Assembly: GCA_025057975.1 (NCBI GenBank)
Contig: JANWUV010000019.1
Coordinates: forward strand, 1 to 60,096
Origin: Chloracidobacterium sp.
GTDB lineage: Bacteria > Acidobacteriota > Blastocatellia > Chloracidobacteriales > Chloracidobacteriaceae
Length of the DNA: 60,096 nt
Direction: 5' to 3'
Both the position numbers and the translations under genes were made by a program. Of the stretch, positions 1-60,096 are shown piece after piece. The notes under the pieces were generated by a model that had not been told where the DNA came from, did no database searches, and saw nothing but the letters and a program-made list of their open reading frames with translations. Position 1 is the first letter of the stretch. Each line of letters begins with the position of its first letter.

Positions 1-1
1 G

Positions 2-550
2 GGGGCGGATGAGGAGGAAGCCGGGGTGGTGCGGGTAGGCGTGCCGGTGGTGTTGGCGGTGGAGGTGGCGAGCGAGAGCCGGCGGGACGACTATGGGAAG
101 AAGCGTGAGGCGTATGCGCGGCGCGGGGTGGAGGTGTACGTGGTGGTGGATCGGCGGCGGCGGTGCATGGTGGTGTACGGGCGACCGGATGTAGTGACGG
201 GGCGGTACGTGGAGGAGAAAACCTATCAAGAGGGCGAGGAGGTGGAGTTGGAGGCGTTGGGCGGGTGTCGGTTGCCGGTGAGCGAGGTGTTGGCGGGGGT
301 GTTTGCGGAGGATTTGCAGCGGGCGGAGCTGGAGCGGCTGTTGGCGGAGCAGGCGGCGAGGGAGGCGGCGGAGGCGCGGGCGGAAGCCGAGCGCCAAGCC
401 AAGCTCGAAGCCGAAGCCCGCGCCGAAGCCGAGCGCCAAGCCAAGCTCGAAGCCGAAGCCCGCGCCGAAGCGGAACGGCGAGCCAAGGAAGCTTTGCTGG
501 AAGAACTGACACGCCTGCGCGCGCAGTTGGGGTTGCCCCCGGAAGCTTGA
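2..550 (+). CDS. Uma2 family endonuclease-like protein, 5' end outside window
   Basis: The reading frame is open to the left edge, so the N-terminus is missing and about 182 residues are visible. The segment VVLAVEVASES followed by DDYGKKREAYARRGVEVYVVVD is the C-terminal half of the Uma2 (DUF820) fold, a PD-(D/E)XK nuclease-like family whose function is mostly unproven. The E of VEV and the K of the GKK region fit the usual active-site spacing. After the domain comes a highly charged Ala/Glu/Arg/Lys coiled-coil tail containing a 14-residue unit repeated at the DNA level. Such tails are common on Uma2 proteins of cyanobacteria and acidobacteria. It ends in LRAQLGLPPEA, a typical tail end. No partner gene is visible. 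Family assignment is firm and the biological role is unknown. Confidence 0.85.
   Translation, partial: GADEEEAGVVRVGVPVVLAVEVASESRRDDYGKKREAYARRGVEVYVVVDRRRRCMVVYGRPDVVTGRYVEEKTYQEGEEVELEALGGCRLPVSEVLAGVFAEDLQRAELERLLAEQAAREAAEARAEAERQAKLEAEARAEAERQAKLEAEARAEAERRAKEALLEELTRLRAQLGLPPEA
386..469 (+). repeat. Two tandem 42-base direct repeats in the Uma2 coiled-coil tail
   Basis: Two adjacent, nearly identical 42-base units start at 386 and 428. They encode the 14-residue unit AERQAKLEAEARAE. The period is exactly two heptads, so the repeat extends a coiled coil in register. Recent tandem duplication inside the gene is the simplest reading. Confidence 0.8.
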
Positions 551-598
551 ATCGGAGGGGGCAATGCGCGCCGCCCGCGCTTACTCCAAGCGCGCTTC

Positions 599-2290
599 TC
601 ACGGCCGATGCGTTATGCGCAACTGGTGAACCAGCTTCTCCTGCTCCGGCGCGCGCGCCACCGTCTCGTCGCCGCGCTGCTCCGTTTGCGTCACCCCCGC
701 ATGGCGTTCCAAAAACTCGCGCAGCTTGGTCGCCGCCGCCTGCGGCACGACGTACCGATTCGCCAGCGCGCCGCGCCATGCCGCAACTACGGTGTCTTCC
801 TGCCGGGTCGTCCACACCACATACAGTCGCTCCTCGTGCGACCGTTGCTCGCCCGGCTTCCCGCGCGGCTGCACCCCGGTCAGCGCAATCGGCGCGGTTT
901 CCACCGCCGTTCCGGCCGTCGCCCGCGCCTGCCCGCCGTTGACGCTCGGCGTCGGAAACAGCAGAAAAAACTGTGTCCGCCCGCGCTCGTCCAGTCCCTC
1001 GTCAAACACCCACAGATACCCGTCCCGCCGGGGCGTCAGGCGCAGGCGAAACACGCTTCCCGTACGCAACTCGTACGGCTCGCGGCAGCGCCCGCCCGGC
1101 TCGCCGTCGCACAACAGCGCATAGGCTAACTGCTCCGGGGCCAACTGCTCTGGCGGTGGGTTCGGTGTTTTCTTTCTAGGTGGCGGGGGCGTTGTCCACA
1201 TGGCCATCCAGTAGATCAGTCCGCACGTTGCGCCACACAGGAGCACGGCCGCCGCGCCTATCATCAAGTTCCGCCGCGCTCGTTTTTCCTCCGGCGACAA
1301 TCGCTCCGCCCCGGCGCCGGCGTCAGGGAGAAAAGCCGGTTGGGTTGGGTCGCCGCCGCCGACCACGGCTGGCGCAGTCTTGTCCTTATCCACCGCCGGC
1401 GCGACCGGGGCCGTCTTTGACCCCGCCGCGCAGGCGCGGATCGCCGCTCCGAGTTCCCGCCCGTACGCTTCGGCGGACGCCGGCCGCGCTTCCGGCTCGT
1501 ACCGGAGCCCTTTGAGCAACAACTGATCCACGCCGTGCGACAATTCGGCTCGGTACGCCGACGCCGGCCGTGCCGGTCCCCCCTTCCGCTCGGTGAGCAA
1601 CGCCCCGCTGCTCAAGCTGCGCTCATCGGTCAGCTCAAACGGACACCGCCCCGTCAACAGCTCGTACGCCGTCACCGCCATCCCGTACACGTCGCAGGCC
1701 GCCGTGACGACCTCCCGCCGCTCCAACTGTTCGGGGGCGACGTACCGCAGCGTGCCGTCGAAATACTGCGTCAGCCCGCGGCTTTCTCCGGCTTCGCCGA
1801 CATGCGCAATGCCGAAGTCCACCACCGTCACCCGCAGGTCGCCGGACTCTTCCTTTGTCAGCAGCAGGTTGTCCGGCTTGATGTCCCGGTGAATGACGCC
1901 GCGCGCGTGAGCCACGCTCAGCGTCGCGCCCAGTTGTTCCAAGACGGCGGCCGCCTCGGTCAGCGGCGGCAACCCGCGCTTGAGCCGCGCCGCGAGCGAT
2001 TCGCCTTCCACGTAGCCCATGACCAAGTACGGCCGACCATCCTCCAACACGCCCACATCGTGTATCGGACACAGGCCCGGATGCCCTTCCGCACTTAGCC
2101 GCAACAGCGCCTGTTGTTCTTCCCGAAATTTTTTCCGCGTCGCTTCGTCCAGCCGGTTCAGGACCTTGACGACGACGCGCCGCCGCGCGGCGTCGGCGGC
2201 CGTGTCTTCGGCTTCATAGACCACCGCGTACCCGCCGGCGCCAAGTTCCCGAACCAGCCGATAGCGTCCGCCGACCAGTTGTTCAGCCAT
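599..2290 (-). CDS. Membrane-anchored serine/threonine protein kinase with extracytoplasmic DUF4384-like domain
   Basis: The 563-residue protein starts at ATG 2290 (MAEQLVGGRYRLVREL). A longer frame upstream would overlap the preceding gene. The Hanks-type kinase domain spans about residues 9-285: glycine-rich loop GAGGYAVVYE, Lys42 in VVVKVL, HRDIKPDN at 134-141, DFG at 158-160 and APEQ near 185. A single membrane segment lies at about 342-364, and a Pro-rich linker follows. The outer part (about 389-540) looks like DUF4384, with hydrophobic-aromatic strands around GYLWVFDE and FFLLFP. A DUF4384 domain also follows the kinase at 52147-54069, so this fusion is recurrent here. The topology suggests a sensor kinase with an external input domain; substrate and ligand are unknown. 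It follows two genes of unknown function on the same strand. Confidence 0.9.
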   Translation of the reverse strand: MAEQLVGGRYRLVRELGAGGYAVVYEAEDTAADAARRRVVVKVLNRLDEATRKKFREEQQALLRLSAEGHPGLCPIHDVGVLEDGRPYLVMGYVEGESLAARLKRGLPPLTEAAAVLEQLGATLSVAHARGVIHRDIKPDNLLLTKEESGDLRVTVVDFGIAHVGEAGESRGLTQYFDGTLRYVAPEQLERREVVTAACDVYGMAVTAYELLTGRCPFELTDERSLSSGALLTERKGGPARPASAYRAELSHGVDQLLLKGLRYEPEARPASAEAYGRELGAAIRACAAGSKTAPVAPAVDKDKTAPAVVGGGDPTQPAFLPDAGAGAERLSPEEKRARRNLMIGAAAVLLCGATCGLIYWMAMWTTPPPPRKKTPNPPPEQLAPEQLAYALLCDGEPGGRCREPYELRTGSVFRLRLTPRRDGYLWVFDEGLDERGRTQFFLLFPTPSVNGGQARATAGTAVETAPIALTGVQPRGKPGEQRSHEERLYVVWTTRQEDTVVAAWRGALANRYVVPQAAATKLREFLERHAGVTQTEQRGDETVARAPEQEKLVHQLRITHRP

Positions 2291-2316
2291 GGCCCGCTCC
2301 GTCTGACAGCCTGACG

Positions 2317-3090
2317 CTACATTGCTTTCGTCGCCAGTTGGTCGAGTTGGGCGCGCACCTGCCGCAACCGCTGCGCCGTCCGATTCCACACGTACGCGAT
2401 GACCTTGTCCGTCGGGTAGCGGCCGTTCTGGTTGTATTCGGTTGTGCGCAAATCAGGGTACATCCGCAGAATCGCCGCCAACTCCGGCGCGGACTCCGTC
2501 AGCGAGATGCGCCGGTCCGCCCCCTGCATCGTCATCCACAACGGACGCACCAACTCGTAACTGCGCAGTACGGCGCGGATGCCGTCAAAAAAATCCGACT
2601 GATCTTGATAGTCGTTGTATTTGTTCAGAAACGTCTCGACCGCCACCCGCGCGTCCACCACCAGTCCGTCATACTGGCTGAAGGTCGGATTACCGTTGAC
2701 CAGCGTGTTGACGCGCCCAAGGGCGTCCACCGCCTGCCGGGCGTCGTTGATGAAGCGCGCGTCAATCCGCCTGATGGGTTCACCAAACATCAGAACGGCG
2801 ACGTTTTCCAGCGCAATGGTCGCCTGCTCCCCACCCGCGTTGAGATAGGTCACAGCCTGCAAATCAAGCTTGACCAGCTTGCCGACAATTTCCAGACCGT
2901 CGGTGCGCGTAATGCGGATGTCCTTGCCGACCATAGGACTCACCGGCTGAGGCGGCTGGCGGCGCGGCGTTCTTCTGCGCTGGGCGGCGAGGGTGTCCGC
3001 CGTCGTCAGCAAACCGGCTAGCAGGAACGCCAACCCCAAGTAGGCCGAACAACGCACTAGGGCCGGAGGACGTAAGGAACGACAGGTCAT
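2317..3090 (-). CDS. Secreted protein of unknown function
   Basis: The protein has 257 residues starting at ATG 3090, preceded by GAAGG on the coding strand. The N-terminus MTCRSLRPPALVRCSAYLGLAFLLAGLLTTADTLAAQ is a good signal peptide with probable cleavage after TLAAQ. A basic, Pro-rich stretch follows. Next comes a small beta-rich segment (DIRITRTDGLEIVGKLVKLDLQAVTYLNAGGEQATIALENVAVLMF), reminiscent of Sm-like or SH3-like surface domains in acidobacterial exported proteins. The C-terminal half is helical. I do not recognise a family. It sits 26 bases upstream of the kinase and 13 bases downstream of another unknown gene, so the three probably form one transcript. Confidence 0.7.
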   Translation of the reverse strand: MTCRSLRPPALVRCSAYLGLAFLLAGLLTTADTLAAQRRRTPRRQPPQPVSPMVGKDIRITRTDGLEIVGKLVKLDLQAVTYLNAGGEQATIALENVAVLMFGEPIRRIDARFINDARQAVDALGRVNTLVNGNPTFSQYDGLVVDARVAVETFLNKYNDYQDQSDFFDGIRAVLRSYELVRPLWMTMQGADRRISLTESAPELAAILRMYPDLRTTEYNQNGRYPTDKVIAYVWNRTAQRLRQVRAQLDQLATKAM

Positions 3091-3103
3091 ACGATTGAAA
3101 CCT

Positions 3104-3796
3104 TCACGGAATGAGAAAATCGGCGTCGTCGCAAGGGATATTGAACACCAGATACGTGATGGCATCTTCGTAAACGAGTTGCCCAGCGCGCAGGCACTGC
3201 TCCCGCCGCGCCGTCAGAATACCATCCGTCGCGGCATAGTCGCTGTAAATGATGCGCTCACCCATCCGCCGGTCGTCAAAGAACCGACACTGGAAATGCG
3301 CGGCGTCGAAGCCATAGCTGACTTCCTCGGACGTAACATCAAGCCGCCAGATGGGATCGCCGTCGGCGTCGCGGTCGGGAACCGGCGCAGCGAAATCATA
3401 TTCTTCCGCATGCGCCAGAAAGTTGCGCGGGTATAGCCGAACCCGACGCTTGATAGACTCAAGCTGTAGGGCGGAAAGGGGCGACGCCTGTCCTTGGTGG
3501 AGAAAGCAGCCGGCGAAACCATTGATGATGGTGACGGTGGTTTCGCCGTGCGTATGGCGCTCTGTTAGGCGCATGCGCCCACCAAAAGCGCGGAGAATTT
3601 CCAGCTCGACGGTTTCCGGCGGGTCAACATACGCTCGGCGAACGTGCATCAGGACGGTGCGCGCACCGTACAGCGCTGTACGGCCGCCAATCGCCAGAAT
3701 GCAGCGCTCAATGAACGCTTCAGGAGCCGTCACCCAGTCCATGCCTTCGCCATTGAGACCGCGCAGGCGGCAGGTCGCCGCGCCAGTCTTTGCCAT
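3104..3796 (-). CDS. Conserved protein of unknown function, possibly LolA-like
   Basis: The product is 230 residues from ATG 3796 (MAKTGAATCRL); a shorter start at MDWVTAPEAF is also possible. The segment FIERCILAIGGRTALYGARTVLMHVR, followed by alternating beta strands (VELEILRAFGGRMRLTERHTHGETTVTIINGFAGCFLHQG), resembles the unclosed-barrel LolA-like proteins common in acidobacteria. Those usually have a signal peptide, and none is seen here. The protein ends in FLIP. The gene leads the three-gene minus-strand group that ends with the membrane kinase. The function is not established, and the LolA-like resemblance is by eye only. Confidence 0.6.
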   Translation of the reverse strand: MAKTGAATCRLRGLNGEGMDWVTAPEAFIERCILAIGGRTALYGARTVLMHVRRAYVDPPETVELEILRAFGGRMRLTERHTHGETTVTIINGFAGCFLHQGQASPLSALQLESIKRRVRLYPRNFLAHAEEYDFAAPVPDRDADGDPIWRLDVTSEEVSYGFDAAHFQCRFFDDRRMGERIIYSDYAATDGILTARREQCLRAGQLVYEDAITYLVFNIPCDDADFLIP

Positions 3797-3915
3797 CCTT
3801 GTGTTGTGGCTTTTTCCACTATTCAAACGCGCCGTACGGGACGTGTCTACTGGTTTTTTTGCTTCCCCCAGCAGGTTGTGGAAAACCCGCTGGGTACGGC
3901 GCACTCACAATCGGC

Positions 3916-3942
3916 TTGACTTTGACCGTCAAGGTTTATTAC
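3916..3942 (+). promoter_or_regulatory. Probable sigma-70 promoter of tRNA-Pro
   Basis: TTGACT (3916-3921) and TATTAC (3937-3942) are separated by 15 bases, and the latter lies 14 bases before the mature tRNA 5' end. A second TTGACC at 3922 is too close to serve. The spacing is slightly short for sigma-70, so this is only a plausible call. Confidence 0.4.
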
Positions 3943-3956
3943 CAACCTAGTGTTGT

Positions 3957-4033
3957 CGGGGCGTGGCTCAGCCTGGTAGAGCATTCGCTTTGGGAGCGAA
4001 GGGTCGCAAGTTCAAATCTTGCCGCCCCGACCA
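3957..4033 (+). tRNA. tRNA-Pro(TGG)
   Basis: A 77-base cloverleaf can be folded by eye. The acceptor stem is CGGGGCG (3957-3963) with CGCCCCG (4023-4029). The D arm contains GGCTCAGCCTGGTAGAGC. The anticodon stem is TTCGC/GCGAA with loop TTTGGGA, giving anticodon TGG. The T arm contains GTTCAAATC, followed by discriminator A and an encoded CCA. It reads CCA (and probably CCG by wobble) proline codons. It sits alone between divergent protein genes. Confidence 0.97.
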
Positions 4034-4073
4034 CCTTCGCCGACCGGGCTTGACCGTTTCCAAGTTGCATTGC

Positions 4074-4790
4074 ATGACCTTTACCGGCGTCTCCGCACCG
4101 TTTTGGAAAGCCCTGCCGGGCAAACTCCAACTCTTCGGGGCGTGGCTGGCCGGCTTTGGCCTATTCGGCTTGTTCCTCCTAGCCTACGCAGACGCCATTA
4201 TCCCACTAACGCCGATCCCAGACGCGACGCTCGCGCTGATTTGTGCGCATAAGGTGGTCTGGTGGTGGTGGGCGGCGGCGGTGGCGGCGTGTGGTTCATC
4301 GCTCGGCTGCTGGACGGTTTACTGGCTCGTCCGGCGGCTGCGCCAACGCTTTCTAGGACGGACGCTCCTTGCACGGCAACTCTCGCCGGAACGCCGCGCG
4401 CGCATCGAGGCGCTGATTCAGCGGTACGATGTGGCCGTCCTAGCTGCCGCCGCCGTCATGCCGCCTCCTTTCCCTTTCAAGCCTTTTGTGATTTGCGCCG
4501 GACTACTGGAGTTTCACCAAGGGCGGCTTCTGGCTGGGCTGTTCATCGGCCGCGTCATTCGGTACGGTGTATTGGCTTACCTAAGTAAGCGCTATGGCGG
4601 CGAGGCCCTAAACCTGATCCAGCAGAACACCAGCTGGTTTTTCTTGGGTGTCGGCGTGGTCGTTGTCATTCTGAGCGTGCACTTCTTCACCCGCTGGTTT
4701 ATTCGCCGGCGTATCCTGCACCATCCGAGTGACGCGCGGTCGGCGGAGGCCGCCGGCGTACCGCCCGATATTCGCGCTCAAGACGCTTGA
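4074..4790 (+). CDS. DedA/VTT-domain (SNARE-associated type) integral membrane protein
   Basis: The 238-residue protein starts at ATG 4074, just after the tRNA. Translation further upstream would only read through the tRNA. Several hydrophobic segments are visible: GAWLAGFGLFGLFLLAYADAII, VWWWWAAAVAACGSSLGCWTVYWLV, YDVAVLAAAAVMPPPFPFKPFVICAGLL and FFLGVGVVVVILSVHFF. The PPPFPFKPFVICAGLLEFHQGRLLAGLFIGRVIRYGVLAYLSKRYG region is the typical VTT core (YqaA/DedA type), with proline-rich re-entrant segments and a conserved basic residue. Members act in membrane homeostasis and lipid or proton transport, and the exact substrate cannot be told from sequence. It is a single gene with no clear operon partner. 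Confidence 0.88.
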   Translation: MTFTGVSAPFWKALPGKLQLFGAWLAGFGLFGLFLLAYADAIIPLTPIPDATLALICAHKVVWWWWAAAVAACGSSLGCWTVYWLVRRLRQRFLGRTLLARQLSPERRARIEALIQRYDVAVLAAAAVMPPPFPFKPFVICAGLLEFHQGRLLAGLFIGRVIRYGVLAYLSKRYGGEALNLIQQNTSWFFLGVGVVVVILSVHFFTRWFIRRRILHHPSDARSAEAAGVPPDIRAQDA

Positions 4791-5146
4791 GACAAAACCT
4801 CGCTTGCTTTTTGACGGATGAGCGTAGAGTAACCAGAGCTCGAAGTACAGGCGCGGCATGGGCAAGCGCTTTGCGAACAGGAGTGTTTTTCTTACCCCTA
4901 TCCCCGAAGCGAATGGTTTAGTGTGTTGGACGCCGCACATCAAACAGTGTGCTGCGCCTGCTTTTGTTTGGGAAGTTCTTGGGTCGTTTTTTGCTGTAAC
5001 ACGGCTTGGCAGCGCATGAGCTACCCTGCGCCGTCTCTTTGACGCCGCTCCTTGACCGCTGGTAACGGCTCTCTGCCGAGCATATGTCAGCTTGTCCAAT
5101 GCCCATCACCTATGCCGGTCATAGGATGCGGAAGCCGACTCCAATT
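4791..5146. other. Gene-free interval before the first metalloprotease
   Basis: About 350 bases with no convincing gene, RNA or repeat. The frames that cross it have unlikely composition and no homology I recognise. It probably carries the promoter of the protease gene, but I cannot pick out a good -35/-10 pair. Confidence 0.5.
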
Positions 5147-8100
5147 ATGAAGGGAAGAAGCCTGATTGGATGGCTGGTTTTCGGCTTGGCGACGACGCTG
5201 GCTCTGGTGGGGGAGTGGACGCCAGCTCGATCCGCCGCAACGCTGACGATCCCACCGCCGCCCGGCGTCCACCCGCTGACGGTCACGCCGTTGCGCTTGG
5301 CGTGGCGCTCGGAAAAGTCGGACGACCGGCCGCTGTGGCGTTCCGTCACACCATCGCCGAGAGAACAAGCCGCCTGCGCCGGTGTACGCGGGGGGACTTT
5401 TTTCGAACTTGACGACGCGGCGTTGCGCCGACGACTGGCGGGCGTTCCACCGGAAAACGCCTGCGCCGCCCGGAATTCGACACATGTCCTTGAGGTTCCA
5501 ACGCCGGACGGAAAGTTCGCACGTTTTCGCCTTGTCGAGTCACCCGTGATGGAACCTGAACTGGCGGTCCGTTTCCCAGACATCAAGACCTACGCGGGGC
5601 AGGGGCTGGATGATCCAACTCAGACCATGCGCTGCGACCTGACGCCACAGGGTTTTCATGCGATCGTTCTCGGCGGGACGGATGTCGCTTTCACTGTTTT
5701 GCCGGTGACGCCGGGGCGGGCGCTCTACGCCGTGGCGTCCCCACGAACGGCGGACTTCGCCAGAGGTTTTCCATGTGAAGCGCTTCCAGCAGTGGCTGGG
5801 ACGAAGCCAAGCGGCCCGGCCGGTGGAGCGGAAGCCATACCGGTTGGAAACCAGCTTCGGCGCTACCGCATCGCCATCGCCGCCACGGCGGAGTTTACCA
5901 ACTCGCCCAATCTGGGCGGTGGTACGGTGGTCGGCGGGCTGGCCGCCGTGACGACGTGGCTCAATGCAGCGAACGCTATTTACGAGCGTGAACTTGCTGT
6001 CCGATTCGTTCTGGTCGCCAACAACGCCAACGTCATTTACACCGACCCGGCGACTGACCCCTACCCAAGCCCGAATGAAAGCATTGGGATGATGATCGGC
6101 GTACGAAACGACCTGCCGGCCAAAATCGGCGTGGACAACTACGACATCGGACACGTCCTTGGCGTCGGTATCGGCGGACGGGCTTTTATCGGCGTCGTTT
6201 GCAGCAATTCGCCCGACTTCGGCGGCGGCCCGGGCGCGATTAAGGGGGGCGGCGTCACGATGGTCAGCGCGACGGCTCCGGCGGGCAATGCCTTTGATCT
6301 AGGTGTGTTCTGCCACGAACTGGGTCATCAGTGCGGGGCGGATCATGCCTTCAACGGTACGACGCGCGACGGCTGCCGCCGTAACCGCAACCCTGCGACG
6401 GCGTGGGAAGTCGGCAGTGGCTCGACGATTATGGCGTACCCCGGCGTTTGTGAAGCTGACAACATTGTGACCAACTTCGACTTACGCTTCAACGCCGGGA
6501 GCTTAGGGCAAATGCTGACGTATCTTGCCGCTGGCGGCGGCGCGGATTGCGTCAGTTTGGCCGCGACGGGCAATACGCCGCCCGTGGTGAGCGTCGGCCC
6601 GCCGCTGACGATTCCGCGCAACACGCCGTTTCAGTTGACGGCGGCGGGAAGCGATGCGGACGGTGACGCGCTGACCTACACGTGGGAGCAGTGTGACGCC
6701 GCCGGCGATTTCATCAACCCGCCGTACGGCGACCAGCCGAATGATCCGCCAAGCACGACGCGCCCGCTGTTTCGGCACTATCCGCCGACGGCCTCGCCGA
6801 CGCGCTTCTTTCCGAGTTTGCCGTACATCCTCAACCACGCGAATGCGCCGCCGCCGGTCATGAATGGTTTGCAAACAGGTGAAAACCTGCCGAGCGTGAC
6901 ACGCACCATGCGCTTTCGCGTCACGGCCCGCGACAACCGTGCGGGCGGGGGCGGGGTCACACAGGCGGAACTGACGGTCAATGTGGTCGGTACGGCCGGC
7001 CCCTTCCAAGTGAACAACATCGCCGGAGTATGGCCTGCCGGAAGTCAACAGACGGTGAGCTGGGCGGTCGCCGGGACGAATCAGCCGCCCATCAACTGTT
7101 CGGCCGTCAACATCGCGCTGTCGTACGACGGTGGAAACACGTTCGTCACGGTCGCAGCGGGCATTCCAAACACCGGGACGGCGACGATTACCGTGCCGCC
7201 TGAAGCGCCGACGACAGTGCGGGCGCGGCTCAAGGTTGAGGCGGCCAACGGCGCGGGCGTCACCGGCGGCGACGCCTTTTTCGACATTACCGACGCCGAC
7301 TTTGCCATCAGCAACGTCGGTGGTTGTACGTTCAGCCTGACGCCGACATTGTTCAACGCGCCGGCGGGCGGCGCGAGCGGGACGGTCAGCGTAACGGCCG
7401 GCGCGGGCTGCGCGTGGACGGCGACGAGCAACGCGCCGTGGGTGACGATTACCAGCGGCGCGAGCGGGGTCGGCAACGGGACGGTCGCCTACACGGTCGC
7501 CGCCAATCCCGGCCCGGCGCGCAGCGGGACGCTGACGATTGCCGGACAGTCCTTCGCCGTCAATCAAGCGCGCGCCGACCGAGTTACGACCGTCGGGATG
7601 TTCCGTCCGGCGAACGGCTTCTTTTACCTGCGCTTCACGAATACGCCGGGCTTTGCCGACCGAGACTTTTTCTACGGGCTGGCGGATGACGCGCCTGTTA
7701 TTGGCGATTGGAACGGCGACGGCGTGGAAACCATCGGCGTTTTTCGGCAGGGACAGTTTTTCCTTCGCAACAGCAACACGGCGGGCTTCGCCGACCTGCC
7801 CGTTATCGCCATCGCCGGAACGCAGCCGGGCGACATCCCGCTGGCGGGCGATTGGGACGGGGACGGGACGGCGACCGTCGGCTTATTCCGCAACGGGCTG
7901 TTTTTGCTCAGGAACAGCAACACGTCGGGCGCGCCGGATGTGGTCGTCACGTACGGCGGCGTCGGTGATGCACCGGTTGTCGGCGACTGGAACGGGGACG
8001 GTGTAGAAACCATCGGGGTTTTCCGGGCAGGACGGTTTTTCCTGCGCAACAGTAATTCGCCGGGTCTCCCAGACATCGAGGCGGCGTTTGGCGGGGCTGG

Positions 8101-8278
8101 AGACATCCCGCTGGCGGGCGATTGGGACGGCGACGGCCGCGATACGATTGGAGTGTTTCGCGTGACGGGCCAGAGCGCGCAGTTCTTTTTGAGCAACGCC
8201 AATGCGTCGGGACCGCTACCCGCGCCCATCAACTACGGGCTGGCGAGCGACCGTCCGGTCGTTGGGAAATGGCAGTAA
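5147..8278 (+). CDS. Secreted zinc metalloprotease (reprolysin-like) with BACON domain and C-terminal D-x-D-x-D-G repeats
   Basis: The product has about 1043 residues. ATG 5147 (MKGRSLIGWLVFGLATTLALVGEW) gives the best signal peptide, and ATG 5126 is an alternative. A propeptide-like region comes first. The protease domain begins near RRYRIAIAATAEFTNSPNLGGG and holds the zinc motif HELGHQCGADH (codons 6314-6346), followed by a Met-turn-like SGSTIMAYPG. Next come a cadherin- or PKD-like segment (SDADGDALTYTWEQC) and one BACON domain (CTFSLTPTLFNAPAGGASGTVSV...WTATSNAPWVTI). The C-terminus has five repeats of about 45 residues of the type GDWDGDGxxTIGVFRxGxFFLRNSNTxGxxD, which resemble FG-GAP/VCBS calcium-binding blades. 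A closely related paralogue follows at 8783. It is probably exported and degrades protein outside the cell; the target is unknown. Confidence 0.9.
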   Translation: MKGRSLIGWLVFGLATTLALVGEWTPARSAATLTIPPPPGVHPLTVTPLRLAWRSEKSDDRPLWRSVTPSPREQAACAGVRGGTFFELDDAALRRRLAGVPPENACAARNSTHVLEVPTPDGKFARFRLVESPVMEPELAVRFPDIKTYAGQGLDDPTQTMRCDLTPQGFHAIVLGGTDVAFTVLPVTPGRALYAVASPRTADFARGFPCEALPAVAGTKPSGPAGGAEAIPVGNQLRRYRIAIAATAEFTNSPNLGGGTVVGGLAAVTTWLNAANAIYERELAVRFVLVANNANVIYTDPATDPYPSPNESIGMMIGVRNDLPAKIGVDNYDIGHVLGVGIGGRAFIGVVCSNSPDFGGGPGAIKGGGVTMVSATAPAGNAFDLGVFCHELGHQCGADHAFNGTTRDGCRRNRNPATAWEVGSGSTIMAYPGVCEADNIVTNFDLRFNAGSLGQMLTYLAAGGGADCVSLAATGNTPPVVSVGPPLTIPRNTPFQLTAAGSDADGDALTYTWEQCDAAGDFINPPYGDQPNDPPSTTRPLFRHYPPTASPTRFFPSLPYILNHANAPPPVMNGLQTGENLPSVTRTMRFRVTARDNRAGGGGVTQAELTVNVVGTAGPFQVNNIAGVWPAGSQQTVSWAVAGTNQPPINCSAVNIALSYDGGNTFVTVAAGIPNTGTATITVPPEAPTTVRARLKVEAANGAGVTGGDAFFDITDADFAISNVGGCTFSLTPTLFNAPAGGASGTVSVTAGAGCAWTATSNAPWVTITSGASGVGNGTVAYTVAANPGPARSGTLTIAGQSFAVNQARADRVTTVGMFRPANGFFYLRFTNTPGFADRDFFYGLADDAPVIGDWNGDGVETIGVFRQGQFFLRNSNTAGFADLPVIAIAGTQPGDIPLAGDWDGDGTATVGLFRNGLFLLRNSNTSGAPDVVVTYGGVGDAPVVGDWNGDGVETIGVFRAGRFFLRNSNSPGLPDIEAAFGGAGDIPLAGDWDGDGRDTIGVFRVTGQSAQFFLSNANASGPLPAPINYGLASDRPVVGKWQ
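7585..8275 (+). repeat. C-terminal FG-GAP-like protein repeats of metalloprotease 1
   Basis: Five imperfect units of roughly 135-140 bases encode the pattern GDWxGDGxxTxGxFRxGxFFLRNSN. Each has an Asp-rich loop of the D-x-D/N-x-D-G kind expected to bind calcium. The same unit type occurs in the proteins at 8783-13843 and 18545-21040. Confidence 0.8.
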
Positions 8279-8782
8279 GTGAAGCGGGCTTCTTGCGGTG
8301 GAAGCGCGCCGTTTGCCTTCCCTTGTTTTCCGGACTGTTAGGATACCGTCTGAGTTTTCAGTCTCATTGACGTTTTGACAGCCTTTGGCTGGATTGTTTC
8401 GTGCAGTCTATAGAGCTGCTTCTGAGGGCCACAGCTTGTCAAAGACAGTGAAGGGGTGTTCGCGTATTCGTTGAGTCAGGGCACAAGTCTTTGTTGGTTG
8501 GAAGTTGAGGTTGAGATATCCGAAAGAACGTTGGCGACTTCTAAGAAAACCTTGACCCAAAAGGCACTGACTATATTACCAATTCCCATAAAAACACTGA
8601 CCACGCCGAATGCGGTAGCGCAACTAGGTGTTGTCGCCGGCTGGAGCAACACTTGAGGAGCGTCCCGACACCCTCAACCGCTGGTTGTGTGACAGAGAAG
8701 CGCAAAAGGATGCTCCGGGCGCGTACCTGAACACGCCGGCTTGGAAAGTGGTAGTCCACAGCAAGATAAGGTGGAGTGAGCA
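8279..8782. other. Gene-free spacer between the two metalloprotease paralogues
   Basis: About 500 bases of lower GC than the flanking genes. I see no gene, RNA or inverted repeat that I can support. A TTGACC at 8552 and a TATATT at 8572 are only 14 bases apart, too close for a normal promoter. The region probably holds the promoter of the second protease. Confidence 0.5.
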
Positions 8783-11700
8783 ATGGCTAGGATGCGTTGG
8801 ATGTTGTTGGTTGTTGTGGGCTGTGCTGTTTTGAGTTTGGCGGGACGCCAACTGATGGCTGCCGGCGGCGGGTCCCCGACCCAGGAAGTGGTCGGCTATT
8901 GGCGAAGTGAGGCTACACCCAATGATCCCAATGCTCGGCGGTTTGAACTCGACTTGGACGCTATGGCACGCCTCCTCTCAACGGCACCGCTTGAACGAAG
9001 CTACAGCCGCGCCGCTTTGTCGCCGGTGATCCTGGAAGTGCCAACGCCTTCAGGGACGATGGCGCGTTTCCGTGTAGCCGTATCTCCGATTTTAGAGCCG
9101 GAGCTGGCCGCACGTTTTCCTGAAATCCGGACATACGTCGGTCAAGGCGTGGAAGACCCTACCCAAACCATGCGGTGTGATGTGACGCCACAGGGGTTTC
9201 ACGCCATAGTGCTGGGCGGTACGGAGGGCGCTTATACCGTGTTGCCCGAAGCGCCCAAGAGCCAATGGTACCGCGTTCAAGTCCTTCGAGCGGAAGACCT
9301 CAAAGAGTTTCGCTGCAACCCGATCCTACCACCCGAGTCCGAGCATCGGGAAAGTCAAGATATCTCGCAGGAAACTGTAAACTTCGGAAGCCAGTTACGA
9401 CGCTATAGGATTGCTATTGCGGCAACGGGGGAGTTTACCAACGCGCCGAACTTAGGCGGTGGTACAGTAGCAGGCGCATTGGCTGCAATTGTGACTTATC
9501 TCAACGGGGCTAATGCAATTTATGAGCGTGACCTAGCGGTGCGCTTTGTGCTTGTCAACAACAACACAAGCGTCATTTATACCAATCCGGCAACTGACCC
9601 GTATCCCAGCCCAAACAATACAGAAATTAGCACGTTGGATGCTGTCAGAGAAGACTTGGAGAACAAGATTCGCGTGGAGAACTACGACATTGGTCATGTC
9701 CTAGGGGTTGGTGGGGGTGGGATAGCCAATATTGGTGTTGTGTGCCGCAACAACCCGCCTGACAGACCTCTCAAGGGCGGCGGGGTAACCTTGGTCAGCA
9801 GCTCACGGCCGCCAGCAAATACAAGTGACTTGTCAATATTTTGTCATGAACTGGGACACCAGTGCGCTGCTACACACACATTCAACGGCACACTAGGTTT
9901 TTGTACATCTAATCAGCGTTCGCCAGGAACGGCTTGGGAAGTCGGCAGTGGCTCAACCATCATGTCCTATGGTGGCTCATGTGGTTCAGACAATGTTGCT
10001 CCATACCCTGGGCATCAGCCCCTAAATTTTCATGCCGGCAGCATTACCCAAATGGATTCATACTTAAGTGGGACAACAGGTGGCATTTGTGTGAATCCTG
10101 TAGCAACCGGCAATACGCCGCCTACAGTCAATACCGTTCCTGCACTGACTATCCCACGTAACACACCTTTCCAACTTACGGCTGCTGGTAGCGATCCCGA
10201 CGGCGACTCACTCACTTACACCTGGGAGCAACTTGACGCGGGCGGAAACACCTTTGTCAATCCACCATACGGTGACCAGCCGAACGACCCCTCAACCACA
10301 ACGCGCCCCTTGTTCCGATCTTTTCCACCAACCACCTCACCAACGCGCATCTTTCCGAGCCTACAATTCATTCTCAACAACGCCAATGTCCCACCAGACT
10401 TTGTAGGAGATTTCCGAACGGGTGAGAATCTGCCAAGGGTAACCCGGCAGATGCGATTTCGTGTCACAGCACGCGACAACCGCGCTGGCGGGGGTGGGGT
10501 CAGGCAGGCAGACACAGTGGTCAGTGTTGCCGGGGGTGCTGGCCCCTTCACGGTTACGAACATCACGACACCGTGGACGCCGGGCAGTACGCGCACGGTC
10601 AGTTGGTCGGTCGCTGGCACGAATCAGTCGCCGGTAAACTGCACGCTGGTCAATATTCAGCTCTCGTATGATGGCGGCACGACGTTCACAACGATCGCCG
10701 CTAATGTCCCCAACACCGGTACGGCAACAGTCATCGTTCCGTCCAGTGCACCCCAGACAACGCAAGCGCGGGTGAGGGTGGAAGCAGCTAATGGGGTGGG
10801 TGTGGGAAGTGGCAATACATTTTTCGATATTACAGATACGAACTTTAGCATTACCCAGGGTAGTGGATGTAGCTACACGGCGACGGCGTCGCCGACGAGT
10901 TTTGCGGCTGGCGGCGGGACGGGACAGTTCACGATTGTAACCAGCGCGGGGTGTCCGTGGGCGATTACGGGCTTGCCGGGGTGGATCAGCGCCGCGCCGA
11001 CGAGCGGGAGCGGGGGCGCGGTGGTGGACTTCACAGTGGCGGCGAACAGTGGGGCGGCGCGGACGGCGACGGTGACGGTCGCCGGGCAGGTCATCACCAT
11101 CACGCAGGCGGCTGGGTGCAGCTACACGGCGACGGCGTCGCCGACGAGCTTTGCGGCGGTTGGGGGGACGGGACAGTTCACGATTGTGACGCAGGCAGGG
11201 TGTCCGTGGACGATTACGGGCTTGCCGGGGTGGATGACGGCCGCGCAGACGAGTGGGAGCGGGAGCGCGGTGGTGAACTTCACGGTTGCCGCCAATAGCG
11301 GGGCGGCGCGGACGGCGACGGTGACGGTCGCCGGGCAACCCATCACGATTACACAAGCCGGCAGTTTCAGCGGCAATTACGTGTTCACGTCAGGCGTGGG
11401 AACGATTCCAATAGGGGGACAGTTGGTGGCGGGGAGTCAGCAGGATGACGCGCTGGTGACGCTGACGGTGCCGTTTGGGTTTTCGGTGTATGAGACGAAC
11501 GTCGCCGGTGGGGCGACATTGACGGCGGACACAAACGGGATTTTGCGGTTGGTGGGTGGAGGGGAGAGTTTGTTCAACAATCAGCCGCTGCCGGTGTCCG
11601 GGACGGGGAGCGCGCCTGCATTGTTTGTGTTCTGGGATGATATTGACCTGACGGCGCAGCAGGGCGGCAGGCCGCGGGGGATTTTCACACAGGTGACAGG

Positions 11701-13843
11701 GACCGCGCCGAACCGGCAGTGGATCGTGGAGTGGCGCGGGGTGCGGTTTGGGACAAATGAGGAGATTCACGTAGCGGTGGTGTTGCGGGAGGGGTCAAAC
11801 CGGTTTGAGTATCGGTATGCGCAAACGGGTCCTGGGAATGGGAACAGCGCGACAGTGGGGGTGCAGGCGGCAGAGAGCGGGAATCGGTTTACGCAGTTTT
11901 CGTTCAATCAGGGGGTGATTACAGCTGGGCTGCGGTTGGAGGCACAACTGCCGACCGCGCCTTGCGACTACACGGCGACGGCATCGCCGACGAGTTTTGC
12001 AGCCGGCGGCGGCACAGGGCAATTCACGATTACAACGGGCGCGGGGTGCCCGTGGACGATTACGGGCTTGCCTGGGTGGATTACGGCGGCACAGACGAGT
12101 GGGAGCGGGAGCGTGGTGGTGGACTTTACGGTGGCGGCGAACAGTGGGGCGGCGCGGTCGGCGACGGTGACGGTCGCTGGGCAACCCATCACGATTACGC
12201 AGGCGGCTGGGTGCAGCTACACGGCGACGGCGTCGCCGACGAGTTTTGGAGCTGGCGGCGGGACGGGACAGTTCACGATTACGACGGGCACAGGGTGTCC
12301 GTGGATAATCACGGGCTTGCCGCCGTGGATACTTGCCAGCGTAACAAGCGGAAGCGGAAGCGCCGTGGTGGATTTCACCGTGGCAAACAATGGCGGGGTG
12401 GCGCGTTCGGCGACGGTGACGGTCGCCGGGCAGTCCATCACCATCAACCAGAGTGGCGCATGTACGTTTGGCATCGCACCGACATCCGTGAACGCCCCGG
12501 CGGGCGGCGGCGGCGGCGTTGTGAGCGTGACAACCGGCATGGGTTGTACATGGACGGCGACTAGCAACATGCCGTGGGCAGCCATCACGTTCGGTGCAAG
12601 CGGAAGCGGGAATGGGACGGTTGGCTATGCGATTTCAGCCAACACTGGTTCAGCCCGGAGCGGAACACTGACAATTGCTGGTCAGACGTTTGTCATCAAC
12701 CAAGCGGCGGCAGGCACAGGGTGTGACTTCAGCATTACACCTCTGACGTTGAATGTGCCGGGGGACGTTGTGCCGAGCGCGACGCTCACCGTTACAACGA
12801 GTCCGAACTGCCCGTGGGAAGCGACGGTGCGCAATATTGACGCGCCGTGGATCAAGCTGATTTCGGCCCAGTTGGCCAGCGGGCAGGTCGTCACGCCCCG
12901 CATGGTCGGCCAACTCGGCGATGTCAATCGCCGCTTGGCCATTTCCGCAGCCGGCAGCGCGACGCTGACCTTCGCCGTCGGGCGCAACCCGCGCGCCACA
13001 CCCCGAACAGGCACGTTCTTCGTCGCCGGACAGGTCGTCACCGTCACCCAAGCCGGGTCGGCGGGGACGGGCGCGCCCATCGGCTCAACGATGGCGATGT
13101 TTCGGCCGTCGAACGGGTATATGTACTTGAAGAACCGGCTGATTTCGGATTTCGCCGACCAAGATTTCTTCTATGGTCTGGCGGGCGATGTGCCCTTGGC
13201 CGGGGACTGGGACGGGGACGGGATTGACACGCCGGGGATTTACCGGAATGTGAACGGGGCGATGACGTTTTTCCTCATCAACAACAACACGGGCGGTTTT
13301 GCGGATGTGTCGTTTGCGTTTGGGGGCGTGGGGGACATTCCGCTGGCCGGGGACTGGGACGGGAACGGGACGGTGACGGTGGGGGTGTACCGACCGAGCG
13401 CGCAGACGTTTTTCCTGCGGAATGCATTGGCGGCGGGGAATCCGGATGTGACGGTGGTGATTGCAGGGGCGCAGGCCACCGACGTGCCGGTCGCGGGGCG
13501 GTGGACGGCCGGGAGCGGTGTGACGGGGCTGGGGCTGTATCGGCCGAGTACGGGGCAGTTTTTGCTGAAGAACGCCAACACGAGCGGGGCGCCGGACGTG
13601 ACGTTCACGCTGACGACGACGGGGACGTTCGTGGCGGCGGTGGTCGGGGACTGGACGCGGCAGGGCTTTGCGACGGTGGGGGTGGTGGTGAACCTTGGCG
13701 GGACGATCCAGTTTCAGTTGCGGACTTCGAACACGAGCGGACCGCCGGAGATTCGGGTGAACTATGGTGTACCGGGGGATGTGCCGTTGATTGGGAACTG
13801 GGATGGACAGCCCAAACCGCCGCCGGTATCCGTAGCACCATAG
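8783..13843 (+). CDS. Very large secreted zinc metalloprotease with six BACON domains and C-terminal repeats
   Basis: The 1686-residue protein starts at ATG 8783, preceded by GGAGTGAG. A signal peptide is present (MARMRWMLLVVVGCAVLSLAGRQLMAAGG). The propeptide and protease domain are clearly paralogous to the gene upstream: RRYRIAIAATGEFTNAPNLGGG and the zinc motif HELGHQCAATH with first His at residue 355. BACON-type domains follow at about residues 694-860 (two), 1060-1309 (three) and 1310-1427 (one divergent). Between the second and third sits a 200-residue beta-rich insert (GTIPIGGQLVAGSQQDDALVTLTVPFGF...FVFWDDIDL...FEYRYAQTG). The C-terminus again carries Asp-loop repeats (GDWDGDGIDTPGIYR). 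The first half of the gene is visibly less GC-rich than the second half and than its paralogue. The role is likely extracellular proteolysis with binding domains; the substrate is unknown. Confidence 0.9.
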   Translation: MARMRWMLLVVVGCAVLSLAGRQLMAAGGGSPTQEVVGYWRSEATPNDPNARRFELDLDAMARLLSTAPLERSYSRAALSPVILEVPTPSGTMARFRVAVSPILEPELAARFPEIRTYVGQGVEDPTQTMRCDVTPQGFHAIVLGGTEGAYTVLPEAPKSQWYRVQVLRAEDLKEFRCNPILPPESEHRESQDISQETVNFGSQLRRYRIAIAATGEFTNAPNLGGGTVAGALAAIVTYLNGANAIYERDLAVRFVLVNNNTSVIYTNPATDPYPSPNNTEISTLDAVREDLENKIRVENYDIGHVLGVGGGGIANIGVVCRNNPPDRPLKGGGVTLVSSSRPPANTSDLSIFCHELGHQCAATHTFNGTLGFCTSNQRSPGTAWEVGSGSTIMSYGGSCGSDNVAPYPGHQPLNFHAGSITQMDSYLSGTTGGICVNPVATGNTPPTVNTVPALTIPRNTPFQLTAAGSDPDGDSLTYTWEQLDAGGNTFVNPPYGDQPNDPSTTTRPLFRSFPPTTSPTRIFPSLQFILNNANVPPDFVGDFRTGENLPRVTRQMRFRVTARDNRAGGGGVRQADTVVSVAGGAGPFTVTNITTPWTPGSTRTVSWSVAGTNQSPVNCTLVNIQLSYDGGTTFTTIAANVPNTGTATVIVPSSAPQTTQARVRVEAANGVGVGSGNTFFDITDTNFSITQGSGCSYTATASPTSFAAGGGTGQFTIVTSAGCPWAITGLPGWISAAPTSGSGGAVVDFTVAANSGAARTATVTVAGQVITITQAAGCSYTATASPTSFAAVGGTGQFTIVTQAGCPWTITGLPGWMTAAQTSGSGSAVVNFTVAANSGAARTATVTVAGQPITITQAGSFSGNYVFTSGVGTIPIGGQLVAGSQQDDALVTLTVPFGFSVYETNVAGGATLTADTNGILRLVGGGESLFNNQPLPVSGTGSAPALFVFWDDIDLTAQQGGRPRGIFTQVTGTAPNRQWIVEWRGVRFGTNEEIHVAVVLREGSNRFEYRYAQTGPGNGNSATVGVQAAESGNRFTQFSFNQGVITAGLRLEAQLPTAPCDYTATASPTSFAAGGGTGQFTITTGAGCPWTITGLPGWITAAQTSGSGSVVVDFTVAANSGAARSATVTVAGQPITITQAAGCSYTATASPTSFGAGGGTGQFTITTGTGCPWIITGLPPWILASVTSGSGSAVVDFTVANNGGVARSATVTVAGQSITINQSGACTFGIAPTSVNAPAGGGGGVVSVTTGMGCTWTATSNMPWAAITFGASGSGNGTVGYAISANTGSARSGTLTIAGQTFVINQAAAGTGCDFSITPLTLNVPGDVVPSATLTVTTSPNCPWEATVRNIDAPWIKLISAQLASGQVVTPRMVGQLGDVNRRLAISAAGSATLTFAVGRNPRATPRTGTFFVAGQVVTVTQAGSAGTGAPIGSTMAMFRPSNGYMYLKNRLISDFADQDFFYGLAGDVPLAGDWDGDGIDTPGIYRNVNGAMTFFLINNNTGGFADVSFAFGGVGDIPLAGDWDGNGTVTVGVYRPSAQTFFLRNALAAGNPDVTVVIAGAQATDVPVAGRWTAGSGVTGLGLYRPSTGQFLLKNANTSGAPDVTFTLTTTGTFVAAVVGDWTRQGFATVGVVVNLGGTIQFQLRTSNTSGPPEIRVNYGVPGDVPLIGNWDGQPKPPPVSVAP
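10864..12456 (+). repeat. Near-identical BACON-domain direct repeats of about 249 bases
   Basis: Four units of about 249 bases start near 10864, 11113, 11962 and 12208. The first pair and the second pair are each in tandem, and an unrelated insert separates the pairs. They share long stretches of identical DNA, for example CGGCGACGGCGTCGCCGACG and GGGCTTGCCGGGGTGG. This implies recent duplication or ongoing gene conversion rather than selection on protein sequence alone. Confidence 0.85.
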
Positions 13844-13878
13844 TGCGCCAGCCTGCAGGTTTGGTGGGCTTCATACCC

Positions 13879-13914
13879 TGGTGTCACACCAACCCTTGGT
13901 GTCGCACCAACCTT
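13879..13914. repeat. Two tandem 18-base repeats between convergent genes
   Basis: Two adjacent 18-base units (13879-13896 and 13897-13914) of the form TGGTGTCACACCAACCCT differ at three positions. Each contains a short palindrome (GGTGT...CACC), so either copy or both together could form a hairpin. The location between the stop codons of convergent genes suggests a transcription-end element, but there is no T-run. Confidence 0.6.
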
Positions 13915-13921
13915 ACCTAAC

Positions 13922-15091
13922 TTACTGCCAGACAAAGCGGTATTTGATGTCCATCGTCGTCGTAACGGGACGTCCGCTTTCCTGCGCCGGCGTGAACCTG
14001 ATGCTCCGCGCCGCCCGCAACGCTTCCTGATCAAGCCCGCCGCCCAAACCCGAAACCAGCTTGACTTCGCCTATCCGCCCGTCGGCGCGAAACTCCACCC
14101 GGACGACGACAACCCCTGTGAGGCGCTGCGCCGCCGCTTCCGGCGTGTAGCGAGGCTTGTCCTGCGCAAGAATGACGACGCCCGTCCGCGTCGTTGGAGC
14201 GCCGGCGGTGACACCGCCTCCGGCGTTCGTCGCCGAAGCCGCTTCTACACGCTCCGGCGTCGGTTGAACCAGCGGAGACTCCAGCGGCTTGGGCGGCGAG
14301 TCGACCGGCGACGCTTCCACGCGACCCGCCGCCGGTGTCGGCGTCAAAACAAAGGCTGACGGCGTTGGCTGAACTGGCCGTGCTAGCTCACCCTCAATCC
14401 GCTTGACCGCTGCTGCCGCCGGCCCCCGCAGCGCCGCGTCATCGCCTGTCGCCAATGCGCGCAGCGTCGGCAGCGCCGGCGCGGCGTACCCGCCCAACCG
14501 CCCCAGCGCCGTCACCGCCGCCTGACGCACCTCGCCGTTCGGATCGCCAGTCAAGCGCGCCAACGGCGCTACACCCGGCAGCGCTGCCGATCCCAGCGCC
14601 CCCAACGCCAACGCCGCCGCCCGGCGCAGTTCGCTGTCGCTGCTGCGCGTCGCCTCCACCAGCGCCGCAACCGCTTCCGCGTCGCCGGTCTTCAGCAAAC
14701 CCAACACCGCCGCCGCCGTCACTCGGTTGGGTTCGTCCACATCGCGGACCATCGCCGTCAGCGTCGGTACCGCCGCCAGCCCCGGCGCACCCACAAACGC
14801 AAGCGCCCACATCGCTTGTTCCGCCACACGGGGGTCTTCGTCGCGCAGCGCCTTGACCAACTCGGCGGCAGCCGGCGCGGCGGCCGCACCTAGCTTGCGC
14901 AGTGTGAGCACAGCGCGCAGGCGCGTCTCTGTCTCCGGACTGGCAAGCTGTGCCGCCAACTGCTGAACCGTAGGCCGCGTTCCCGGCTCCGACCCCTGCG
15001 CCAACCCAGCGACGGACGCCAATCCCAACCAACCGGCCGCAACGACACCCGTCACGCACCATTTCCAGTCACTGCTTGCCTGCGCCGTCAT
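13922..15091 (-). CDS. HEAT-repeat protein with C-terminal TonB domain
   Basis: The 389-residue protein is taken from ATG 15091 (MTAQASSDWKWCVTGVVAAGWLGLASVAGLAQG), an export signal. A GTG three codons upstream would overlap the previous stop. Residues about 30-230 are at least five HEAT/PBS-lyase-like helical repeats (VRQAAVTALGRLGGYAAPALPTLRALA). A Pro/Thr-rich linker follows, and the last 85 residues are a TonB C-terminal domain (PEAAAQRLTGVVVVRVEFRADGRIGEVKLVSGL...AARSIRFTPAQESGRPVTTTM). Ordinary TonB has an N-terminal membrane anchor and a periplasmic rod. Here HEAT repeats replace the rod. It lies five bases after the SCP2 gene, in an apparent operon with moaA. The partner receptor is not visible. 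Confidence 0.85.
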   Translation of the reverse strand: MTAQASSDWKWCVTGVVAAGWLGLASVAGLAQGSEPGTRPTVQQLAAQLASPETETRLRAVLTLRKLGAAAAPAAAELVKALRDEDPRVAEQAMWALAFVGAPGLAAVPTLTAMVRDVDEPNRVTAAAVLGLLKTGDAEAVAALVEATRSSDSELRRAAALALGALGSAALPGVAPLARLTGDPNGEVRQAAVTALGRLGGYAAPALPTLRALATGDDAALRGPAAAAVKRIEGELARPVQPTPSAFVLTPTPAAGRVEASPVDSPPKPLESPLVQPTPERVEAASATNAGGGVTAGAPTTRTGVVILAQDKPRYTPEAAAQRLTGVVVVRVEFRADGRIGEVKLVSGLGGGLDQEALRAARSIRFTPAQESGRPVTTTMDIKYRFVWQ

Positions 15092-15096
15092 CCCCG

Positions 15097-15423
15097 TCAC
15101 CCAGAAAACGCCTTCATAAAGCTTTTGAGCGCCGCCGGATCATTCGACTTGATGCGTCCGGCGAAAAAATCTCCGGCGCTCGGCTGGTACTCGCCTCGCC
15201 ACATGCGCAGAAAAAGCTCGGCCGAAGTCTTCAGCACCACATCCGCCTGTTCCGTCGCCTTCCCCTGCGTCACCCGGCACGTTTGCGCGTCAAGCGTGAC
15301 CGTCCATTTCTCGTCGTCCAGCGAAAAATAAAACGTCGTCGGTTTCGTGAAGACTCCGGCGCGGTATTGTTTGGCCAGCTCCTGAAAAATGGCGGCAATC
15401 GGCGAGGTCGGCTTTGTCGGCAT
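15097..15423 (-). CDS. SCP2 sterol-binding domain protein
   Basis: A 108-residue protein from ATG 15423 (MPTKPTSPIAAIFQELAKQYRAG). It is a stand-alone SCP2 fold: FYFSLDDEKWTVTLDAQTCRVTQGKATEQADVVLKTSAELFLRMWRGEYQPSAGDFFAGRIKSNDPAALKSFMKAF. This matches the usual pattern of W-x-V-x-L strand, ADVV-x-TS and the terminal amphipathic helix. Family members bind lipids or fatty acyl groups in a hydrophobic tunnel. It is 43 bases downstream of moaA and five bases upstream of the HEAT-TonB gene. A longer upstream frame has poor composition. Confidence 0.85.
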   Translation of the reverse strand: MPTKPTSPIAAIFQELAKQYRAGVFTKPTTFYFSLDDEKWTVTLDAQTCRVTQGKATEQADVVLKTSAELFLRMWRGEYQPSAGDFFAGRIKSNDPAALKSFMKAFSG

Positions 15424-15466
15424 CGGCGGCGCTCCCATCCATCCTGACGTGTCCCACAACGGACGC

Positions 15467-16492
15467 TCACCCGCCAATGCACGACATCGTGCGCCCCGGC
15501 GGCGTGAAGTCTGGTTCATTGATGCGATGTCCGGCTTCCTTGCGCGCCACTGCTGCGACAATCCGCTCGGCAAGCTCACTCATACTTGCTCCGGCGCGCA
15601 ACGCATCCCGCAAATCATACTCAACCACCGAAAAAAGGCACGTCCGAAGTTTCCCGTCGGCCGTCAGCCGCAAGCGGCTGCACGCCCCGCAGAACGGCTC
15701 CGTCACCGGCGCAATGATGCCGATTTCACCCGGCGCGCCGTCGGCAAAGCGATACCGCCGCGCCGTTTCACTCGGCGCTTGACCTACAACCGGCCTCAGC
15801 GGATACCGCGCGTGCACACGGGCGTACACCTCGCGCCCCGGCACGACCAACTCGCGCCGCCACGCGCCAGGACCGTCCAGCGGCATATACTCGATAAACC
15901 GCACGCTCACCCCCCACGCACGGGCAAACTCGGCGAACGCCTCGATTTCGGCGTCATTGACGCCACGGATCAGAACGCAGTTGACGCGCACCGGCGTCAG
16001 TTTGTACTGCTGCGCCAACGCAATGGCGCGCAGCGCCCGATCCAACGCCCGGACACGTGTCAGACGCTGGAAGGTGTCGTCCCGAAGCGAGTCCAAGCTG
16101 ATGGTGACACGCCGCAAACCGGCTTCCGCCAGCGCCGCCGCATACGTTTCAAACCGGTAGCCGTTGGTTGTCAGCGCTAAATCCACCACGCCCGGCAGCC
16201 GCCCCAAGCCGCGCACTAACGTCACCACGTCATTGCGCAGCAGCGCCTCGCCGCCGGTGAGGCGAATCTTTTCAATCCCCAGACTAACAAAAACCTGCGC
16301 CAGCGTAAGAATTTCGTCAGCCGTCAGCAACTCCGGGGCGGACTTCCACGCTGCGCCCTGCTCCGGCATGCAGTACGTACAGCGGAAGTTGCAGCGGTCG
16401 GTAATGGAAATGCGTAGGTCGCGGATGACACGCCCGTAGGCGTCGCGTAAGGTCGGGCGCAAGTAGTTGGCGTTGGCGTGTACGTTGGTCAT
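15467..16492 (-). CDS. moaA: GTP 3',8-cyclase MoaA (molybdenum cofactor biosynthesis)
   Basis: A 341-residue radical SAM enzyme from ATG 16492 (MTNVHANANYLRPTLRDAYGRVIRDLRISITDRCNFRCTYCMPEQG). The CNFRCTYC motif carries the SAM-binding 4Fe-4S cluster, and KIRLTGGEALLR is the GGE motif. The C-terminal CGACSRLRLTADGKLRTCLFS binds the second cluster. The chain ends in GG, the double glycine needed for activity in this family. It converts GTP to 3',8-cyclo-7,8-dihydro-GTP, the first step of molybdopterin synthesis. No other moa genes are nearby. The frame extends upstream, but that extension lacks family similarity. Confidence 0.96.
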   Translation of the reverse strand: MTNVHANANYLRPTLRDAYGRVIRDLRISITDRCNFRCTYCMPEQGAAWKSAPELLTADEILTLAQVFVSLGIEKIRLTGGEALLRNDVVTLVRGLGRLPGVVDLALTTNGYRFETYAAALAEAGLRRVTISLDSLRDDTFQRLTRVRALDRALRAIALAQQYKLTPVRVNCVLIRGVNDAEIEAFAEFARAWGVSVRFIEYMPLDGPGAWRRELVVPGREVYARVHARYPLRPVVGQAPSETARRYRFADGAPGEIGIIAPVTEPFCGACSRLRLTADGKLRTCLFSVVEYDLRDALRAGASMSELAERIVAAVARKEAGHRINEPDFTPPGRTMSCIGG

Positions 16493-16568
16493 CAGGCTTC
16501 CCAAAACCCAGTGGCGTTTGCCACGACAGCCTAGCGGTTTTGGGTCATGCGGGGAATGAGCATCGCCG

Positions 16569-17615
16569 TTAGCCCTCCCCACGGTAAATCCCAACGAACA
16601 TCTTCCCAGCAGGATCAATACAGGCGCGAAACATCCCCGCCGAGTTGAACGGCATAGCAATGTTGCCCAACCGATCAACAGCGATGACACCACCCATACC
16701 GCCGGCGGCGACCAACTTCCGCATCACAACTTCCTCGGCGGCCTCCGCCAGCGACAATCCCTTGTAAGCCATCAGGGCCGCGATGTCATACGCTGCAACC
16801 GACCGAATGAAGTACTCACCGTGTCCCGTGCACGACACGGCGCAGGTGGCGTTGTCGGCATAGGTGCCCGCGCCGATGATCGGCGAATCGCCAACGCGCC
16901 CAAACCGCTTGTTTGTCATCCCGCCAGTAGACGTGCCAGCCGCAAGGTTGCCCCGGGCATCAAGCGCTACAGCGCCGACCGTACCGAACTTCCATTGCGG
17001 CACAACCAACAAGGGGACGCCCTGCGCCGTTTTTCTGCGCTCCCTCGCCTTTGCGCGTTCCAACTCACGGCGACCTTCCTCCGTCCCGAAGTACTTCGGC
17101 GAAACCAGCGTCAGTCCCTGCTCGGCGGCGAACGCTTCCGCGCCGACGCCCGTCAGCAGGACATGCGGAGAGCGTTCCATCACGGCGCGCGCTGCACGAA
17201 TGGGATTTTTGATACGCTTGACGCCTGCCACGGCCCCGGCTGCGCGCGTCGCACCGTCCATAATCGAGGCGTCAAGTTCACACGTCCCGGCGTTGGTGAA
17301 AACCGATCCCTTGCCCGCGTTAAAGACGCCCGAATCCTCTAACAACACAATCGCCGTGACAACGGCGTCCAGTGCCGAACCACCGCGCTTGAGCACATCA
17401 TGTCCGGCTGTCACAACGGCGGACAGTTTCGCCCGATAGAGCGCTTCGCGTTCAGGCGCCATCGAGCCTTTCTCCATCACACCAGCCCCGCCGTGAATGG
17501 CAAAAGCAATTGGCTTGGCTTCTGCGCCGCGCAGGACGGCACTGGTTGCAGCGGCGACAGTCGTCGTCAGAAAGGCACGGCGTGATAAGGCGTGCGGTGT
17601 AAGCGTCAGCGTCAT
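16569..17615 (-). CDS. Isoaspartyl peptidase/L-asparaginase, Ntn-hydrolase type, exported
   Basis: A 348-residue protein from ATG 17615, which overlaps the stop codon of the upstream pseudouridine synthase gene (ATGA). It opens with LSRRAFLTTTVAAATSAVLRGAEA, a twin-arginine-type signal. The body shows IHGGAGVMEKG, the GKGSVFTNAGTCELDASIMDG substrate-site segment, and FGTVGAVALDARGNLAAGTSTGGMTNKRFGRVGDSPIIGAGTYADN. In that segment the Thr of GTVG is the autoprocessing nucleophile at the new N-terminus of the beta subunit. These enzymes cleave isoaspartyl dipeptides and asparagine. Export would put the activity in the periplasm. Confidence 0.93.
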   Translation of the reverse strand: MTLTLTPHALSRRAFLTTTVAAATSAVLRGAEAKPIAFAIHGGAGVMEKGSMAPEREALYRAKLSAVVTAGHDVLKRGGSALDAVVTAIVLLEDSGVFNAGKGSVFTNAGTCELDASIMDGATRAAGAVAGVKRIKNPIRAARAVMERSPHVLLTGVGAEAFAAEQGLTLVSPKYFGTEEGRRELERAKARERRKTAQGVPLLVVPQWKFGTVGAVALDARGNLAAGTSTGGMTNKRFGRVGDSPIIGAGTYADNATCAVSCTGHGEYFIRSVAAYDIAALMAYKGLSLAEAAEEVVMRKLVAAGGMGGVIAVDRLGNIAMPFNSAGMFRACIDPAGKMFVGIYRGEG

Positions 17616-18541
17616 GAGATTCGTGTTGTCCGGCTGGTTAGATACGCCGCCATGTCGGGCGGTAAGTCAGCTCTGAGCGTGATTTCTCGCTTCTCTATCG
17701 GGTGCGTCAGGGTCATTTCAGCCGCATGCAGCAGGTGGCGTGACGGACGACTGCCTGCTTCGGTGAAGCATTGCTCATTCGCCTTTCGGCCATAAACCAT
17801 GTCGCCCGCCAGCGGACAGCCCAAATACGCGGCATGAATGCGAATCTGGTGTGTGCGCCCAGTAAGAGGCTCAAATCGCATCAGCGTCAGCCCCACCAAG
17901 GCTTGCTCAACCGTAAAGCGCGTCTGCGCCGGTTTGCCGTCCGGCAGGACACGCCAACGCGGCCAGAGAAACGGCGTGCGGCCAATCGGCGCGTCAATCA
18001 GACCGGCTTCCGTTTCAGGGGCGCCAATAACGAGCGCCAAGTACGTCTTAGTGACAGCGCCTGCCTGAAAAAGCGGCGCAAACGCCCGTGTCGCCCGATC
18101 GTTTTTGGCGACCAAAACGACGCCCGACGTATCACGGTCAAGTCGGTGCAACAGCATCGGGCGGTCGCCGCCGCCAAACGCTGGATGCGCCAGCAGCGCG
18201 TTGATGAGGGTTCCCGTCCGTTCTTTAGGCGTTGGGTGCGACAGCATCCCTGGCGGCTTAGCGACGGCAAGGATGAAGTCATCCTCGTAGAGCGTTGGGA
18301 GCGCCACCGCCTCCGGCGGTACGGCAACACTGCGTGCGGCGGTCAGTCGCCACGCTACGCGGTCGCCTGTCCGCAAGCGCCAGCCGGCTGTCCGCGGACG
18401 CGAATTAACCAGAATTTGCCCTTCGGCGACCGCTCGGCGAATCGCCGCCACGGGCCATTCGCCGAGCTGCGCGCGGACGAATTCATCCAGCCGCTGCCAG
18501 TGCGCCGTCTCCGGGACAATAACCTCCGCCTCAAGCCGCAT
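17612..18541 (-). CDS. RluA-family RNA pseudouridine synthase
   Basis: A 309-residue enzyme with an N-terminal S4 RNA-binding domain (RLDEFVRAQLGEWPVAAIRRAVAEGQILVNSRPRTAGWRLRTGDRV). The RluA catalytic domain follows: the motif HRLDRDTSGVVLVAKN contains the catalytic Asp, and GRTHQIRIHAAYLGCPLAGDMVYG is the second signature. It isomerises uridine in rRNA or tRNA; the exact site cannot be deduced. It starts three bases after the stop codon of the serine protease gene and overlaps the asparaginase gene by four bases. Confidence 0.93.
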   Translation of the reverse strand: MRLEAEVIVPETAHWQRLDEFVRAQLGEWPVAAIRRAVAEGQILVNSRPRTAGWRLRTGDRVAWRLTAARSVAVPPEAVALPTLYEDDFILAVAKPPGMLSHPTPKERTGTLINALLAHPAFGGGDRPMLLHRLDRDTSGVVLVAKNDRATRAFAPLFQAGAVTKTYLALVIGAPETEAGLIDAPIGRTPFLWPRWRVLPDGKPAQTRFTVEQALVGLTLMRFEPLTGRTHQIRIHAAYLGCPLAGDMVYGRKANEQCFTEAGSRPSRHLLHAAEMTLTHPIEKREITLRADLPPDMAAYLTSRTTRIS

Positions 18542-18544
18542 ACC

Positions 18545-21040
18545 TCACCGTCGCCAGCGACCGACAATCGGAATATCGCCAGGATTGCCGTAGTTGACCT
18601 GTAGATCGGCGAAGCCGGCACTGTTGGTGTTCCGCAGGAAGAACGCGCCGTTGCGGTAAATGCCAATGCTGTCAAAGCCTTTACCTGTCCAGTCACCCGC
18701 CACAGGAATATCGCCTGCCTGCCCGTAGAAGAAGTCACTGTCGGCGAAGCCCGACGTGTTGCTGTTGCGGATGTAGCAAAAGCCGTTCGATGGTCGGAAG
18801 CAGCCGACGGTGGTCGTCCGGTTGCCGTCCCAGTCGCCAACAATCGGCACGTCGCCCACGTTGCCGTAGTTCACCACAATGTCCGGATTGCCGGCGCTGT
18901 TCGAGTTGCGTAGGAAAAACTGCCCGTTGCGGTACACGCCGATGGTATCCACGCCGTTGCCGTCCCAGTCGCCGGCCAGCGGAATGTCGCCGGGCGAGCC
19001 ATAAGCAAACGACAGGTCGGCGAAGCCAGGCGTGTTGCTGTTTTTGAGGAAAAACACGCCATTGCGGAAGATGCCGACCGTATCCACGCCATCACCGTCC
19101 CAGTCGCCGGCAATGGGGCGGTCACCCGCCTGTCCGTAGAAGAAGCTATTGTCAGCGAAGCCAGGCGTGTTACTGAACCGCTGATACACAAAGCCGTCCG
19201 TCGGGCGGAAGCAAGCGACAGTATCGGCGGGTGGCGGCGCAGCCCCGCCGGTGACGTTGAGCGTCAGTTGGTAGGTGTTGCGCGTATCGTTCGCCAGATA
19301 GACGCGCAGGAAAAACACGTTCGGGTTGCCCGGATTCGTGAAGTCAATCGTCTCGCTGTTGCCGACGCCGCGCGAGGCGGCGACCGGGTTCGGCTCTTGG
19401 TTGCGATACAGCTCGATGTCAACGTCACCGAAGTTGTGCGTGAAGTTGACCGTCGCCATGATGCGCGCGCCGTTTGTGGCCTGAACGGCGTACCAGTCTT
19501 CAGAAACCTGCTTGACGACGAGGTTGCCGGCGTTGACAGGCAATGTAACAAACCGTCCCCCGGCGCGATTGTCGTTTGGTTCAAAAGCGTCGTCGGAGCC
19601 GCCGTTGAGAAAGTTGTTGATGCTGGGCGCAAAGGCGGAAAACTTGCCGTAGTTGTCAAACAGCTGGCTTGGCGGGACGTCGCAGGCCGCTGGGCCGCAG
19701 CTCAGCACGCCGATAAGGAAACTGCCTTGACTGGTCGTGTACCAGATGCCCGACCCGCTCGATCCCGGCTCGGTCACACCCTGATTCCAGTTGACGCGGT
19801 AGCCACCCTGCAAGCCTGTGCCGCTGCAGCTGCTGTTCTGCCCGGCGACCACTCCCAGCGAGCGGCGCAGGAACGAGAGCTGGGGGTTGGCAATTGGCGT
19901 CCCGCCGGCCGGGTGGTGCAGCGCGAAGACGTTTGTGCCGTCGGGGCGCGTGTTGGTGTCCCATCCGGCATGGAACAGGTTGCGCGGAATGACGCCGAGG
20001 ATTTCCAGCAGCGTGTGGTCGCTTGGTTCGTTTGTTTGCAGCAGCGTCGCGCCGGTCGGCGACCGGAAAAAGTTACTGCTCACGACGCCGCTGTTGCACG
20101 CCATCGAACGATAAAACCAAAACGCCTGGACACTCTGCGCCTCAGCCGGTGTTTCCACGCAGTGGTTCGCCGTCAGAAAAAACGGCGCGAAGTCGCCATT
20201 GCGCGTGTTGAGCACCGTGCCGGTGCAAACCGACGCGCCCTGTGCGGACTGAAAAACGATGCGCGCTACGCTGTCTTTTTCGGGTTCGGGGCCGCACATG
20301 GCGTCGAGGTTGCACGCGCCGGCTTCCGACCCGCCTTCAGCTTTCGTTTTCCTGCCGTCGGAAACCGTCGGCGGCAGCGGGCTGTCCCAGATGTGAGCCA
20401 GTTCAGTAACGCGGAAGCTGGGCGGCGTATTCGGCGGCGTCAGCCACTCGACAACGGCTGTATCACCAGCCAGCACGTCCGACCAGAACTCACCGCTCTC
20501 GAATGGCCCCCTTCCCGTGTAGGGGCCAGAAACGGCTTTATCGTGTGCGCCATAGACGTACAGCTCAGCGTCCGGCGGTAAGGCAACCTGTTCAAAATGC
20601 AACCGGAGCGCCGCCGCCTTGGGTGACCGAACCACGGCCGCGTAGGCGACCAACTCGCGCCCGGAAGCCTTTGAGCGCGTCGCACCGAGTCGGACGGCGT
20701 TTTCCATCCACGTCGGCGCGAGCGCCCGATTCGCGCCGATTTGGTTCGGCGCAATCACCAACCCCTTGGCCGTAAACGGTGGCAGTTCATACGCCACGCT
20801 GGCGCAGGTTTCGGCCGACAGCCGCTCGCCGCGCGTCCGAAGGCTTGGCAACGCCGGCGGGCGATACAGCGCGTCGCCGCGATTAGCGGCGGGAAGCTGG
20901 ATGCTCAGAAGGGCAGCCGCACCTTCCGCGTCTCTTAGCGACTGGCCGTGTGAAACGACCGGGCGTGGCGACCATCCAAAAAGCGTCAACAAACCAAGAA
21001 CAAAACCAACAACGCTCCATCGGTAACGCAGTGAGGACAT
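18545..21040 (-). CDS. Secreted trypsin-like serine protease with pre-peptidase domain and C-terminal D-x-D-x-D-G repeats
   Basis: An 831-residue protein from ATG 21040 with AAGGAGC upstream and a signal peptide (MSSLRYRWSVVGFVLGLLTLFGW). The catalytic domain resembles lysyl endopeptidases: CTGTVLN, FLTANHCVE with His293, and EPGSSGSGIWY with the probable nucleophile Ser428. A pre-peptidase C-terminal-like beta domain follows (DDAFEPNDNRAGG...DWYAVQATNGARIMATVNFTHNFGDVDIELY). The last 220 residues are five to six repeats of GDWDGNGVDTIGVYRNGQFFLRNSNSAGNPD. These are the same repeat type as in the two metalloproteases at 5147 and 8783, so three exported proteases of two catalytic classes share one C-terminal module. 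It is likely extracellular or surface-bound. Confidence 0.92.
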   Translation of the reverse strand: MSSLRYRWSVVGFVLGLLTLFGWSPRPVVSHGQSLRDAEGAAALLSIQLPAANRGDALYRPPALPSLRTRGERLSAETCASVAYELPPFTAKGLVIAPNQIGANRALAPTWMENAVRLGATRSKASGRELVAYAAVVRSPKAAALRLHFEQVALPPDAELYVYGAHDKAVSGPYTGRGPFESGEFWSDVLAGDTAVVEWLTPPNTPPSFRVTELAHIWDSPLPPTVSDGRKTKAEGGSEAGACNLDAMCGPEPEKDSVARIVFQSAQGASVCTGTVLNTRNGDFAPFFLTANHCVETPAEAQSVQAFWFYRSMACNSGVVSSNFFRSPTGATLLQTNEPSDHTLLEILGVIPRNLFHAGWDTNTRPDGTNVFALHHPAGGTPIANPQLSFLRRSLGVVAGQNSSCSGTGLQGGYRVNWNQGVTEPGSSGSGIWYTTSQGSFLIGVLSCGPAACDVPPSQLFDNYGKFSAFAPSINNFLNGGSDDAFEPNDNRAGGRFVTLPVNAGNLVVKQVSEDWYAVQATNGARIMATVNFTHNFGDVDIELYRNQEPNPVAASRGVGNSETIDFTNPGNPNVFFLRVYLANDTRNTYQLTLNVTGGAAPPPADTVACFRPTDGFVYQRFSNTPGFADNSFFYGQAGDRPIAGDWDGDGVDTVGIFRNGVFFLKNSNTPGFADLSFAYGSPGDIPLAGDWDGNGVDTIGVYRNGQFFLRNSNSAGNPDIVVNYGNVGDVPIVGDWDGNRTTTVGCFRPSNGFCYIRNSNTSGFADSDFFYGQAGDIPVAGDWTGKGFDSIGIYRNGAFFLRNTNSAGFADLQVNYGNPGDIPIVGRWRR

Positions 21041-21119
21041 AACCTGCTCCTTTTCCAGTCACTAACGGGGGGGACAGTTACGTTCGGTGAGCGAGTACCG
21101 GTGGCGCAAAATAAAACTG

Positions 21120-22136
21120 CTAGTTGGCCGTCGCTTCCGTCAGGCGGGCGGCGATGGCTTCCGTAAACTCCGTCGTCGTCGCCGTCCCACCCAAATCGGG
21201 TGTTTTGATCTGGTCTTCGCCAAGGACGGCGAATAGCGCCGCTTCAATGCGGTCGGCGGCCTCGTTTTCCTCAATGTAGCGCAGCATCATCACGGCGCTC
21301 AAAATCAACGCCGTCGGATTCGCTAACCCACGGCCGGCAATGTCCGGCGCACTGCCGTGCACCGCCTCGAAAACCGCCATGCCATCACCGATATTTGCGC
21401 CGGGGACAACGCCCAGCCCGCCGACTAGTCCTGTCGCCAAGTCGGAAAGAATGTCGCCGTAGAGATTTTCCATCAGCAGCACGTCATAGCGTTCGGGCTG
21501 CATCACAAGCTGCATGCACATGTTGTCCACGATTTTTTCTTCTGGTTGCACTTCTGGGTAGTGCTGAACGACCTTGCGGAAGCAGTCCAGAAACAGCCCG
21601 TCGGAAAGCTTCATAATGTTGGCTTTGTGGACGACCGTGACCTTCCTGCGCTTGTGTTTACGTGCATAGTCGCAGGCGAAACGGGCGATTCGGGTTGAGG
21701 CGCGTTCAGTGATGACTTTAAGGCTTTCGACGACGCCCGGTACGACGACGTGTTCTAAACCGGAATATAGGTCTTCGGTGTTTTCACGGATGATGACCAG
21801 ATCAACGTTTTCGTAGCGCGTCTTGACGCCCGGAATCGTTTTGACGGGGCGTACGTTGGCGTAGAGATCAAGCGCCTTGCGCAACCCGACATTCACGCTC
21901 GTAAAGCCGCCGCCGACCGGCGTCGTGACCGGCCCTTTGAGGGCGACGCGCGTCCGGCGAATTGAAGCCAGCAAGGCGTCGGGAATCGTTGTGCCATGTT
22001 CGGCGAGCGCCTGCGCGCCGGCTGGAAAGCGTTCCCATGTGATGTCCACACCGGCGGCGCTCAGGACGCGCAACGTGGCGGCGGTCACTTCTGGCCCGAT
22101 GCCGTCGCCCGGAATCAGCGTTATGATGTGTTTCAT
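21120..22136 (-). CDS. NAD-dependent isocitrate dehydrogenase (IDH/IPMDH family)
   Basis: A 338-residue protein from ATG 22136 (MKHIITLIPGDGIGPEV). It belongs to the beta-decarboxylating dehydrogenases. SVNVGLRKALDLYANVRPVKTIPGV is the substrate loop of the type found in IDH3-like isocitrate or homoisocitrate dehydrogenases, with Ser and Asn at the isocitrate-binding places rather than the isopropylmalate-type sequence. IRENTEDLYSGLEH, VHKANIMKLSDGLF, DNMCMQLV, ENLYGDILSDLATGLVGGLG and EAVHGSAPDIAGRGLANPTALI give the metal and NAD sites. It probably serves the TCA cycle as an NAD enzyme. A homoisocitrate or isopropylmalate role is less likely because no leu or lys genes are adjacent. Confidence 0.88.
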   Translation of the reverse strand: MKHIITLIPGDGIGPEVTAATLRVLSAAGVDITWERFPAGAQALAEHGTTIPDALLASIRRTRVALKGPVTTPVGGGFTSVNVGLRKALDLYANVRPVKTIPGVKTRYENVDLVIIRENTEDLYSGLEHVVVPGVVESLKVITERASTRIARFACDYARKHKRRKVTVVHKANIMKLSDGLFLDCFRKVVQHYPEVQPEEKIVDNMCMQLVMQPERYDVLLMENLYGDILSDLATGLVGGLGVVPGANIGDGMAVFEAVHGSAPDIAGRGLANPTALILSAVMMLRYIEENEAADRIEAALFAVLGEDQIKTPDLGGTATTTEFTEAIAARLTEATAN

Positions 22137-22170
22137 TGGGGTGATTGCCCCCTTCAGCAAGATTGACCGG

Positions 22171-22746
22171 CTACGCGGCGTCGAAGGTCACTTTGTCGTA
22201 GATTTCCGCCAAGGGCAATCGGCAACCCATCGCTTCGAGCGTTAGCACGGCTGCAAGGTCGGTCGTTTCGTAAAGCAGCCAGCGTCCGTCAGCTTGGCGT
22301 GTATGTTGCTCAACGTGCGGTGTGGATTGCGCGACGACTACGTACTCCCGCAGTGACGGCAGCTTGCGGTACTGCGCGAACTTACCACCCCGGTCGTAGT
22401 CCTGTGTCGAATCGGAAAGCACTTCGATGATGAGCGTCGGGTTGAGTAGCGTGTCGCGCTGTTGGTCGGTAAAACGCGGCGGGCCGCAGACAACCGTCAC
22501 ATCGGGATAGAAAAAGTTTTTTTCAGGATTGGCGACACGGAGATCGCTTGGATAGATCCGGCAATCACGCTGTTTGAGTTGTGGGTGAAGCGTTGCAATC
22601 AGGTTGGCGACAATGAGGTTGTGCGCTTCGCTTGCCCCTGACATGGCGAAGACTTCGCCATTGACATACTCGCTCTTGATGACAGCGCGCCGCTCAGCGG
22701 CGAGATATTCGGCAGGCGTCAGGCGGGGCTGCGGCAGGCTCGACAT
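22171..22746 (-). CDS. Uma2 family endonuclease-like protein
   Basis: A complete 191-residue Uma2 (DUF820) protein. The order of elements is typical: LTPAEYLAAERRAVIKSEYVNGEVFAMSGAS, an AHNLIVANLIATLHPQL helix, VANPEKNFFYPDVTVVCGPP with the catalytic-type Asp, and LIIEVLSDSTQDYDRGGKFAQYRKLPSLREYVVVAQ with the E-x-L and downstream Lys. The active-site residues of the PD-(D/E)XK fold are all present. The family is widespread, often in many copies, and its role is unproven. It lacks the long coiled-coil tail of the copy at the left edge of the window. It lies 34 bases upstream of the isocitrate dehydrogenase gene. Confidence 0.92.
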   Translation of the reverse strand: MSSLPQPRLTPAEYLAAERRAVIKSEYVNGEVFAMSGASEAHNLIVANLIATLHPQLKQRDCRIYPSDLRVANPEKNFFYPDVTVVCGPPRFTDQQRDTLLNPTLIIEVLSDSTQDYDRGGKFAQYRKLPSLREYVVVAQSTPHVEQHTRQADGRWLLYETTDLAAVLTLEAMGCRLPLAEIYDKVTFDAA

Positions 22747-22803
22747 GGAGGCTGGCTTCCTTGGCTTTGGCTTGGAGGCAGGCTGCCACCTCTTCCGGGT
22801 TGC

Positions 22804-23196
22804 TCAAGCGGACGGCGGTGGGGATTTTAGCGCATAGCGTTCCGGACCAAGCCGTTCAAGGCGGCCTTCAGCGACTTCGCGTTCCAACCACCGGCGTGTT
22901 TGCGCAGCGCTGAGCGGCGTTCGGTCTTCAATCATTTGCACGGTGATAACGCCATATTCGGCGGCCAAACGCGGCAACCATTCAGCCGCCTCCGCTTCAC
23001 CGCGCCGTCGCCGCCGAGCGTTGGCAATTTCAATCACAGTCGCTCCACCTAGAAACGCTATGACACCGCCGACAAACATCCCGCCGACCGTCAACCAGCT
23101 ACGGTCAGGCTGAAAGGCGTCATAGACGGCCAAGAACGCAACAACTAAACCAATCAGGATAAGAAAAGTCGAACATCCGTACCGCAGGAAGTTCAT
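22804..23196 (-). CDS. Small two-pass membrane protein with winged-helix-like tail, unknown function
   Basis: A 130-residue protein. Two hydrophobic segments (FLRYGCSTFLILIGLVVAFLAVYDAF and LTVGGMFVGGVIAFLGGATVIEIA) are followed by a basic stretch (NARRRRRGEAEAAEW). The cytoplasmic tail (LAAEYGVITVQMIEDRTPLSAAQTRRWLEREVAEGRLERLGPERYAL) reads like a small winged-helix domain with a wing-like ERLGPERYAL. No family name is justified. It is the first gene after the 860-base gene-free stretch on this strand and 57 bases upstream of the Uma2 gene. Confidence 0.65.
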   Translation of the reverse strand: MNFLRYGCSTFLILIGLVVAFLAVYDAFQPDRSWLTVGGMFVGGVIAFLGGATVIEIANARRRRRGEAEAAEWLPRLAAEYGVITVQMIEDRTPLSAAQTRRWLEREVAEGRLERLGPERYALKSPPPSA

Positions 23197-24057
23197 CGAG
23201 GAGTGTTATGGAGTGGCTTCACAAGTACAAGCCTAGTTCAGACTTTCAGTGACAGCTCACTGCGTTCTGGAGATAGCCTTAGTGTTTCGGATTGAGACAC
23301 CCAACACAATTCGCAGTCTTACTGCACTTCCCGAAAAAATGGAACGAGTCCCCCCAACTGGCGCTGCGAGGGAAGCGGCTACGACGTGTTAGGCAAAACA
23401 GCCTGCACGGAGGCGACATGGGGATTTCTTCACCTGTGGCAGGGACAAGCCAGCAAAACCAAGTAGTAATAAAGCGGCGCACGTTTTCGGAATGAGAATG
23501 GCAAGTGAGTCGGCGTTTTGTCACCGCGCAAAGCACTCGGGCCCGATGAGGCCTGAAAAGGCAGCGCGCAGGGAAGCGAGTTTTGACAATGGAACGACGG
23601 CGGCTTGCGCTGGGAAAACTACGCTCACCCCTGACCTGCTCGGCGGGGATGGTGGTGTGTCCCTGCTACGCAGGCTCTAGGGGAGGGTGGAGAAAGCCTG
23701 ACGTCGCCACCGGCGGCGGCTTCACGCTGGGCTGTAGGCTGCACCCACTATGCGAGTGGGTTTGGCAGGTCGCCGAGACTCAACGAACCTATGCTGCGGC
23801 TTGAGTTCTCCAAAAAAGCTGCGCCGGAGTGGAGGTACTAGAGGAAAGGCGTAGCGGCGGAGAGTTTCCGACATCAGCGGCCGTGCTTCCGCCGCCAGCG
23901 CTTGCTCACAGCAACCAAGACGCTTACTGTGCCGGCGCCGGCTTGCGGCAGGCGTACCCCGCCCGCCGGCCAACCAGTTGGCTAACCCTATCCACGCCCA
24001 AAAAAGGGGGTTAGGCAATCCCTTTGGATTGAAGACGCGCTTACAAGCGGATTGAAA
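23197..24057. other. Long gene-free interval with several hairpins, possibly structured RNA or mobile-element remnant
   Basis: No reading frame here is convincing. Local structure is frequent: CCCACT/AGTGGG with a 5-base loop near 23745-23762, and CAATCC-CTTT-GGATTG (24016-24031). An 11-base pair arm with one mismatch (TTGGCTAACCC with GGGTTAGGCAA, about 23977-24018) encloses a loop rich in A and C. I tested by eye for RNase P RNA, tmRNA, signal recognition particle RNA and cobalamin riboswitch signatures and found none. A noncoding RNA or decayed insertion remains possible. Confidence 0.35.
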
Positions 24058-24076
24058 CTACAAGCGGATTGAAACT
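24041..24076. repeat. Tandem 17-base repeat ending in GGATTGAAAC, CRISPR-repeat-like, overlapping the trpB 3' end
   Basis: Two exact adjacent copies of TACAAGCGGATTGAAAC are present (24042-24058 and 24059-24075). A partial relative, GGATTGAA, lies 5' of them at 24026. GGATTGAAAC is the commonest 3' end of CRISPR repeats in thermophilic bacteria. The copies are directly adjacent without spacers, so this is not a working array. The second copy encodes the last codons of trpB. Confidence 0.5.
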
Positions 24077-25233
24077 CTCATCACTGTCTGGAGGTCTTTG
24101 TCGCCGCGCCCGCATAGGTTGAGCAACACGACCGTCCCCTGCGGCCAGTCCCGCGCCGCGCGCAGGACATAGGCGACAGCATGCGCTGGCTCCAGCGCCG
24201 GGATGATCCCTTCACACCGCGACAAATGGTGAAAAGCGGCAATGGCTTCATCGTCCGTCGCGGCTTCGTACCGCGCCCGCCCGATGCTCTTCAGGTAAGC
24301 GTGCTCTGGGCCGACCGATGGGTAATCCAGTCCAGCAGAAATGCTGTATGTTTCGTGAATCTGCCCATCTTCGTCCTGTAAGACATAACTCCGCATGCCG
24401 TGGAGCGTCCCCGGTGTGCCGCGTGCCAGCACCGCGCCGTGCGCCGTTGTCTCCAGCCCCTTCCCAGCCGGCTCTACGCCAATCAGCTCCACATTTTCAT
24501 CGTCGAAAAACGCCGTGAATATACCAATAGCGTTTGAACCGCCGCCGACGCAGGCAATGACTTTGTCCGGCAGACGGCCAAGCCGTTCGAGCATCTGCGC
24601 CCGCGCCTCGTCGCCGATAACGCGCTGGAAGTACTTGACCATCGTTGGGAACGGATGCGGCCCGGCGGCTGTCCCTAGAACATAATGCGTTGTACGGACG
24701 TTGGTCATCCAATCGCGTAGCGCGTCGTTGATAGCGTCCTTGAGCGTGCGCCCGCCAGTTTTGACCGGGTGTACAGTTGCCCCTAGCAGTTCCATGCGAA
24801 AGACATTTGGCTGCTGGCGGGCCATGTCCACCTCGCCCATGTACACCTCGACTTGCAAGCCCAGCAGCGCTCCGGCCATAGCGGTTGCTACGCCGTGCTG
24901 CCCTGCCCCGGTCTCGGCGATCAGGCGCGTTTTACCCATGCGCTTGGCCAGCAACGCCTGCCCCAGCGCATTGTTGGTCTTGTGCGCGCCTCCGTGAAGG
25001 AGATCCTCGCGCTTGAGATACAGCTCGATGCCAAGTTCCCGCGACAGGTTTCGGGCGTGAAACAGCGGCGTCGGACGGCCGGAAAATCCAGCCGAGAGGC
25101 GTTGTAGTTCGGCCTGAAACGCGGCGTCCGTCTGCGCCGCCAGAAAAACGGCTTCAAGCTCTTCAAGCGCCGGCATGAGTGTTTCCGGCGCGTAGACACC
25201 CCCAAAAGGGCCAAAGTAACCAAGAGATTGCAT
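24058..25233 (-). CDS. trpB: Tryptophan synthase beta chain
   Basis: A 391-residue protein from ATG 25233 ([30 protein letters not shown]). The PLP lysine is in [35 protein letters not shown], the phosphate-binding loop is [10 protein letters not shown], and the C-terminal region contains [14 protein letters not shown]. It makes tryptophan from indole and serine. No trpA or other trp gene lies next to it. The extreme C-terminus MRVSIRL is encoded by a copy of a CRISPR-repeat-like 17-mer, so the natural end may have been replaced. A longer upstream frame lacks similarity. Confidence 0.96.
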
Positions 25234-25333
25234 GGGATGTTCCCTGCCTAGGCAAAGTGGCGGGTTTGCGTCACCCAATGTACGTCCTGCTTTCCCACAA
25301 GGTTGGAGTTGGGTATCGTCCAGCTTGTCCTCC

Positions 25334-25354
25334 GGCGCGCGCCCGCCGCGCGCC
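25334..25354. repeat. GC-rich inverted repeat between divergent trpB and AtuA-type genes
   Basis: A perfect 8-base inverted repeat (GGCGCGCG and CGCGCGCC, 5-base loop) lies in the 150-base divergent spacer, 29 bases before the ATG of the plus-strand gene. It could act as a hairpin or an operator. Simple GC-rich sequence by chance is also possible. Confidence 0.35.
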
Positions 25355-25383
25355 ATATCCGTCATCTGTACAGGATTACCGCT

Positions 25384-26748
25384 ATGAAAACCATTCGGAT
25401 TGCCTGTGGACAAGGCTTTTGGGGCGATTGGCTGGAAGCGCCAGTTCGGCTCGTTGAAGGCGGCCCTGTGGATTACCTCGTGCTGGACTACTTGGCCGAA
25501 GTCACAATGTCCATCATGCAGAAACAAAAGTCGCGCAACCCGAAAGCCGGCTTCGCCACCGACTTCGTGGCGCTGATGGACCGTATCCTGCCCCGCATCC
25601 TGACGAAGAACATCCGCGTCATTGCCAACGCCGGCGGCGTCAATCCGCAGGCCTGCGCGGAAGCGGTGCGAATGGTCGCCGCCAAGCACGGCCTTGCCGG
25701 CCAACTCCGCATTGGCATCGTCGCCGGAGACGATATCCTACCTCGCCTAGACGAACTCATCGCTGCCGGCCACCGATTTGAAAACCTCGACACCGGCGAG
25801 CCGCTATCTGCGGTTCGGGAGCGCGTTCAAAGCGCTAATGTCTACTTCGGCGCGCAGCCGATCGTTGAAGCGCTCCGCCAAGGAGCGCAAGTCATTATTA
25901 CCGGACGCTGCACCGATACGGGGCTGACCCTCGCGCCCTGCATTCACGAATTTGGCTGGGCAGCGGACGACTGGCATCGCCTCGCTGCCGGGACAATCGC
26001 CGGACACATCATCGAGTGCGGCGCGCAGTGTACGGGTGGGAACTGCCTCGTAGATTGGGAAACTATGCCGGACTACGCCAACATTGGCTTTCCGGTCGTC
26101 GAAATGAATGAAGACGGGAGCTTCGTCGTCACCAAGCATCCCGGCACAGGTGGGCGCGTCACGGTCGCGTCAGTCAAGGAGCAGCTCATGTACGAGATAG
26201 GCGACCCTAAGAGCTATATCACGCCTGACTGTATCGCCGACTTCACGACGATTCGGCTGGCGCAGGAAGGCGACGACCGTGTGCGCGTGTGGGGTATTGA
26301 GGGACGGCCGGCGACCGAGTTTTACAAGGTCTCCGCTAGCTACTTTGCTGGCTACAAAGCAGTCGGGGGCCTGATTTATGCGTGGCCTGACGCCTACGCT
26401 AAGGCGCAACAGGCGGACGCCATGCTGCGGCGGCGACTAGCCGACTTGGGTCTCACGTTCGATGAAATCTGGACTGAGTACGTTGGCGTCAGCGCCTGTC
26501 ACGGCCCGCGCCTTTCCGGTGAGCCGTCGCGCGATCTTCCTGAAGTTGTGTTGCGCGTGGCGGTTCGGTCACAGGATCAGGCAAGTGTCGAGCGATTCAC
26601 AAAAGAGCTTGCGCCACTGGCGCTCAACGGCCCGCCAACCGTGACTGGCTTCGGGTCGGGACGCCCCAAAGTGGAAGAAATCGTCGCCTACTTCCCAGCG
26701 CTTCTCCCCAAGTCAGTCGTAACGCCAGAAGTCGTCATTCTGAGTTGA
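25384..26748 (+). CDS. Acyclic terpene utilization AtuA family protein (DUF1446)
   Basis: A 454-residue protein from ATG 25384 ([45 protein letters not shown]). The N-terminal pattern, [36 protein letters not shown], and [24 protein letters not shown] are the AtuA/DUF1446 hallmarks. The family takes its name from the citronellol/geraniol degradation cluster of Pseudomonas, but its chemistry is not settled. No other atu genes are present, so a role in terpene catabolism is not supported here. It is divergent from trpB. The next gene on the strand has its own leader. Confidence 0.88.
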
Positions 26749-26842
26749 GCGACCAAGCGCGTCTGCTGGGCGCAGTGACTGGCGGACGGAAAAATCTTCG
26801 GAAGTTTGTCGAACCCGGCCCAGTCGAGTCTCGTTAATGGTG

Positions 26843-26890
26843 GGTGTCGAAAGACACCGGTAAGGTGCAAACCCAAGGTTGCACCTACCG
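26843..26890 (+). promoter_or_regulatory. Two-hairpin structured leader of the small exported protein gene
   Basis: Hairpin 1 is GGTGTC-GAAA-GACACC (26843-26858), a perfect 6-base stem with a GNRA tetraloop. Hairpin 2 pairs CGGTAAGGTGCAA (26858-26870) with TTGCACCTACCG (26879-26890) through one bulged A and an 8-base loop. The hairpins abut and share one C. The element ends 31 bases before the start codon and 20 bases before the CAGGAG ribosome-binding site. It could be a regulatory leader or the terminator of the gene before. I cannot match it to a known riboswitch class. Confidence 0.5.
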
Positions 26891-26921
26891 TCATCTTCGT
26901 AAGGCTTTTACAGGAGCTGTT

Positions 26922-27290
26922 ATGCGTTTCTTCGGGAAGACCTTCGCCCTTAGCCTCACACTCACCGCTTTGCTTGGTATCTCCGCTCTAGCAGGCGAAA
27001 TCACCAAAACCCTGACCCTCAACCGCGACATATCCGTCAATGGTACGGTCGTGAAGAAGGGCGTCTACAGGGTGAAGATCAATAGGGAAACCGGTGAAAT
27101 GACCATCCTTGACGGCAAGAAAGTCGTTGCAAAAGCGACAGTTACAGTTGCCTTGGACGAGCGTAAGGCCAACGGCGACGAAATCGCGCTCACCCAGAGC
27201 GGTGATACCAACATTCTCAAAAGCGTCAAGTTTAGCGGCTCGCGCGACCGTTTCACGGTAGCCGCCGCCCAAGCTGCGCCCAACCAGTAA
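26922..27290 (+). CDS. Small exported protein of unknown function
   Basis: A 122-residue protein from ATG 26922 with CAGGAG six bases upstream. The signal peptide is MRFFGKTFALSLTLTALLGISALAG. The mature part is a compact beta-strand domain: EITKTLTLNRDISVNGTVVKKGVYRVKINRETGEMTILDGKKVVAKATVTVALDERKANGDEIALTQSGDTNILKSVKFSGSRDRFTV. Short exported proteins of this pattern (a precursor with a V-KKG-Y-V strand) are common in acidobacteria and are unnamed. It has its own structured leader and a strong terminator, so it is probably a separate, possibly well-expressed transcript. Confidence 0.75.
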   Translation: MRFFGKTFALSLTLTALLGISALAGEITKTLTLNRDISVNGTVVKKGVYRVKINRETGEMTILDGKKVVAKATVTVALDERKANGDEIALTQSGDTNILKSVKFSGSRDRFTVAAAQAAPNQ

Positions 27291-27326
27291 AACCGAAAAC
27301 AATCCTAGTTTACACAAAATAAAAAT

Positions 27327-27352
27327 GCCCGGCATATGCCGGGCGTTTTTTC
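27327..27352 (+). terminator. Rho-independent terminator after the small exported protein gene
   Basis: A perfect GCCCGGCA/TGCCGGGC stem (27327-27344, essentially an 18-base palindrome) is followed by G and a run of T residues (27346-27351). It lies 37 bases after the stop codon. Confidence 0.93.
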
Positions 27353-27544
27353 TTTGAAACGGAAGTTTATCAAATCTGTAACTGCGCATTGGCTGAAAAT
27401 GTCGAAAAAGATTCACCGGCAGCCGGCGCGCTTGTCGCAGGTGGACTAATCACTCGCGCATACAACCGCCAAGTCATCTCGGCGGCGCTCCTTCCCCTTG
27501 GAAGGCGCACGTGACCCGGCACAACAAAGCAACGACCTAGGCGC

Positions 27545-29746
27545 TTACGACGCTGCGCGGAACGTTTCCAGTACCAGCCCCGGCGTCAGCACCTCAGGCA
27601 ACACCTTCGGCTCACCGCCGTTGGGTGGATAAAACACGTAAAGCGGTACGCCACTGCGCCCAAACTCGGCCAGCGCGCGGGTGATGGTTTCGTCGCGGTT
27701 TGTCCAGTCGGCCTTGACCATGACAATCCCACGCCGCGCAATCTCAGCCCGTACTTCTTCAGTCTCTAGCGCTACTTTTTCATTCGCCTTACAGCTCAGA
27801 CACCACGCGGCGGTGAAATCCACAAAGACCGGCTTACCGGTCCGGCGCAGCTCTGCGACACGCGCTGGCGTGAAGGGTTCCCACTGAATGCTTGCGCTGT
27901 TCTTGCTGGTTGGCGCACCGCCAGCCGCGCTCGCCAGAGGCGGCAGTTGACGAATGGCGCTGACGCCGATTGCTGTGCTTCCAACGATGATGACTGTCGC
28001 TATGGTGAAGGCGAGGCGGCGCGTCAGCGGCTTACGGTCGTAACCGCCCCAGCGTCCCCAAATCCATCCGCCCAACCCAATCAACACGATGACGCCCAGC
28101 ATTAGGGCGAGGCCGTCCACGCCGACTTCCAACCCCAGCACCCACAGCAGCCAGACGACCGATCCCATCAGCAAAAAGCCCATCAGTTGCTTGAAGCTTT
28201 CCATCCACGCACCGGGCTTAGGCACAAACCGGAGCAACTGCGGCGCGGCCGCCAGCAACAGGTACGGCGACGCCAGACCCAGCGCCAGCGCCGTAAAAAT
28301 CAATAGCGCCGTCGCCGCTGGTTGCGTCAGCGCCACGCCTAGCGCCGATCCCATAAACGGCGCAGTACAGGGTGTGGACACAACCGTCGCCAGCACGCCC
28401 ATGAAAAACGACCCGGCTACTCCTGCCCGACGCATCGCCGTCTGTCCAATGGTCGTCAGCCCGACGCCGACCTCAAAGACGCCGAGCAGCGCCAGCCCGA
28501 AAACAAACAGCATAGCGACCAGAAAGGCGACAAAGGCTGGCTCCTGCAACTGAAAGCCCCAACCGAGCTGTCGCCCGCCGGCCCGCAGCGCAAGCAACAC
28601 TCCGGCTAGCGCCCAAAATGACAAAACCACGCCGGCCGTGAAGACGACGCCGTGTTGCCATGCTCGGCCGCGTCCCGCCTTGGCCTGTTCCACAAATCCC
28701 AGCACCTTGATGGAAAGCACTGGCAGGACACAGGGCATCAGATTCAAAATCAGCCCCCCCACAAATGCGCCGCCCAGCGTCGCCAAAAGCGCTGTCCAGT
28801 TCAGCGGCGGCGTGGTCGGCTTCGTCGTTCCGGCGACCGGCGCAAGCGCATCACCCAGCGCCGTCAGCGGCTCGATGGGAATGTCCACCGTGAGGCCCGG
28901 CTCTGTACCGGGGCCGCGCCAGCCGTTCGGCGTTACCACCACACCGGTCAACCGCGCCGGCGGCGCTTCCGCCACCTTGGAGCGCGCCATGCGCAGCGCA
29001 TAGCCGCCTTTGACCCGCGTGAGCGTCTGTGGCTCCGCGCCCTCGATGATGAGTTCTTCAAAGGGGAAGAAGGTCGCTTCCGCCAGCAGCATCTCCGGCT
29101 TCGGCGGCGTCAGCAGCAACACCACCTGCTCGCCCTCAACCGTCGCCCGGAGCTTCCAGTCGGAAGTCGGCAGGGGGAGTTGCGCGCGCGCCCGCGCAAA
29201 CGCCTCAACCCACGCCGACGGCAGCGGCGCGTCGTTCGTCACCGGCAACGTCAGCTTCAGTTCGGCATCGCCGGGAATGCACGCCTCTTTACACACCAAC
29301 CACTTGACCTTGCCCACCAACGTCACCGGCCTGCCGACCGGTAAATCGGTGGGCGGCGTGATGCGAATCAGGTGTAGTACTTCCGTCTCGTAGCCGTACC
29401 CAACCAACCCGCCGGCTTCAATTCGCTTCGGAATCGGCCACTGAATGTCGTCGGCGGTGAAGCCCGGTGGAAGGTTCCACTTGACGGAAGTCGGCTGCCC
29501 GGAATCGCCGGGATTGCGCCAGTAGGTGTGCCAGTGTTCCTCCAGCTCAAAGCGGACCGCCACCCAAAACGGCGTACCGGGACGGATCGCTGTCGTTTCG
29601 GCGATGAGTTCCGCCTTGACATGCGGCTTTTCCACCGGCGCAGCCGTCGGCTGCAACGTTGACACGCCCAGCCACGCCAAACACAGCGCCGCCGCCCACC
29701 GGCGCCACTGTTGCTTTCCAAACCATTCCTTCATGTTCCGCCTCAT
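27545..29746 (-). CDS. DsbD-like thiol:disulfide interchange protein with N-terminal DsbD-type domain and C-terminal thioredoxin
   Basis: A 733-residue protein. Its start ATG (29746) overlaps the acetyl-CoA synthetase stop (ATGA); MKEWFGK at 29734 is an alternative. After a signal sequence, about 300 residues form the periplasmic DsbC/DsbD N-terminal-like domain ([28 protein letters not shown]..., [19 protein letters not shown]). About eight membrane segments follow, with [22 protein letters not shown] and [18 protein letters not shown] carrying the paired membrane cysteines. The final domain is thioredoxin-like, with [22 protein letters not shown]. It passes electrons from cytoplasmic thioredoxin to periplasmic disulfides. 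It is the ScsB/DsbD-type architecture. Confidence 0.93.
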
Positions 29747-31692
29747 TCTTCATCGGCGCGCAGCTTTTCAAGCACCGAAAAATCCTCCAGCGTCGTCACG
29801 TCGCCGACGACTTGCCCGCCGGCGGCGATTTCGCGCAGCAAGCGCCGCATAATCTTGCCAGAGCGCGTCTTGGGGAGCGCGTCCGTAAAGCGGATGTCGT
29901 CCGGCTTGGCAAGCGCGCCAATTTCTTTGGCGACATGCTCGCGCAGCGCCGCCCGCAGCGCATCATCGCCGGAACGCCCGCCTTCGAGCGTGACAAACGC
30001 CACAATCGCCGAACCTTTCAGTTCGTCCGGCCGGCCGACGACGGCCGCCTCGGCGACGGCTTCGTGCGACACCAGCGCGCTTTCAATCTCGGCTGTCCCC
30101 AGACGATGGCCGCTGACGTTGATGACATCATCCACCCGACCCATAATCCAGTGGTTGCCGTGTTCGTCGCGGCGCGCGCCATCCCCGGTAAAGTAAACGC
30201 CCTCAATTTCGCTCCAGTACTGCCGCCGGTAACGCTCGTCGTCGCCCCAGATTGTCCGCAGCATCGCCGGCCACGGGCGTGTGATGACCAGATAGCCGCC
30301 TTCGTTCGGGCTGACGCTGCGCCCGTCCTTGGCGCGGATGTCCACGCTGATGCCCGGCAGCGGGCGCGTCGCCGTTCCCGGCATGGTCGTCGTCGCGCCC
30401 GGCAGCGGCGCAATCATCATCCCGCCGGTTTCCGTTTGCCACCACGTATCTACAATCGGACAGCGCCCCTTCCCGATGACGTTCCGGTACCACATCCAAG
30501 CTTCCGGGTTGATGGGTTCACCCACCGTACCGAGCAGGCGCAGTGTGTCGAGCCGGTGTTTGAGTACCCACCGTTCGCCCCACCGGATGAAGGACCGAAT
30601 GGCCGTCGGCGCGGTGTAGAGAATTGTCACGCCGTGCCGGTCAATGATGCGCCAAAAGCGATCAGGTTCGGGGTGGTTCGGCGCACCTTCATACATCATC
30701 ACCGTCGCGCCGTTCGCTAGCGGCCCATAGACGACGTAGCTGTGACCCGTTACCCAGCCGACATCCGCCGTACACCAGTAGAGATCGTCGTCCTTGAGGT
30801 CAAGCACCCATTTGGCCGTTGCCGTCACCTGGGTCAGATAGCCGCCCGTCGTATGCAGGATGCCCTTCGGTTTGCCGGTTGTGCCGCTTGTGTACAGGAT
30901 AAACAGCGGATGTTCCGCGTCGAGCGGCTCCGGCGGGCAGTCGTCGCTGACGATTTCCAGCATGTCGTCCCACCAGTGATCGCGGCCCGGCCGCATATCC
31001 ACCTTCGAACCAGTGCGCCGCAGTACGATGCAGGTTTCTACCGTCGGCGCATGTTCGAGCGCGGCGTCCACGGCCGGCTTGAGGCGCACTTCGGTTCCGC
31101 GCCGCCAACAGCCATCGGCGGTGACAACGAGCTTGCAGCCGGCGTCGTTAATGCGGTCACGCAGCGCCTCGGACGAAAACCCGCCAAAAACGACCGAATG
31201 CGTGGCTCCGATGCGCGCACAGGCTAGCATGGCGACGGCGATTTCAGGCGTCATCGGCATGTAAATCGCTACGCGGTCGCCTGCGCGGACACCGAACTTC
31301 TTGAGCACATTGGCGAAGCGGCACACCTCGCGGTGGAGTTCCCAGTAGGTCAGCGTCCGAGTGTCGCCAGGCTCGCCTTCCCATACGATAGCGGCTTTGG
31401 TGCGCCGCCACGTTTTCAGGTGCCGGTCGAGGCAGTTGGCGGCGATGTTGAGCTTGCCGCCGACAAACCACTTGGCATGAGGCGGACGCCAGTCGAGGAT
31501 TTGCGTCCACGGCGTCATCCAGTCGAGCGCCGCCGCCTGCTTGGCCCAGAAGGCTTCAAAGTCGGCTTCGGCCTCGGCGTACATTTGGGCGGCCTGCTCG
31601 GCAGTGACGTTGGCCTGTTGTGCAAAATCGGGCGGCGGTGGGAAACGCCGCGTTTCGTGCTGGTGCGACTCGATAGCGTGCGATTCGGTCAT
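29743..31692 (-). CDS. acs: Acetyl-CoA synthetase (AMP-forming)
   Basis: A 649-residue enzyme from ATG 31692 ([33 protein letters not shown]). It shows the full ANL-family set: [59 protein letters not shown], the P-loop [67 protein letters not shown] and [17 protein letters not shown]. The Lys in SGK is the residue usually acetylated for control. It activates acetate to acetyl-CoA. The DsbD-like gene overlaps its stop codon, so the two are probably co-translated. Confidence 0.96.
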
Positions 31693-31780
31693 GGGTGTGA
31701 ACTCCAGTTTGGCAAAGTGACAGTGCAGCCGACGGCGAGGCGGGTTGTCGCCAGCGCACGGGCAAATGTAGCTTGAAAAT

Positions 31781-32233
31781 ATGGAACGCGCGAATCCCAC
31801 CACGTTCTCAAAATCAGCGACTTACGTCCGTTACTGGCTGCAAGGTGTTTTCTTCATCTTGGCGGGCGTCGAGCTGGCCAACGGGCTGATGGCGCTGTTT
31901 TTTCAGGACGCCGCCGCCAACCTCTACCGTTGGGACATCAAAGACCCGGCGATGACGCAGCAGTACGGCATTGCGCTTTGCGTTATTGCGGCGGCGTACT
32001 TTCTAATCGGTCTTGACCCTGTCGCCAATCGCAAGCTGCTCCTGTTGCCGGTCGTTGAAGTCGCAGTGGCGACATTTTGGACGTTCTTTCTGTCGCGCGG
32101 CCAATATGGCGAGCGCAGCGCGGTCTTGATGGCGCTTGGCTACTGCCTGTTCATTGTGGCGGCGGTGGTCGTCCCGACGGCGATGCTCAAGAATGCTTTA
32201 GAAGGAACAGATACATCGCCGCCGTCGGCATGA
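31781..32233 (+). CDS. Small integral membrane protein of unknown function
   Basis: A 150-residue protein with four hydrophobic segments: [62 protein letters not shown] and [23 protein letters not shown]. Charged residues are few and no functional motif is seen. It is divergent from acetyl-CoA synthetase, with 88 bases between the starts. A YgiT-type gene follows 39 bases after its stop. Confidence 0.7.
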
Positions 32234-32272
32234 GTGTTGCCCGCACGGGAAGCGCAGATCAAAGTTGGAACA

Positions 32273-32515
32273 ATGAAGCCTTTTGACAAGTGTCCCGTTT
32301 GCGGTGGCGAAGTAGTTGAGAAAGACATGGAGAAGCTGCTCAGAGGCGGTATCCACACCGCCGTGTGCAGTGCGCGCGCAGATATATGTCTGCGATGCGG
32401 CGAGCGACTATACGCGGCTGAAACCGTTATGCGTTTTGAACAGATTCGGCGGAAATTAGCTGACCAAGACGTTGCGGAGTTTCAGCCGCTTGGTCAATCT
32501 TTTCAAGTGACCTAA
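32273..32515 (+). CDS. YgiT-type zinc finger protein
   Basis: An 80-residue protein from ATG 32273 (MKPFDKCPVCGGEVVEKDMEKLLRGGIHTAV), with CLRCGERLY as the second CxxC. The two CxxC pairs and the intervening beta strands are the MqsA N-terminal (YgiT) zinc-binding domain. In toxin-antitoxin pairs this domain is often encoded next to a DUF4258/MqsR-type toxin. No toxin-like gene adjoins here. The C-terminal DNA-binding HTH of full MqsA is also absent. It is probably an orphan member. Confidence 0.8.
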   Translation: MKPFDKCPVCGGEVVEKDMEKLLRGGIHTAVCSARADICLRCGERLYAAETVMRFEQIRRKLADQDVAEFQPLGQSFQVT

Positions 32516-32567
32516 TCTTTGCCTCTGTAGATCCTCTTGCGGTTGTCGCTGAGGAGGCGAGAATGCG

Positions 32568-33242
32568 ATGCTCGATGCGCCGCAAAAGATGACGTGCAAC
32601 GTGAATGACGTAAACGCGGATGCCCATCCGGGCGGTTCTGGTCTGCGGCGCGCCACTGGCGCAGGCGGCGCACCAGCTCTAGGCTCTAAGCGGACTGTCC
32701 TGCCGGTAATACTGGTCGTGTTGGTCGGCGGCTTGACGGTTGGTTGCGGCATCGTCGCCTCGCAGAGCGCGCCGCCGGTTGACGCTGTGCCACGTCAAAA
32801 ACGCCCACGCGGAGGAAAAAACACCTTGGAAACCATGCTCGTCGGCGTCTGGCAGGCATCGCCGTCTATGGGCGCAGGATGGAACGACGCCTATCAATTC
32901 TTTTCCGACGGACGCTTTTGCTTTCATACAAGCCAAATGAACTGCGCCGCCCGCGAGCGTCGCCGCGAAGGGAGCTGGCGGCTCGATGGGACGGAACTCA
33001 TCCTGCAAACCGTCGAGCGGGAGGTCATCGTCGGCGGCCGCGAAGTTCCAGCGACCGGCTCCTGCGCCTCGGAAACCGAGATTGTGGACGGCGAGTTGCG
33101 CGTCGAATCGCTGTTTGTCCCCATCGAAACCCGTCTCAAGGTCGAAGCGCAGCCGCCGGATGAGGAAACCGGACGGCGGCGCGTCAAGCTGGACGGGCGG
33201 ATGTTCTGGAAGTACGACGACGACCCGACCGCCTACCCATGA
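32568..33242 (+). CDS. Membrane-anchored or lipoprotein-like protein of unknown function
   Basis: A 224-residue protein from ATG 32568; ATG 32589 (MTCNVNDVNADAHPGG) is an alternative. One hydrophobic segment, TVLPVILVVLVGGLTVGCGIVAS, at about residues 43-65 contains a lipobox-like LTVGC, although the preceding N-region is long for a lipoprotein. The outer part (LETMLVGVWQASPSMGAGWNDAYQFFSDGRFCFHTSQMNCAARERRREGSWRLDGTELILQTVE) resembles lipocalin-like or DUF-type beta sheets that begin with a G-x-W motif. Cys residues in FCFH and MNCA may form a disulfide. No family is assigned. Confidence 0.6.
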   Translation: MLDAPQKMTCNVNDVNADAHPGGSGLRRATGAGGAPALGSKRTVLPVILVVLVGGLTVGCGIVASQSAPPVDAVPRQKRPRGGKNTLETMLVGVWQASPSMGAGWNDAYQFFSDGRFCFHTSQMNCAARERRREGSWRLDGTELILQTVEREVIVGGREVPATGSCASETEIVDGELRVESLFVPIETRLKVEAQPPDEETGRRRVKLDGRMFWKYDDDPTAYP

Positions 33243-33344
33243 CGCCGCGCGAAAAAATTGCCTGTTGTCGCTGACAAACACGCAACATTTCGGACTCGCC
33301 GCCGATAACACAAATGAAACATCCGAAGCGGAGGCGTGTGTGTT

Positions 33345-35522
33345 ATGCGAGTCAATGCGACGCGGGGCGCATCCCCGGCGAGTCAGTCCAACAGTGTTCA
33401 GCACGTCGTCCGGCGAGGCGAAACCCTCTCCGGCATTGCCCGACAGTACGGCGTGACGGTGCAAACCATCGTTCAAGCGAACCGGCAAATCCGTAATCCA
33501 AATCTCATCTACGCCGGCCAGACGCTGACGATCCCGCGCAACGCCTCCACGACGCCGCCACAGTCTTCAACCGGCGACCGGCAGTACGTCGTCCGCAGCG
33601 GCGACACGCTTTCCGAAATCGCTGCCCGCAACGGCATTGACCTGCAGCGGTTGATTGAAGCGAACCTTCAGATCCGCAATCCCAACCTGATTTACCCCGG
33701 ACAGGTCATCAACCTTCCCGGCGGCGGCAATGGTCGGCAGCCGGTGACGACGCCAGCCCAACCCACCCAGCCGACGCAACCATCCCAGCCCGCGCCGCCG
33801 GCCGCCCGCGAACATCGGGTGCGCATCGGCGATACGTTGTCAGGCATCGCCCGGCGGTACGGCACAAGCGTAGACGCCCTGCTGCGCGCCAATCCGAGCA
33901 TTACAAACCCGAACCTAATTTACCCCGGTCAGCGGATCATCGTTCCCGGCGGCGCATCGCCAACGCCGCCGCCGACTTTGACCCGGCCGACAAACCCGAC
34001 GCAACCCACCCAGCCGACGCCACCGACGCCGCCCGGCGCGCTGATTTATGACGGGACGCGCCCAGCGCCGGGGACGACCAACGTCCGCGCCTGGGAGCCG
34101 ATCAATGCGCCGCTACAAGGCGATCCGGCGAACCGCAACCGCGCCACCTATGACAACGTGATCAATCAGTTCGCCGTTGGGGTCAATCCGCGGTATGCGC
34201 GGCGCGAGGGGAACACCTACTGCAACATTTTCGTGTGGGACGTAACCCGTGCGATGCGGGCTGAAATCCCGCATTGGGTGGACGCCAATGGTAATCCGAC
34301 GGCGGTTGGGCGCGGACGCGAACTGGACGCCAACGCAACCAACCAGTGGCTCAATACCCATGGCGGACGGTTCGGCTGGCGCGAAGTCAGCGCCGAGGAG
34401 GCGCAACGGCTGGCGAATCAAGGCCATCCGGTGGTGGCGTCGTGGCGCAATCCCGGCGGCATCGGACACATCGCCATAGTACGCCCCGGCGAAATGACCA
34501 GTCGCGGCCCGGCGATTGCTCAAGCCGGTGCACGCAACTTCAACTACGGGCAGCTTCAGGATGGCTTTGGCAACGCGCGCGGCGTCCAGTTTTTCGTCAA
34601 CGACCGGGGTACGGTGGGGAACAATCCGGCACCCACCCCCACGCCGCCCCCAACGAACGGCGGTACACCGCCGCGTACAGGGTTGCCCGTGCCCCAGGTG
34701 GATTTGCAGCGCGGTTCGCGCGGCGAGGCCGTCCAACAACTTCAAGCGGCGCTCGTACGGTTGGGCTATATGAGCCAAGCCGATATGAACACCGGCCCCG
34801 GCGTCTTTGGCCCGCGCACGGAAGCCGCGCTGAAGGCGTTTCAAAGCGCGAACGGCGTTCCAGCGACGGGCTACTACGGGCCGCTGACGCGCTCGGCGCT
34901 GACGCGGGCGCTGAGTGGAGCAACCGCCCCGACGCCGCCTCCGGCCAACGGTGGGATGCCGCCGCAGACAACCTACGATGTACAGCGGGTGCTGAACGTC
35001 GTACCCGCGTCGCTGCGTAGCTACGCGCAGGACGCCGTGCCGCGCATTCTGGCTGAAGCCCAGCGCGCCGGCCTGACGCTGGAACAAACCGCCTACGTTT
35101 TAGCAACGGCGCAGTATGAATCCGGCATGGGTCGGTGGATGACTGAAATTTGGGGACCGACGGCGGCGCAGCGCGGCTACGAGGGACGCCGCGACTTGGG
35201 TAATACGCAGCCGGGCGACGGGTATCGCTACCGTGGGCGCGGCTACGTACAGATCACCGGCCGCGCCAACTACACGGATTGGTCGCGGCGACTGGGAATG
35301 GATTTAGTTGGGCAACCCGACTTAGCGACGCGGCCGGAAATCGCGGCGCGGATTTTGGTCATCGGCATGCGCGATGGGACGTTCACCGGCCGGAAGCTGT
35401 CGGATTACATCAACGGCAACCAAGTGGATTTTGTCAATGCGCGGCGTACGGTGAACGGTCTGGATCGGGCCGACCTAATTGCATCGTACGCACAGGCGTA
35501 CTTGCAGGCGTTGCGCCAGTGA
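33345..35522 (+). CDS. Multidomain cell-wall hydrolase: three LysM, CHAP-like domain, peptidoglycan-binding domain and GH19
   Basis: A 725-residue protein from ATG 33345, with GGAGG ten bases upstream. LysM1 (HVVRRGETLSGIARQYGVTVQTIVQANRQI), LysM2 (YVVRSGDTLSEIAARNGIDLQRLIEAN) and LysM3 (HRVRIGDTLSGIARRYGTSVDALLRAN) are separated by Pro/Thr/Gln linkers. A middle domain contains TYCNIFVWDVTRAM and GGIGHIAIVRPGE, a Cys and His pair as in CHAP/NlpC-type amidases. A PG_binding_1 domain follows (VDLQRGSRGEAVQQLQAALVRLGY). The end is a GH19-like domain (YVLATAQYESGMGRWMTEIWG, GDGYRYRGRGYVQITGRANYTDWSRRLG). It should bind and cut peptidoglycan. No signal peptide is visible, which is unusual for a wall enzyme. 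Confidence 0.88.
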   Translation: MRVNATRGASPASQSNSVQHVVRRGETLSGIARQYGVTVQTIVQANRQIRNPNLIYAGQTLTIPRNASTTPPQSSTGDRQYVVRSGDTLSEIAARNGIDLQRLIEANLQIRNPNLIYPGQVINLPGGGNGRQPVTTPAQPTQPTQPSQPAPPAAREHRVRIGDTLSGIARRYGTSVDALLRANPSITNPNLIYPGQRIIVPGGASPTPPPTLTRPTNPTQPTQPTPPTPPGALIYDGTRPAPGTTNVRAWEPINAPLQGDPANRNRATYDNVINQFAVGVNPRYARREGNTYCNIFVWDVTRAMRAEIPHWVDANGNPTAVGRGRELDANATNQWLNTHGGRFGWREVSAEEAQRLANQGHPVVASWRNPGGIGHIAIVRPGEMTSRGPAIAQAGARNFNYGQLQDGFGNARGVQFFVNDRGTVGNNPAPTPTPPPTNGGTPPRTGLPVPQVDLQRGSRGEAVQQLQAALVRLGYMSQADMNTGPGVFGPRTEAALKAFQSANGVPATGYYGPLTRSALTRALSGATAPTPPPANGGMPPQTTYDVQRVLNVVPASLRSYAQDAVPRILAEAQRAGLTLEQTAYVLATAQYESGMGRWMTEIWGPTAAQRGYEGRRDLGNTQPGDGYRYRGRGYVQITGRANYTDWSRRLGMDLVGQPDLATRPEIAARILVIGMRDGTFTGRKLSDYINGNQVDFVNARRTVNGLDRADLIASYAQAYLQALRQ

Positions 35523-35536
35523 ACTTGCCCTCCAGC

Positions 35537-35552
35537 GAGCACGGCGGTGCTC
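35537..35552. repeat. Short hairpin between convergent genes
   Basis: GAGCAC-GGCG-GTGCTC is a perfect 6-base stem 15 bases after the stop of the cell-wall hydrolase gene. There is no T-run, so it is at best a weak transcription-end element. Confidence 0.4.
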
Positions 35553-35684
35553 CTACCTCAGAGGCGACCAAACGTTTGGTGTGTAGCGACGCTCCGCTGC
35601 ACGCCAAACAGCGGCGACGGCTCTACAGCACCGCTGCAAAGTCGCCTGGGAAGCCTCTTTTTCTCGAAATAGAGGGCTAGGGTC

Positions 35685-36686
35685 TTATCGGAAGTCGGTT
35701 CGGAGCAGGGATACTGTTTCCTTGCAGTTTTCTTCAGAGCGCGAAGCAACGCCGGTAAATGCCTGCATCGCGCGTACGGCGTCGCCATCTGGCAGCGCAA
35801 ACGTCGTATCGTGATTGCCGCCTGGTAGAGTGATCTGTATCACGCGCCGATTGCCGCCCTCAAACGCCGCCTTGGCCAACGCCTCCGCCATCCAGAGCGG
35901 TACGGTCGTGTCGTTTTCCGCGTGCAGAATCAGTACCGGACAACGTACGCGCCCGATCTTCTCGATGTTGGGACAGCGAATTCGGGTCAGCGACTGGGCG
36001 GGAAACATCGGATAACGCAGGGCGGCGATGTCCGACAGCGTCGTAAACGTCGCCAACGTCACAAGGCCGGCGGCTTCAACCCGCGCCGCAAGGTCTATCG
36101 CCGGAGCGCCGCCCAGTGAGTGCCCGACGATGAAAATCCGCTGCGGGTCAATGTCCGTCCGCCGTTTGAGGTGTTCAAAGGCGGCCGTCGCCGTGTCGTA
36201 CAGCCCCTGCTCACTTGGCTCGCCGCCGCTCAGCCCCAGCCCGATATACTCCGGGACAAAGACGTTGAACCCGGCGCGGCGAAAAACCTCCACCTGGCGG
36301 CGCAGGAACGGATAGTTGAGATACTCGCCAACGCCGTAAAAAAACAGCAGCGTCGGCCGGCGGGGGGCATCGGGCAGGACAGCTTCGCTGTGCGCGTCCA
36401 GCGCCGGACCGAACAGCGCCATGATGGTCTCACCGCGTTCGGCTTGAAATTCGACATAACTTGCGCCTGGCGGCGGCGGAAACTTTTGCCGCGCCTTGCC
36501 CTCACGGGCCGCCGCGCGAAACACCATCGAGTGCTGAACGGCGTAAAAGTAACCGCCCGCGCCGACGTACCCCACGAAAGCCGCTGCGAACAACAGCACA
36601 AGCACGCGCAGCGTGCGCGCCGCCCACGGACGGCGCACCGCAAAACACGCCCGCATCAGCGGTTCAGGATGGGTTTCGGCGTCCAT
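35685..36686 (-). CDS. Alpha/beta hydrolase with N-terminal membrane anchor
   Basis: A 333-residue protein taken from ATG 36686 (MDAETHPEPLMRACFAVRRPWAARTLRVLVLLFAAAFVGYVGAGGYFY); starts at 36728 and 36656 are also possible. After one membrane segment comes an alpha/beta hydrolase fold: PTLLFFYGVGEYLNYPFLRRQVEVFRRAGFNVFVPEYIGLGLSGGEPSE, nucleophile elbow IVGHSLGGAPA, Asp in LHAENDTTVPLWMAEAL and His in LPGGNHDTTF. This BEM46/abhydrolase-type layout with an N-terminal anchor is common, and the substrate is unknown. It lies 51 bases downstream of the peptide transporter and probably shares its transcript. Confidence 0.85.
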   Translation of the reverse strand: MDAETHPEPLMRACFAVRRPWAARTLRVLVLLFAAAFVGYVGAGGYFYAVQHSMVFRAAAREGKARQKFPPPPGASYVEFQAERGETIMALFGPALDAHSEAVLPDAPRRPTLLFFYGVGEYLNYPFLRRQVEVFRRAGFNVFVPEYIGLGLSGGEPSEQGLYDTATAAFEHLKRRTDIDPQRIFIVGHSLGGAPAIDLAARVEAAGLVTLATFTTLSDIAALRYPMFPAQSLTRIRCPNIEKIGRVRCPVLILHAENDTTVPLWMAEALAKAAFEGGNRRVIQITLPGGNHDTTFALPDGDAVRAMQAFTGVASRSEENCKETVSLLRTDFR

Positions 36687-36737
36687 GTTCAACCACGAGT
36701 CGTCGTAGGTCACCGCGCCCCTGCGCAAACGGTGGCG

Positions 36738-38288
36738 CTACCGCACGTTACCCATCAGCCGCCGGATAAACGGTGTGAGGACAAACGCAACCACGGCGAC
36801 GGCAATCCCGGTCGCCGCTACTTGGTAAAACAACGCGCCGACGGACTCCGGCCGGTTTTCATCAAAGTGGCCGGCGATGAGACCGCCGATGTAGTTGCCG
36901 AAGGTCGGTCCTAGAAACCAAATCCCCATGACCAAACCGCTTAGGCGTTCCGGGGCAAGCTTCGTCATCGTACTCAACCCGACCGGACTCAAGCACAACT
37001 CACCCAACGTATGAATCAGATAAACGGCCACCAGCCACCACGGGCTCAACCGGCCGCCGCCCAGAAAAGCGACACCCACGGCTGCGACAATGAAACCGAC
37101 GGCAACCAGCAAAATACCGACCGAGAATTTCAGTGGGCTGGATGGCTGCCGTTCGCCCCACTGCACCCACATCCACGCAAATACCGGCGCGAGGAAAATG
37201 ATGAACAGGGCGTTGAGCGACTGGAAATAGCTCGAAGGAAACTCGAAGCCGAAGATGCGGCAGTCGGTCAGGCGGTCGGCGTAGAGGTTCAGGCTTGATC
37301 CCGCCTGCTCAAACAGCGCCCAGAAGACAATCGAGGCAAGGAAGAAATACACAATCGCCAGCATGCGCTTGAGTTCCTCTTCGGCTAACGTCCGCAGGAA
37401 CGAGAACCAGACCAACGCGATAATGCCGGCGAACACCAGTGCAATGTAGGCGTAGCCGGCCTTGTTGCCCAGCTTGCCGACGACCACGCCGTGGAGTTGC
37501 TGGAGCCCGGCAACTACGGCGAACAAAGCCGCCGCTACGCCGAGGTAGGACAAAAGCCCCTGCCAGACCGGCGTCGTCGCCCCGTCTTCACGCTGGGGAC
37601 GCTCGCCGACGCCTTCGAGGTACTTGAAGCCGACGATGAACTGTACCAGTCCCAGCGTCATGCCGACGCCGGCCGCCGCAAACCCCCAGTGCCAACTGGC
37701 GCTCGGCTGAAAGCCCCAGCGGGCAATAGTCGCCTTCCAGACCTCCGACTGTGCTAGAAAGCCGCACACCAGCGGCGCAATGAACGCCCCAATGTTGATG
37801 CCCATGTAAAAAATCGAGAAACCGGCGTCGCGGCGGCGGTCTTCAGGCGTGTAGAGACGACCGACGATGGCGCTGATGTTGGGCTTGAGCAAACCCGTAC
37901 CAAGGACAATCAGTACCAGCCCGGTGTAGAACGCGGCTTCCGACTCGAAAGCCATCGTAAAGTGGCCGGCGGCGATGACGATCCCGCCGATAAACACGGC
38001 GGCCTTAAGGCCCAGCAGTCGGTCAGCCGCCCAACCGCCCGGCATTGCCAGCAGATAGACAGCCGATGTGTATGTGCCATAGATCAGCGCTGCGCGCGCG
38101 TTGCTGTACCCCAGCCCGCCGCTTTCGGGCTTGGCGGTCATGTACAGCATCAGCAAGGCGCGCATGCCGTAGTAGCTGAAACGCTCCCAGAGTTCGGTGA
38201 AAAACAGCGTCATCAGGCCAATTGGATGCCCGAAAAAATGCTTTTTTGACGTAGCCTCTTCCGAGGCCTCTGCAACGGCAGCCGTCAT
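36738..38288 (-). CDS. Proton-dependent oligopeptide transporter (POT/PTR2 family, MFS)
   Basis: A 516-residue membrane protein from ATG 38288 (MTAAVAEASEEATSKKHFFGHPIGLMTLFFTELWERFSYYGMRALLMLYM). ELWERFSYYGMRALL is the POT family ExxERxxYYG signature used in proton coupling. GGWAADRLLGLKAAVFIGG and the FYMGINIGAFIAPLVCGFL motif are the other PTR2 signatures. About 14 hydrophobic segments are present. It imports di- or tripeptides, which would fit an organism with several exported proteases. It is divergent from the Dpt-like operon, with 295 bases between the starts. Confidence 0.94.
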   Translation of the reverse strand: MTAAVAEASEEATSKKHFFGHPIGLMTLFFTELWERFSYYGMRALLMLYMTAKPESGGLGYSNARAALIYGTYTSAVYLLAMPGGWAADRLLGLKAAVFIGGIVIAAGHFTMAFESEAAFYTGLVLIVLGTGLLKPNISAIVGRLYTPEDRRRDAGFSIFYMGINIGAFIAPLVCGFLAQSEVWKATIARWGFQPSASWHWGFAAAGVGMTLGLVQFIVGFKYLEGVGERPQREDGATTPVWQGLLSYLGVAAALFAVVAGLQQLHGVVVGKLGNKAGYAYIALVFAGIIALVWFSFLRTLAEEELKRMLAIVYFFLASIVFWALFEQAGSSLNLYADRLTDCRIFGFEFPSSYFQSLNALFIIFLAPVFAWMWVQWGERQPSSPLKFSVGILLVAVGFIVAAVGVAFLGGGRLSPWWLVAVYLIHTLGELCLSPVGLSTMTKLAPERLSGLVMGIWFLGPTFGNYIGGLIAGHFDENRPESVGALFYQVAATGIAVAVVAFVLTPFIRRLMGNVR

Positions 38289-38421
38289 GGTGTGAGCTTC
38301 CTTGAGCTGGAATCTGGAAATAGATTTGGCCGCGCACAATAACGCATTCAAACCCTGCGATACACCGTAAAAGTTTGCCCGGCGTCTCAGGCGCGGCGGC
38401 TATCTGTGCTGATTACGCAGA

Positions 38422-38449
38422 AGTGGCTTCCGTGAAGATTGAAGCCACT
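38422..38449. repeat. Inverted repeat upstream of the Dpt-like operon
   Basis: A perfect 9-base inverted repeat (AGTGGCTTC at 38422-38430 and GAAGCCACT at 38441-38449, 10-base loop) lies in the divergent spacer, 134 bases before the first ATG of the three-gene operon. A TACTAT at 38517 could be a -10 element but has no good -35. The repeat could be an operator or a 5' leader hairpin. Confidence 0.45.
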
Positions 38450-38583
38450 CGCAGCAAGCTCCCGGATGAAAAACCCTGTGTTTCAAGACGCGACGGCTGG
38501 AAAGCAAGCTGTGTTGTACTATTATCACGCTCCCTGCCGCCTGTGCTCAGGCGCAAATCCCGGCTTTGAGACAAAATCGTCCC

Positions 38584-40335
38584 ATGGCCGAAGCCAGTTA
38601 TAAGGCGCGTCTGCGCGACCTGTTTGGCAAAGATTGGTGCGACGCTGTTCTCACAGGCGATTACTTTCCTGTTTTGCCGTGTTCAATTCAGGACGTAGAC
38701 CTTACAGCCGTCCTGCCGACGCTGTTTTATCTTTTCCGCTTTGGACGGCGGCGCGGACAAGGACGCTTCGCCGAGGTTTTCGGCGAACGTGCAACTGTCG
38801 AACACGTCGCCGCACGACTGGCGACGAGCCGGTACTGTCAGGGGTTTGACGACGCACCGACGCAGACCATCCTTGGCGATCTGCTGTTGGGATTTTGCCT
38901 CGAAAACAGAGACCGCTCGGAGCGAAAGGATGAACCCATTCAGCGCGCCCTGCCGGTTCATTACTTCGCAAGCCGGCTTGATTTGCCGCCCGACAGTAGC
39001 GACCTGCGGTATGTGCCGGAAATGCTTGTGGCGCTTCTCGCCGACCAACCAGGGCCGGTTGTTGAGCCAACCCCTGATGGCCTCGCCACGCCGTTCCCCG
39101 TCGGTGCGCGGTTTCGTGAGAACCTGCTGCTGAAGCCGTTCGTCACCGGCGTGACCGTCCATGGCCTGGCTGGCGACCTGACGGCCGACCGTTTTGACGA
39201 GACGACGCCCGTCACGCTTCAGGAATGGCTGATGATTCGGCTAGCCGACCTACTAGAACGAGCCCCCAAATCCATGGTGGGCAGGTTTGCTCCCATTGTG
39301 AATCGGCGGCCGTTGGCGGCGCGTGCAGCGCGGGTCTTTCGCACCGACCTAGAGACGTTTATGAGCGCCTACGGCGAAACGATGCCGCGCGGCGTCCTAC
39401 TCAACCTGCTGGAATCCGCCCTTGCAATCGGGATGACGACACTTCTGACGAGCACAGCGCAGCTCATACTTGACTGGGCGGAAACCGGAAGCGTACCCAC
39501 TGACCAACACCCCATGCCGCTGTTTCTGGACGCTTCAAACGGGCGCGACCAAGAACTGCGCGCCGCCTCGAAAAAGGTTATGGATGAGGCCGTCAAGCAA
39601 ATGGCGAACATCCCGGCCGTGCTGATGACGTTGCGCCTGCTGGATTACGAAGCGCGCTGCGACGCGGAGCTTGGTCCGCAACTGCCGCCGGATGCGCCCG
39701 ATGCGCACGAACGCATCAACTTGCTGGGCGATGTGTGGTTCGAGCGGCGCGTGGGCGCAGGGCGCATCCTTGATGAACTAGGACGAAAGGCGTTGCGCCT
39801 CGCCGAGGTATGGGCTGATGATGCGCCGATGTTGGCGAAAAAACTCCGCGCGCCGATGTCGCCGCATGCGCGTGTCCGCGTGTTAGCGGAAACATTGGTG
39901 GAACTGCGTGGGACGAAGCAGGCTAACAAGTGGTTTGCGCTGTTCGATTCCTGCCTACTGTGTGATCATCCGCGCGGCCTGGCCGTCAAGCGCGCTGCGG
40001 CAGCCGGGGGACGCCAGCCGCCCCGCCTCACATTGCTGACGGACGATGTTCTGGACTACTTGGCGCACCTTTGGTGCGCCCATGCCGCACGCCGTCGCCT
40101 GCCAGCGACCTTCAACCACTTTCTCAACATGACGCGCGAACGCTACGGGTTTTATACGGTGACATCGCCCAGCGCGGTGAGGCTGCCGGGCAAGTTGCTC
40201 AATCAAAACCAACAGCACCTTGAAATGCGACTGCGCGACCTTGGGCTGCTGGCGAGCGTCAGCGACGCCGAAGCCATGAAGCGTCTTCAAGCGCGCTTTG
40301 TGGTTGCGCCATTGACGACAGGTGGTACTGCATGA
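38584..40335 (+). CDS. First gene of Dpt-like operon, DptG-type candidate of unknown fold
   Basis: A 583-residue protein from ATG 38584 (MAEASYKARLRDLFGKDWCDAVLTGDYFPVLPCSIQDV); a TTG at 38566 is an alternative. I see no membrane segment or nucleotide-binding motif. The sequence is mostly helical, with a C-x2-C pair (FDSCLLCDHPRG, Cys457 and Cys460). The C-terminal region (DYLAHLWCAHAARRRLPATFNHFLNMTRERYGFYTV...LRDLGLLASVSDAEAMKRLQARFVV) reads like a winged-helix end. Its position directly before a DptH-type HerA ATPase and a DptF-type ATPase suggests the DptG role. The assignment rests mainly on context, and the protein is longer than I recall for classical DptG. It overlaps the next gene by ATGA. 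Confidence 0.7.
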   Translation: MAEASYKARLRDLFGKDWCDAVLTGDYFPVLPCSIQDVDLTAVLPTLFYLFRFGRRRGQGRFAEVFGERATVEHVAARLATSRYCQGFDDAPTQTILGDLLLGFCLENRDRSERKDEPIQRALPVHYFASRLDLPPDSSDLRYVPEMLVALLADQPGPVVEPTPDGLATPFPVGARFRENLLLKPFVTGVTVHGLAGDLTADRFDETTPVTLQEWLMIRLADLLERAPKSMVGRFAPIVNRRPLAARAARVFRTDLETFMSAYGETMPRGVLLNLLESALAIGMTTLLTSTAQLILDWAETGSVPTDQHPMPLFLDASNGRDQELRAASKKVMDEAVKQMANIPAVLMTLRLLDYEARCDAELGPQLPPDAPDAHERINLLGDVWFERRVGAGRILDELGRKALRLAEVWADDAPMLAKKLRAPMSPHARVRVLAETLVELRGTKQANKWFALFDSCLLCDHPRGLAVKRAAAAGGRQPPRLTLLTDDVLDYLAHLWCAHAARRRLPATFNHFLNMTRERYGFYTVTSPSAVRLPGKLLNQNQQHLEMRLRDLGLLASVSDAEAMKRLQARFVVAPLTTGGTA

Positions 40336-43300
40336 CGCAAAAACCCCTAACCCCTATCCACGACTGGACGGAAGCGCATGCTCGACACCTCGCCGAGGCG
40401 TTCAAGAAAATGATGAGAAAGGCGAAGCCGGGCAAGGTGTACTTCCTCCGCAACCCATCGCCGGATGTGCTTTACCGCCTGCCGAACGATGATCTTTTTT
40501 GCGAGGCGCTGGAGGGAGAAGGCTGGCAGGTTTTTCGCGTCGCCGACCAGTATGACCTACGGGCGCGCGCCATCACCTCCGACCACGCCGTAGCGATTCG
40601 AGAGACCAAACAGCAGGCAGTCCTCTTTCTGGTGGACACCCAAAAGGCCGGCCCCGGCATGGACGGCATCTACAGCGCCGGTACGGAACTAAGTGAAAAA
40701 GAACTCATAGACAGGGCCTGCAAGCACGCCTTTGAGGCCATCCCTGAAACATTCCATCCTAGCCTCAAGCGCGTCTTGGCGTTGGCCAAAAAGCGCGATT
40801 CACAGCGTCCTGGCTGGTTTCAGTTTGATTTCTTGGCGCGCGTTGTCGGTCATCCCGAACAGTGGCCCGAATACCTGTGGCTGCTTGGCTTGTGGCCTTG
40901 CGCCGCTTCGCGCTTGCAAAACATCAAGCGCAAGGCTGATGAAGAAAATCTTCTGAAGGAAGCGGCGACTATGGCGGACGCCCTGCTTGGCGTTGGCGGC
41001 GAGCGTTTGACGCCTGAAGCGCGTATGGCGCAAGTCGGCGTTCGCGCGCCATCACCGGAAGGTTTGGACGCCCTGCGGGCCTTTCTTGAAGAACAACGAG
41101 GACAGTCAACCGACGAGGCGCTGCGGCGACTACGCGACCGTCCCGATTTGTGGCTCGGGCCGCTCCACCTTGAACCGCCGGACGATCGTTTGGACAGGAT
41201 TGAGCTGGTTGGTTGGCGTAGTGTACGCGGCGCACAGCCGCTTAAGTGGTCAGGTTTGCATCTCGACCCGGCGGATCAAACGCTGCTGTGGGTAGTTGAT
41301 CCTGACGCCGACGACGCCCCGCCGCTGACAGTCAAATGGCGTGTCCTACCGGAAACGCTCAAGCCGCAAAGCGTTCAGTACCGCGTGGCCGTCGTGAGCG
41401 ATCTAGACGAAACGCTGGCCGAGCGCGAAGTGACGCATACCGGCAAGGCTGAGGAAAAGACCGCCTTCACGGCCGACGACTTGGCGCTGAACGGCTCGGT
41501 ATGGGTGCGGGCTAAAGTCGTGGTGGAGGCCGAAGGTCAGCGGGCGGAAAGCGAGTCGTTTGTCATCCGTTCCGGCCGTGTGGAAGTCGCCGCCGTGCAG
41601 CGTGCAGTTGGAAGGCGCGTCCGTACGTTGAGCGAAGGACTGATTGAACTCGACGAACCAGCCGCCGTCGCTGAGGCGCTCAAAAACGACCTCACCGAGG
41701 AAGGAATGACAGGGTGGGCGACGCTAATTGTTAGCCGCAACCGCCGGTTGAGCATCAGCGCGCCGGCGCTGCTCCGTGAAGTCGCTAGATTGTGGTCAAA
41801 CCACCACGGGAAAAAGATTGGACGGTGGCGGTTGATGATACGCGCCTCCGGACGGTGGGCGCGCGACATCGAATTTGTCCCCTACTCCCCCATCGTTGGG
41901 ACGCCTATGCGCGCTTGGCATCGAGTCTGCAGCGCCAGCGGACGCTTGGCGGAGTACGTCCGCCGCGTCGGGCTTTACGGGCTGTGTTACGCCGAAGGGG
42001 CGCCCTCGACTCAAATCATCGGCGAGTATCTCGACGCTTGGGGCGAGTTGCTGGAAGCCGTCGCCGCCCAAAAGGCATTCAACGGGCCGCCGCTGCCACT
42101 GGTTGGCACGATTGAGGTTTATACGTCGAACAACCAAACCGTCGGTCTGATCGTCTCCCCGTTGCATCCGTTGCGTCTGGCATGGCTCACGGCGTATGAC
42201 GCGCTGCTCTTTCACGCCCGATGGACGGAAGGCGCTCCCGCTGAAGCCATCCGCCGGGAATTCCATGTTCTGGACGGCGCTTGGTTTCCGGCTTGGCTGC
42301 CCGGCGTCGACAACACGCCGGCTTTTGTTTTCGCTGAGACGCTTAGCTTGCATGCCGTCGCCATGACGCGCGCTAACGCAACTGAGCCGAAAGCCGACTG
42401 TCTATTGCTGGCGCGCGCGTTGGAAAACCAAGAACGCCCCGATGACGCTGTACCGCCGGAAACGGTTGATCGGCGCATCATCGAGCGATTGGGGGCGGAA
42501 ATCAAAGCCTACGCTGACGGACACCCATACCAACGACGCTTGCACGTCCACGCCCTTCGCGCCGGGGACGGAAGGACCATCACTCGCGCACTGGGTTGGG
42601 CCCAGGCGGCGCAAGAGGCGTCGCCGGCGTCGGAGACGGATGACGCTGAACCGTCGCCGGATAAAGCGGCGCTCACCTTCATGCTTGAGCTATACGCCCC
42701 GCCTGGTGGAACGAGGATTGATGGTGGTTTTCTTGACCATATCACCATCCGTCGCCGCGCCCGTGGCCGCGCCGCCATTCCAGCGGAAGACCGGTGGATA
42801 ACAGAGGTGCGGCCGGGCGTTGGAGGTCACCTGCAACCCACATTCCAGTGGGCGCAGCGGCCGGTGGCGCTGCCGGAAACGCCGGCTCATCTGGGCGTCC
42901 TATTCGACGCCTTTGCGTCGGCGGTCGCCACGGCGGTTCGCCCGCCGCTCAAAGGCGACGCCCAGCCGTTCTACGGCTTGCTTTCAGGTTTGATTCGAAC
43001 GTATCGCGCGTCACCGACGCCTACCTGGGAGGCTTTCCTACCGAACGATGAAAAAACGGCCGTCCATCCGGCCGGAGAAGTTCATACCGAGCGCCTGCGG
43101 CGACTTCAACGCGGGATCGCGGCTTGGCTGACGCTGGGGAGGCCAGGGGCATCACCGATATTGCGGGCGGCGCTGTCGCCGGAGAGCAAAGCCGAACTTG
43201 ATCGCCTGCATGCGCTGTGCGACTGGGTGGTGACGTTTGACCGCTTCGCCGGGGCGGAATACCTCGATCATCCACGGGCGCACCCAGACGCTTATGAAAC

Positions 43301-45383
43301 CTATGTCATTGACTACCTGCCGGAGCGCGACGACTTAGGCGACGCACGGATCGTTGTCTCAACCGCCCTTATGACGGAAGTCGTTGAGTTGCTGGGCGAG
43401 TTGCTCAAGCAGGTCGGCCTGCCGGAAGACGCAGCGGCAGCGCAGTTTCTGCTGGAGCGACTTAAGGCGTTGAGTCGGCGGCTGCCGATTCGATTGGCAG
43501 GCGCACGGCCGCCGGCGCAAGAGTTGCTGGCGTTGGCCTACGCCTCCGCGTCTTGCGCTGCCGCCGAAGCCGACGACCCTTGCTGGGTGTCTCTGCGGCA
43601 GGGCGTCCTCGTTCCGCTAGACGATGTCCGCGACTTACTGCCCGCGTCCAATCGGTCACAGACTAACCGGGGCCCAGAACGCCGGGCGGATTTCCTGTAC
43701 GTTTCCTTGGCTTCCGACGCGCGGTTGCAGATGCGCGTCATCGAAGTCAAGTACCGGCGTCACTTAGCCGATTTTTCGGCTGAAGAGAAAGCAAAATTGC
43801 TGACCGACATTCGCGCCCAAGTCGAAGTGACGCGAGAGCGTTTTCGCGCCCACTACCTTGATAGGTCACTTCCGAAATCATTCCGTGCATTGCATCAGGC
43901 GCGTCTTTTGCGCGTCATCAAGTCTTATGCCGACAAGTCGGTACGGCATCACCTTGAAGCGGCAGCGTATGACGCGCTCTGCGCTGAACTTGACCGTGCG
44001 TTTGCCGCTGCTGGCGACTATGAGTTTGATACGCCCGAAGGAGGCGACCGAGGTTGGGTATTTTGTCCAGCGTTTGACAAAGTGCGTCCACTAGAGCTTT
44101 CGCACGCCGGCTGGCCTGTGCCGACGTTTTGTTTCGGGCCGCACGGGACGACCTTCACCGGACGCCCACTGCACTCGCCAGCCCAGCCGCTGCACCATGA
44201 AGTCCGCCAAGCTGCAACGACTGACCTACCTGCACTAAACCGGCATGCGGCAGGAGGCTTCACAGGTGACGGCGATCCGGCGCTCGTACGGGAGCCGGCA
44301 TCCAACGCGACCGGTGGGGACTATGAGGAAGTGATGATTCCGTTGGGCTGGACGCCGGACGGCGCTCCCGTCAACTGGCGGCTGACCATTCAGGGCAATC
44401 CACACCTACTGGTGGTTGGCTTGCCCGGCATGGGCAAGACGACCTGTCTTGTCAACATTGCGCGCCGGATGTACGCGCAGGGGATTTGTCCGATTGTGTT
44501 TTCCTACGCGCCGGATTTCGACGAAAAAATGGCGGTTGGCGGCCGCGTGGACTTCATTGAAGTGGGCCGTCTAGATTTCAACCCCTTGGAAATCAACGAC
44601 CATGCAACACCGAGAGCTTATGTCCAAGTCGCTGGGATGGTTCGAGACATTTTCGCAGCGATCTACCCAGATTTGGGCGAGTTGCAGCTCAATGCGTTAC
44701 GAAAGGCGATTGTTGAGAGTTTTCGGGCGGCGGGGTGGGACGATACGACAACGGGCGGTATTCCGCCCTTCAGAAGCTTTGTTGATCTGCTGCGCCGGAC
44801 GCCACGCCCCGACGCCGGCCTGCGTAACCTGTTGGCGCGCTTGGATGAACTGGAGGACTACGGCTTTTTCGACGCCCCACTCGGCCAAGAGCCGCAAAGT
44901 CTGTGGACGCGGGAACGCCCAGTAATCGTCCCGCTGCACCGGCAACCGGTCGAGACGCTGCAAACCGGGCTGGCGACGCTGGTGCTTTACAAGCTTTACA
45001 AGGACATGTTCCGGCGTGGTCCGGCGGCGCGCATCACACACGCCGTCATTTTTGACGAAGCCCACCGCGCGCGCCGCTTGACGCTGATTCCGACAATGGC
45101 GAAAGAATGCCGCAAATTCGGCGTCTCACTGGTGCTGGCGTCGCAGGAAGCGCGCGACTTTGATCGCAGCTTGTTTTCCGCTATCGGGCGGCAGCTCGTC
45201 CTGCGCGTCAACGAAGCCGACGCACGAGCGCTGACCCAAAACGTCGCGGCGTCCAGTCGGCAACGGACGCTAGCGGACGAACTCAAGGCGTTGCCGAAGT
45301 TTCACGCACTCTACTTCGACGAGGGCGGCCAAGTCGTCCTGTGTCGCCTATTTGATGAGGCCGAGGCGGAGCGCCGCCGTTGA
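40332..45383 (+). CDS. DptH-like giant protein: PD-(D/E)xK nuclease motif plus HerA/FtsK-type ATPase
   Basis: A 1683-residue protein whose ATG overlaps the previous stop (ATGA). The first 1100 residues are of unknown fold. They include an N-terminal segment (KVYFLRNPSPDVLYRLPNDDLFCEALEGEGWQVFRVADQY...AVLFLVDTQKAGPGMDGIYSAGTELSE) and a beta-sandwich-like middle. RRADFLYVSLASDARLQMRVIEVKYRRH gives Asp1120 and Glu1138-x-Lys1140, the layout of a PD-(D/E)xK nuclease. The C-terminal ATPase has Walker A GLPGMGKTTC (Lys1369), Walker B AVIFDEAH (Asp1575-Glu1576) and a sensor-like LVLASQEARDFD, typical of HerA helicases. DptH proteins of phosphorothioation-dependent restriction have this size and ATPase. 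It probably translocates and cuts DNA. Confidence 0.85.
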   Translation: MTQKPLTPIHDWTEAHARHLAEAFKKMMRKAKPGKVYFLRNPSPDVLYRLPNDDLFCEALEGEGWQVFRVADQYDLRARAITSDHAVAIRETKQQAVLFLVDTQKAGPGMDGIYSAGTELSEKELIDRACKHAFEAIPETFHPSLKRVLALAKKRDSQRPGWFQFDFLARVVGHPEQWPEYLWLLGLWPCAASRLQNIKRKADEENLLKEAATMADALLGVGGERLTPEARMAQVGVRAPSPEGLDALRAFLEEQRGQSTDEALRRLRDRPDLWLGPLHLEPPDDRLDRIELVGWRSVRGAQPLKWSGLHLDPADQTLLWVVDPDADDAPPLTVKWRVLPETLKPQSVQYRVAVVSDLDETLAEREVTHTGKAEEKTAFTADDLALNGSVWVRAKVVVEAEGQRAESESFVIRSGRVEVAAVQRAVGRRVRTLSEGLIELDEPAAVAEALKNDLTEEGMTGWATLIVSRNRRLSISAPALLREVARLWSNHHGKKIGRWRLMIRASGRWARDIEFVPYSPIVGTPMRAWHRVCSASGRLAEYVRRVGLYGLCYAEGAPSTQIIGEYLDAWGELLEAVAAQKAFNGPPLPLVGTIEVYTSNNQTVGLIVSPLHPLRLAWLTAYDALLFHARWTEGAPAEAIRREFHVLDGAWFPAWLPGVDNTPAFVFAETLSLHAVAMTRANATEPKADCLLLARALENQERPDDAVPPETVDRRIIERLGAEIKAYADGHPYQRRLHVHALRAGDGRTITRALGWAQAAQEASPASETDDAEPSPDKAALTFMLELYAPPGGTRIDGGFLDHITIRRRARGRAAIPAEDRWITEVRPGVGGHLQPTFQWAQRPVALPETPAHLGVLFDAFASAVATAVRPPLKGDAQPFYGLLSGLIRTYRASPTPTWEAFLPNDEKTAVHPAGEVHTERLRRLQRGIAAWLTLGRPGASPILRAALSPESKAELDRLHALCDWVVTFDRFAGAEYLDHPRAHPDAYETYVIDYLPERDDLGDARIVVSTALMTEVVELLGELLKQVGLPEDAAAAQFLLERLKALSRRLPIRLAGARPPAQELLALAYASASCAAAEADDPCWVSLRQGVLVPLDDVRDLLPASNRSQTNRGPERRADFLYVSLASDARLQMRVIEVKYRRHLADFSAEEKAKLLTDIRAQVEVTRERFRAHYLDRSLPKSFRALHQARLLRVIKSYADKSVRHHLEAAAYDALCAELDRAFAAAGDYEFDTPEGGDRGWVFCPAFDKVRPLELSHAGWPVPTFCFGPHGTTFTGRPLHSPAQPLHHEVRQAATTDLPALNRHAAGGFTGDGDPALVREPASNATGGDYEEVMIPLGWTPDGAPVNWRLTIQGNPHLLVVGLPGMGKTTCLVNIARRMYAQGICPIVFSYAPDFDEKMAVGGRVDFIEVGRLDFNPLEINDHATPRAYVQVAGMVRDIFAAIYPDLGELQLNALRKAIVESFRAAGWDDTTTGGIPPFRSFVDLLRRTPRPDAGLRNLLARLDELEDYGFFDAPLGQEPQSLWTRERPVIVPLHRQPVETLQTGLATLVLYKLYKDMFRRGPAARITHAVIFDEAHRARRLTLIPTMAKECRKFGVSLVLASQEARDFDRSLFSAIGRQLVLRVNEADARALTQNVAASSRQRTLADELKALPKFHALYFDEGGQVVLCRLFDEAEAERRR

Positions 45384-47155
45384 CAACCAACCGTACAGCC
45401 ATGGCGTCCGAACAAAAAGGGCGGAAGAGGTTGAAATGGCTTGACAAAGTCCAGCAGGCATACGCCGGGTCGCGGCGCGGCAACCGTGAAACCCACGGCT
45501 TGGACAGTGACTTCGCTCGGCGAACGTACGTACCAACCGGCTTTGAAGACACCCTCAAGGCGGCGATTCTCGCCCGGCGTCATCGGTTAATCATCCTCTG
45601 CGGCAACGCCGGCGACGGTAAGACGGCGTTGCTTCAGCGCCTGGCTGAGTTGCTGGGCTACACTCCACCGCGCGCCAAGCCGGGCTTAGTGGCGTTTCGC
45701 CCGGCGGCGGGCGGGCCGCAGGTTGAGATGAACTTAGACGGCTCGGCCGCTTGGGATGACCACTCTTCCGACGCGGCGCTGGACGATTTTCTTGCGCCGT
45801 TCGCCGACGGCCGCGCGCCGGACGCGGACGTGGTGCGCCTGCTGGCGATCAACGACGGTCGCCTGCTGGAATGGGCTGAACGCCGACAGACGCCGTTGGC
45901 GGCGACACTGCGCGCTTTGCTAGAAGGGCGTCCAGTGGACGCGCCGCACATCGCCTTCATTCACTTGAACCGGCGCGCGTTGGTTGGGGCGTTCACCTCG
46001 GACGGGACGCTGGATGTCGCTTTTCTGGATACGCTGGTGGATCAGCTCTACGGCGGCGATCAGGCCGACGCAATCTGGTCGAAGTGTCACAGCTGCATCG
46101 CCCAGCCGCACTGCGAAGTGTTTCGCGCCGCGCGGTTGTTCGGCCCAGCTAATCTACCGGGCGTCGTCCCCGACGTTGAACGCCGGCGATTAGCTCGCCG
46201 CCGCCTCTACGCGGCGTTTCAAGCAGTGCATTTGCGCGGCCGGATGCACATCACTGTCCGAGACCTACGCGGGGCGCTGGTGTACATCCTATTCGGTACG
46301 GCCTCCTGCAAAACCTACTGGGACGAAAAGCCCTACCCGCCGTATTGGGCGCGCGCGTTCGCGGCGGCGACGAAGCACCGTCAGGGCCGCCTGCTGGAAG
46401 AGTTGACGGCGCTTGATCCGGCCCTAGAAGCCCAAGCGCGGCTTGACCGGGTTCTGCTCAAGGCGGTGCGGCGCGGCTTTGCACGTGATCTGGCGGATGC
46501 ACGACGGCGAGCCTACTTCGAGTGGACAGACGCCGAGGTGACGGCGGCGGGCGGACCTGACGCGCGGCTTGACGTGGCGCGCGGCCGGCATCTTGACCTT
46601 CTACGCCGCCTGCCCTTTCTTTCCGAAAAGGAAAAACGGGAACTGACAGCGCATTTGTGTCACGGGCTGTCGCGGGTCGAGTCGTTGCCGCCGGTCGCCT
46701 ACGCCCGCGCCGGGGTTGCGCCGTTACGGGTTCAGTCGCGGACACCAACGGAGACGGTTTTCTGGGTGGAAGTCCAGGTAGCTGATTTCCATCTGGAGGC
46801 CGACCTCCAAGTGGTGAATCCGTTTGCGGCGGCTGACCAGCGGAGCGGGCTGCATCAAAGCGCCTACTTGACGCACCGCACATCTGGCGATTCGTCCTTA
46901 CGGTTGCGCCTCAACGCGGACTTGTTCCACATGTTGCTGGAGCTTGACCGTGGTTATCGGCTGAGCGCGGCGACTGTGGATGAAACGTTCGCGCATCTGA
47001 CGTTGTTTACCGAGCAACTGATTCGGGCGCAGGCGGGCGAACTCTATGCTTGGCATCCGTCGCGCGAGGACACCGTATATCGGCTTGCGCTGCGGACATG
47101 TGATCTGGGTTGGGGATTGCATCAACAGTTGACGATTGCGCCCACCGGCGCATAG
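45380..47155 (+). CDS. DptF-like P-loop ATPase with Cys cluster
   Basis: A 591-residue protein. TTG 45380 overlaps the previous stop (TTGA) and has GGAG upstream; ATG 45401 is the alternative start. Walker A is LIILCGNAGDGKTALLQRL (Lys81), with the N-terminal QQAYAGSRRGNRETHGLDSDFARRTYVPTGFEDTL before it. A cysteine cluster KCHSCIAQPHC (Cys236, Cys239, Cys245), possibly with the later SCKTYW, could bind zinc or an iron-sulfur cluster. This agrees with the DptF class of phosphorothioation-dependent restriction proteins (LCGN-x-GDGK Walker A). It is the third gene of the coupled operon. The flavin monooxygenase gene begins 36 bases later on the same strand. Confidence 0.8.
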   Translation: MTTNRTAMASEQKGRKRLKWLDKVQQAYAGSRRGNRETHGLDSDFARRTYVPTGFEDTLKAAILARRHRLIILCGNAGDGKTALLQRLAELLGYTPPRAKPGLVAFRPAAGGPQVEMNLDGSAAWDDHSSDAALDDFLAPFADGRAPDADVVRLLAINDGRLLEWAERRQTPLAATLRALLEGRPVDAPHIAFIHLNRRALVGAFTSDGTLDVAFLDTLVDQLYGGDQADAIWSKCHSCIAQPHCEVFRAARLFGPANLPGVVPDVERRRLARRRLYAAFQAVHLRGRMHITVRDLRGALVYILFGTASCKTYWDEKPYPPYWARAFAAATKHRQGRLLEELTALDPALEAQARLDRVLLKAVRRGFARDLADARRRAYFEWTDAEVTAAGGPDARLDVARGRHLDLLRRLPFLSEKEKRELTAHLCHGLSRVESLPPVAYARAGVAPLRVQSRTPTETVFWVEVQVADFHLEADLQVVNPFAAADQRSGLHQSAYLTHRTSGDSSLRLRLNADLFHMLLELDRGYRLSAATVDETFAHLTLFTEQLIRAQAGELYAWHPSREDTVYRLALRTCDLGWGLHQQLTIAPTGA

Positions 47156-47191
47156 ACGACCGCCGTTGTGACGGCGATGGACAGGAGCCTG

Positions 47192-48502
47192 ATGGAGAAC
47201 CGGACAAACCATTTGTTGGTCATTGGGGCCGGGCCAACGGGACTGGTTGTGGCGCGCGCGCTCAAACAGGCCGGCATACCGTACGACCAAGTTGACGCCG
47301 ATGAGGACGTCGGCGGCAACTGGCGGCATGGGGTTTATGAAACGGTGCACATCATCTCGTCCCGTAAAACCACGTCGTTTCCTGAATATCCGATGCCGGC
47401 GCACTACCCGGACTTTCCGAGCCGCGCCCAAATGCTGGCCTATCTGTGTGATTACGCCCGACACTTTGCGTTGCGCGCCAACATCGAGTTTCGGCGGGAA
47501 GTGAGTCTGGCGACGCCGCTTGAGGACTGGTCATGGCGTGTCCAATTCACCGACGGGACGGAACGACGTTACAAAGGCGTCGTCGTATGCAACGGACATC
47601 ACTGGGACCGGCGCTTCCCCGACTATCCGGGGCAGTTCACCGGCGAATGGATACACTCGAAAGACTACAAGCGACCCGAGCAGCTTGTCGGGAAGCGTGT
47701 CTTGGTCATCGGCGGCGGCAACTCGGCCTGCGACATTGCCTCGGAAGCGGCGCGCGTCGCCGTTTGCAGCCACCTAAGCCTGCGACGCGGCTACTGGTTT
47801 TTGCCCAAGACGATGCTTGGCATTCCAACCGTGGAAATCATGCGCGGGTGGCTACCTGTCCCGGCGCAAAGGGCGCTGCTGCGCTTGTTGCTGCGCGTCA
47901 TTGTGGGGCGATACGCGCAGTACGGCTTGCCAGAGCCGGATCACAAAATCTTCGAGCGTCATCCAACGGTCAACTCCGAACTCCTGTACTACCTCAAGCA
48001 CGGGCGCATCCGGCCGCGCCCCGACGTGGCGCGTTTCAATGGACGCACCGTCCATTTCGTGGATGGCGCAGCCGACGAGTACGACCTAGTCGTGTGTGCG
48101 ACGGGTTTTTATGTGAGTTTTCCGTTCCTGCCGCCGGGACTGGTAACGGTTAAGGGCAGTACGGCGCAGCTTTATGCCGGCGTCATCCCGCCCCGGACGC
48201 GCAATTTGTACATCTTCGGCACGACGCAGCCGCGTTACGGTTTCGGTCCGTTAGCGAGTCCGGCGGCGGATTTACTGGCGCGCCTTATCCGGTTGCAAGA
48301 CGAGATGGTTTTGCCTCTGAGTGTTGTGTTTGAGGCCAGTGGGGCGCAGTTGCCAACAACCCATCTGGTTGACCCCCATGCGGCGCTCCGGCGCATGCGG
48401 ATGGCGCAGTGGTTTTTACCGTTTCTGGCGTGGCGGGAGCGCCGTCTTCGCAAACGGCCGGAAATCGTCGCGCTACCGCTCTGGACGCCTTCCAGCGCCT
48501 AG
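47192..48502 (+). CDS. Flavin-containing monooxygenase-like NAD(P)/FAD oxidoreductase
   Basis: A 436-residue protein from ATG 47192, which has CAGGAG six bases upstream. ATG 47177 and GTG 47168 are less well placed. FAD motif VIGAGPTGLVVARAL at the N-terminus, the ED-VGGNWRHGVYETVHIISSRKTTSFPEYPM segment, the FMO motif-like GHHWDRRFPDYPGQFTGEWIHSKDYK, the NADP site VLVIGGGNSACDIASEAAR and CATGF near residue 295 all fit class B flavin monooxygenases. It would use NADPH and oxygen on a soft nucleophile or ketone. The substrate is unknown. It starts 36 bases after the Dpt-like operon and may share its transcript. Confidence 0.9.
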   Translation: MENRTNHLLVIGAGPTGLVVARALKQAGIPYDQVDADEDVGGNWRHGVYETVHIISSRKTTSFPEYPMPAHYPDFPSRAQMLAYLCDYARHFALRANIEFRREVSLATPLEDWSWRVQFTDGTERRYKGVVVCNGHHWDRRFPDYPGQFTGEWIHSKDYKRPEQLVGKRVLVIGGGNSACDIASEAARVAVCSHLSLRRGYWFLPKTMLGIPTVEIMRGWLPVPAQRALLRLLLRVIVGRYAQYGLPEPDHKIFERHPTVNSELLYYLKHGRIRPRPDVARFNGRTVHFVDGAADEYDLVVCATGFYVSFPFLPPGLVTVKGSTAQLYAGVIPPRTRNLYIFGTTQPRYGFGPLASPAADLLARLIRLQDEMVLPLSVVFEASGAQLPTTHLVDPHAALRRMRMAQWFLPFLAWRERRLRKRPEIVALPLWTPSSA

Positions 48503-48813
48503 GCGTTTTCGCGTACAGCGCCGAACGCTAGAGCGGTTTTCAGGGAGAGGGGTAATGCTATCTAACAGCTGATGAACGGATCACCGCGAAGCTAGGATGA
48601 CGGGTCGCTCTCCGGCCCACGCTGTGGCCAATGCGCCAGCGAAAACCTCATCCAGAATGACGGCTGTCGCGCCCGGGCAAGCTGATGACACGCTTGAACC
48701 AGCTGAGAGCCTCACTTTTACACCTAAAATCAATCACATACGCAACCTCGCATGGCGCGCCTGTAGCGCTTCATACGGGGTGTCGGCTGTCTGTCGCATG
48801 GAAAACTGCTGCT
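48503..48813. other. Gene-free interval between convergent genes
   Basis: About 310 bases between the stop codons of the flavin monooxygenase and the CHAT protein. A short CGCC-TA-GGCG stem followed by TTTT (48496-48509) spans the monooxygenase stop and might be a weak terminator. Nothing else is seen. Confidence 0.45.
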
Positions 48814-51800
48814 TTAGCGCCCAGCGTCGAGCGGACGCCAGTCGCCAGAGACGACAAAGGCAGCCCAGTAATACGGGTGTCGCCAATCGGTAGCCGGCCG
48901 CTGCTCTAAGTGAGACGACGACAACCCCAGTTCACGTTTGAGATCGCCTGTTTGAGGACGAATGTCGCCGCGCAGAAACTTTAGCCGCGTCGCCCGAAGC
49001 GCGTCCGCCCGTCCCTCGCCACGTGCCAAACGACGGTAGTAGTCGCCCATCAGAGCGGTCGTCGCAGCGTCGGAAACCTTCCACAAACTCATCACTTGCG
49101 TCTCCGCACCGGCCACGACCAGCGCCCGCCGCAGTCCATAGACGCCCTCTCCGGGGCGTGCTTCGCCAAGACCGGTCTCGCAGGCGGAAAAGACGACGAG
49201 CTGTGTTCCCATAAGGTCGAGGCCGGCGGCTTCAAGCGCCGTCAGAATGCCGTCTTCACCCGCGCCGCTTTGTCCCTGCCGCACGCCCGCCAAGACAAGG
49301 CCCGACCGCAACAGCGGATTTTCCTCAGCGACGGCACCCTCAGCCGCCATTCCAAGCTCCCTTGTCTCAACGTTCGCCTGTCCGATGCGCCGTCCAGGTA
49401 GAAAAAAGCCATGGGTGGCGACGTGCAAACACCACGGCGCGCGCGTCGCCTTCAAATGCGCTTCAGTCGCCTTGTCGCCGAAAACCACTTCAATGTTGTG
49501 CAACATCCCCTGCAACAAGCTGGCTTCGCGCCGCGTTCCTGGCAGCGGTGGGTAGTCCGCCAGCTGGAAATCCACTGACCGTAGCCCATCAGCTGGATGC
49601 ACCGCCGGGCCGCCACCTAGGTCATAGCGCGGGTCGGCCAACACCAACCCACGCTGGGTCTTTGTGTTGCTTTTCAGACCTCTGATGCGCGCCAAGTCAC
49701 GCCCGCTTGTCAGCAGGTTGATGGTGTACCGCTCAACCAAATAACGCCCTTGCTCATCAACCAGCGCCTCAAAAGGAATCAGATTGGCGTCTCCATCCGG
49801 CGCGATGAAAAGCCGCCGGGTTCCGTCCGGCAACGGTCGGAGCGGGGCGAAGAGTTTTTCATCCAATGCGCGCGCCGCCGTCCGCACGTCCGGCCGCCGC
49901 TCCTGCAAGGCCCAACGAAAGGTTTCAATGCGCGACGCAATCGCTTCCAACGCCCCTAGTTCGACGACGCGCGGCGCACCATCACCCGACGATAGAACAT
50001 AGGCTGCAAGGTGATACGCCGCCGCCAGTCGTCCTGGGCGCTCAGGGTCAAGCGGACGATAGACAAAGTACTCGATCAGCACGGCGTCCTTGGGGAGCGC
50101 CGCTCGGACGGCCTCGTAGGAAACGGTCTGGAGCTGCGCGCCAAGCTGCGTGAAGCGTTCTCCTAGTTTGCTTTCCTGTCGTTCAATCTCGCGCTCCAAA
50201 CGCGCGCGTTCGACTTGGGACTCGGCCTTTCCGGCCAACTGCGTCAATCGATTGCGCATTGCTTCCAAGTCGTCCAGCAAGCGTTGGTCGTCGGGGTCGG
50301 CGCGCGCGCGGAGGACGGCTGTCTGATGAGCTAAAACATCTAGCGCCCGCCCTTTGTGACGCCAGATGGTCAACAAGGCCAGCCGCGCCGCCGGCCCCTC
50401 CTTGGGAAAGTACTTCACCTGCCAAGCGACCGTCGCTTCGGCCAACTGACTGCTGCGTCGCACGTAGAGCGTCTTTTGCCGCTCAGAGCCGACAACCAAG
50501 TTCCGCCGAAAGTCGGCCTCTAACAACTCGGAGACGCGCGCCAGCCAGTCACCGGCCTGCCGAGGGCGTCCGCGAGCCAAATCAAGCCAAGCCAAACGCC
50601 CCGCTGACAGCGCCAAGTCGGGATGTCCCCGATCCAATGCTTTTTCGCGGATGTGATAGCTGCGCTGGTAAAGCGCCTCCGCCCCAGCGTAGTCGCCGCG
50701 TTGTTGGTACAACCAGCCTAGATGAGTGAGCACCGACGCCGTCAGCGGATGGTCGAGGCCGGCAGTCCGTTCAGCAATGTTTAGCGCACGTTTGAGCGTC
50801 GCTTCCGCCGCGTCATCGCCCAGCGCTGACTCGACCGCCCCAAGGTTGGCCAGCGTACTGGCGACGAGCGGATGCGTTTCGCCAAGGGCTTTTTCACGAA
50901 TCCGAAGCGCCTGTTCAAAGAGGGATTTGGCCGCCGCCAGTCGCTCCTGCAAACGGCATAGATCACCTAGATTGTTGAGGGCATGCGCAACTAGCGGGTG
51001 GTTTGGCCCTAACGCCTTTTCCCAGATGCTCAGAGCGCGCTGGTAAAGCGGTTCAGCCGTCGCGTAGTCGCCCCGGTCGCGGTACATCGCGGCCATGTTG
51101 TTGAAACTTATGGCCAGTTCGGGATGCTCCGGTCCTAGTTTTTGCTCGCGGATAGCGACGGCCCGACGGTAAAGCGGCTCGGCGGCGGCATAATCGCCGC
51201 GTACGCGGTACAGTTCAGCCAAGTTGGAAGCCGCCGTAGCGACTTCAGGATGTTCTGGGCCGAAGATTGCTTCACGCAACGTCAGGGCTTGCCGGAAGTC
51301 GTTTTCAGCGCGACGGTAATCACCCCGATCCTTGTGCAGTAGTGCGAGGTTGGTCAAAACCGTGGCGACATGCGGGTGCTTCGCCCCTAGTGTTTTTTCC
51401 CAAACGGCGCGCGCCCGGTAGTAGAGCAGTTCGGCGGCGGCGTAGTCCCCCCGCGCCCGAAGCAGTTCCGCCAAGTTGTTCAGTGTCGCCGCCGTATCCG
51501 GGTGTTCTGCGCCAAGCGCCTTTTCTCGAATCGCCAAGGCGCGGCGGTAAAGGGGTTCAGCCGCTGTGTAGTCGCCTTTGACTTTGTAAAACAGCGCGAC
51601 GCTGTTGAGGATCGCGGCCAAATCGGGATGCTCCGGGGCGCAGGTTTTCTCCATCACCTCCAACGCCCGCCGGTAGAGCGGTTCGGCCGCCCGATAATCG
51701 CCGCGCAGCCGGTAGAACAAGGCTAACCCGGCCAGACTGTGGGCGACTTCCGGATGCTCTCCGCCAAAGTGCGCTTCACAAATGGACAGCGCTCGCCGCA

Positions 51801-52104
51801 ACGCGGCCTCGGCTTCCGGAGATTGCTTGTAAGCCTGCGCCAAGCCGAGGGCGCGGTAGGCCCGCGCCGTGAGAGGCGGCGACCCGCCGGTGGCGGCTTC
51901 GCTCACGGCGACGGCTTCCTGCGCTGCCTGCAACGCAGCATCATACTGCCCCGCTTGAACCAGCGTCTCGGCTTTCCGTACCAAACTTTCCAGCGACGCG
52001 CTTCCCGGCGTCTGACTGGCTTGGGCCGGCGTACACAAGGGCGTTAGACCAACCAGCCAGCAAACCGTGCAGGCGGACATGAGCACCACAGCCAAGACAC
52101 CCAT
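48814..52104 (-). CDS. Exported TPR protein with C-terminal CHAT (caspase-like) protease domain
   Basis: A 1096-residue protein from ATG 52104 ([31 protein letters not shown]), a signal peptide. About residues 35-500 are ten or more kinesin-light-chain-type TPR units of 42 residues ([42 protein letters not shown]). A helical linker with a coiled coil follows ([37 protein letters not shown]). The CHAT domain begins near [12 protein letters not shown]. Its catalytic pair is His898 in HVATHGFF and Cys975 in [10 protein letters not shown], followed by [38 protein letters not shown]. It is the last gene of the sigma factor/kinase operon. The export signal means the protease probably acts outside the cytoplasm. 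Confidence 0.93.
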   Translation of the reverse strand: [1096 protein letters not shown]

Positions 52105-52146
52105 GGCGGCGTTTTTGAACGGACAACCACTGTGCAGTGCGCGCGT

Positions 52147-54069
52147 CTAGTGTCGAACGACGATTTCAAACACCACCGGATCGGCCGCGGACGGTGACTG
52201 TACCGCTCGTCGGAGGCCGTCGCCAGTGACTACCGTCTGTGGGGTCAAGCGTTCCACCAGCGTCGCCAGTTCCCGTTGCTGGGCCGCCGAAAGCGCCTGC
52301 CCCGGACGCAAGCCGTCAAAGACCGTCAGCTTGACGCTTGCGAGAATGACGGTGAACCGAGTAACGGCCGTGCGCGTCAGACCAATCGAGGCGTCCTTGG
52401 GAAACGTCAGCGGATATTCGGCCGGGGAGGGTTCATCGGGAACGCGAAACGCCGTCAGCCGCCCGTTGGACGGCGCAAAGATGTAGAGATAGCCAGTGCG
52501 ATGCGGCGTCATGTGAAACACAATGTCCTTGCCGGCCGGTACGGTGTCTTCAGGATTGAATGTCGCTTTTCCTCGGCGCGGATCGCCTGGCATGACAAGT
52601 TCGATGTCGTACGTGAGCGCTGGCGTCCGCACCGGGACGGCGCGCATCGCATCGAGCGTCGGCTGTGGCCGCATTTTGGTTTCAACCGTCGCCGAGTGGC
52701 TGATCGGCCGTCCTCTCCACAGCAGAACGCCAACGACCGCCGTCACCAGTATCAAAACGCTCGCCGCCACCACTAAGCGCTCCACCCATTTTCCCTGAGC
52801 GGATGGGACGTGCGGAGGCGCATCGCCGGTTGTCACCATCACGGTCTCGCCAACCGCCGCCGCCTCGGCCGCACCGCCGACTGGAGGCAGATTGGAGATT
52901 GAAATGGTCGGTTCTTCTTCGAGGGCGCGCACTGCCGCCTCCTGCCGCGCTGAGATTTCCATCGCTTGCAGGAAGGCGTTGACGAACGCCTCCGCACTTG
53001 CGTAACGCGCTTCAGCGTCATACGCCAACGCCTTGCGGAGCACCCGCTCGACTTCCTCATCCAGGTCAGGACACCGCTCGCGCAAACGCGAGCCGAAACC
53101 GGCGCGCTGCATGGCCGTCAACGACTGAATGGCGTCGCGGAGCGTGGACAACGCCGGTTTGTACGGGCGTTCGCCAGCCAACAGTTCATAGGCGATGACG
53201 CCCAGCGCGTAAATGTCCGTTGCGGCCGAGCATCCGCTGGACAGCATTTGCTCCGGCGCCATGTAGGGCAACGTCCCAACCAAGCCGTCCGGCGCCTCCT
53301 GACCGACGACCGAGTTGGTGACTTTGGCGATTCCAAAGTCAATCAACTTAACGTGCAGTGCGCCGTCGCCCAAGTCCTCCAGCATGACATTTTCCGGCTT
53401 GAGATCGCGGTGATAGACGCCTTCGCGGTGCGCCGCGCCCAACGCACGACCTATCTGAGTGACGATGTCGACGATCTCCGCCCGCGACAAACTGCGCTCT
53501 TTGAGAACATCCCGGAGCGTGACGCCTCGGATGTACTCCATTACAAAGTAGGATTGCCCTGAAAGCAGACGGCCGCGATCCAAAACCTTGACCACGCCAG
53601 GGTGGGCGATTCGCGCTAGCGCCTCGCTCTCACTCTCAAACATGCGCTGCGCCAGGGGGTCATGTTGCTGCTTGTCGAGCAGCACTTTAACGACAACAAG
53701 CCGCCCATGGAGCTGTTGGTCGCGCGCCAGATAGATGACGCCGTTGCCGCCGCGTCCCAACTCCCGCTCGACGACGTAGCGGTCGCTGACGCTTGAACCG
53801 CGCGCCTGTTGTTCGGTGTCTAGATGAAAGAAGGATTGCGTGTGGAGTACGTCGTGAACCGTCGGTAACTCGTCCGGCAGAGACACTTGAAGCGGCTTTT
53901 CAATGAAGCTCCGGGCCGCAGGATGAACGCGGAGCAATGACTCCACTTCCCGCCGGAGCGTCTGGTCGCCGGCGCAGAGCGCCGCCAAAAGTTCGGCTTG
54001 CTTGTCGGGCGGCGCTTCAATGACCTGACTGAAAACATCCGTGATGCGTTGGTACTGTTCCGGTGTCAT
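52147..54069 (-). CDS. Serine/threonine protein kinase with membrane segment and DUF4384-like outer domain
   Basis: A 640-residue protein. ATG 54069 has GGAGG nine bases upstream; ATG 54078 overlaps the sigma factor stop. The N-terminal MTPEQYQRITDVFSQVIEAPPDKQAELLAALCAGDQTLRREVESLL is an extension typical of acidobacterial kinases encoded beside Sig-70_X6 sigma factors. Kinase elements: ELGRGGNGVIYLARD, Lys128, HRDLKPEN with Asp222, DFG at 244-246, and MAPEQ. A transmembrane helix spans about 431-453. The outer domain (about 485-640) is DUF4384-like (GKDIVFHMTPHRTGYLYIFAPSNGRLTAFR). It follows the sigma factor and precedes the CHAT gene, so it may phosphorylate operon partners. Confidence 0.92.
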   Translation of the reverse strand: MTPEQYQRITDVFSQVIEAPPDKQAELLAALCAGDQTLRREVESLLRVHPAARSFIEKPLQVSLPDELPTVHDVLHTQSFFHLDTEQQARGSSVSDRYVVERELGRGGNGVIYLARDQQLHGRLVVVKVLLDKQQHDPLAQRMFESESEALARIAHPGVVKVLDRGRLLSGQSYFVMEYIRGVTLRDVLKERSLSRAEIVDIVTQIGRALGAAHREGVYHRDLKPENVMLEDLGDGALHVKLIDFGIAKVTNSVVGQEAPDGLVGTLPYMAPEQMLSSGCSAATDIYALGVIAYELLAGERPYKPALSTLRDAIQSLTAMQRAGFGSRLRERCPDLDEEVERVLRKALAYDAEARYASAEAFVNAFLQAMEISARQEAAVRALEEEPTISISNLPPVGGAAEAAAVGETVMVTTGDAPPHVPSAQGKWVERLVVAASVLILVTAVVGVLLWRGRPISHSATVETKMRPQPTLDAMRAVPVRTPALTYDIELVMPGDPRRGKATFNPEDTVPAGKDIVFHMTPHRTGYLYIFAPSNGRLTAFRVPDEPSPAEYPLTFPKDASIGLTRTAVTRFTVILASVKLTVFDGLRPGQALSAAQQRELATLVERLTPQTVVTGDGLRRAVQSPSAADPVVFEIVVRH

Positions 54070-54074
54070 GGCGG

Positions 54075-54647
54075 TCATCCTCCGCGTGTCGGCCGGAGTT
54101 CCCGGTACAGAAACGTCTTTGCCACCGCCCATTCCCGCTTGACCGTCACTGGTGAGATGCCGAGCGCCTCGGCCGTCGCCTCCACCGTCAGTCCGCTGAA
54201 GAAGCGCAGCTCAACAATCCGGCACTGGCGCGGCGCCAGACGTTCCAGCTTGTTCAGCGCTTCATCGAGCGCCAACACGTCCACTTCGCCCACCGTGTCG
54301 GGTGAAGCCACACCACCCAGTTCCTCCAGTGTGACCAAAACCTGTTCACCGCCGCGCCGAAGACGTTTCTTGCCGCGAACGTGATCAACGAGGATGCGCC
54401 GCATAAGCTGCGCCGCGATGGCGAAAAAGTGCGTCCGATTGCGCCAGTCGGCGCGCTCCTGCCGAATAAGACGCAGATAGGCTTCGTTGACCAGCGCCGT
54501 CGGCTGAAGCGTGTGTCCAACCAACTCACGCCGCATGGCGCGCGCCGCAATGCGACGCAGTTCTCCGTACACGATCGGCATCAAACGCGCCAGCGCGCTT
54601 TTATCGCCCGCTTGCCAGTCCATCAAAAGCTGTGTCACATCGCCCAT
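54075..54647 (-). CDS. ECF-type RNA polymerase sigma factor (Sig-70_X6-like)
   Basis: A 190-residue sigma factor from ATG 54647 (MGDVTQLLMDWQAGDKSALARLMPIVYGELRRIAARAMRRE). Region 2 contains QPTALVNEAYLRLIRQERADWRNRTHFFAIAAQLMRRILVDHVRGKKRLRRGG. Region 4 contains LAPRQCRIVELRFFSGLTVEATAEALGISPVTVKREWAVAKTFLYREL. The GDVT-LL opening and the LVDHAR-type motif mark the subfamily found next to Ser/Thr kinases in acidobacteria and planctomycetes. No anti-sigma gene is visible, so the adjacent kinase may replace it. The operon lies on the minus strand with spacers under 45 bases. Confidence 0.94.
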   Translation of the reverse strand: MGDVTQLLMDWQAGDKSALARLMPIVYGELRRIAARAMRRELVGHTLQPTALVNEAYLRLIRQERADWRNRTHFFAIAAQLMRRILVDHVRGKKRLRRGGEQVLVTLEELGGVASPDTVGEVDVLALDEALNKLERLAPRQCRIVELRFFSGLTVEATAEALGISPVTVKREWAVAKTFLYRELRPTRGG

Positions 54648-54672
54648 ATCGGCGCAGCGGCAAAGTCGTTAC

Positions 54673-55509
54673 TTATCGCTTGACGAGTTCCACACCGGTA
54701 GCCAGCACGTCCACCGTAGCCGATTCGCTCATATGAATGACGGACGGCGCCGCCGCACTAGGACGCAACCCGATTTCACGGGTGATCGCCAACGCCTCAG
54801 CCGGCTCTTGCAGGCGTCCGAACTCCTGCCGCAGCAGCGTCCGCTTGACGGGCTGTTCCAGCGCCAGCACAACGCGCGACCAAACACCCGCCGGAGGCGT
54901 CCACACTTCATGACCCGACTGGCGGACGGCTTGGATCAGTCGCTCGTTGGTCGGAATGTCCGGCAACGGCGACCGCGACAGCACAAAGACAATTTTCTCA
55001 CGCACCTCGCCTGGCGTCAGAAAGACGAACCACTGCGCCTCTGGGTCGGGTTCTTTGGCGGAAGGAATCTGGTAGGGGACGTGGCCGCGAATAAAGTTGT
55101 CGCCGTTTTGCAGGCGCGCGTGGGGGTAGATCATCCGCAGCGTGCCCTTGGAGTCGGCGTTGAAAACGTACAGGTATGCATCCTGATTGGCTTCCACAAC
55201 GAAGCGAATTTCGTCCCCAGTGGAGAAAACTTGGCTGGGATCAGCGCGTTCGGGAAGGCCATGACGATTTCTGATATAGAGCGTGTAGCCGAAGCCCAGC
55301 GGTTCAGGTGTGGATGGCGCAGTTTTGGCCGGCCGGTGGCGCGCGCTGACCGGACGGGTTGACCTAGCTGTGGCCGGGCGCGTACGGATGAAGGCGTCAC
55401 GGGTTTGATCCGCTCCGCCGGTCGGTGACTGCGCCGGCGTGAAACCAATCCCGCACAGTAACAAGGCGACAGCAAGGTATAGCTTGGCTGTGAGTTGCGA
55501 AGCACGCAT
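54673..55509 (-). CDS. Exported DUF4384 domain protein
   Basis: A 278-residue protein from ATG 55509 (MRASQLTAKLYLAVALLLCGIGFTPAQS), with AGGAGG upstream; a TTG at 55542 is less likely. After a Pro/Arg/Thr-rich stretch lies a DUF4384 domain: LGFGYTLYIRNRHGLPERADPSQVFSTGDEIRFVVEANQDAYLYVFNADSKGTLRMIYPHARLQNGDNFIRGHVPYQIPS...EAQWFVFLTPGEVREKIVFVLSRSPL. The same fold is fused to both kinases in this window. It is the first gene of the operon and lies 25 bases before the sigma factor. It may be the stand-alone partner of the kinase's outer domain. Confidence 0.85.
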   Translation of the reverse strand: MRASQLTAKLYLAVALLLCGIGFTPAQSPTGGADQTRDAFIRTRPATARSTRPVSARHRPAKTAPSTPEPLGFGYTLYIRNRHGLPERADPSQVFSTGDEIRFVVEANQDAYLYVFNADSKGTLRMIYPHARLQNGDNFIRGHVPYQIPSAKEPDPEAQWFVFLTPGEVREKIVFVLSRSPLPDIPTNERLIQAVRQSGHEVWTPPAGVWSRVVLALEQPVKRTLLRQEFGRLQEPAEALAITREIGLRPSAAAPSVIHMSESATVDVLATGVELVKR

Positions 55510-55628
55510 AGCACGGAGCACCTCCTGAAAGCCGACACTCAATCCATGACGCGACAGGCGGTCGAAAACGGTATCACAACAGCTAGCAAGATGTTCGCCG
55601 AAGCCTTAGCGAAACAACAGACGGCGAA

Positions 55629-55658
55629 TTGACGGCGGTCTGTGCGTCCGACTAAGTT
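55629..55658 (+). promoter_or_regulatory. Weak candidate promoter of btaB
   Basis: TTGACG (55629-55634) and TAAGTT (55653-55658) are separated by 18 bases, 54 bases upstream of the btaB ATG. The -35 is good and the -10 is poor, so confidence is low. Confidence 0.25.
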
Positions 55659-55712
55659 ACGCTGGTGACATACCGAGATTACCACCTATCTGCGCCTTAC
55701 CCCCGGTGCCTG

Positions 55713-56384
55713 ATGAAGAACACCCACGCCGCAAAGATGGATGCGATGTATCGGCGGCAACGATACATCTACGACTTATCCCGCAAGTACTTTTTGTTTG
55801 GACGCGACACCCTGCTGGCTCGACTTCCGGTGCGACCCGGCATGCGCGTCGTTGAAATTGGTTGCGGCACGGCGCGAAATCTGGTCATTTTGGCGAGCCG
55901 GCATCCGCAGGCGCAGTTTTACGGCGCGGACATCTCTAGCGAAATGTTGCTTTCGGCGCGCGCCAATATCCGCCGCCGCCGACTAGAGAATGTCGTCGTT
56001 GCGACCGCCGCCGCCGAAGGCTTCGACCACCGGGCGGTGTTCGGCCTTGATACGCCGTTTGACATTGCCTTTTTCTCGTATTCGCTTTCGATGATTCCCG
56101 ACTGGCGGGCGGCTGTTGCAGCGGCGCTCGCCAGCCTTCGTCCCGGCGGTTGGCTGGGCGTGGTGGACTTCTGGGACCAGAAGGAACTGCCGAGGTGGTT
56201 TGAAAAGCTGCTGGGGGCGTGGGTTCGACGCTTTGACGTGACGCCGCGTCCGGAAATTCTGGACGAGCTAGCCGCCCGCCGTGATCGGGGCGAAGGCAAC
56301 CTGACGATTGAAGCGGTGGGTGGGCGCTATGCGTTTATCGCGCTGTTTGAAACCGCCCTACCGAGCGCGGCGCACGCATCTTGA
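55713..56384 (+). CDS. btaB: Probable betaine-lipid N-methyltransferase BtaB
   Basis: A 223-residue SAM-dependent methyltransferase from ATG 55713 (MKNTHAAKMDAMYRRQRYIYDLSRKYFLFGRDTLLARL). Motif I is VVEIGCGTARNLVILASRHP, and GADISSEMLLSARANI and FDIAFFSYSLSMIPDWRAAVAAALASLRPGGWLGVVDFWDQKELP follow. The MYRRQRYIYDLSRKYFLFGRD start is the BtaB signature for three successive N-methylations of diacylglyceryl-homoserine. The gene for BtaA lies 18 bases downstream. Together they make diacylglyceryl-trimethylhomoserine (DGTS), a phosphorus-free membrane lipid. Confidence 0.87.
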   Translation: MKNTHAAKMDAMYRRQRYIYDLSRKYFLFGRDTLLARLPVRPGMRVVEIGCGTARNLVILASRHPQAQFYGADISSEMLLSARANIRRRRLENVVVATAAAEGFDHRAVFGLDTPFDIAFFSYSLSMIPDWRAAVAAALASLRPGGWLGVVDFWDQKELPRWFEKLLGAWVRRFDVTPRPEILDELAARRDRGEGNLTIEAVGGRYAFIALFETALPSAAHAS

Positions 56385-56402
56385 ACGTCTTTGTGAGGGT
56401 AT

Positions 56403-57629
56403 TTGTCTGTGGCGACTGATACGGCTCAACTCCTCCGTGCGGCGGTTCACCAAAGCCCCATTACCTCCAAGCAGGGTCTGCTGGAACGGCTGTTTACGTT
56501 TTACTTCGATGCGTTCGTCTATAACCAGATCTGGGAAGACCCGCAGGTTGATCTGGCGGCGCTGGAACTCACGCCGGAAAGCCGCATCCTGACGATCTCA
56601 TCCGGCGGCTGCAATGTTCTCAACTACTTGGTGCATGGCCCGGCGCACATTACAGCCGTTGACCTAAACCGCTATCACCTAGCTCTGTTGCGCCTCAAGC
56701 TGGCCGCCGTCCGCCACTTACCAGACCACGAAGCCTTCTTTCGGATGTTTGGCGCAGCCAACGATGCGCGCAATGTCACAGCGTACGATGTGTATTTGAG
56801 TCCACACCTTGACGAGGCGACGCGCGCCTTCTGGGAAGGCCTGACGATATTTGGGAAGCGGCGCATTCACTTCTTTGCGGACAATCTTTACGACCACGCG
56901 CGCAACGGCTTCTACCTCCGCTTTCTAGAGAAGCTCGCCCATCTGATGGGCATTTATCCCGACCGCATCATTGGCCTGACCGATCCGGTTGAGCGCGCCA
57001 AAGTATTTGACGCCACTATTGGTCGCTACTTCGACCACTGGTTAGTGCGGGCGCTGTCAAAGCTGCCGTTCATCGTGTTTGGTCTCGGTATTCCGCCGCG
57101 TCAGTACGAAGCGATGCGTCGTGAAACGCCGGAAAACATTCTGGCGATGTATCGGCGGCGTGTTCGGCGCTTTGTCTGCGACTTTCCCATTGAGGAGAAC
57201 TATTTTGCGTGGCAGGCCTTGGCGCGGCGCTACGACACCGAACACCGTCGGGCCATTCCCGAATACCTCAAGGCGGAACATTTCGAGACGCTGCGCGCCA
57301 ATGTCGCGCGGGTGACGACGGAGGTCACATCATTGACGGCTCACTTACGCCGGCAGCCGGCCGGAGCCTATGACCGCTTTGTGTTTCTTGACGCGCAAGA
57401 CTGGATGAAAGACGAGGAGATTGTTGCGCTGTGGCGCGAGGTGGTACGGGTGGCGCCGCCGGGCTCACGAGTCATCTTCCGTACCGCGCCGGAAGCCTCG
57501 CCGGTGGAAGCGGCGCTGCCGCCCGACTTACGAGCGCGTGTCCGGTACGAGCGTGAACGCTCGATGGAACTCTTCGCTCAGGATCGCTTCGCCATCTACG
57601 GCGGGTTTCATCTTTACGTCGTAAACTAG
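56403..57629 (+). CDS. btaA: Diacylglycerol 3-amino-3-carboxypropyl transferase BtaA (DUF3419)
   Basis: A 408-residue protein. The start is TTG 56403 or, with better spacing from GAGGG, GTG 56409. DUF3419 hallmarks are FYFDAFVYNQIWEDPQVDLAALELTPESRILTISSGGCNVLNYLVHGPAHITAVDLNRYHLALLRLKLAAVRHL, HFFADNLYDHARNGFYLRFLEKLAHLMG and FVFLDAQDWMKDEEIVALWREVVRVAPPGSRVIFRTAPE. It moves the aminocarboxypropyl group of SAM to diacylglycerol, giving diacylglyceryl-homoserine, which BtaB then methylates. The separate btaB-btaA pair is the bacterial arrangement; eukaryotic Bta1 is a fusion. Confidence 0.9.
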   Translation: MSVATDTAQLLRAAVHQSPITSKQGLLERLFTFYFDAFVYNQIWEDPQVDLAALELTPESRILTISSGGCNVLNYLVHGPAHITAVDLNRYHLALLRLKLAAVRHLPDHEAFFRMFGAANDARNVTAYDVYLSPHLDEATRAFWEGLTIFGKRRIHFFADNLYDHARNGFYLRFLEKLAHLMGIYPDRIIGLTDPVERAKVFDATIGRYFDHWLVRALSKLPFIVFGLGIPPRQYEAMRRETPENILAMYRRRVRRFVCDFPIEENYFAWQALARRYDTEHRRAIPEYLKAEHFETLRANVARVTTEVTSLTAHLRRQPAGAYDRFVFLDAQDWMKDEEIVALWREVVRVAPPGSRVIFRTAPEASPVEAALPPDLRARVRYERERSMELFAQDRFAIYGGFHLYVVN

Positions 57630-57654
57630 CGCGTTTTCTCGGAACGCGCGCTAG
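57626..57654. terminator. Bidirectional hairpin at the convergent ends of btaA and the coiled-coil gene
   Basis: CTAGCGCGTT (57626-57635) pairs with AACGCGCGCTAG (57643-57654) with a two-base bulge and a 7-base loop. The element overlaps both stop codons of the converging genes, so it can serve both strands. There is no long T-run. Confidence 0.5.
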
Positions 57655-58334
57655 CGCACGCTTGGGTCAACCATCACTGACGGTGTTTCCGTCGTATTGG
57701 TCGGCGGCGCTACATCCGACAGCACGGAGTCTAGGTCAGATTCACTGAAATCCAGTTCGCCGACAAATGGGCGAAGCAACTCCGACAGCCGCTGCCGTTC
57801 GGCAATGAGCCGGGCTTCAAACGCCCGCGCCTGCTCTTCCGCCTCCTGCGCCTCCCGCATCAGGCGCTCTTTCTCTTCCTCCTGTCGGCGAATGAACTCT
57901 AACCGCTCGGCTTCCATTTCTTTGAACCGCTCAGCGTTGCGACGTCCCAAGCTGTCGGCGCGACTCAGAAGCGTGGCGTGATAGCTTTCAAGCGCCTTGA
58001 CCTTGCGGGCGGCGTCGTTTTTTGGTTCTTCAATGGTGTGCCCCTCGCGGTCAAGCGCAAACTTCAGTGCAATGACGCGCGTCTCCGGCGGAGCGTTGGC
58101 GATGATTGGGTTAGCGATCATCTTTTCAAGTTCCTCAACGCCACACGGGGAGACCGGCAAGCGGGCGCTCCGGTAAATGGATTCAAAACTCCGTAGGTGC
58201 GGAGGAACGTTTTCCTCGGACTGATGAAGTGACTCTGGCGACCGCTCATCTTGGGAACGGCGGTCGCGTTCTTCACGGTTGGATTCCAGTTTTGAGCCGA
58301 AGATTCTGCCGAGCATGCCAGTTCCGTTGCTCAT
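57651..58334 (-). CDS. Coiled-coil protein of unknown function
   Basis: A 227-residue protein from ATG 58334 (MSNGTGMLGRIFGSKLESNREERDRRSQDERSPESLHQSEENVPPHLRSFESIYRSARLP). A conserved-looking middle (PVSPCGVEELEKMIANPIIANAPPETRVIALKFALDREGHTIEEPKNDAARKVKALESYHATLL) is followed by a Glu/Arg-rich coiled coil of about 55 residues (AERFKEMEAERLEFIRRQEEEKERLMREAQEAEEQARAFEARLIAERQRL). The tail is acidic and Ser/Asp-rich. No membrane segment or catalytic motif is seen. I do not recognise a family. It is alone on its strand. Confidence 0.7.
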   Translation of the reverse strand: MSNGTGMLGRIFGSKLESNREERDRRSQDERSPESLHQSEENVPPHLRSFESIYRSARLPVSPCGVEELEKMIANPIIANAPPETRVIALKFALDREGHTIEEPKNDAARKVKALESYHATLLSRADSLGRRNAERFKEMEAERLEFIRRQEEEKERLMREAQEAEEQARAFEARLIAERQRLSELLRPFVGELDFSESDLDSVLSDVAPPTNTTETPSVMVDPSVR

Positions 58335-58724
58335 AAACGCCTCGCAGCGCCGTGGGAGTCCCGGCGTGTTTAAAGTCAAATCGCTTGAAGGCAAGGTTGC
58401 TCTATTGTGTTTGAAAGTTGGGCGTGGCACAAGCCGCCTTTGAAGAGAATTCTTCAAAGGTTAGCCGCCTACGCGCGCCGAAGGCCCGCCTGAAGCGCAA
58501 CAAACGGCGCGTCTCCGGGACGCCAACGTCCCGGAGAGGCCCAGCGGCGGAAACGATGTTCGCGGAAAGGAATTGCGCCGTACGTCGCAGGCTGGACGCC
58601 CTTTTAGCGGTTAGCTATGTTTTCTTCGTCCCACACAGGCAAAGCTCCCAAAAGCGGGCGTACGCCGCTTACCCCTCGCTTTGTTTGTGGACGGTGCATA
58701 ACCCACGCCGAGACGCCCCGGCTA
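58335..58724. other. Gene-free divergent spacer with a perfect hairpin
   Basis: About 390 bases between the divergent coiled-coil gene and the ATP-grasp gene. The only clear element is the 11-base inverted repeat at 58512-58537, listed separately. I found no promoter that I can support. Confidence 0.5.
58512..58537. repeat. Perfect 11-base-pair hairpin with CCAA loop
   Basis: TCTCCGGGACG (58512-58522) and CGTCCCGGAGA (58527-58537) pair perfectly around CCAA. No T-run follows on either strand, which argues against a Rho-independent terminator. It could be an operator, an RNA stem or a short mobile repeat. Confidence 0.6.
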
Positions 58725-60096
58725 TGTTTGAAAACTATGAAGTCGGCGACTTCTATGACGAAATGTTCCTGATGCCGGGCGTGCCGCGTCCCGAAACGGC
58801 GTTTCTCGCCCGGACACTGGCGACGCTGCGCAGTGATGAAGTTCTGCGTCGGCAGGCGGCCGCCGAACAACTGCTCCTACACTTAGGGATTACCTTCAAC
58901 GTTTACGGCAGCAGCGACGGCATTGAGAGAATCTTCCCCTTCGACCTTATCCCGCGCGTCGTCGCTGCAAAAGAATGGGCGTGGATCGAGGCTGGTCTTC
59001 GGCAACGCATCCGCGCGCTCAACGCCTTCATCGCCGACGTGTACGGCGAGCAGCGCATCCTCAAGGACGGCGTAGTGCCGCCAGATCTGGTTCTCAACAA
59101 TCCGAGTTACCTGGAAGCCTGCCGAGGGCTGAGACCGCCGCGCGACATCTGGTGCCACATCACCGGGACTGACTTGGTGCGTGATCAGGACGGCCAAATC
59201 TACGTCTTGGAGGACAACCTGCGCTGTCCGTCCGGGGTTTCCTACGTGCTGGGCAATCGGTCGGTGATGAAGTACACGCTGCCGCAGCTCTTTGAGGCGG
59301 CGACAATCCGGCCGGTGTTCACCTACCCCAGCAAGTTGCTTGAAACCCTTCAGCGCCTTGCCCCCGAACATCTTCTCAACCCGACTGTCGTGGTGTTGAC
59401 GCCCGGCGTCGCGAACTCCGCTTACTTCGAGCATTCCTTTCTGGCGCAGCAGATGGGCGTCGAACTTGTCGAAGGGCGCGACCTTGTTGTGGACGGTGGG
59501 TTTGTCAAAATGCGGACAACGCGCGGCCTCAAGCCGGTGGATGTCATCTACCGCCGCATTGACGACACCTTTCTCGACCCAGAGACCTTCCGCCCGGATT
59601 CGCTGCTCGGCGTACCGGGTCTGATGCAGGTTTATCGCGCCGGGCGCGTTGCGCTGGCCAACGCGCCGGGGACAGGCGTGGCGGATGACAAGGCGGTGTA
59701 TGCTTATGTGCCGGACATTATTCGCTACTATCTGGCCGAGACGCCGATTATCCCGAATGTCCCGACTTACCTGTGCCGCGACCCAGAAGCGCTCGCCTAC
59801 GTCCTTGACAATCTCGACAAGCTGGTGGTGAAGCCGACGGGCGGTTCGGGTGGCTACGGTATGCTGGTCGGGCCAACCTCGACGGCGCTGGAACGCGACG
59901 AGTTCCGCGAACGCCTGCTGGCGCGTCCGGCGGACTATATCGCCCAACCGACGCTCCGGTTGTCGCGTGTACCGACAATTGTCGGCGACCGCATTGAGGG
60001 GCGGCACGTGGACCTGCGACCGTACATCCTCTACGGCGAGGACATCTTCGTGTTGCCGGGCGGGCTGACGCGCGTGGCGCTGCGCCGCGGCTCACT
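58725..60096 (+). CDS. Circularly permuted ATP-grasp protein (DUF404/DUF407 type), 3' end outside window
   Basis: The frame opens at ATG 58725 (MFENYEVGDFYDEMFLMPGVPRPETAFLARTLATL) and stays open to the right edge: 457 residues, truncated. Family blocks are clear: LHLGITFNVYGSSDGIERIFPFDLIPRVVAAKEWAWIEAGLRQRIRALNAFIADVYGEQRILKDGVVP, PSYLEACRGLRPPRDIWCHITGTDLVRDQDGQIYVLEDNLRCPSGVSYVLGNR, VVVLTPGVANSAYFEHSFLAQQMGVELVEGRDLVV, DVIYRRIDDTFLDPE and KLVVKPTGGSGGYGMLVGP, the ATP-binding glycine-rich loop. These proteins are normally encoded with an alpha-E domain protein and a transglutaminase-like protein, which would lie beyond the window. They probably ligate an amino-acid or peptide substrate, and the product is not known. 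Confidence 0.92.

Follow-up and report, generated by a model that had tools for sequence, protein, structure and literature searches.

A three-gene operon of Chloracidobacterium sp., a phototrophic acidobacterium, is here called GHF after the order of its genes. It probably encodes a stand-alone restriction complex of the FGH type that forms its own lineage within the DndFGH/MADS superfamily and works without phosphorothioation; we put the probability of this reading at about 0.6. Sequence comparison provides the homologies, the conserved sites, the lack of a detected phosphorothioate (PT) sulfurtransferase family and the genus-wide presence, and from these we infer complex formation, nicking, gating and defence by GHF. 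A genus that keeps FGH genes without a detectable PT sulfurtransferase or adjoining methylases would provide a natural test of the 2024 stand-alone DndFGH proposal, and with three genes and no kinase the system is a minimal one in which to study the signal sensed by F and the way in which H selects its DNA.

Gene layout and predicted domains

In the window, which is the whole 60,096-nucleotide stretch that was analyzed, G, H and F are three long plus-strand open reading frames (ORFs), and each junction is a 4-base overlap, ATGA at 40332-40335 between G and H and TTGA at 45380-45383 between H and F, just as an earlier sequence-only reading of this DNA had described. The G-H-F order, which that reading had set against the F-G-H order of classical loci, recurs at further Chloracidobacterium loci, which rules out chance as its source. 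The flanks are also as described, with a peptide transporter (a POT transporter), a hydrolase, a flavin monooxygenase (FMO) and a CHAT protein. The FMO gene (47168-48502, plus strand; PF00743, 6.1e-49) starts 12 bases past F and probably lies outside the GHF system; it adjoins F in four of the six genomes in which both genes were located and stands apart in the other two. We rejected it as a fourth component because two genomes (G096 and G397) have the FMO standing without GHF, and because intact FMO copies are 82-87% identical to that of the window whereas G, H and F reach just 48-75%. A broken FMO copy in a further genome (G123) consists of two pieces, 79% and 83% identical to the window FMO.

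G (38584-40335, plus strand) is a MAD7/SspG/DndG-like protein of 583 residues from the ATG at 38584, or of 589 residues from an alternative TTG at 38566 (ORF 38566-40335). It matches the NCBIfam MADS7 model over residues 36-577 of the 589-residue form (8.4e-27, 94.4 bits, below the cut-off of 410) as well as the PADLOC models for mad7 (5.6e-6) and SspG (1.3e-3). In profile comparisons, where nine unrelated-protein controls all stayed at or below 1%, G matches the G protein of MADS (methylation-associated defence system) at 99.3% over 500 columns, and MADS G in turn matches DptG at 95.3%, thereby bridging the two. The C-terminal region of G (residues 491-570 of the 583-residue form; 40054-40293, plus strand), where the SspG models match, is a probable winged helix with pLDDT blocks of 67-84; the AlphaFold model of G is otherwise poor (mean pLDDT 45.4), this region being modelled better than the rest. 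G proteins of the DndFGH superfamily are described as three winged helices (PMC10853773). A PDB sequence search returned nothing useful for either G or F.

H (40332-45383, plus strand; 1683 residues) is a DndH/MAD8-like putative nuclease-translocase, matching the PADLOC models for mad8 (1.8e-20) and, in its C-terminus, DndH (3.3e-16), with a short mid-region match to SspH (8e-4). Its profile match to MADS H spans 1466 columns. Matches in PDB sequence searches were confined to the HerA part, and the E value against the solved DptH structure 7es4 was 3e-12. Superfamily H proteins carry a PD-(D/E)xK nuclease followed by a HerA/FtsK ATPase with a Gln sensor (PMC10853773), and the sequence motifs of H follow the same plan. 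The predicted nuclease site (E1064, D1120, E1138-V-K1140 and Q1163; 43521-43820, plus strand) is invariant in the eight H sequences of our alignment A1, as are the Walker B motif DEAH (1575-1578) and the sensor pair S1604-Q1605, which together span 45054-45146 on the plus strand. Between the nuclease site and Walker B lies the HerA-type Walker A, GLPGMGKT (1363-1370; 44418-44441, plus strand), with G1363, G1366, G1368 and K1369 invariant; this is the P-loop already assigned to the C-terminus of H by the sequence-only reading. The superfamily proteins also contain a methylase domain that lacks the catalytic [SDN]PP[FYW] motif (PMC10853773). That motif was not found in the H sequence, and the AlphaFold model of residues 470-1330, the part meant to hold this domain, is poor (mean pLDDT 38.4).

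F (45380-47155, plus strand) is a DndF/SspF-like core P-loop protein (PADLOC SspF 1.5e-12, DndF 4.8e-7) of up to 591 residues when read from its TTG; relatives in the genus begin at the position that corresponds to residue 8, where the window has an ATG (45401). It matches MADS F at 100% over 492 profile columns and DptF at 99.2% over 440, and no N-terminal kinase or NERD domain and no mad6 or kinase match was found with PADLOC or Pfam. DndF is described with an intact Walker A, an ND after strand 2 and an Asn in Walker B (PMC10853773, section 20), and by sequence motif F has the same nucleotide site at G75-T82, N158-D159 and L196-N197. Its Walker A, GNAGDGKT (75-82; 45602-45625, plus strand), includes the GNAGDGK seen earlier, and is followed by the ND motif (158-159) and the Asn-type Walker B HLN (195-197; 45851-45970, plus strand). 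N158, L196 and N197 are invariant in our F alignment A3, and D159 is replaced by E in its lone MADS row (L006). A cluster of cysteines that is invariant in the same alignment (C236, C239 and C245; 46085-46114, plus strand) is possibly a zinc insert.

Taken together, these features would be consistent with a complex in which DNA is bound by G, the HerA-type motor of H pumps along it and the PD-(D/E)xK nuclease of H nicks or cuts it, and F binds nucleotide and gates the complex; the cue that separates self from non-self may be an infection signal or a mark on host DNA that is produced elsewhere. DNA damage and phage restriction by SspFGH in tests are reported in PMC8092258, as is the toxicity of SspFGH by itself to PT-free E. 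coli. SspFGH and DndFGH are also reported to harm a host that lacks the corresponding DNA mark. Because SspFGH alone is toxic in PT-free cells, a markless relative would need another restraint, and none was found.

Modification genes in the genus

A Pfam scan of 17 ORFs of the window (the three of the operon and 14 flanking, a part of all ORFs) showed no dnd gene, which agrees with the earlier statement that none lie nearby, and a search of the whole genomes uncovered no dnd cluster. This search took in PF01507 and DndE; three of the seven genus genomes are assembled in two contigs. PF01507, the PAPS-reductase family that includes DndC, was detected in none of the seven genomes and in 14/14 controls, and its model detects a known DndC, narrowly (31.5 bits against a threshold of 22.5). 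SspD is a member of PF01507, and a sulfurtransferase of its type was accordingly missing from the PF01507 matches in all seven genomes. DndE (PF08870) was also found in 0/7, with a model that does detect it on two dnd plasmids. Since no PAPS-reductase-family gene appears in any of the seven genomes, the known phosphorothioate pathway seems to be absent from the genus. A phylum-wide search with the DptF model, which scores 525 bits on the DptF of an Aliivibrio plasmid, gave 0/396 and is uninformative alone because no control was detected in it.

It is thus very improbable that GHF belongs to an ordinary split phosphorothioate system whose dnd or ssp modification genes lie elsewhere; SspF is the best model match of F and the DndC test is not a very wide one, but the absence of both PF01507 and DndE from all seven genomes argues against it. 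The sequence-only reading had offered two alternatives, modification genes elsewhere or a self-sufficient defence system that recognises another signal. The dnd genes were indeed not found, but their absence is less surprising than it was rated because self-sufficient DndFGH modules were already in print (PMC10853773).

At the loci read, the flanking ORFs that were listed or scanned include no modification genes adjoining GHF, and the same scope, together with the operon itself, holds no MADS-type methyltransferase or specificity genes. Methyltransferases able to supply a mark are nonetheless present in every genus genome: a search with PF01555 and PF02384 found PF01555 family A in 7/7 and family C in 6/7. 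These allow a reading in which GHF is part of a split MADS-like system and spares DNA that is methylated by one or more scattered core methyltransferases of the genus. The methylase genes of type-I-like form that MADS-type loci carry, and the two DNA methyltransferases 3' of H in Rhizobium anhuiense, speak for it. We nevertheless consider it unlikely: no PF01555 or PF02384 gene was listed within 20 kb of GHF, with the exception of family A in G397, some 5 kb away from G, and PF02384, the MADS-type methylase family, occurs in only 4/7 genomes, the match in the present one being short and covering 81 of 311 positions. Relatives of methyltransferase A at 60% and 49% identity occur in two order-level genomes (G346 and G063) that have no H match, which leaves a coupling of GHF to this core enzyme unsupported, and the methyltransferases of R. 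anhuiense show only weak similarity to those of Chloracidobacterium at 20 fetched methyltransferase loci, the best match having an E of 2e-7 across 86 residues. Co-occurrence cannot separate the readings because H and A occur together in all seven genomes of the genus.

Spread and divergence

H is present in 7/7 genus genomes, in one of them (G397) as a fragment only and in another cut by a contig end, and F in 6/7, including 6/6 of those at least 90% complete; G was compared at the fetched loci alone. The operon sits at several different genomic sites across the genus, and in one pair of genomes a type I-G CRISPR-Cas system adjoins it. No H homologues were found in a phage collection at E <= 1e-3, and scans of viral_contigs gave two loci with H, three with F and none with G.

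Divergence is faster in GHF than in two core proteins set beside it: identity is 48-68% for H, against 82-87% for intact FMO copies and 82-91% for methyltransferase A. Between the window and locus L002, dN of H (0.205) is well below dS (1.16). The evolution of GHF is both fast and mosaic. We do not claim recombination as special to H, as the CRISPR region and the C-terminus of F in the same pair of genomes are also mosaic.

The genus-wide presence of GHF despite its several sites would suit a complex that processes DNA as part of the genus core and serves a purpose other than defence, for instance repair or segregation. This appears improbable in view of the faster divergence, the mosaic structure, the CRISPR-adjacent position in two genomes and the relatives that adjoin methylases on plasmids. 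A stand-alone restriction complex remains our preferred reading, and within it we tentatively entertain a more specific form, somewhat against the odds: GHF may be a third FGH lineage with no need of a dedicated DNA mark, in which the invader would be recognised by a DNA state or by a nucleotide signal that F reads, and exchanges of the N-terminal half of H would have diversified target preference.

Relation to known systems

The profiles and motifs place GHF within the DndFGH superfamily of restriction complexes, apparently outside Dpt proper. The Dpt-like restriction operon of the sequence-only reading stands as a three-gene Dpt-like module, but its nearest named relatives by profile are MADS proteins, not Dpt, and comparison with the Dpt models did not return a full match: F fails the DptF equivalog model (12.1 bits, cut-off 50), G gives 0.9% in direct comparison with DptG, and H is matched by DptH over residues 938-1660, its N-terminal half being unmatched.

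The trees of F and H agree in joining Chloracidobacterium with Rhizobium in a single group that excludes MADS and Dpt. GHF and two Rhizobium plasmid loci thus appear to form a separate lineage, with profile scores nearer MADS (the C-terminus of MAD6, MAD7 and MAD8). MADS is not claimed as the sister group, because three groups without an outside root cannot show which two are sisters; the trees hold no SspFGH rows, the Dpt rows are long branches, and the F tree carried a long-branch warning.

The Rhizobium plasmid proteins (R. phaseoli R630 and R. anhuiense T24) are full-length homologues, at 38-41% identity for F, 38% for G and 36-37% for H. Their gene order is F-G-H rather than G-H-F, and their F has an N-terminal region annotated as NERD/kinase, which in R. 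phaseoli scores 154 bits against MAD6 models with a cut-off of 460. Profile matches to MADS extend across almost all of F, G and H, but GHF differs in having no kinase and no adjoining methylase or specificity subunit, in its gene order, in a G that falls far below the MAD7 cut-off and in its separate group in both trees. With DndFGH/DptFGH it shares the core of F and, in H, the half that holds the nuclease and HerA parts; it departs from them in an F below the DptF cut-off, a G that lacks a direct DptG match, an unmatched N-terminal half of H and its gene order. SspFGH resembles it in that F best matches SspF models, the C-terminus of G matches SspG and a short mid-region of H matches SspH, whereas the genus has no PF01507 gene. 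Because a 2024 paper (PMC10853773) had already put forward stand-alone action of DndFGH, GHF is best regarded as a probable divergent form of an already predicted type and not as a new category.

Gene calls and family placement

The sequence-only reading proposed three coupled genes, and the plus-strand frames bear this out: G (38584-40335, 583 aa, or 589 aa if the TTG at 38566 is the start), H (40332-45383, 1683 aa), and F (45380-47155, 591 aa) follow one another with 4-base overlaps, read in the sequence as ATGA and TTGA. In its relatives F starts near residue 8, a position at which the window sequence offers an ATG (45401). In the nearest named records, which are Chloracidobacterium MAGs, H is 68% and 62% identical to the window protein.

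F matches the PADLOC models SspF (1.5e-12) and DndF (4.8e-7), and scores 12.1 bits against DptF, under the cut-off of 50. G matches MADS7, from the methylation-associated defence system (MADS), at 8.4e-27 over residues 36-577 of the 589-aa numbering (94 bits, under the cut-off of 410), and H matches the PADLOC models mad8 (1.8e-20) and DndH (3.3e-16), both on its C-terminal ATPase part. We then draw on scripted profile-profile comparisons, which used sets of 4-6 sequences each (two for Rhizobium). The Chloracidobacterium profiles matched MADS F at 100% over 492 columns and DptF at 99.2% over 440; MADS H at 100% over 1466 columns and DptH at 99.1% over residues 938-1660; and MADS G at 99.3% over 500 columns and DptG at 0.9%. 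MADS G and DptG themselves matched at 95.3%. Because of these matches, and because nine control comparisons of G, H, and F with three unrelated window proteins were all ≤1%, we assign the operon, on sequence similarity, to the DndFGH superfamily; by profile scores it lies closer to MADS than to Dpt.

Phylogenies of F, with 18 rows, and of H, with 17, covered Chloracidobacterium, Rhizobium, MADS, and Dpt, with SspFGH rows left out. Both recover Chloracidobacterium plus Rhizobium as one group (support 100/100), apart from MADS (88/92 in the F tree and 99/97 in the H tree) and from Dpt (100/100); as they comprise three groups and lack an outgroup, the trees do not name a sister pair. Dpt sequences sit on long branches, and the F tree came with a long-branch warning.

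An alignment of eight H sequences (five Chloracidobacterium, two Rhizobium, and one Piscinibacter at 21% identity) has invariant nuclease residues (E1064, D1120, E1138, K1140, and Q1163), Walker A residues (G1363, G1366, G1368, and K1369), D1575-E-A-H1578, and S1604-Q1605. In eight F sequences, Walker A is invariant save for one Ala/Pro position, as are N158, L196-N197, C236, C239, and C245. PMC10853773 describes DndF with an ND motif and an Asn in Walker B, and DndH with a nuclease and a HerA/FtsK ATPase with a Gln sensor; by that description, F and H possess all of these features. A search of the whole H protein for [SDN]PP[FYW] found none. AlphaFold gave models too poor for use, with mean pLDDT of 45.4 for G and 38.4 for H 470-1330, so the three winged helices of G and the inactive methylase domain of H stand as predictions. 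By homology, G would bind DNA, H would translocate along DNA and nick it, and F would bind a nucleotide.

Distribution, sites, and divergence

H is matched in all seven genomes of the genus, full or nearly so in five (the window's genome, G096, G123, G165, and G396), while in G398 a contig end truncates it. F was found in six of the seven, the miss being G398, where the contig with H ends ahead of F; G was compared locus by locus only. G397 has a nearly whole F, a G match that stops near residue 432, and a fragment of H (residues 1431-1679). At this locus (L065:8921-11145) H begins near 1431-1436, as if several kb between G and H were gone, which may reflect a deletion or an assembly error. 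At the level of the phylum, 28 of 396 genomes gave an H match at E ≤ 0.001, and nearly full-length copies occur only in the four Chloracidobacterium genomes in that sample; the remaining matches are partial, mostly to the ATPase part. Five plasmid records match H, two of them (Rhizobium) over >80% of its length, and none was found in phage records.

The operon (GHF) lies between a POT transporter and a flavin monooxygenase (FMO) in the window, between trpD and FMO-trpG at L002 (trp names by eye from sequence), and between type I-G CRISPR-Cas genes and FMO with a TonB-like gene at L063 and L064 (Cas by NCBIfam for L064 only; TonB-like by eye). At L061 it follows metH and hemN-like genes and precedes two small genes and a moaA-like gene (names by eye), and at L003 trpD, named by eye, precedes G and H at a contig end. 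Elsewhere FMO stands without GHF, either with trpD and trpG and ∼3 kb extra between FMO and trpG (L066) or with a TonB-like gene (L062). GHF therefore moves relative to FMO.

Several features of these neighbourhoods are recorded here. In G165 (L064:32-5600), part of Cas3g, Cas8g/Csx17, Cas7g/Csb1, and Csb2 run directly upstream of G; the same run was identified by eye at L063, and comparison of the two genomes shows a mosaic sequence there. The FMO after GHF in G123 (L040, L042) is split into two frames. On the minus strand of the window, a run of a TPR-CHAT protein, a Ser/Thr protein kinase, and an ECF sigma factor (48814-54647) is possibly a signalling or death module. A small-molecule-type methyltransferase adjoins a DUF3419 protein (55665-57629); the pair resembles betaine-lipid synthesis genes rather than genes for DNA modification.

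Compared with the window, the remaining complete copies in Chloracidobacterium are 48-68% identical in H, 52-72% in G, and 57-75% in F. For FMO the range is 82-87% in intact copies, and the G123 copy, broken in two, gives 79% and 83% for its parts; for DNA methyltransferase A (PF01555) the range is 82-91%. Between L063 and L064, a close pair, dS per 150-codon block is 0.21-0.58 over H residues 1 to ∼890 and 0-0.175 over the rest, with 0-0.055 in neighbouring G. Comparison of the two H genes (L063:8897-13930 versus L064:8660-13705) thus points to a probable recombination tract that takes in the N-terminal half and ends sharply near residue 890; it is only suggestive because the CRISPR genes and the end of F also carry tracts. 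The N-terminal half is where PMC10853773 places the DNA-binding and recognition domains. Taken as whole genes, G, H, and F have dN below dS in every pair tested; within G, a single 150-codon block has dN above dS in the L063/L064 pair (0.0155 versus 0.008).

Phosphorothioation and methylation genes

SspD and CysH belong to PF01507, the PAPS reductase family, which includes DndC. For the DndC and DndE families, the lack of dnd modification genes around the operon extends to whole genomes: PF01507 is found in 0/7 genus genomes (three of them in two contigs), and the control was found in 14/14. A known DndC, from an Aliivibrio plasmid, passes with no more than 31.5 bits where the cut-off is 22.5, so a very divergent DndC could escape this search. 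DndE (PF08870) is likewise found in 0/7, as in the 14 control genomes, with a model that recognizes DndE on two dnd plasmids.

According to PMC8092258, SspFGH damages DNA that lacks phosphorothioate (PT), and it is toxic to cells without PT. PMC10853773 argues that DndFGH acts alone and responds to several signals, and counts 1798 taxa with DndFGH components and only 316 with all eight Dnd genes. The reading we favour is that GHF would be a stand-alone complex working without PT.

A core methyltransferase may supply the self mark. Candidates are present: PF01555 family A occurs in 7/7 genus genomes and C in 6/7, B clusters in four with likely members in the other three, and the MADS-type methylase family PF02384 exceeds its cut-off in 4/7, in the window's genome only through a short partial match. 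No modification gene was seen adjoining GHF at the Chloracidobacterium loci examined, and no PF02384 or PF01555 match is listed <20 kb from GHF save A in G397, ∼5 kb from G. We regard such a mark as rather unlikely. By eye, no endonuclease adjoins the core or near-core methyltransferase loci L079, L090, and L096, the last of which sits between two ABC-transporter ATPase genes.

Comparison with related systems

The order G-H-F had been noted as different from the classical F-G-H, and among the loci compared only those of Chloracidobacterium have it. Rhizobium loci read F-G-H, with an F whose N-terminal region is annotated as NERD/kinase. In R. anhuiense (L005) two DNA methyltransferases come after H, whose frame is already open from 14989, so that its annotated start (15151) may be too late. 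At MADS loci a single methylase or a pair, in most cases with a specificity subunit, comes ahead of kinase-F, G, and H; at the Piscinibacter locus there is a methylase, but no specificity subunit is annotated. A kinase-free, MADS-like locus on a viral contig (L076, 9980-21592) reads F, G, methylase, specificity subunit, and H.

In Aliivibrio, dptFGH adjoins dndEDC. Within the stretches examined, the dptFGH of an L. brevis plasmid (L103:10038-19092) has neither a dnd gene nor a methylase, and that of a Priestia plasmid (L097:3754-13020) has no dnd gene; the latter adjoins a Dam-type methylase and an AlwI-family endonuclease. On a Pseudoalteromonas megaplasmid (L101:13588-14887), dptG is annotated as two CDS beside dnd genes.

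Among the matches listed in open-licence literature on Chloracidobacterium phage or restriction, MADS, SspFGH, and DndFGH, no paper was on this operon by title or abstract opening, and Chloracidobacterium may already be in the supplementary lists of PMC10853773. GHF is real and probably a divergent, stand-alone form of a type of system that had been predicted before.
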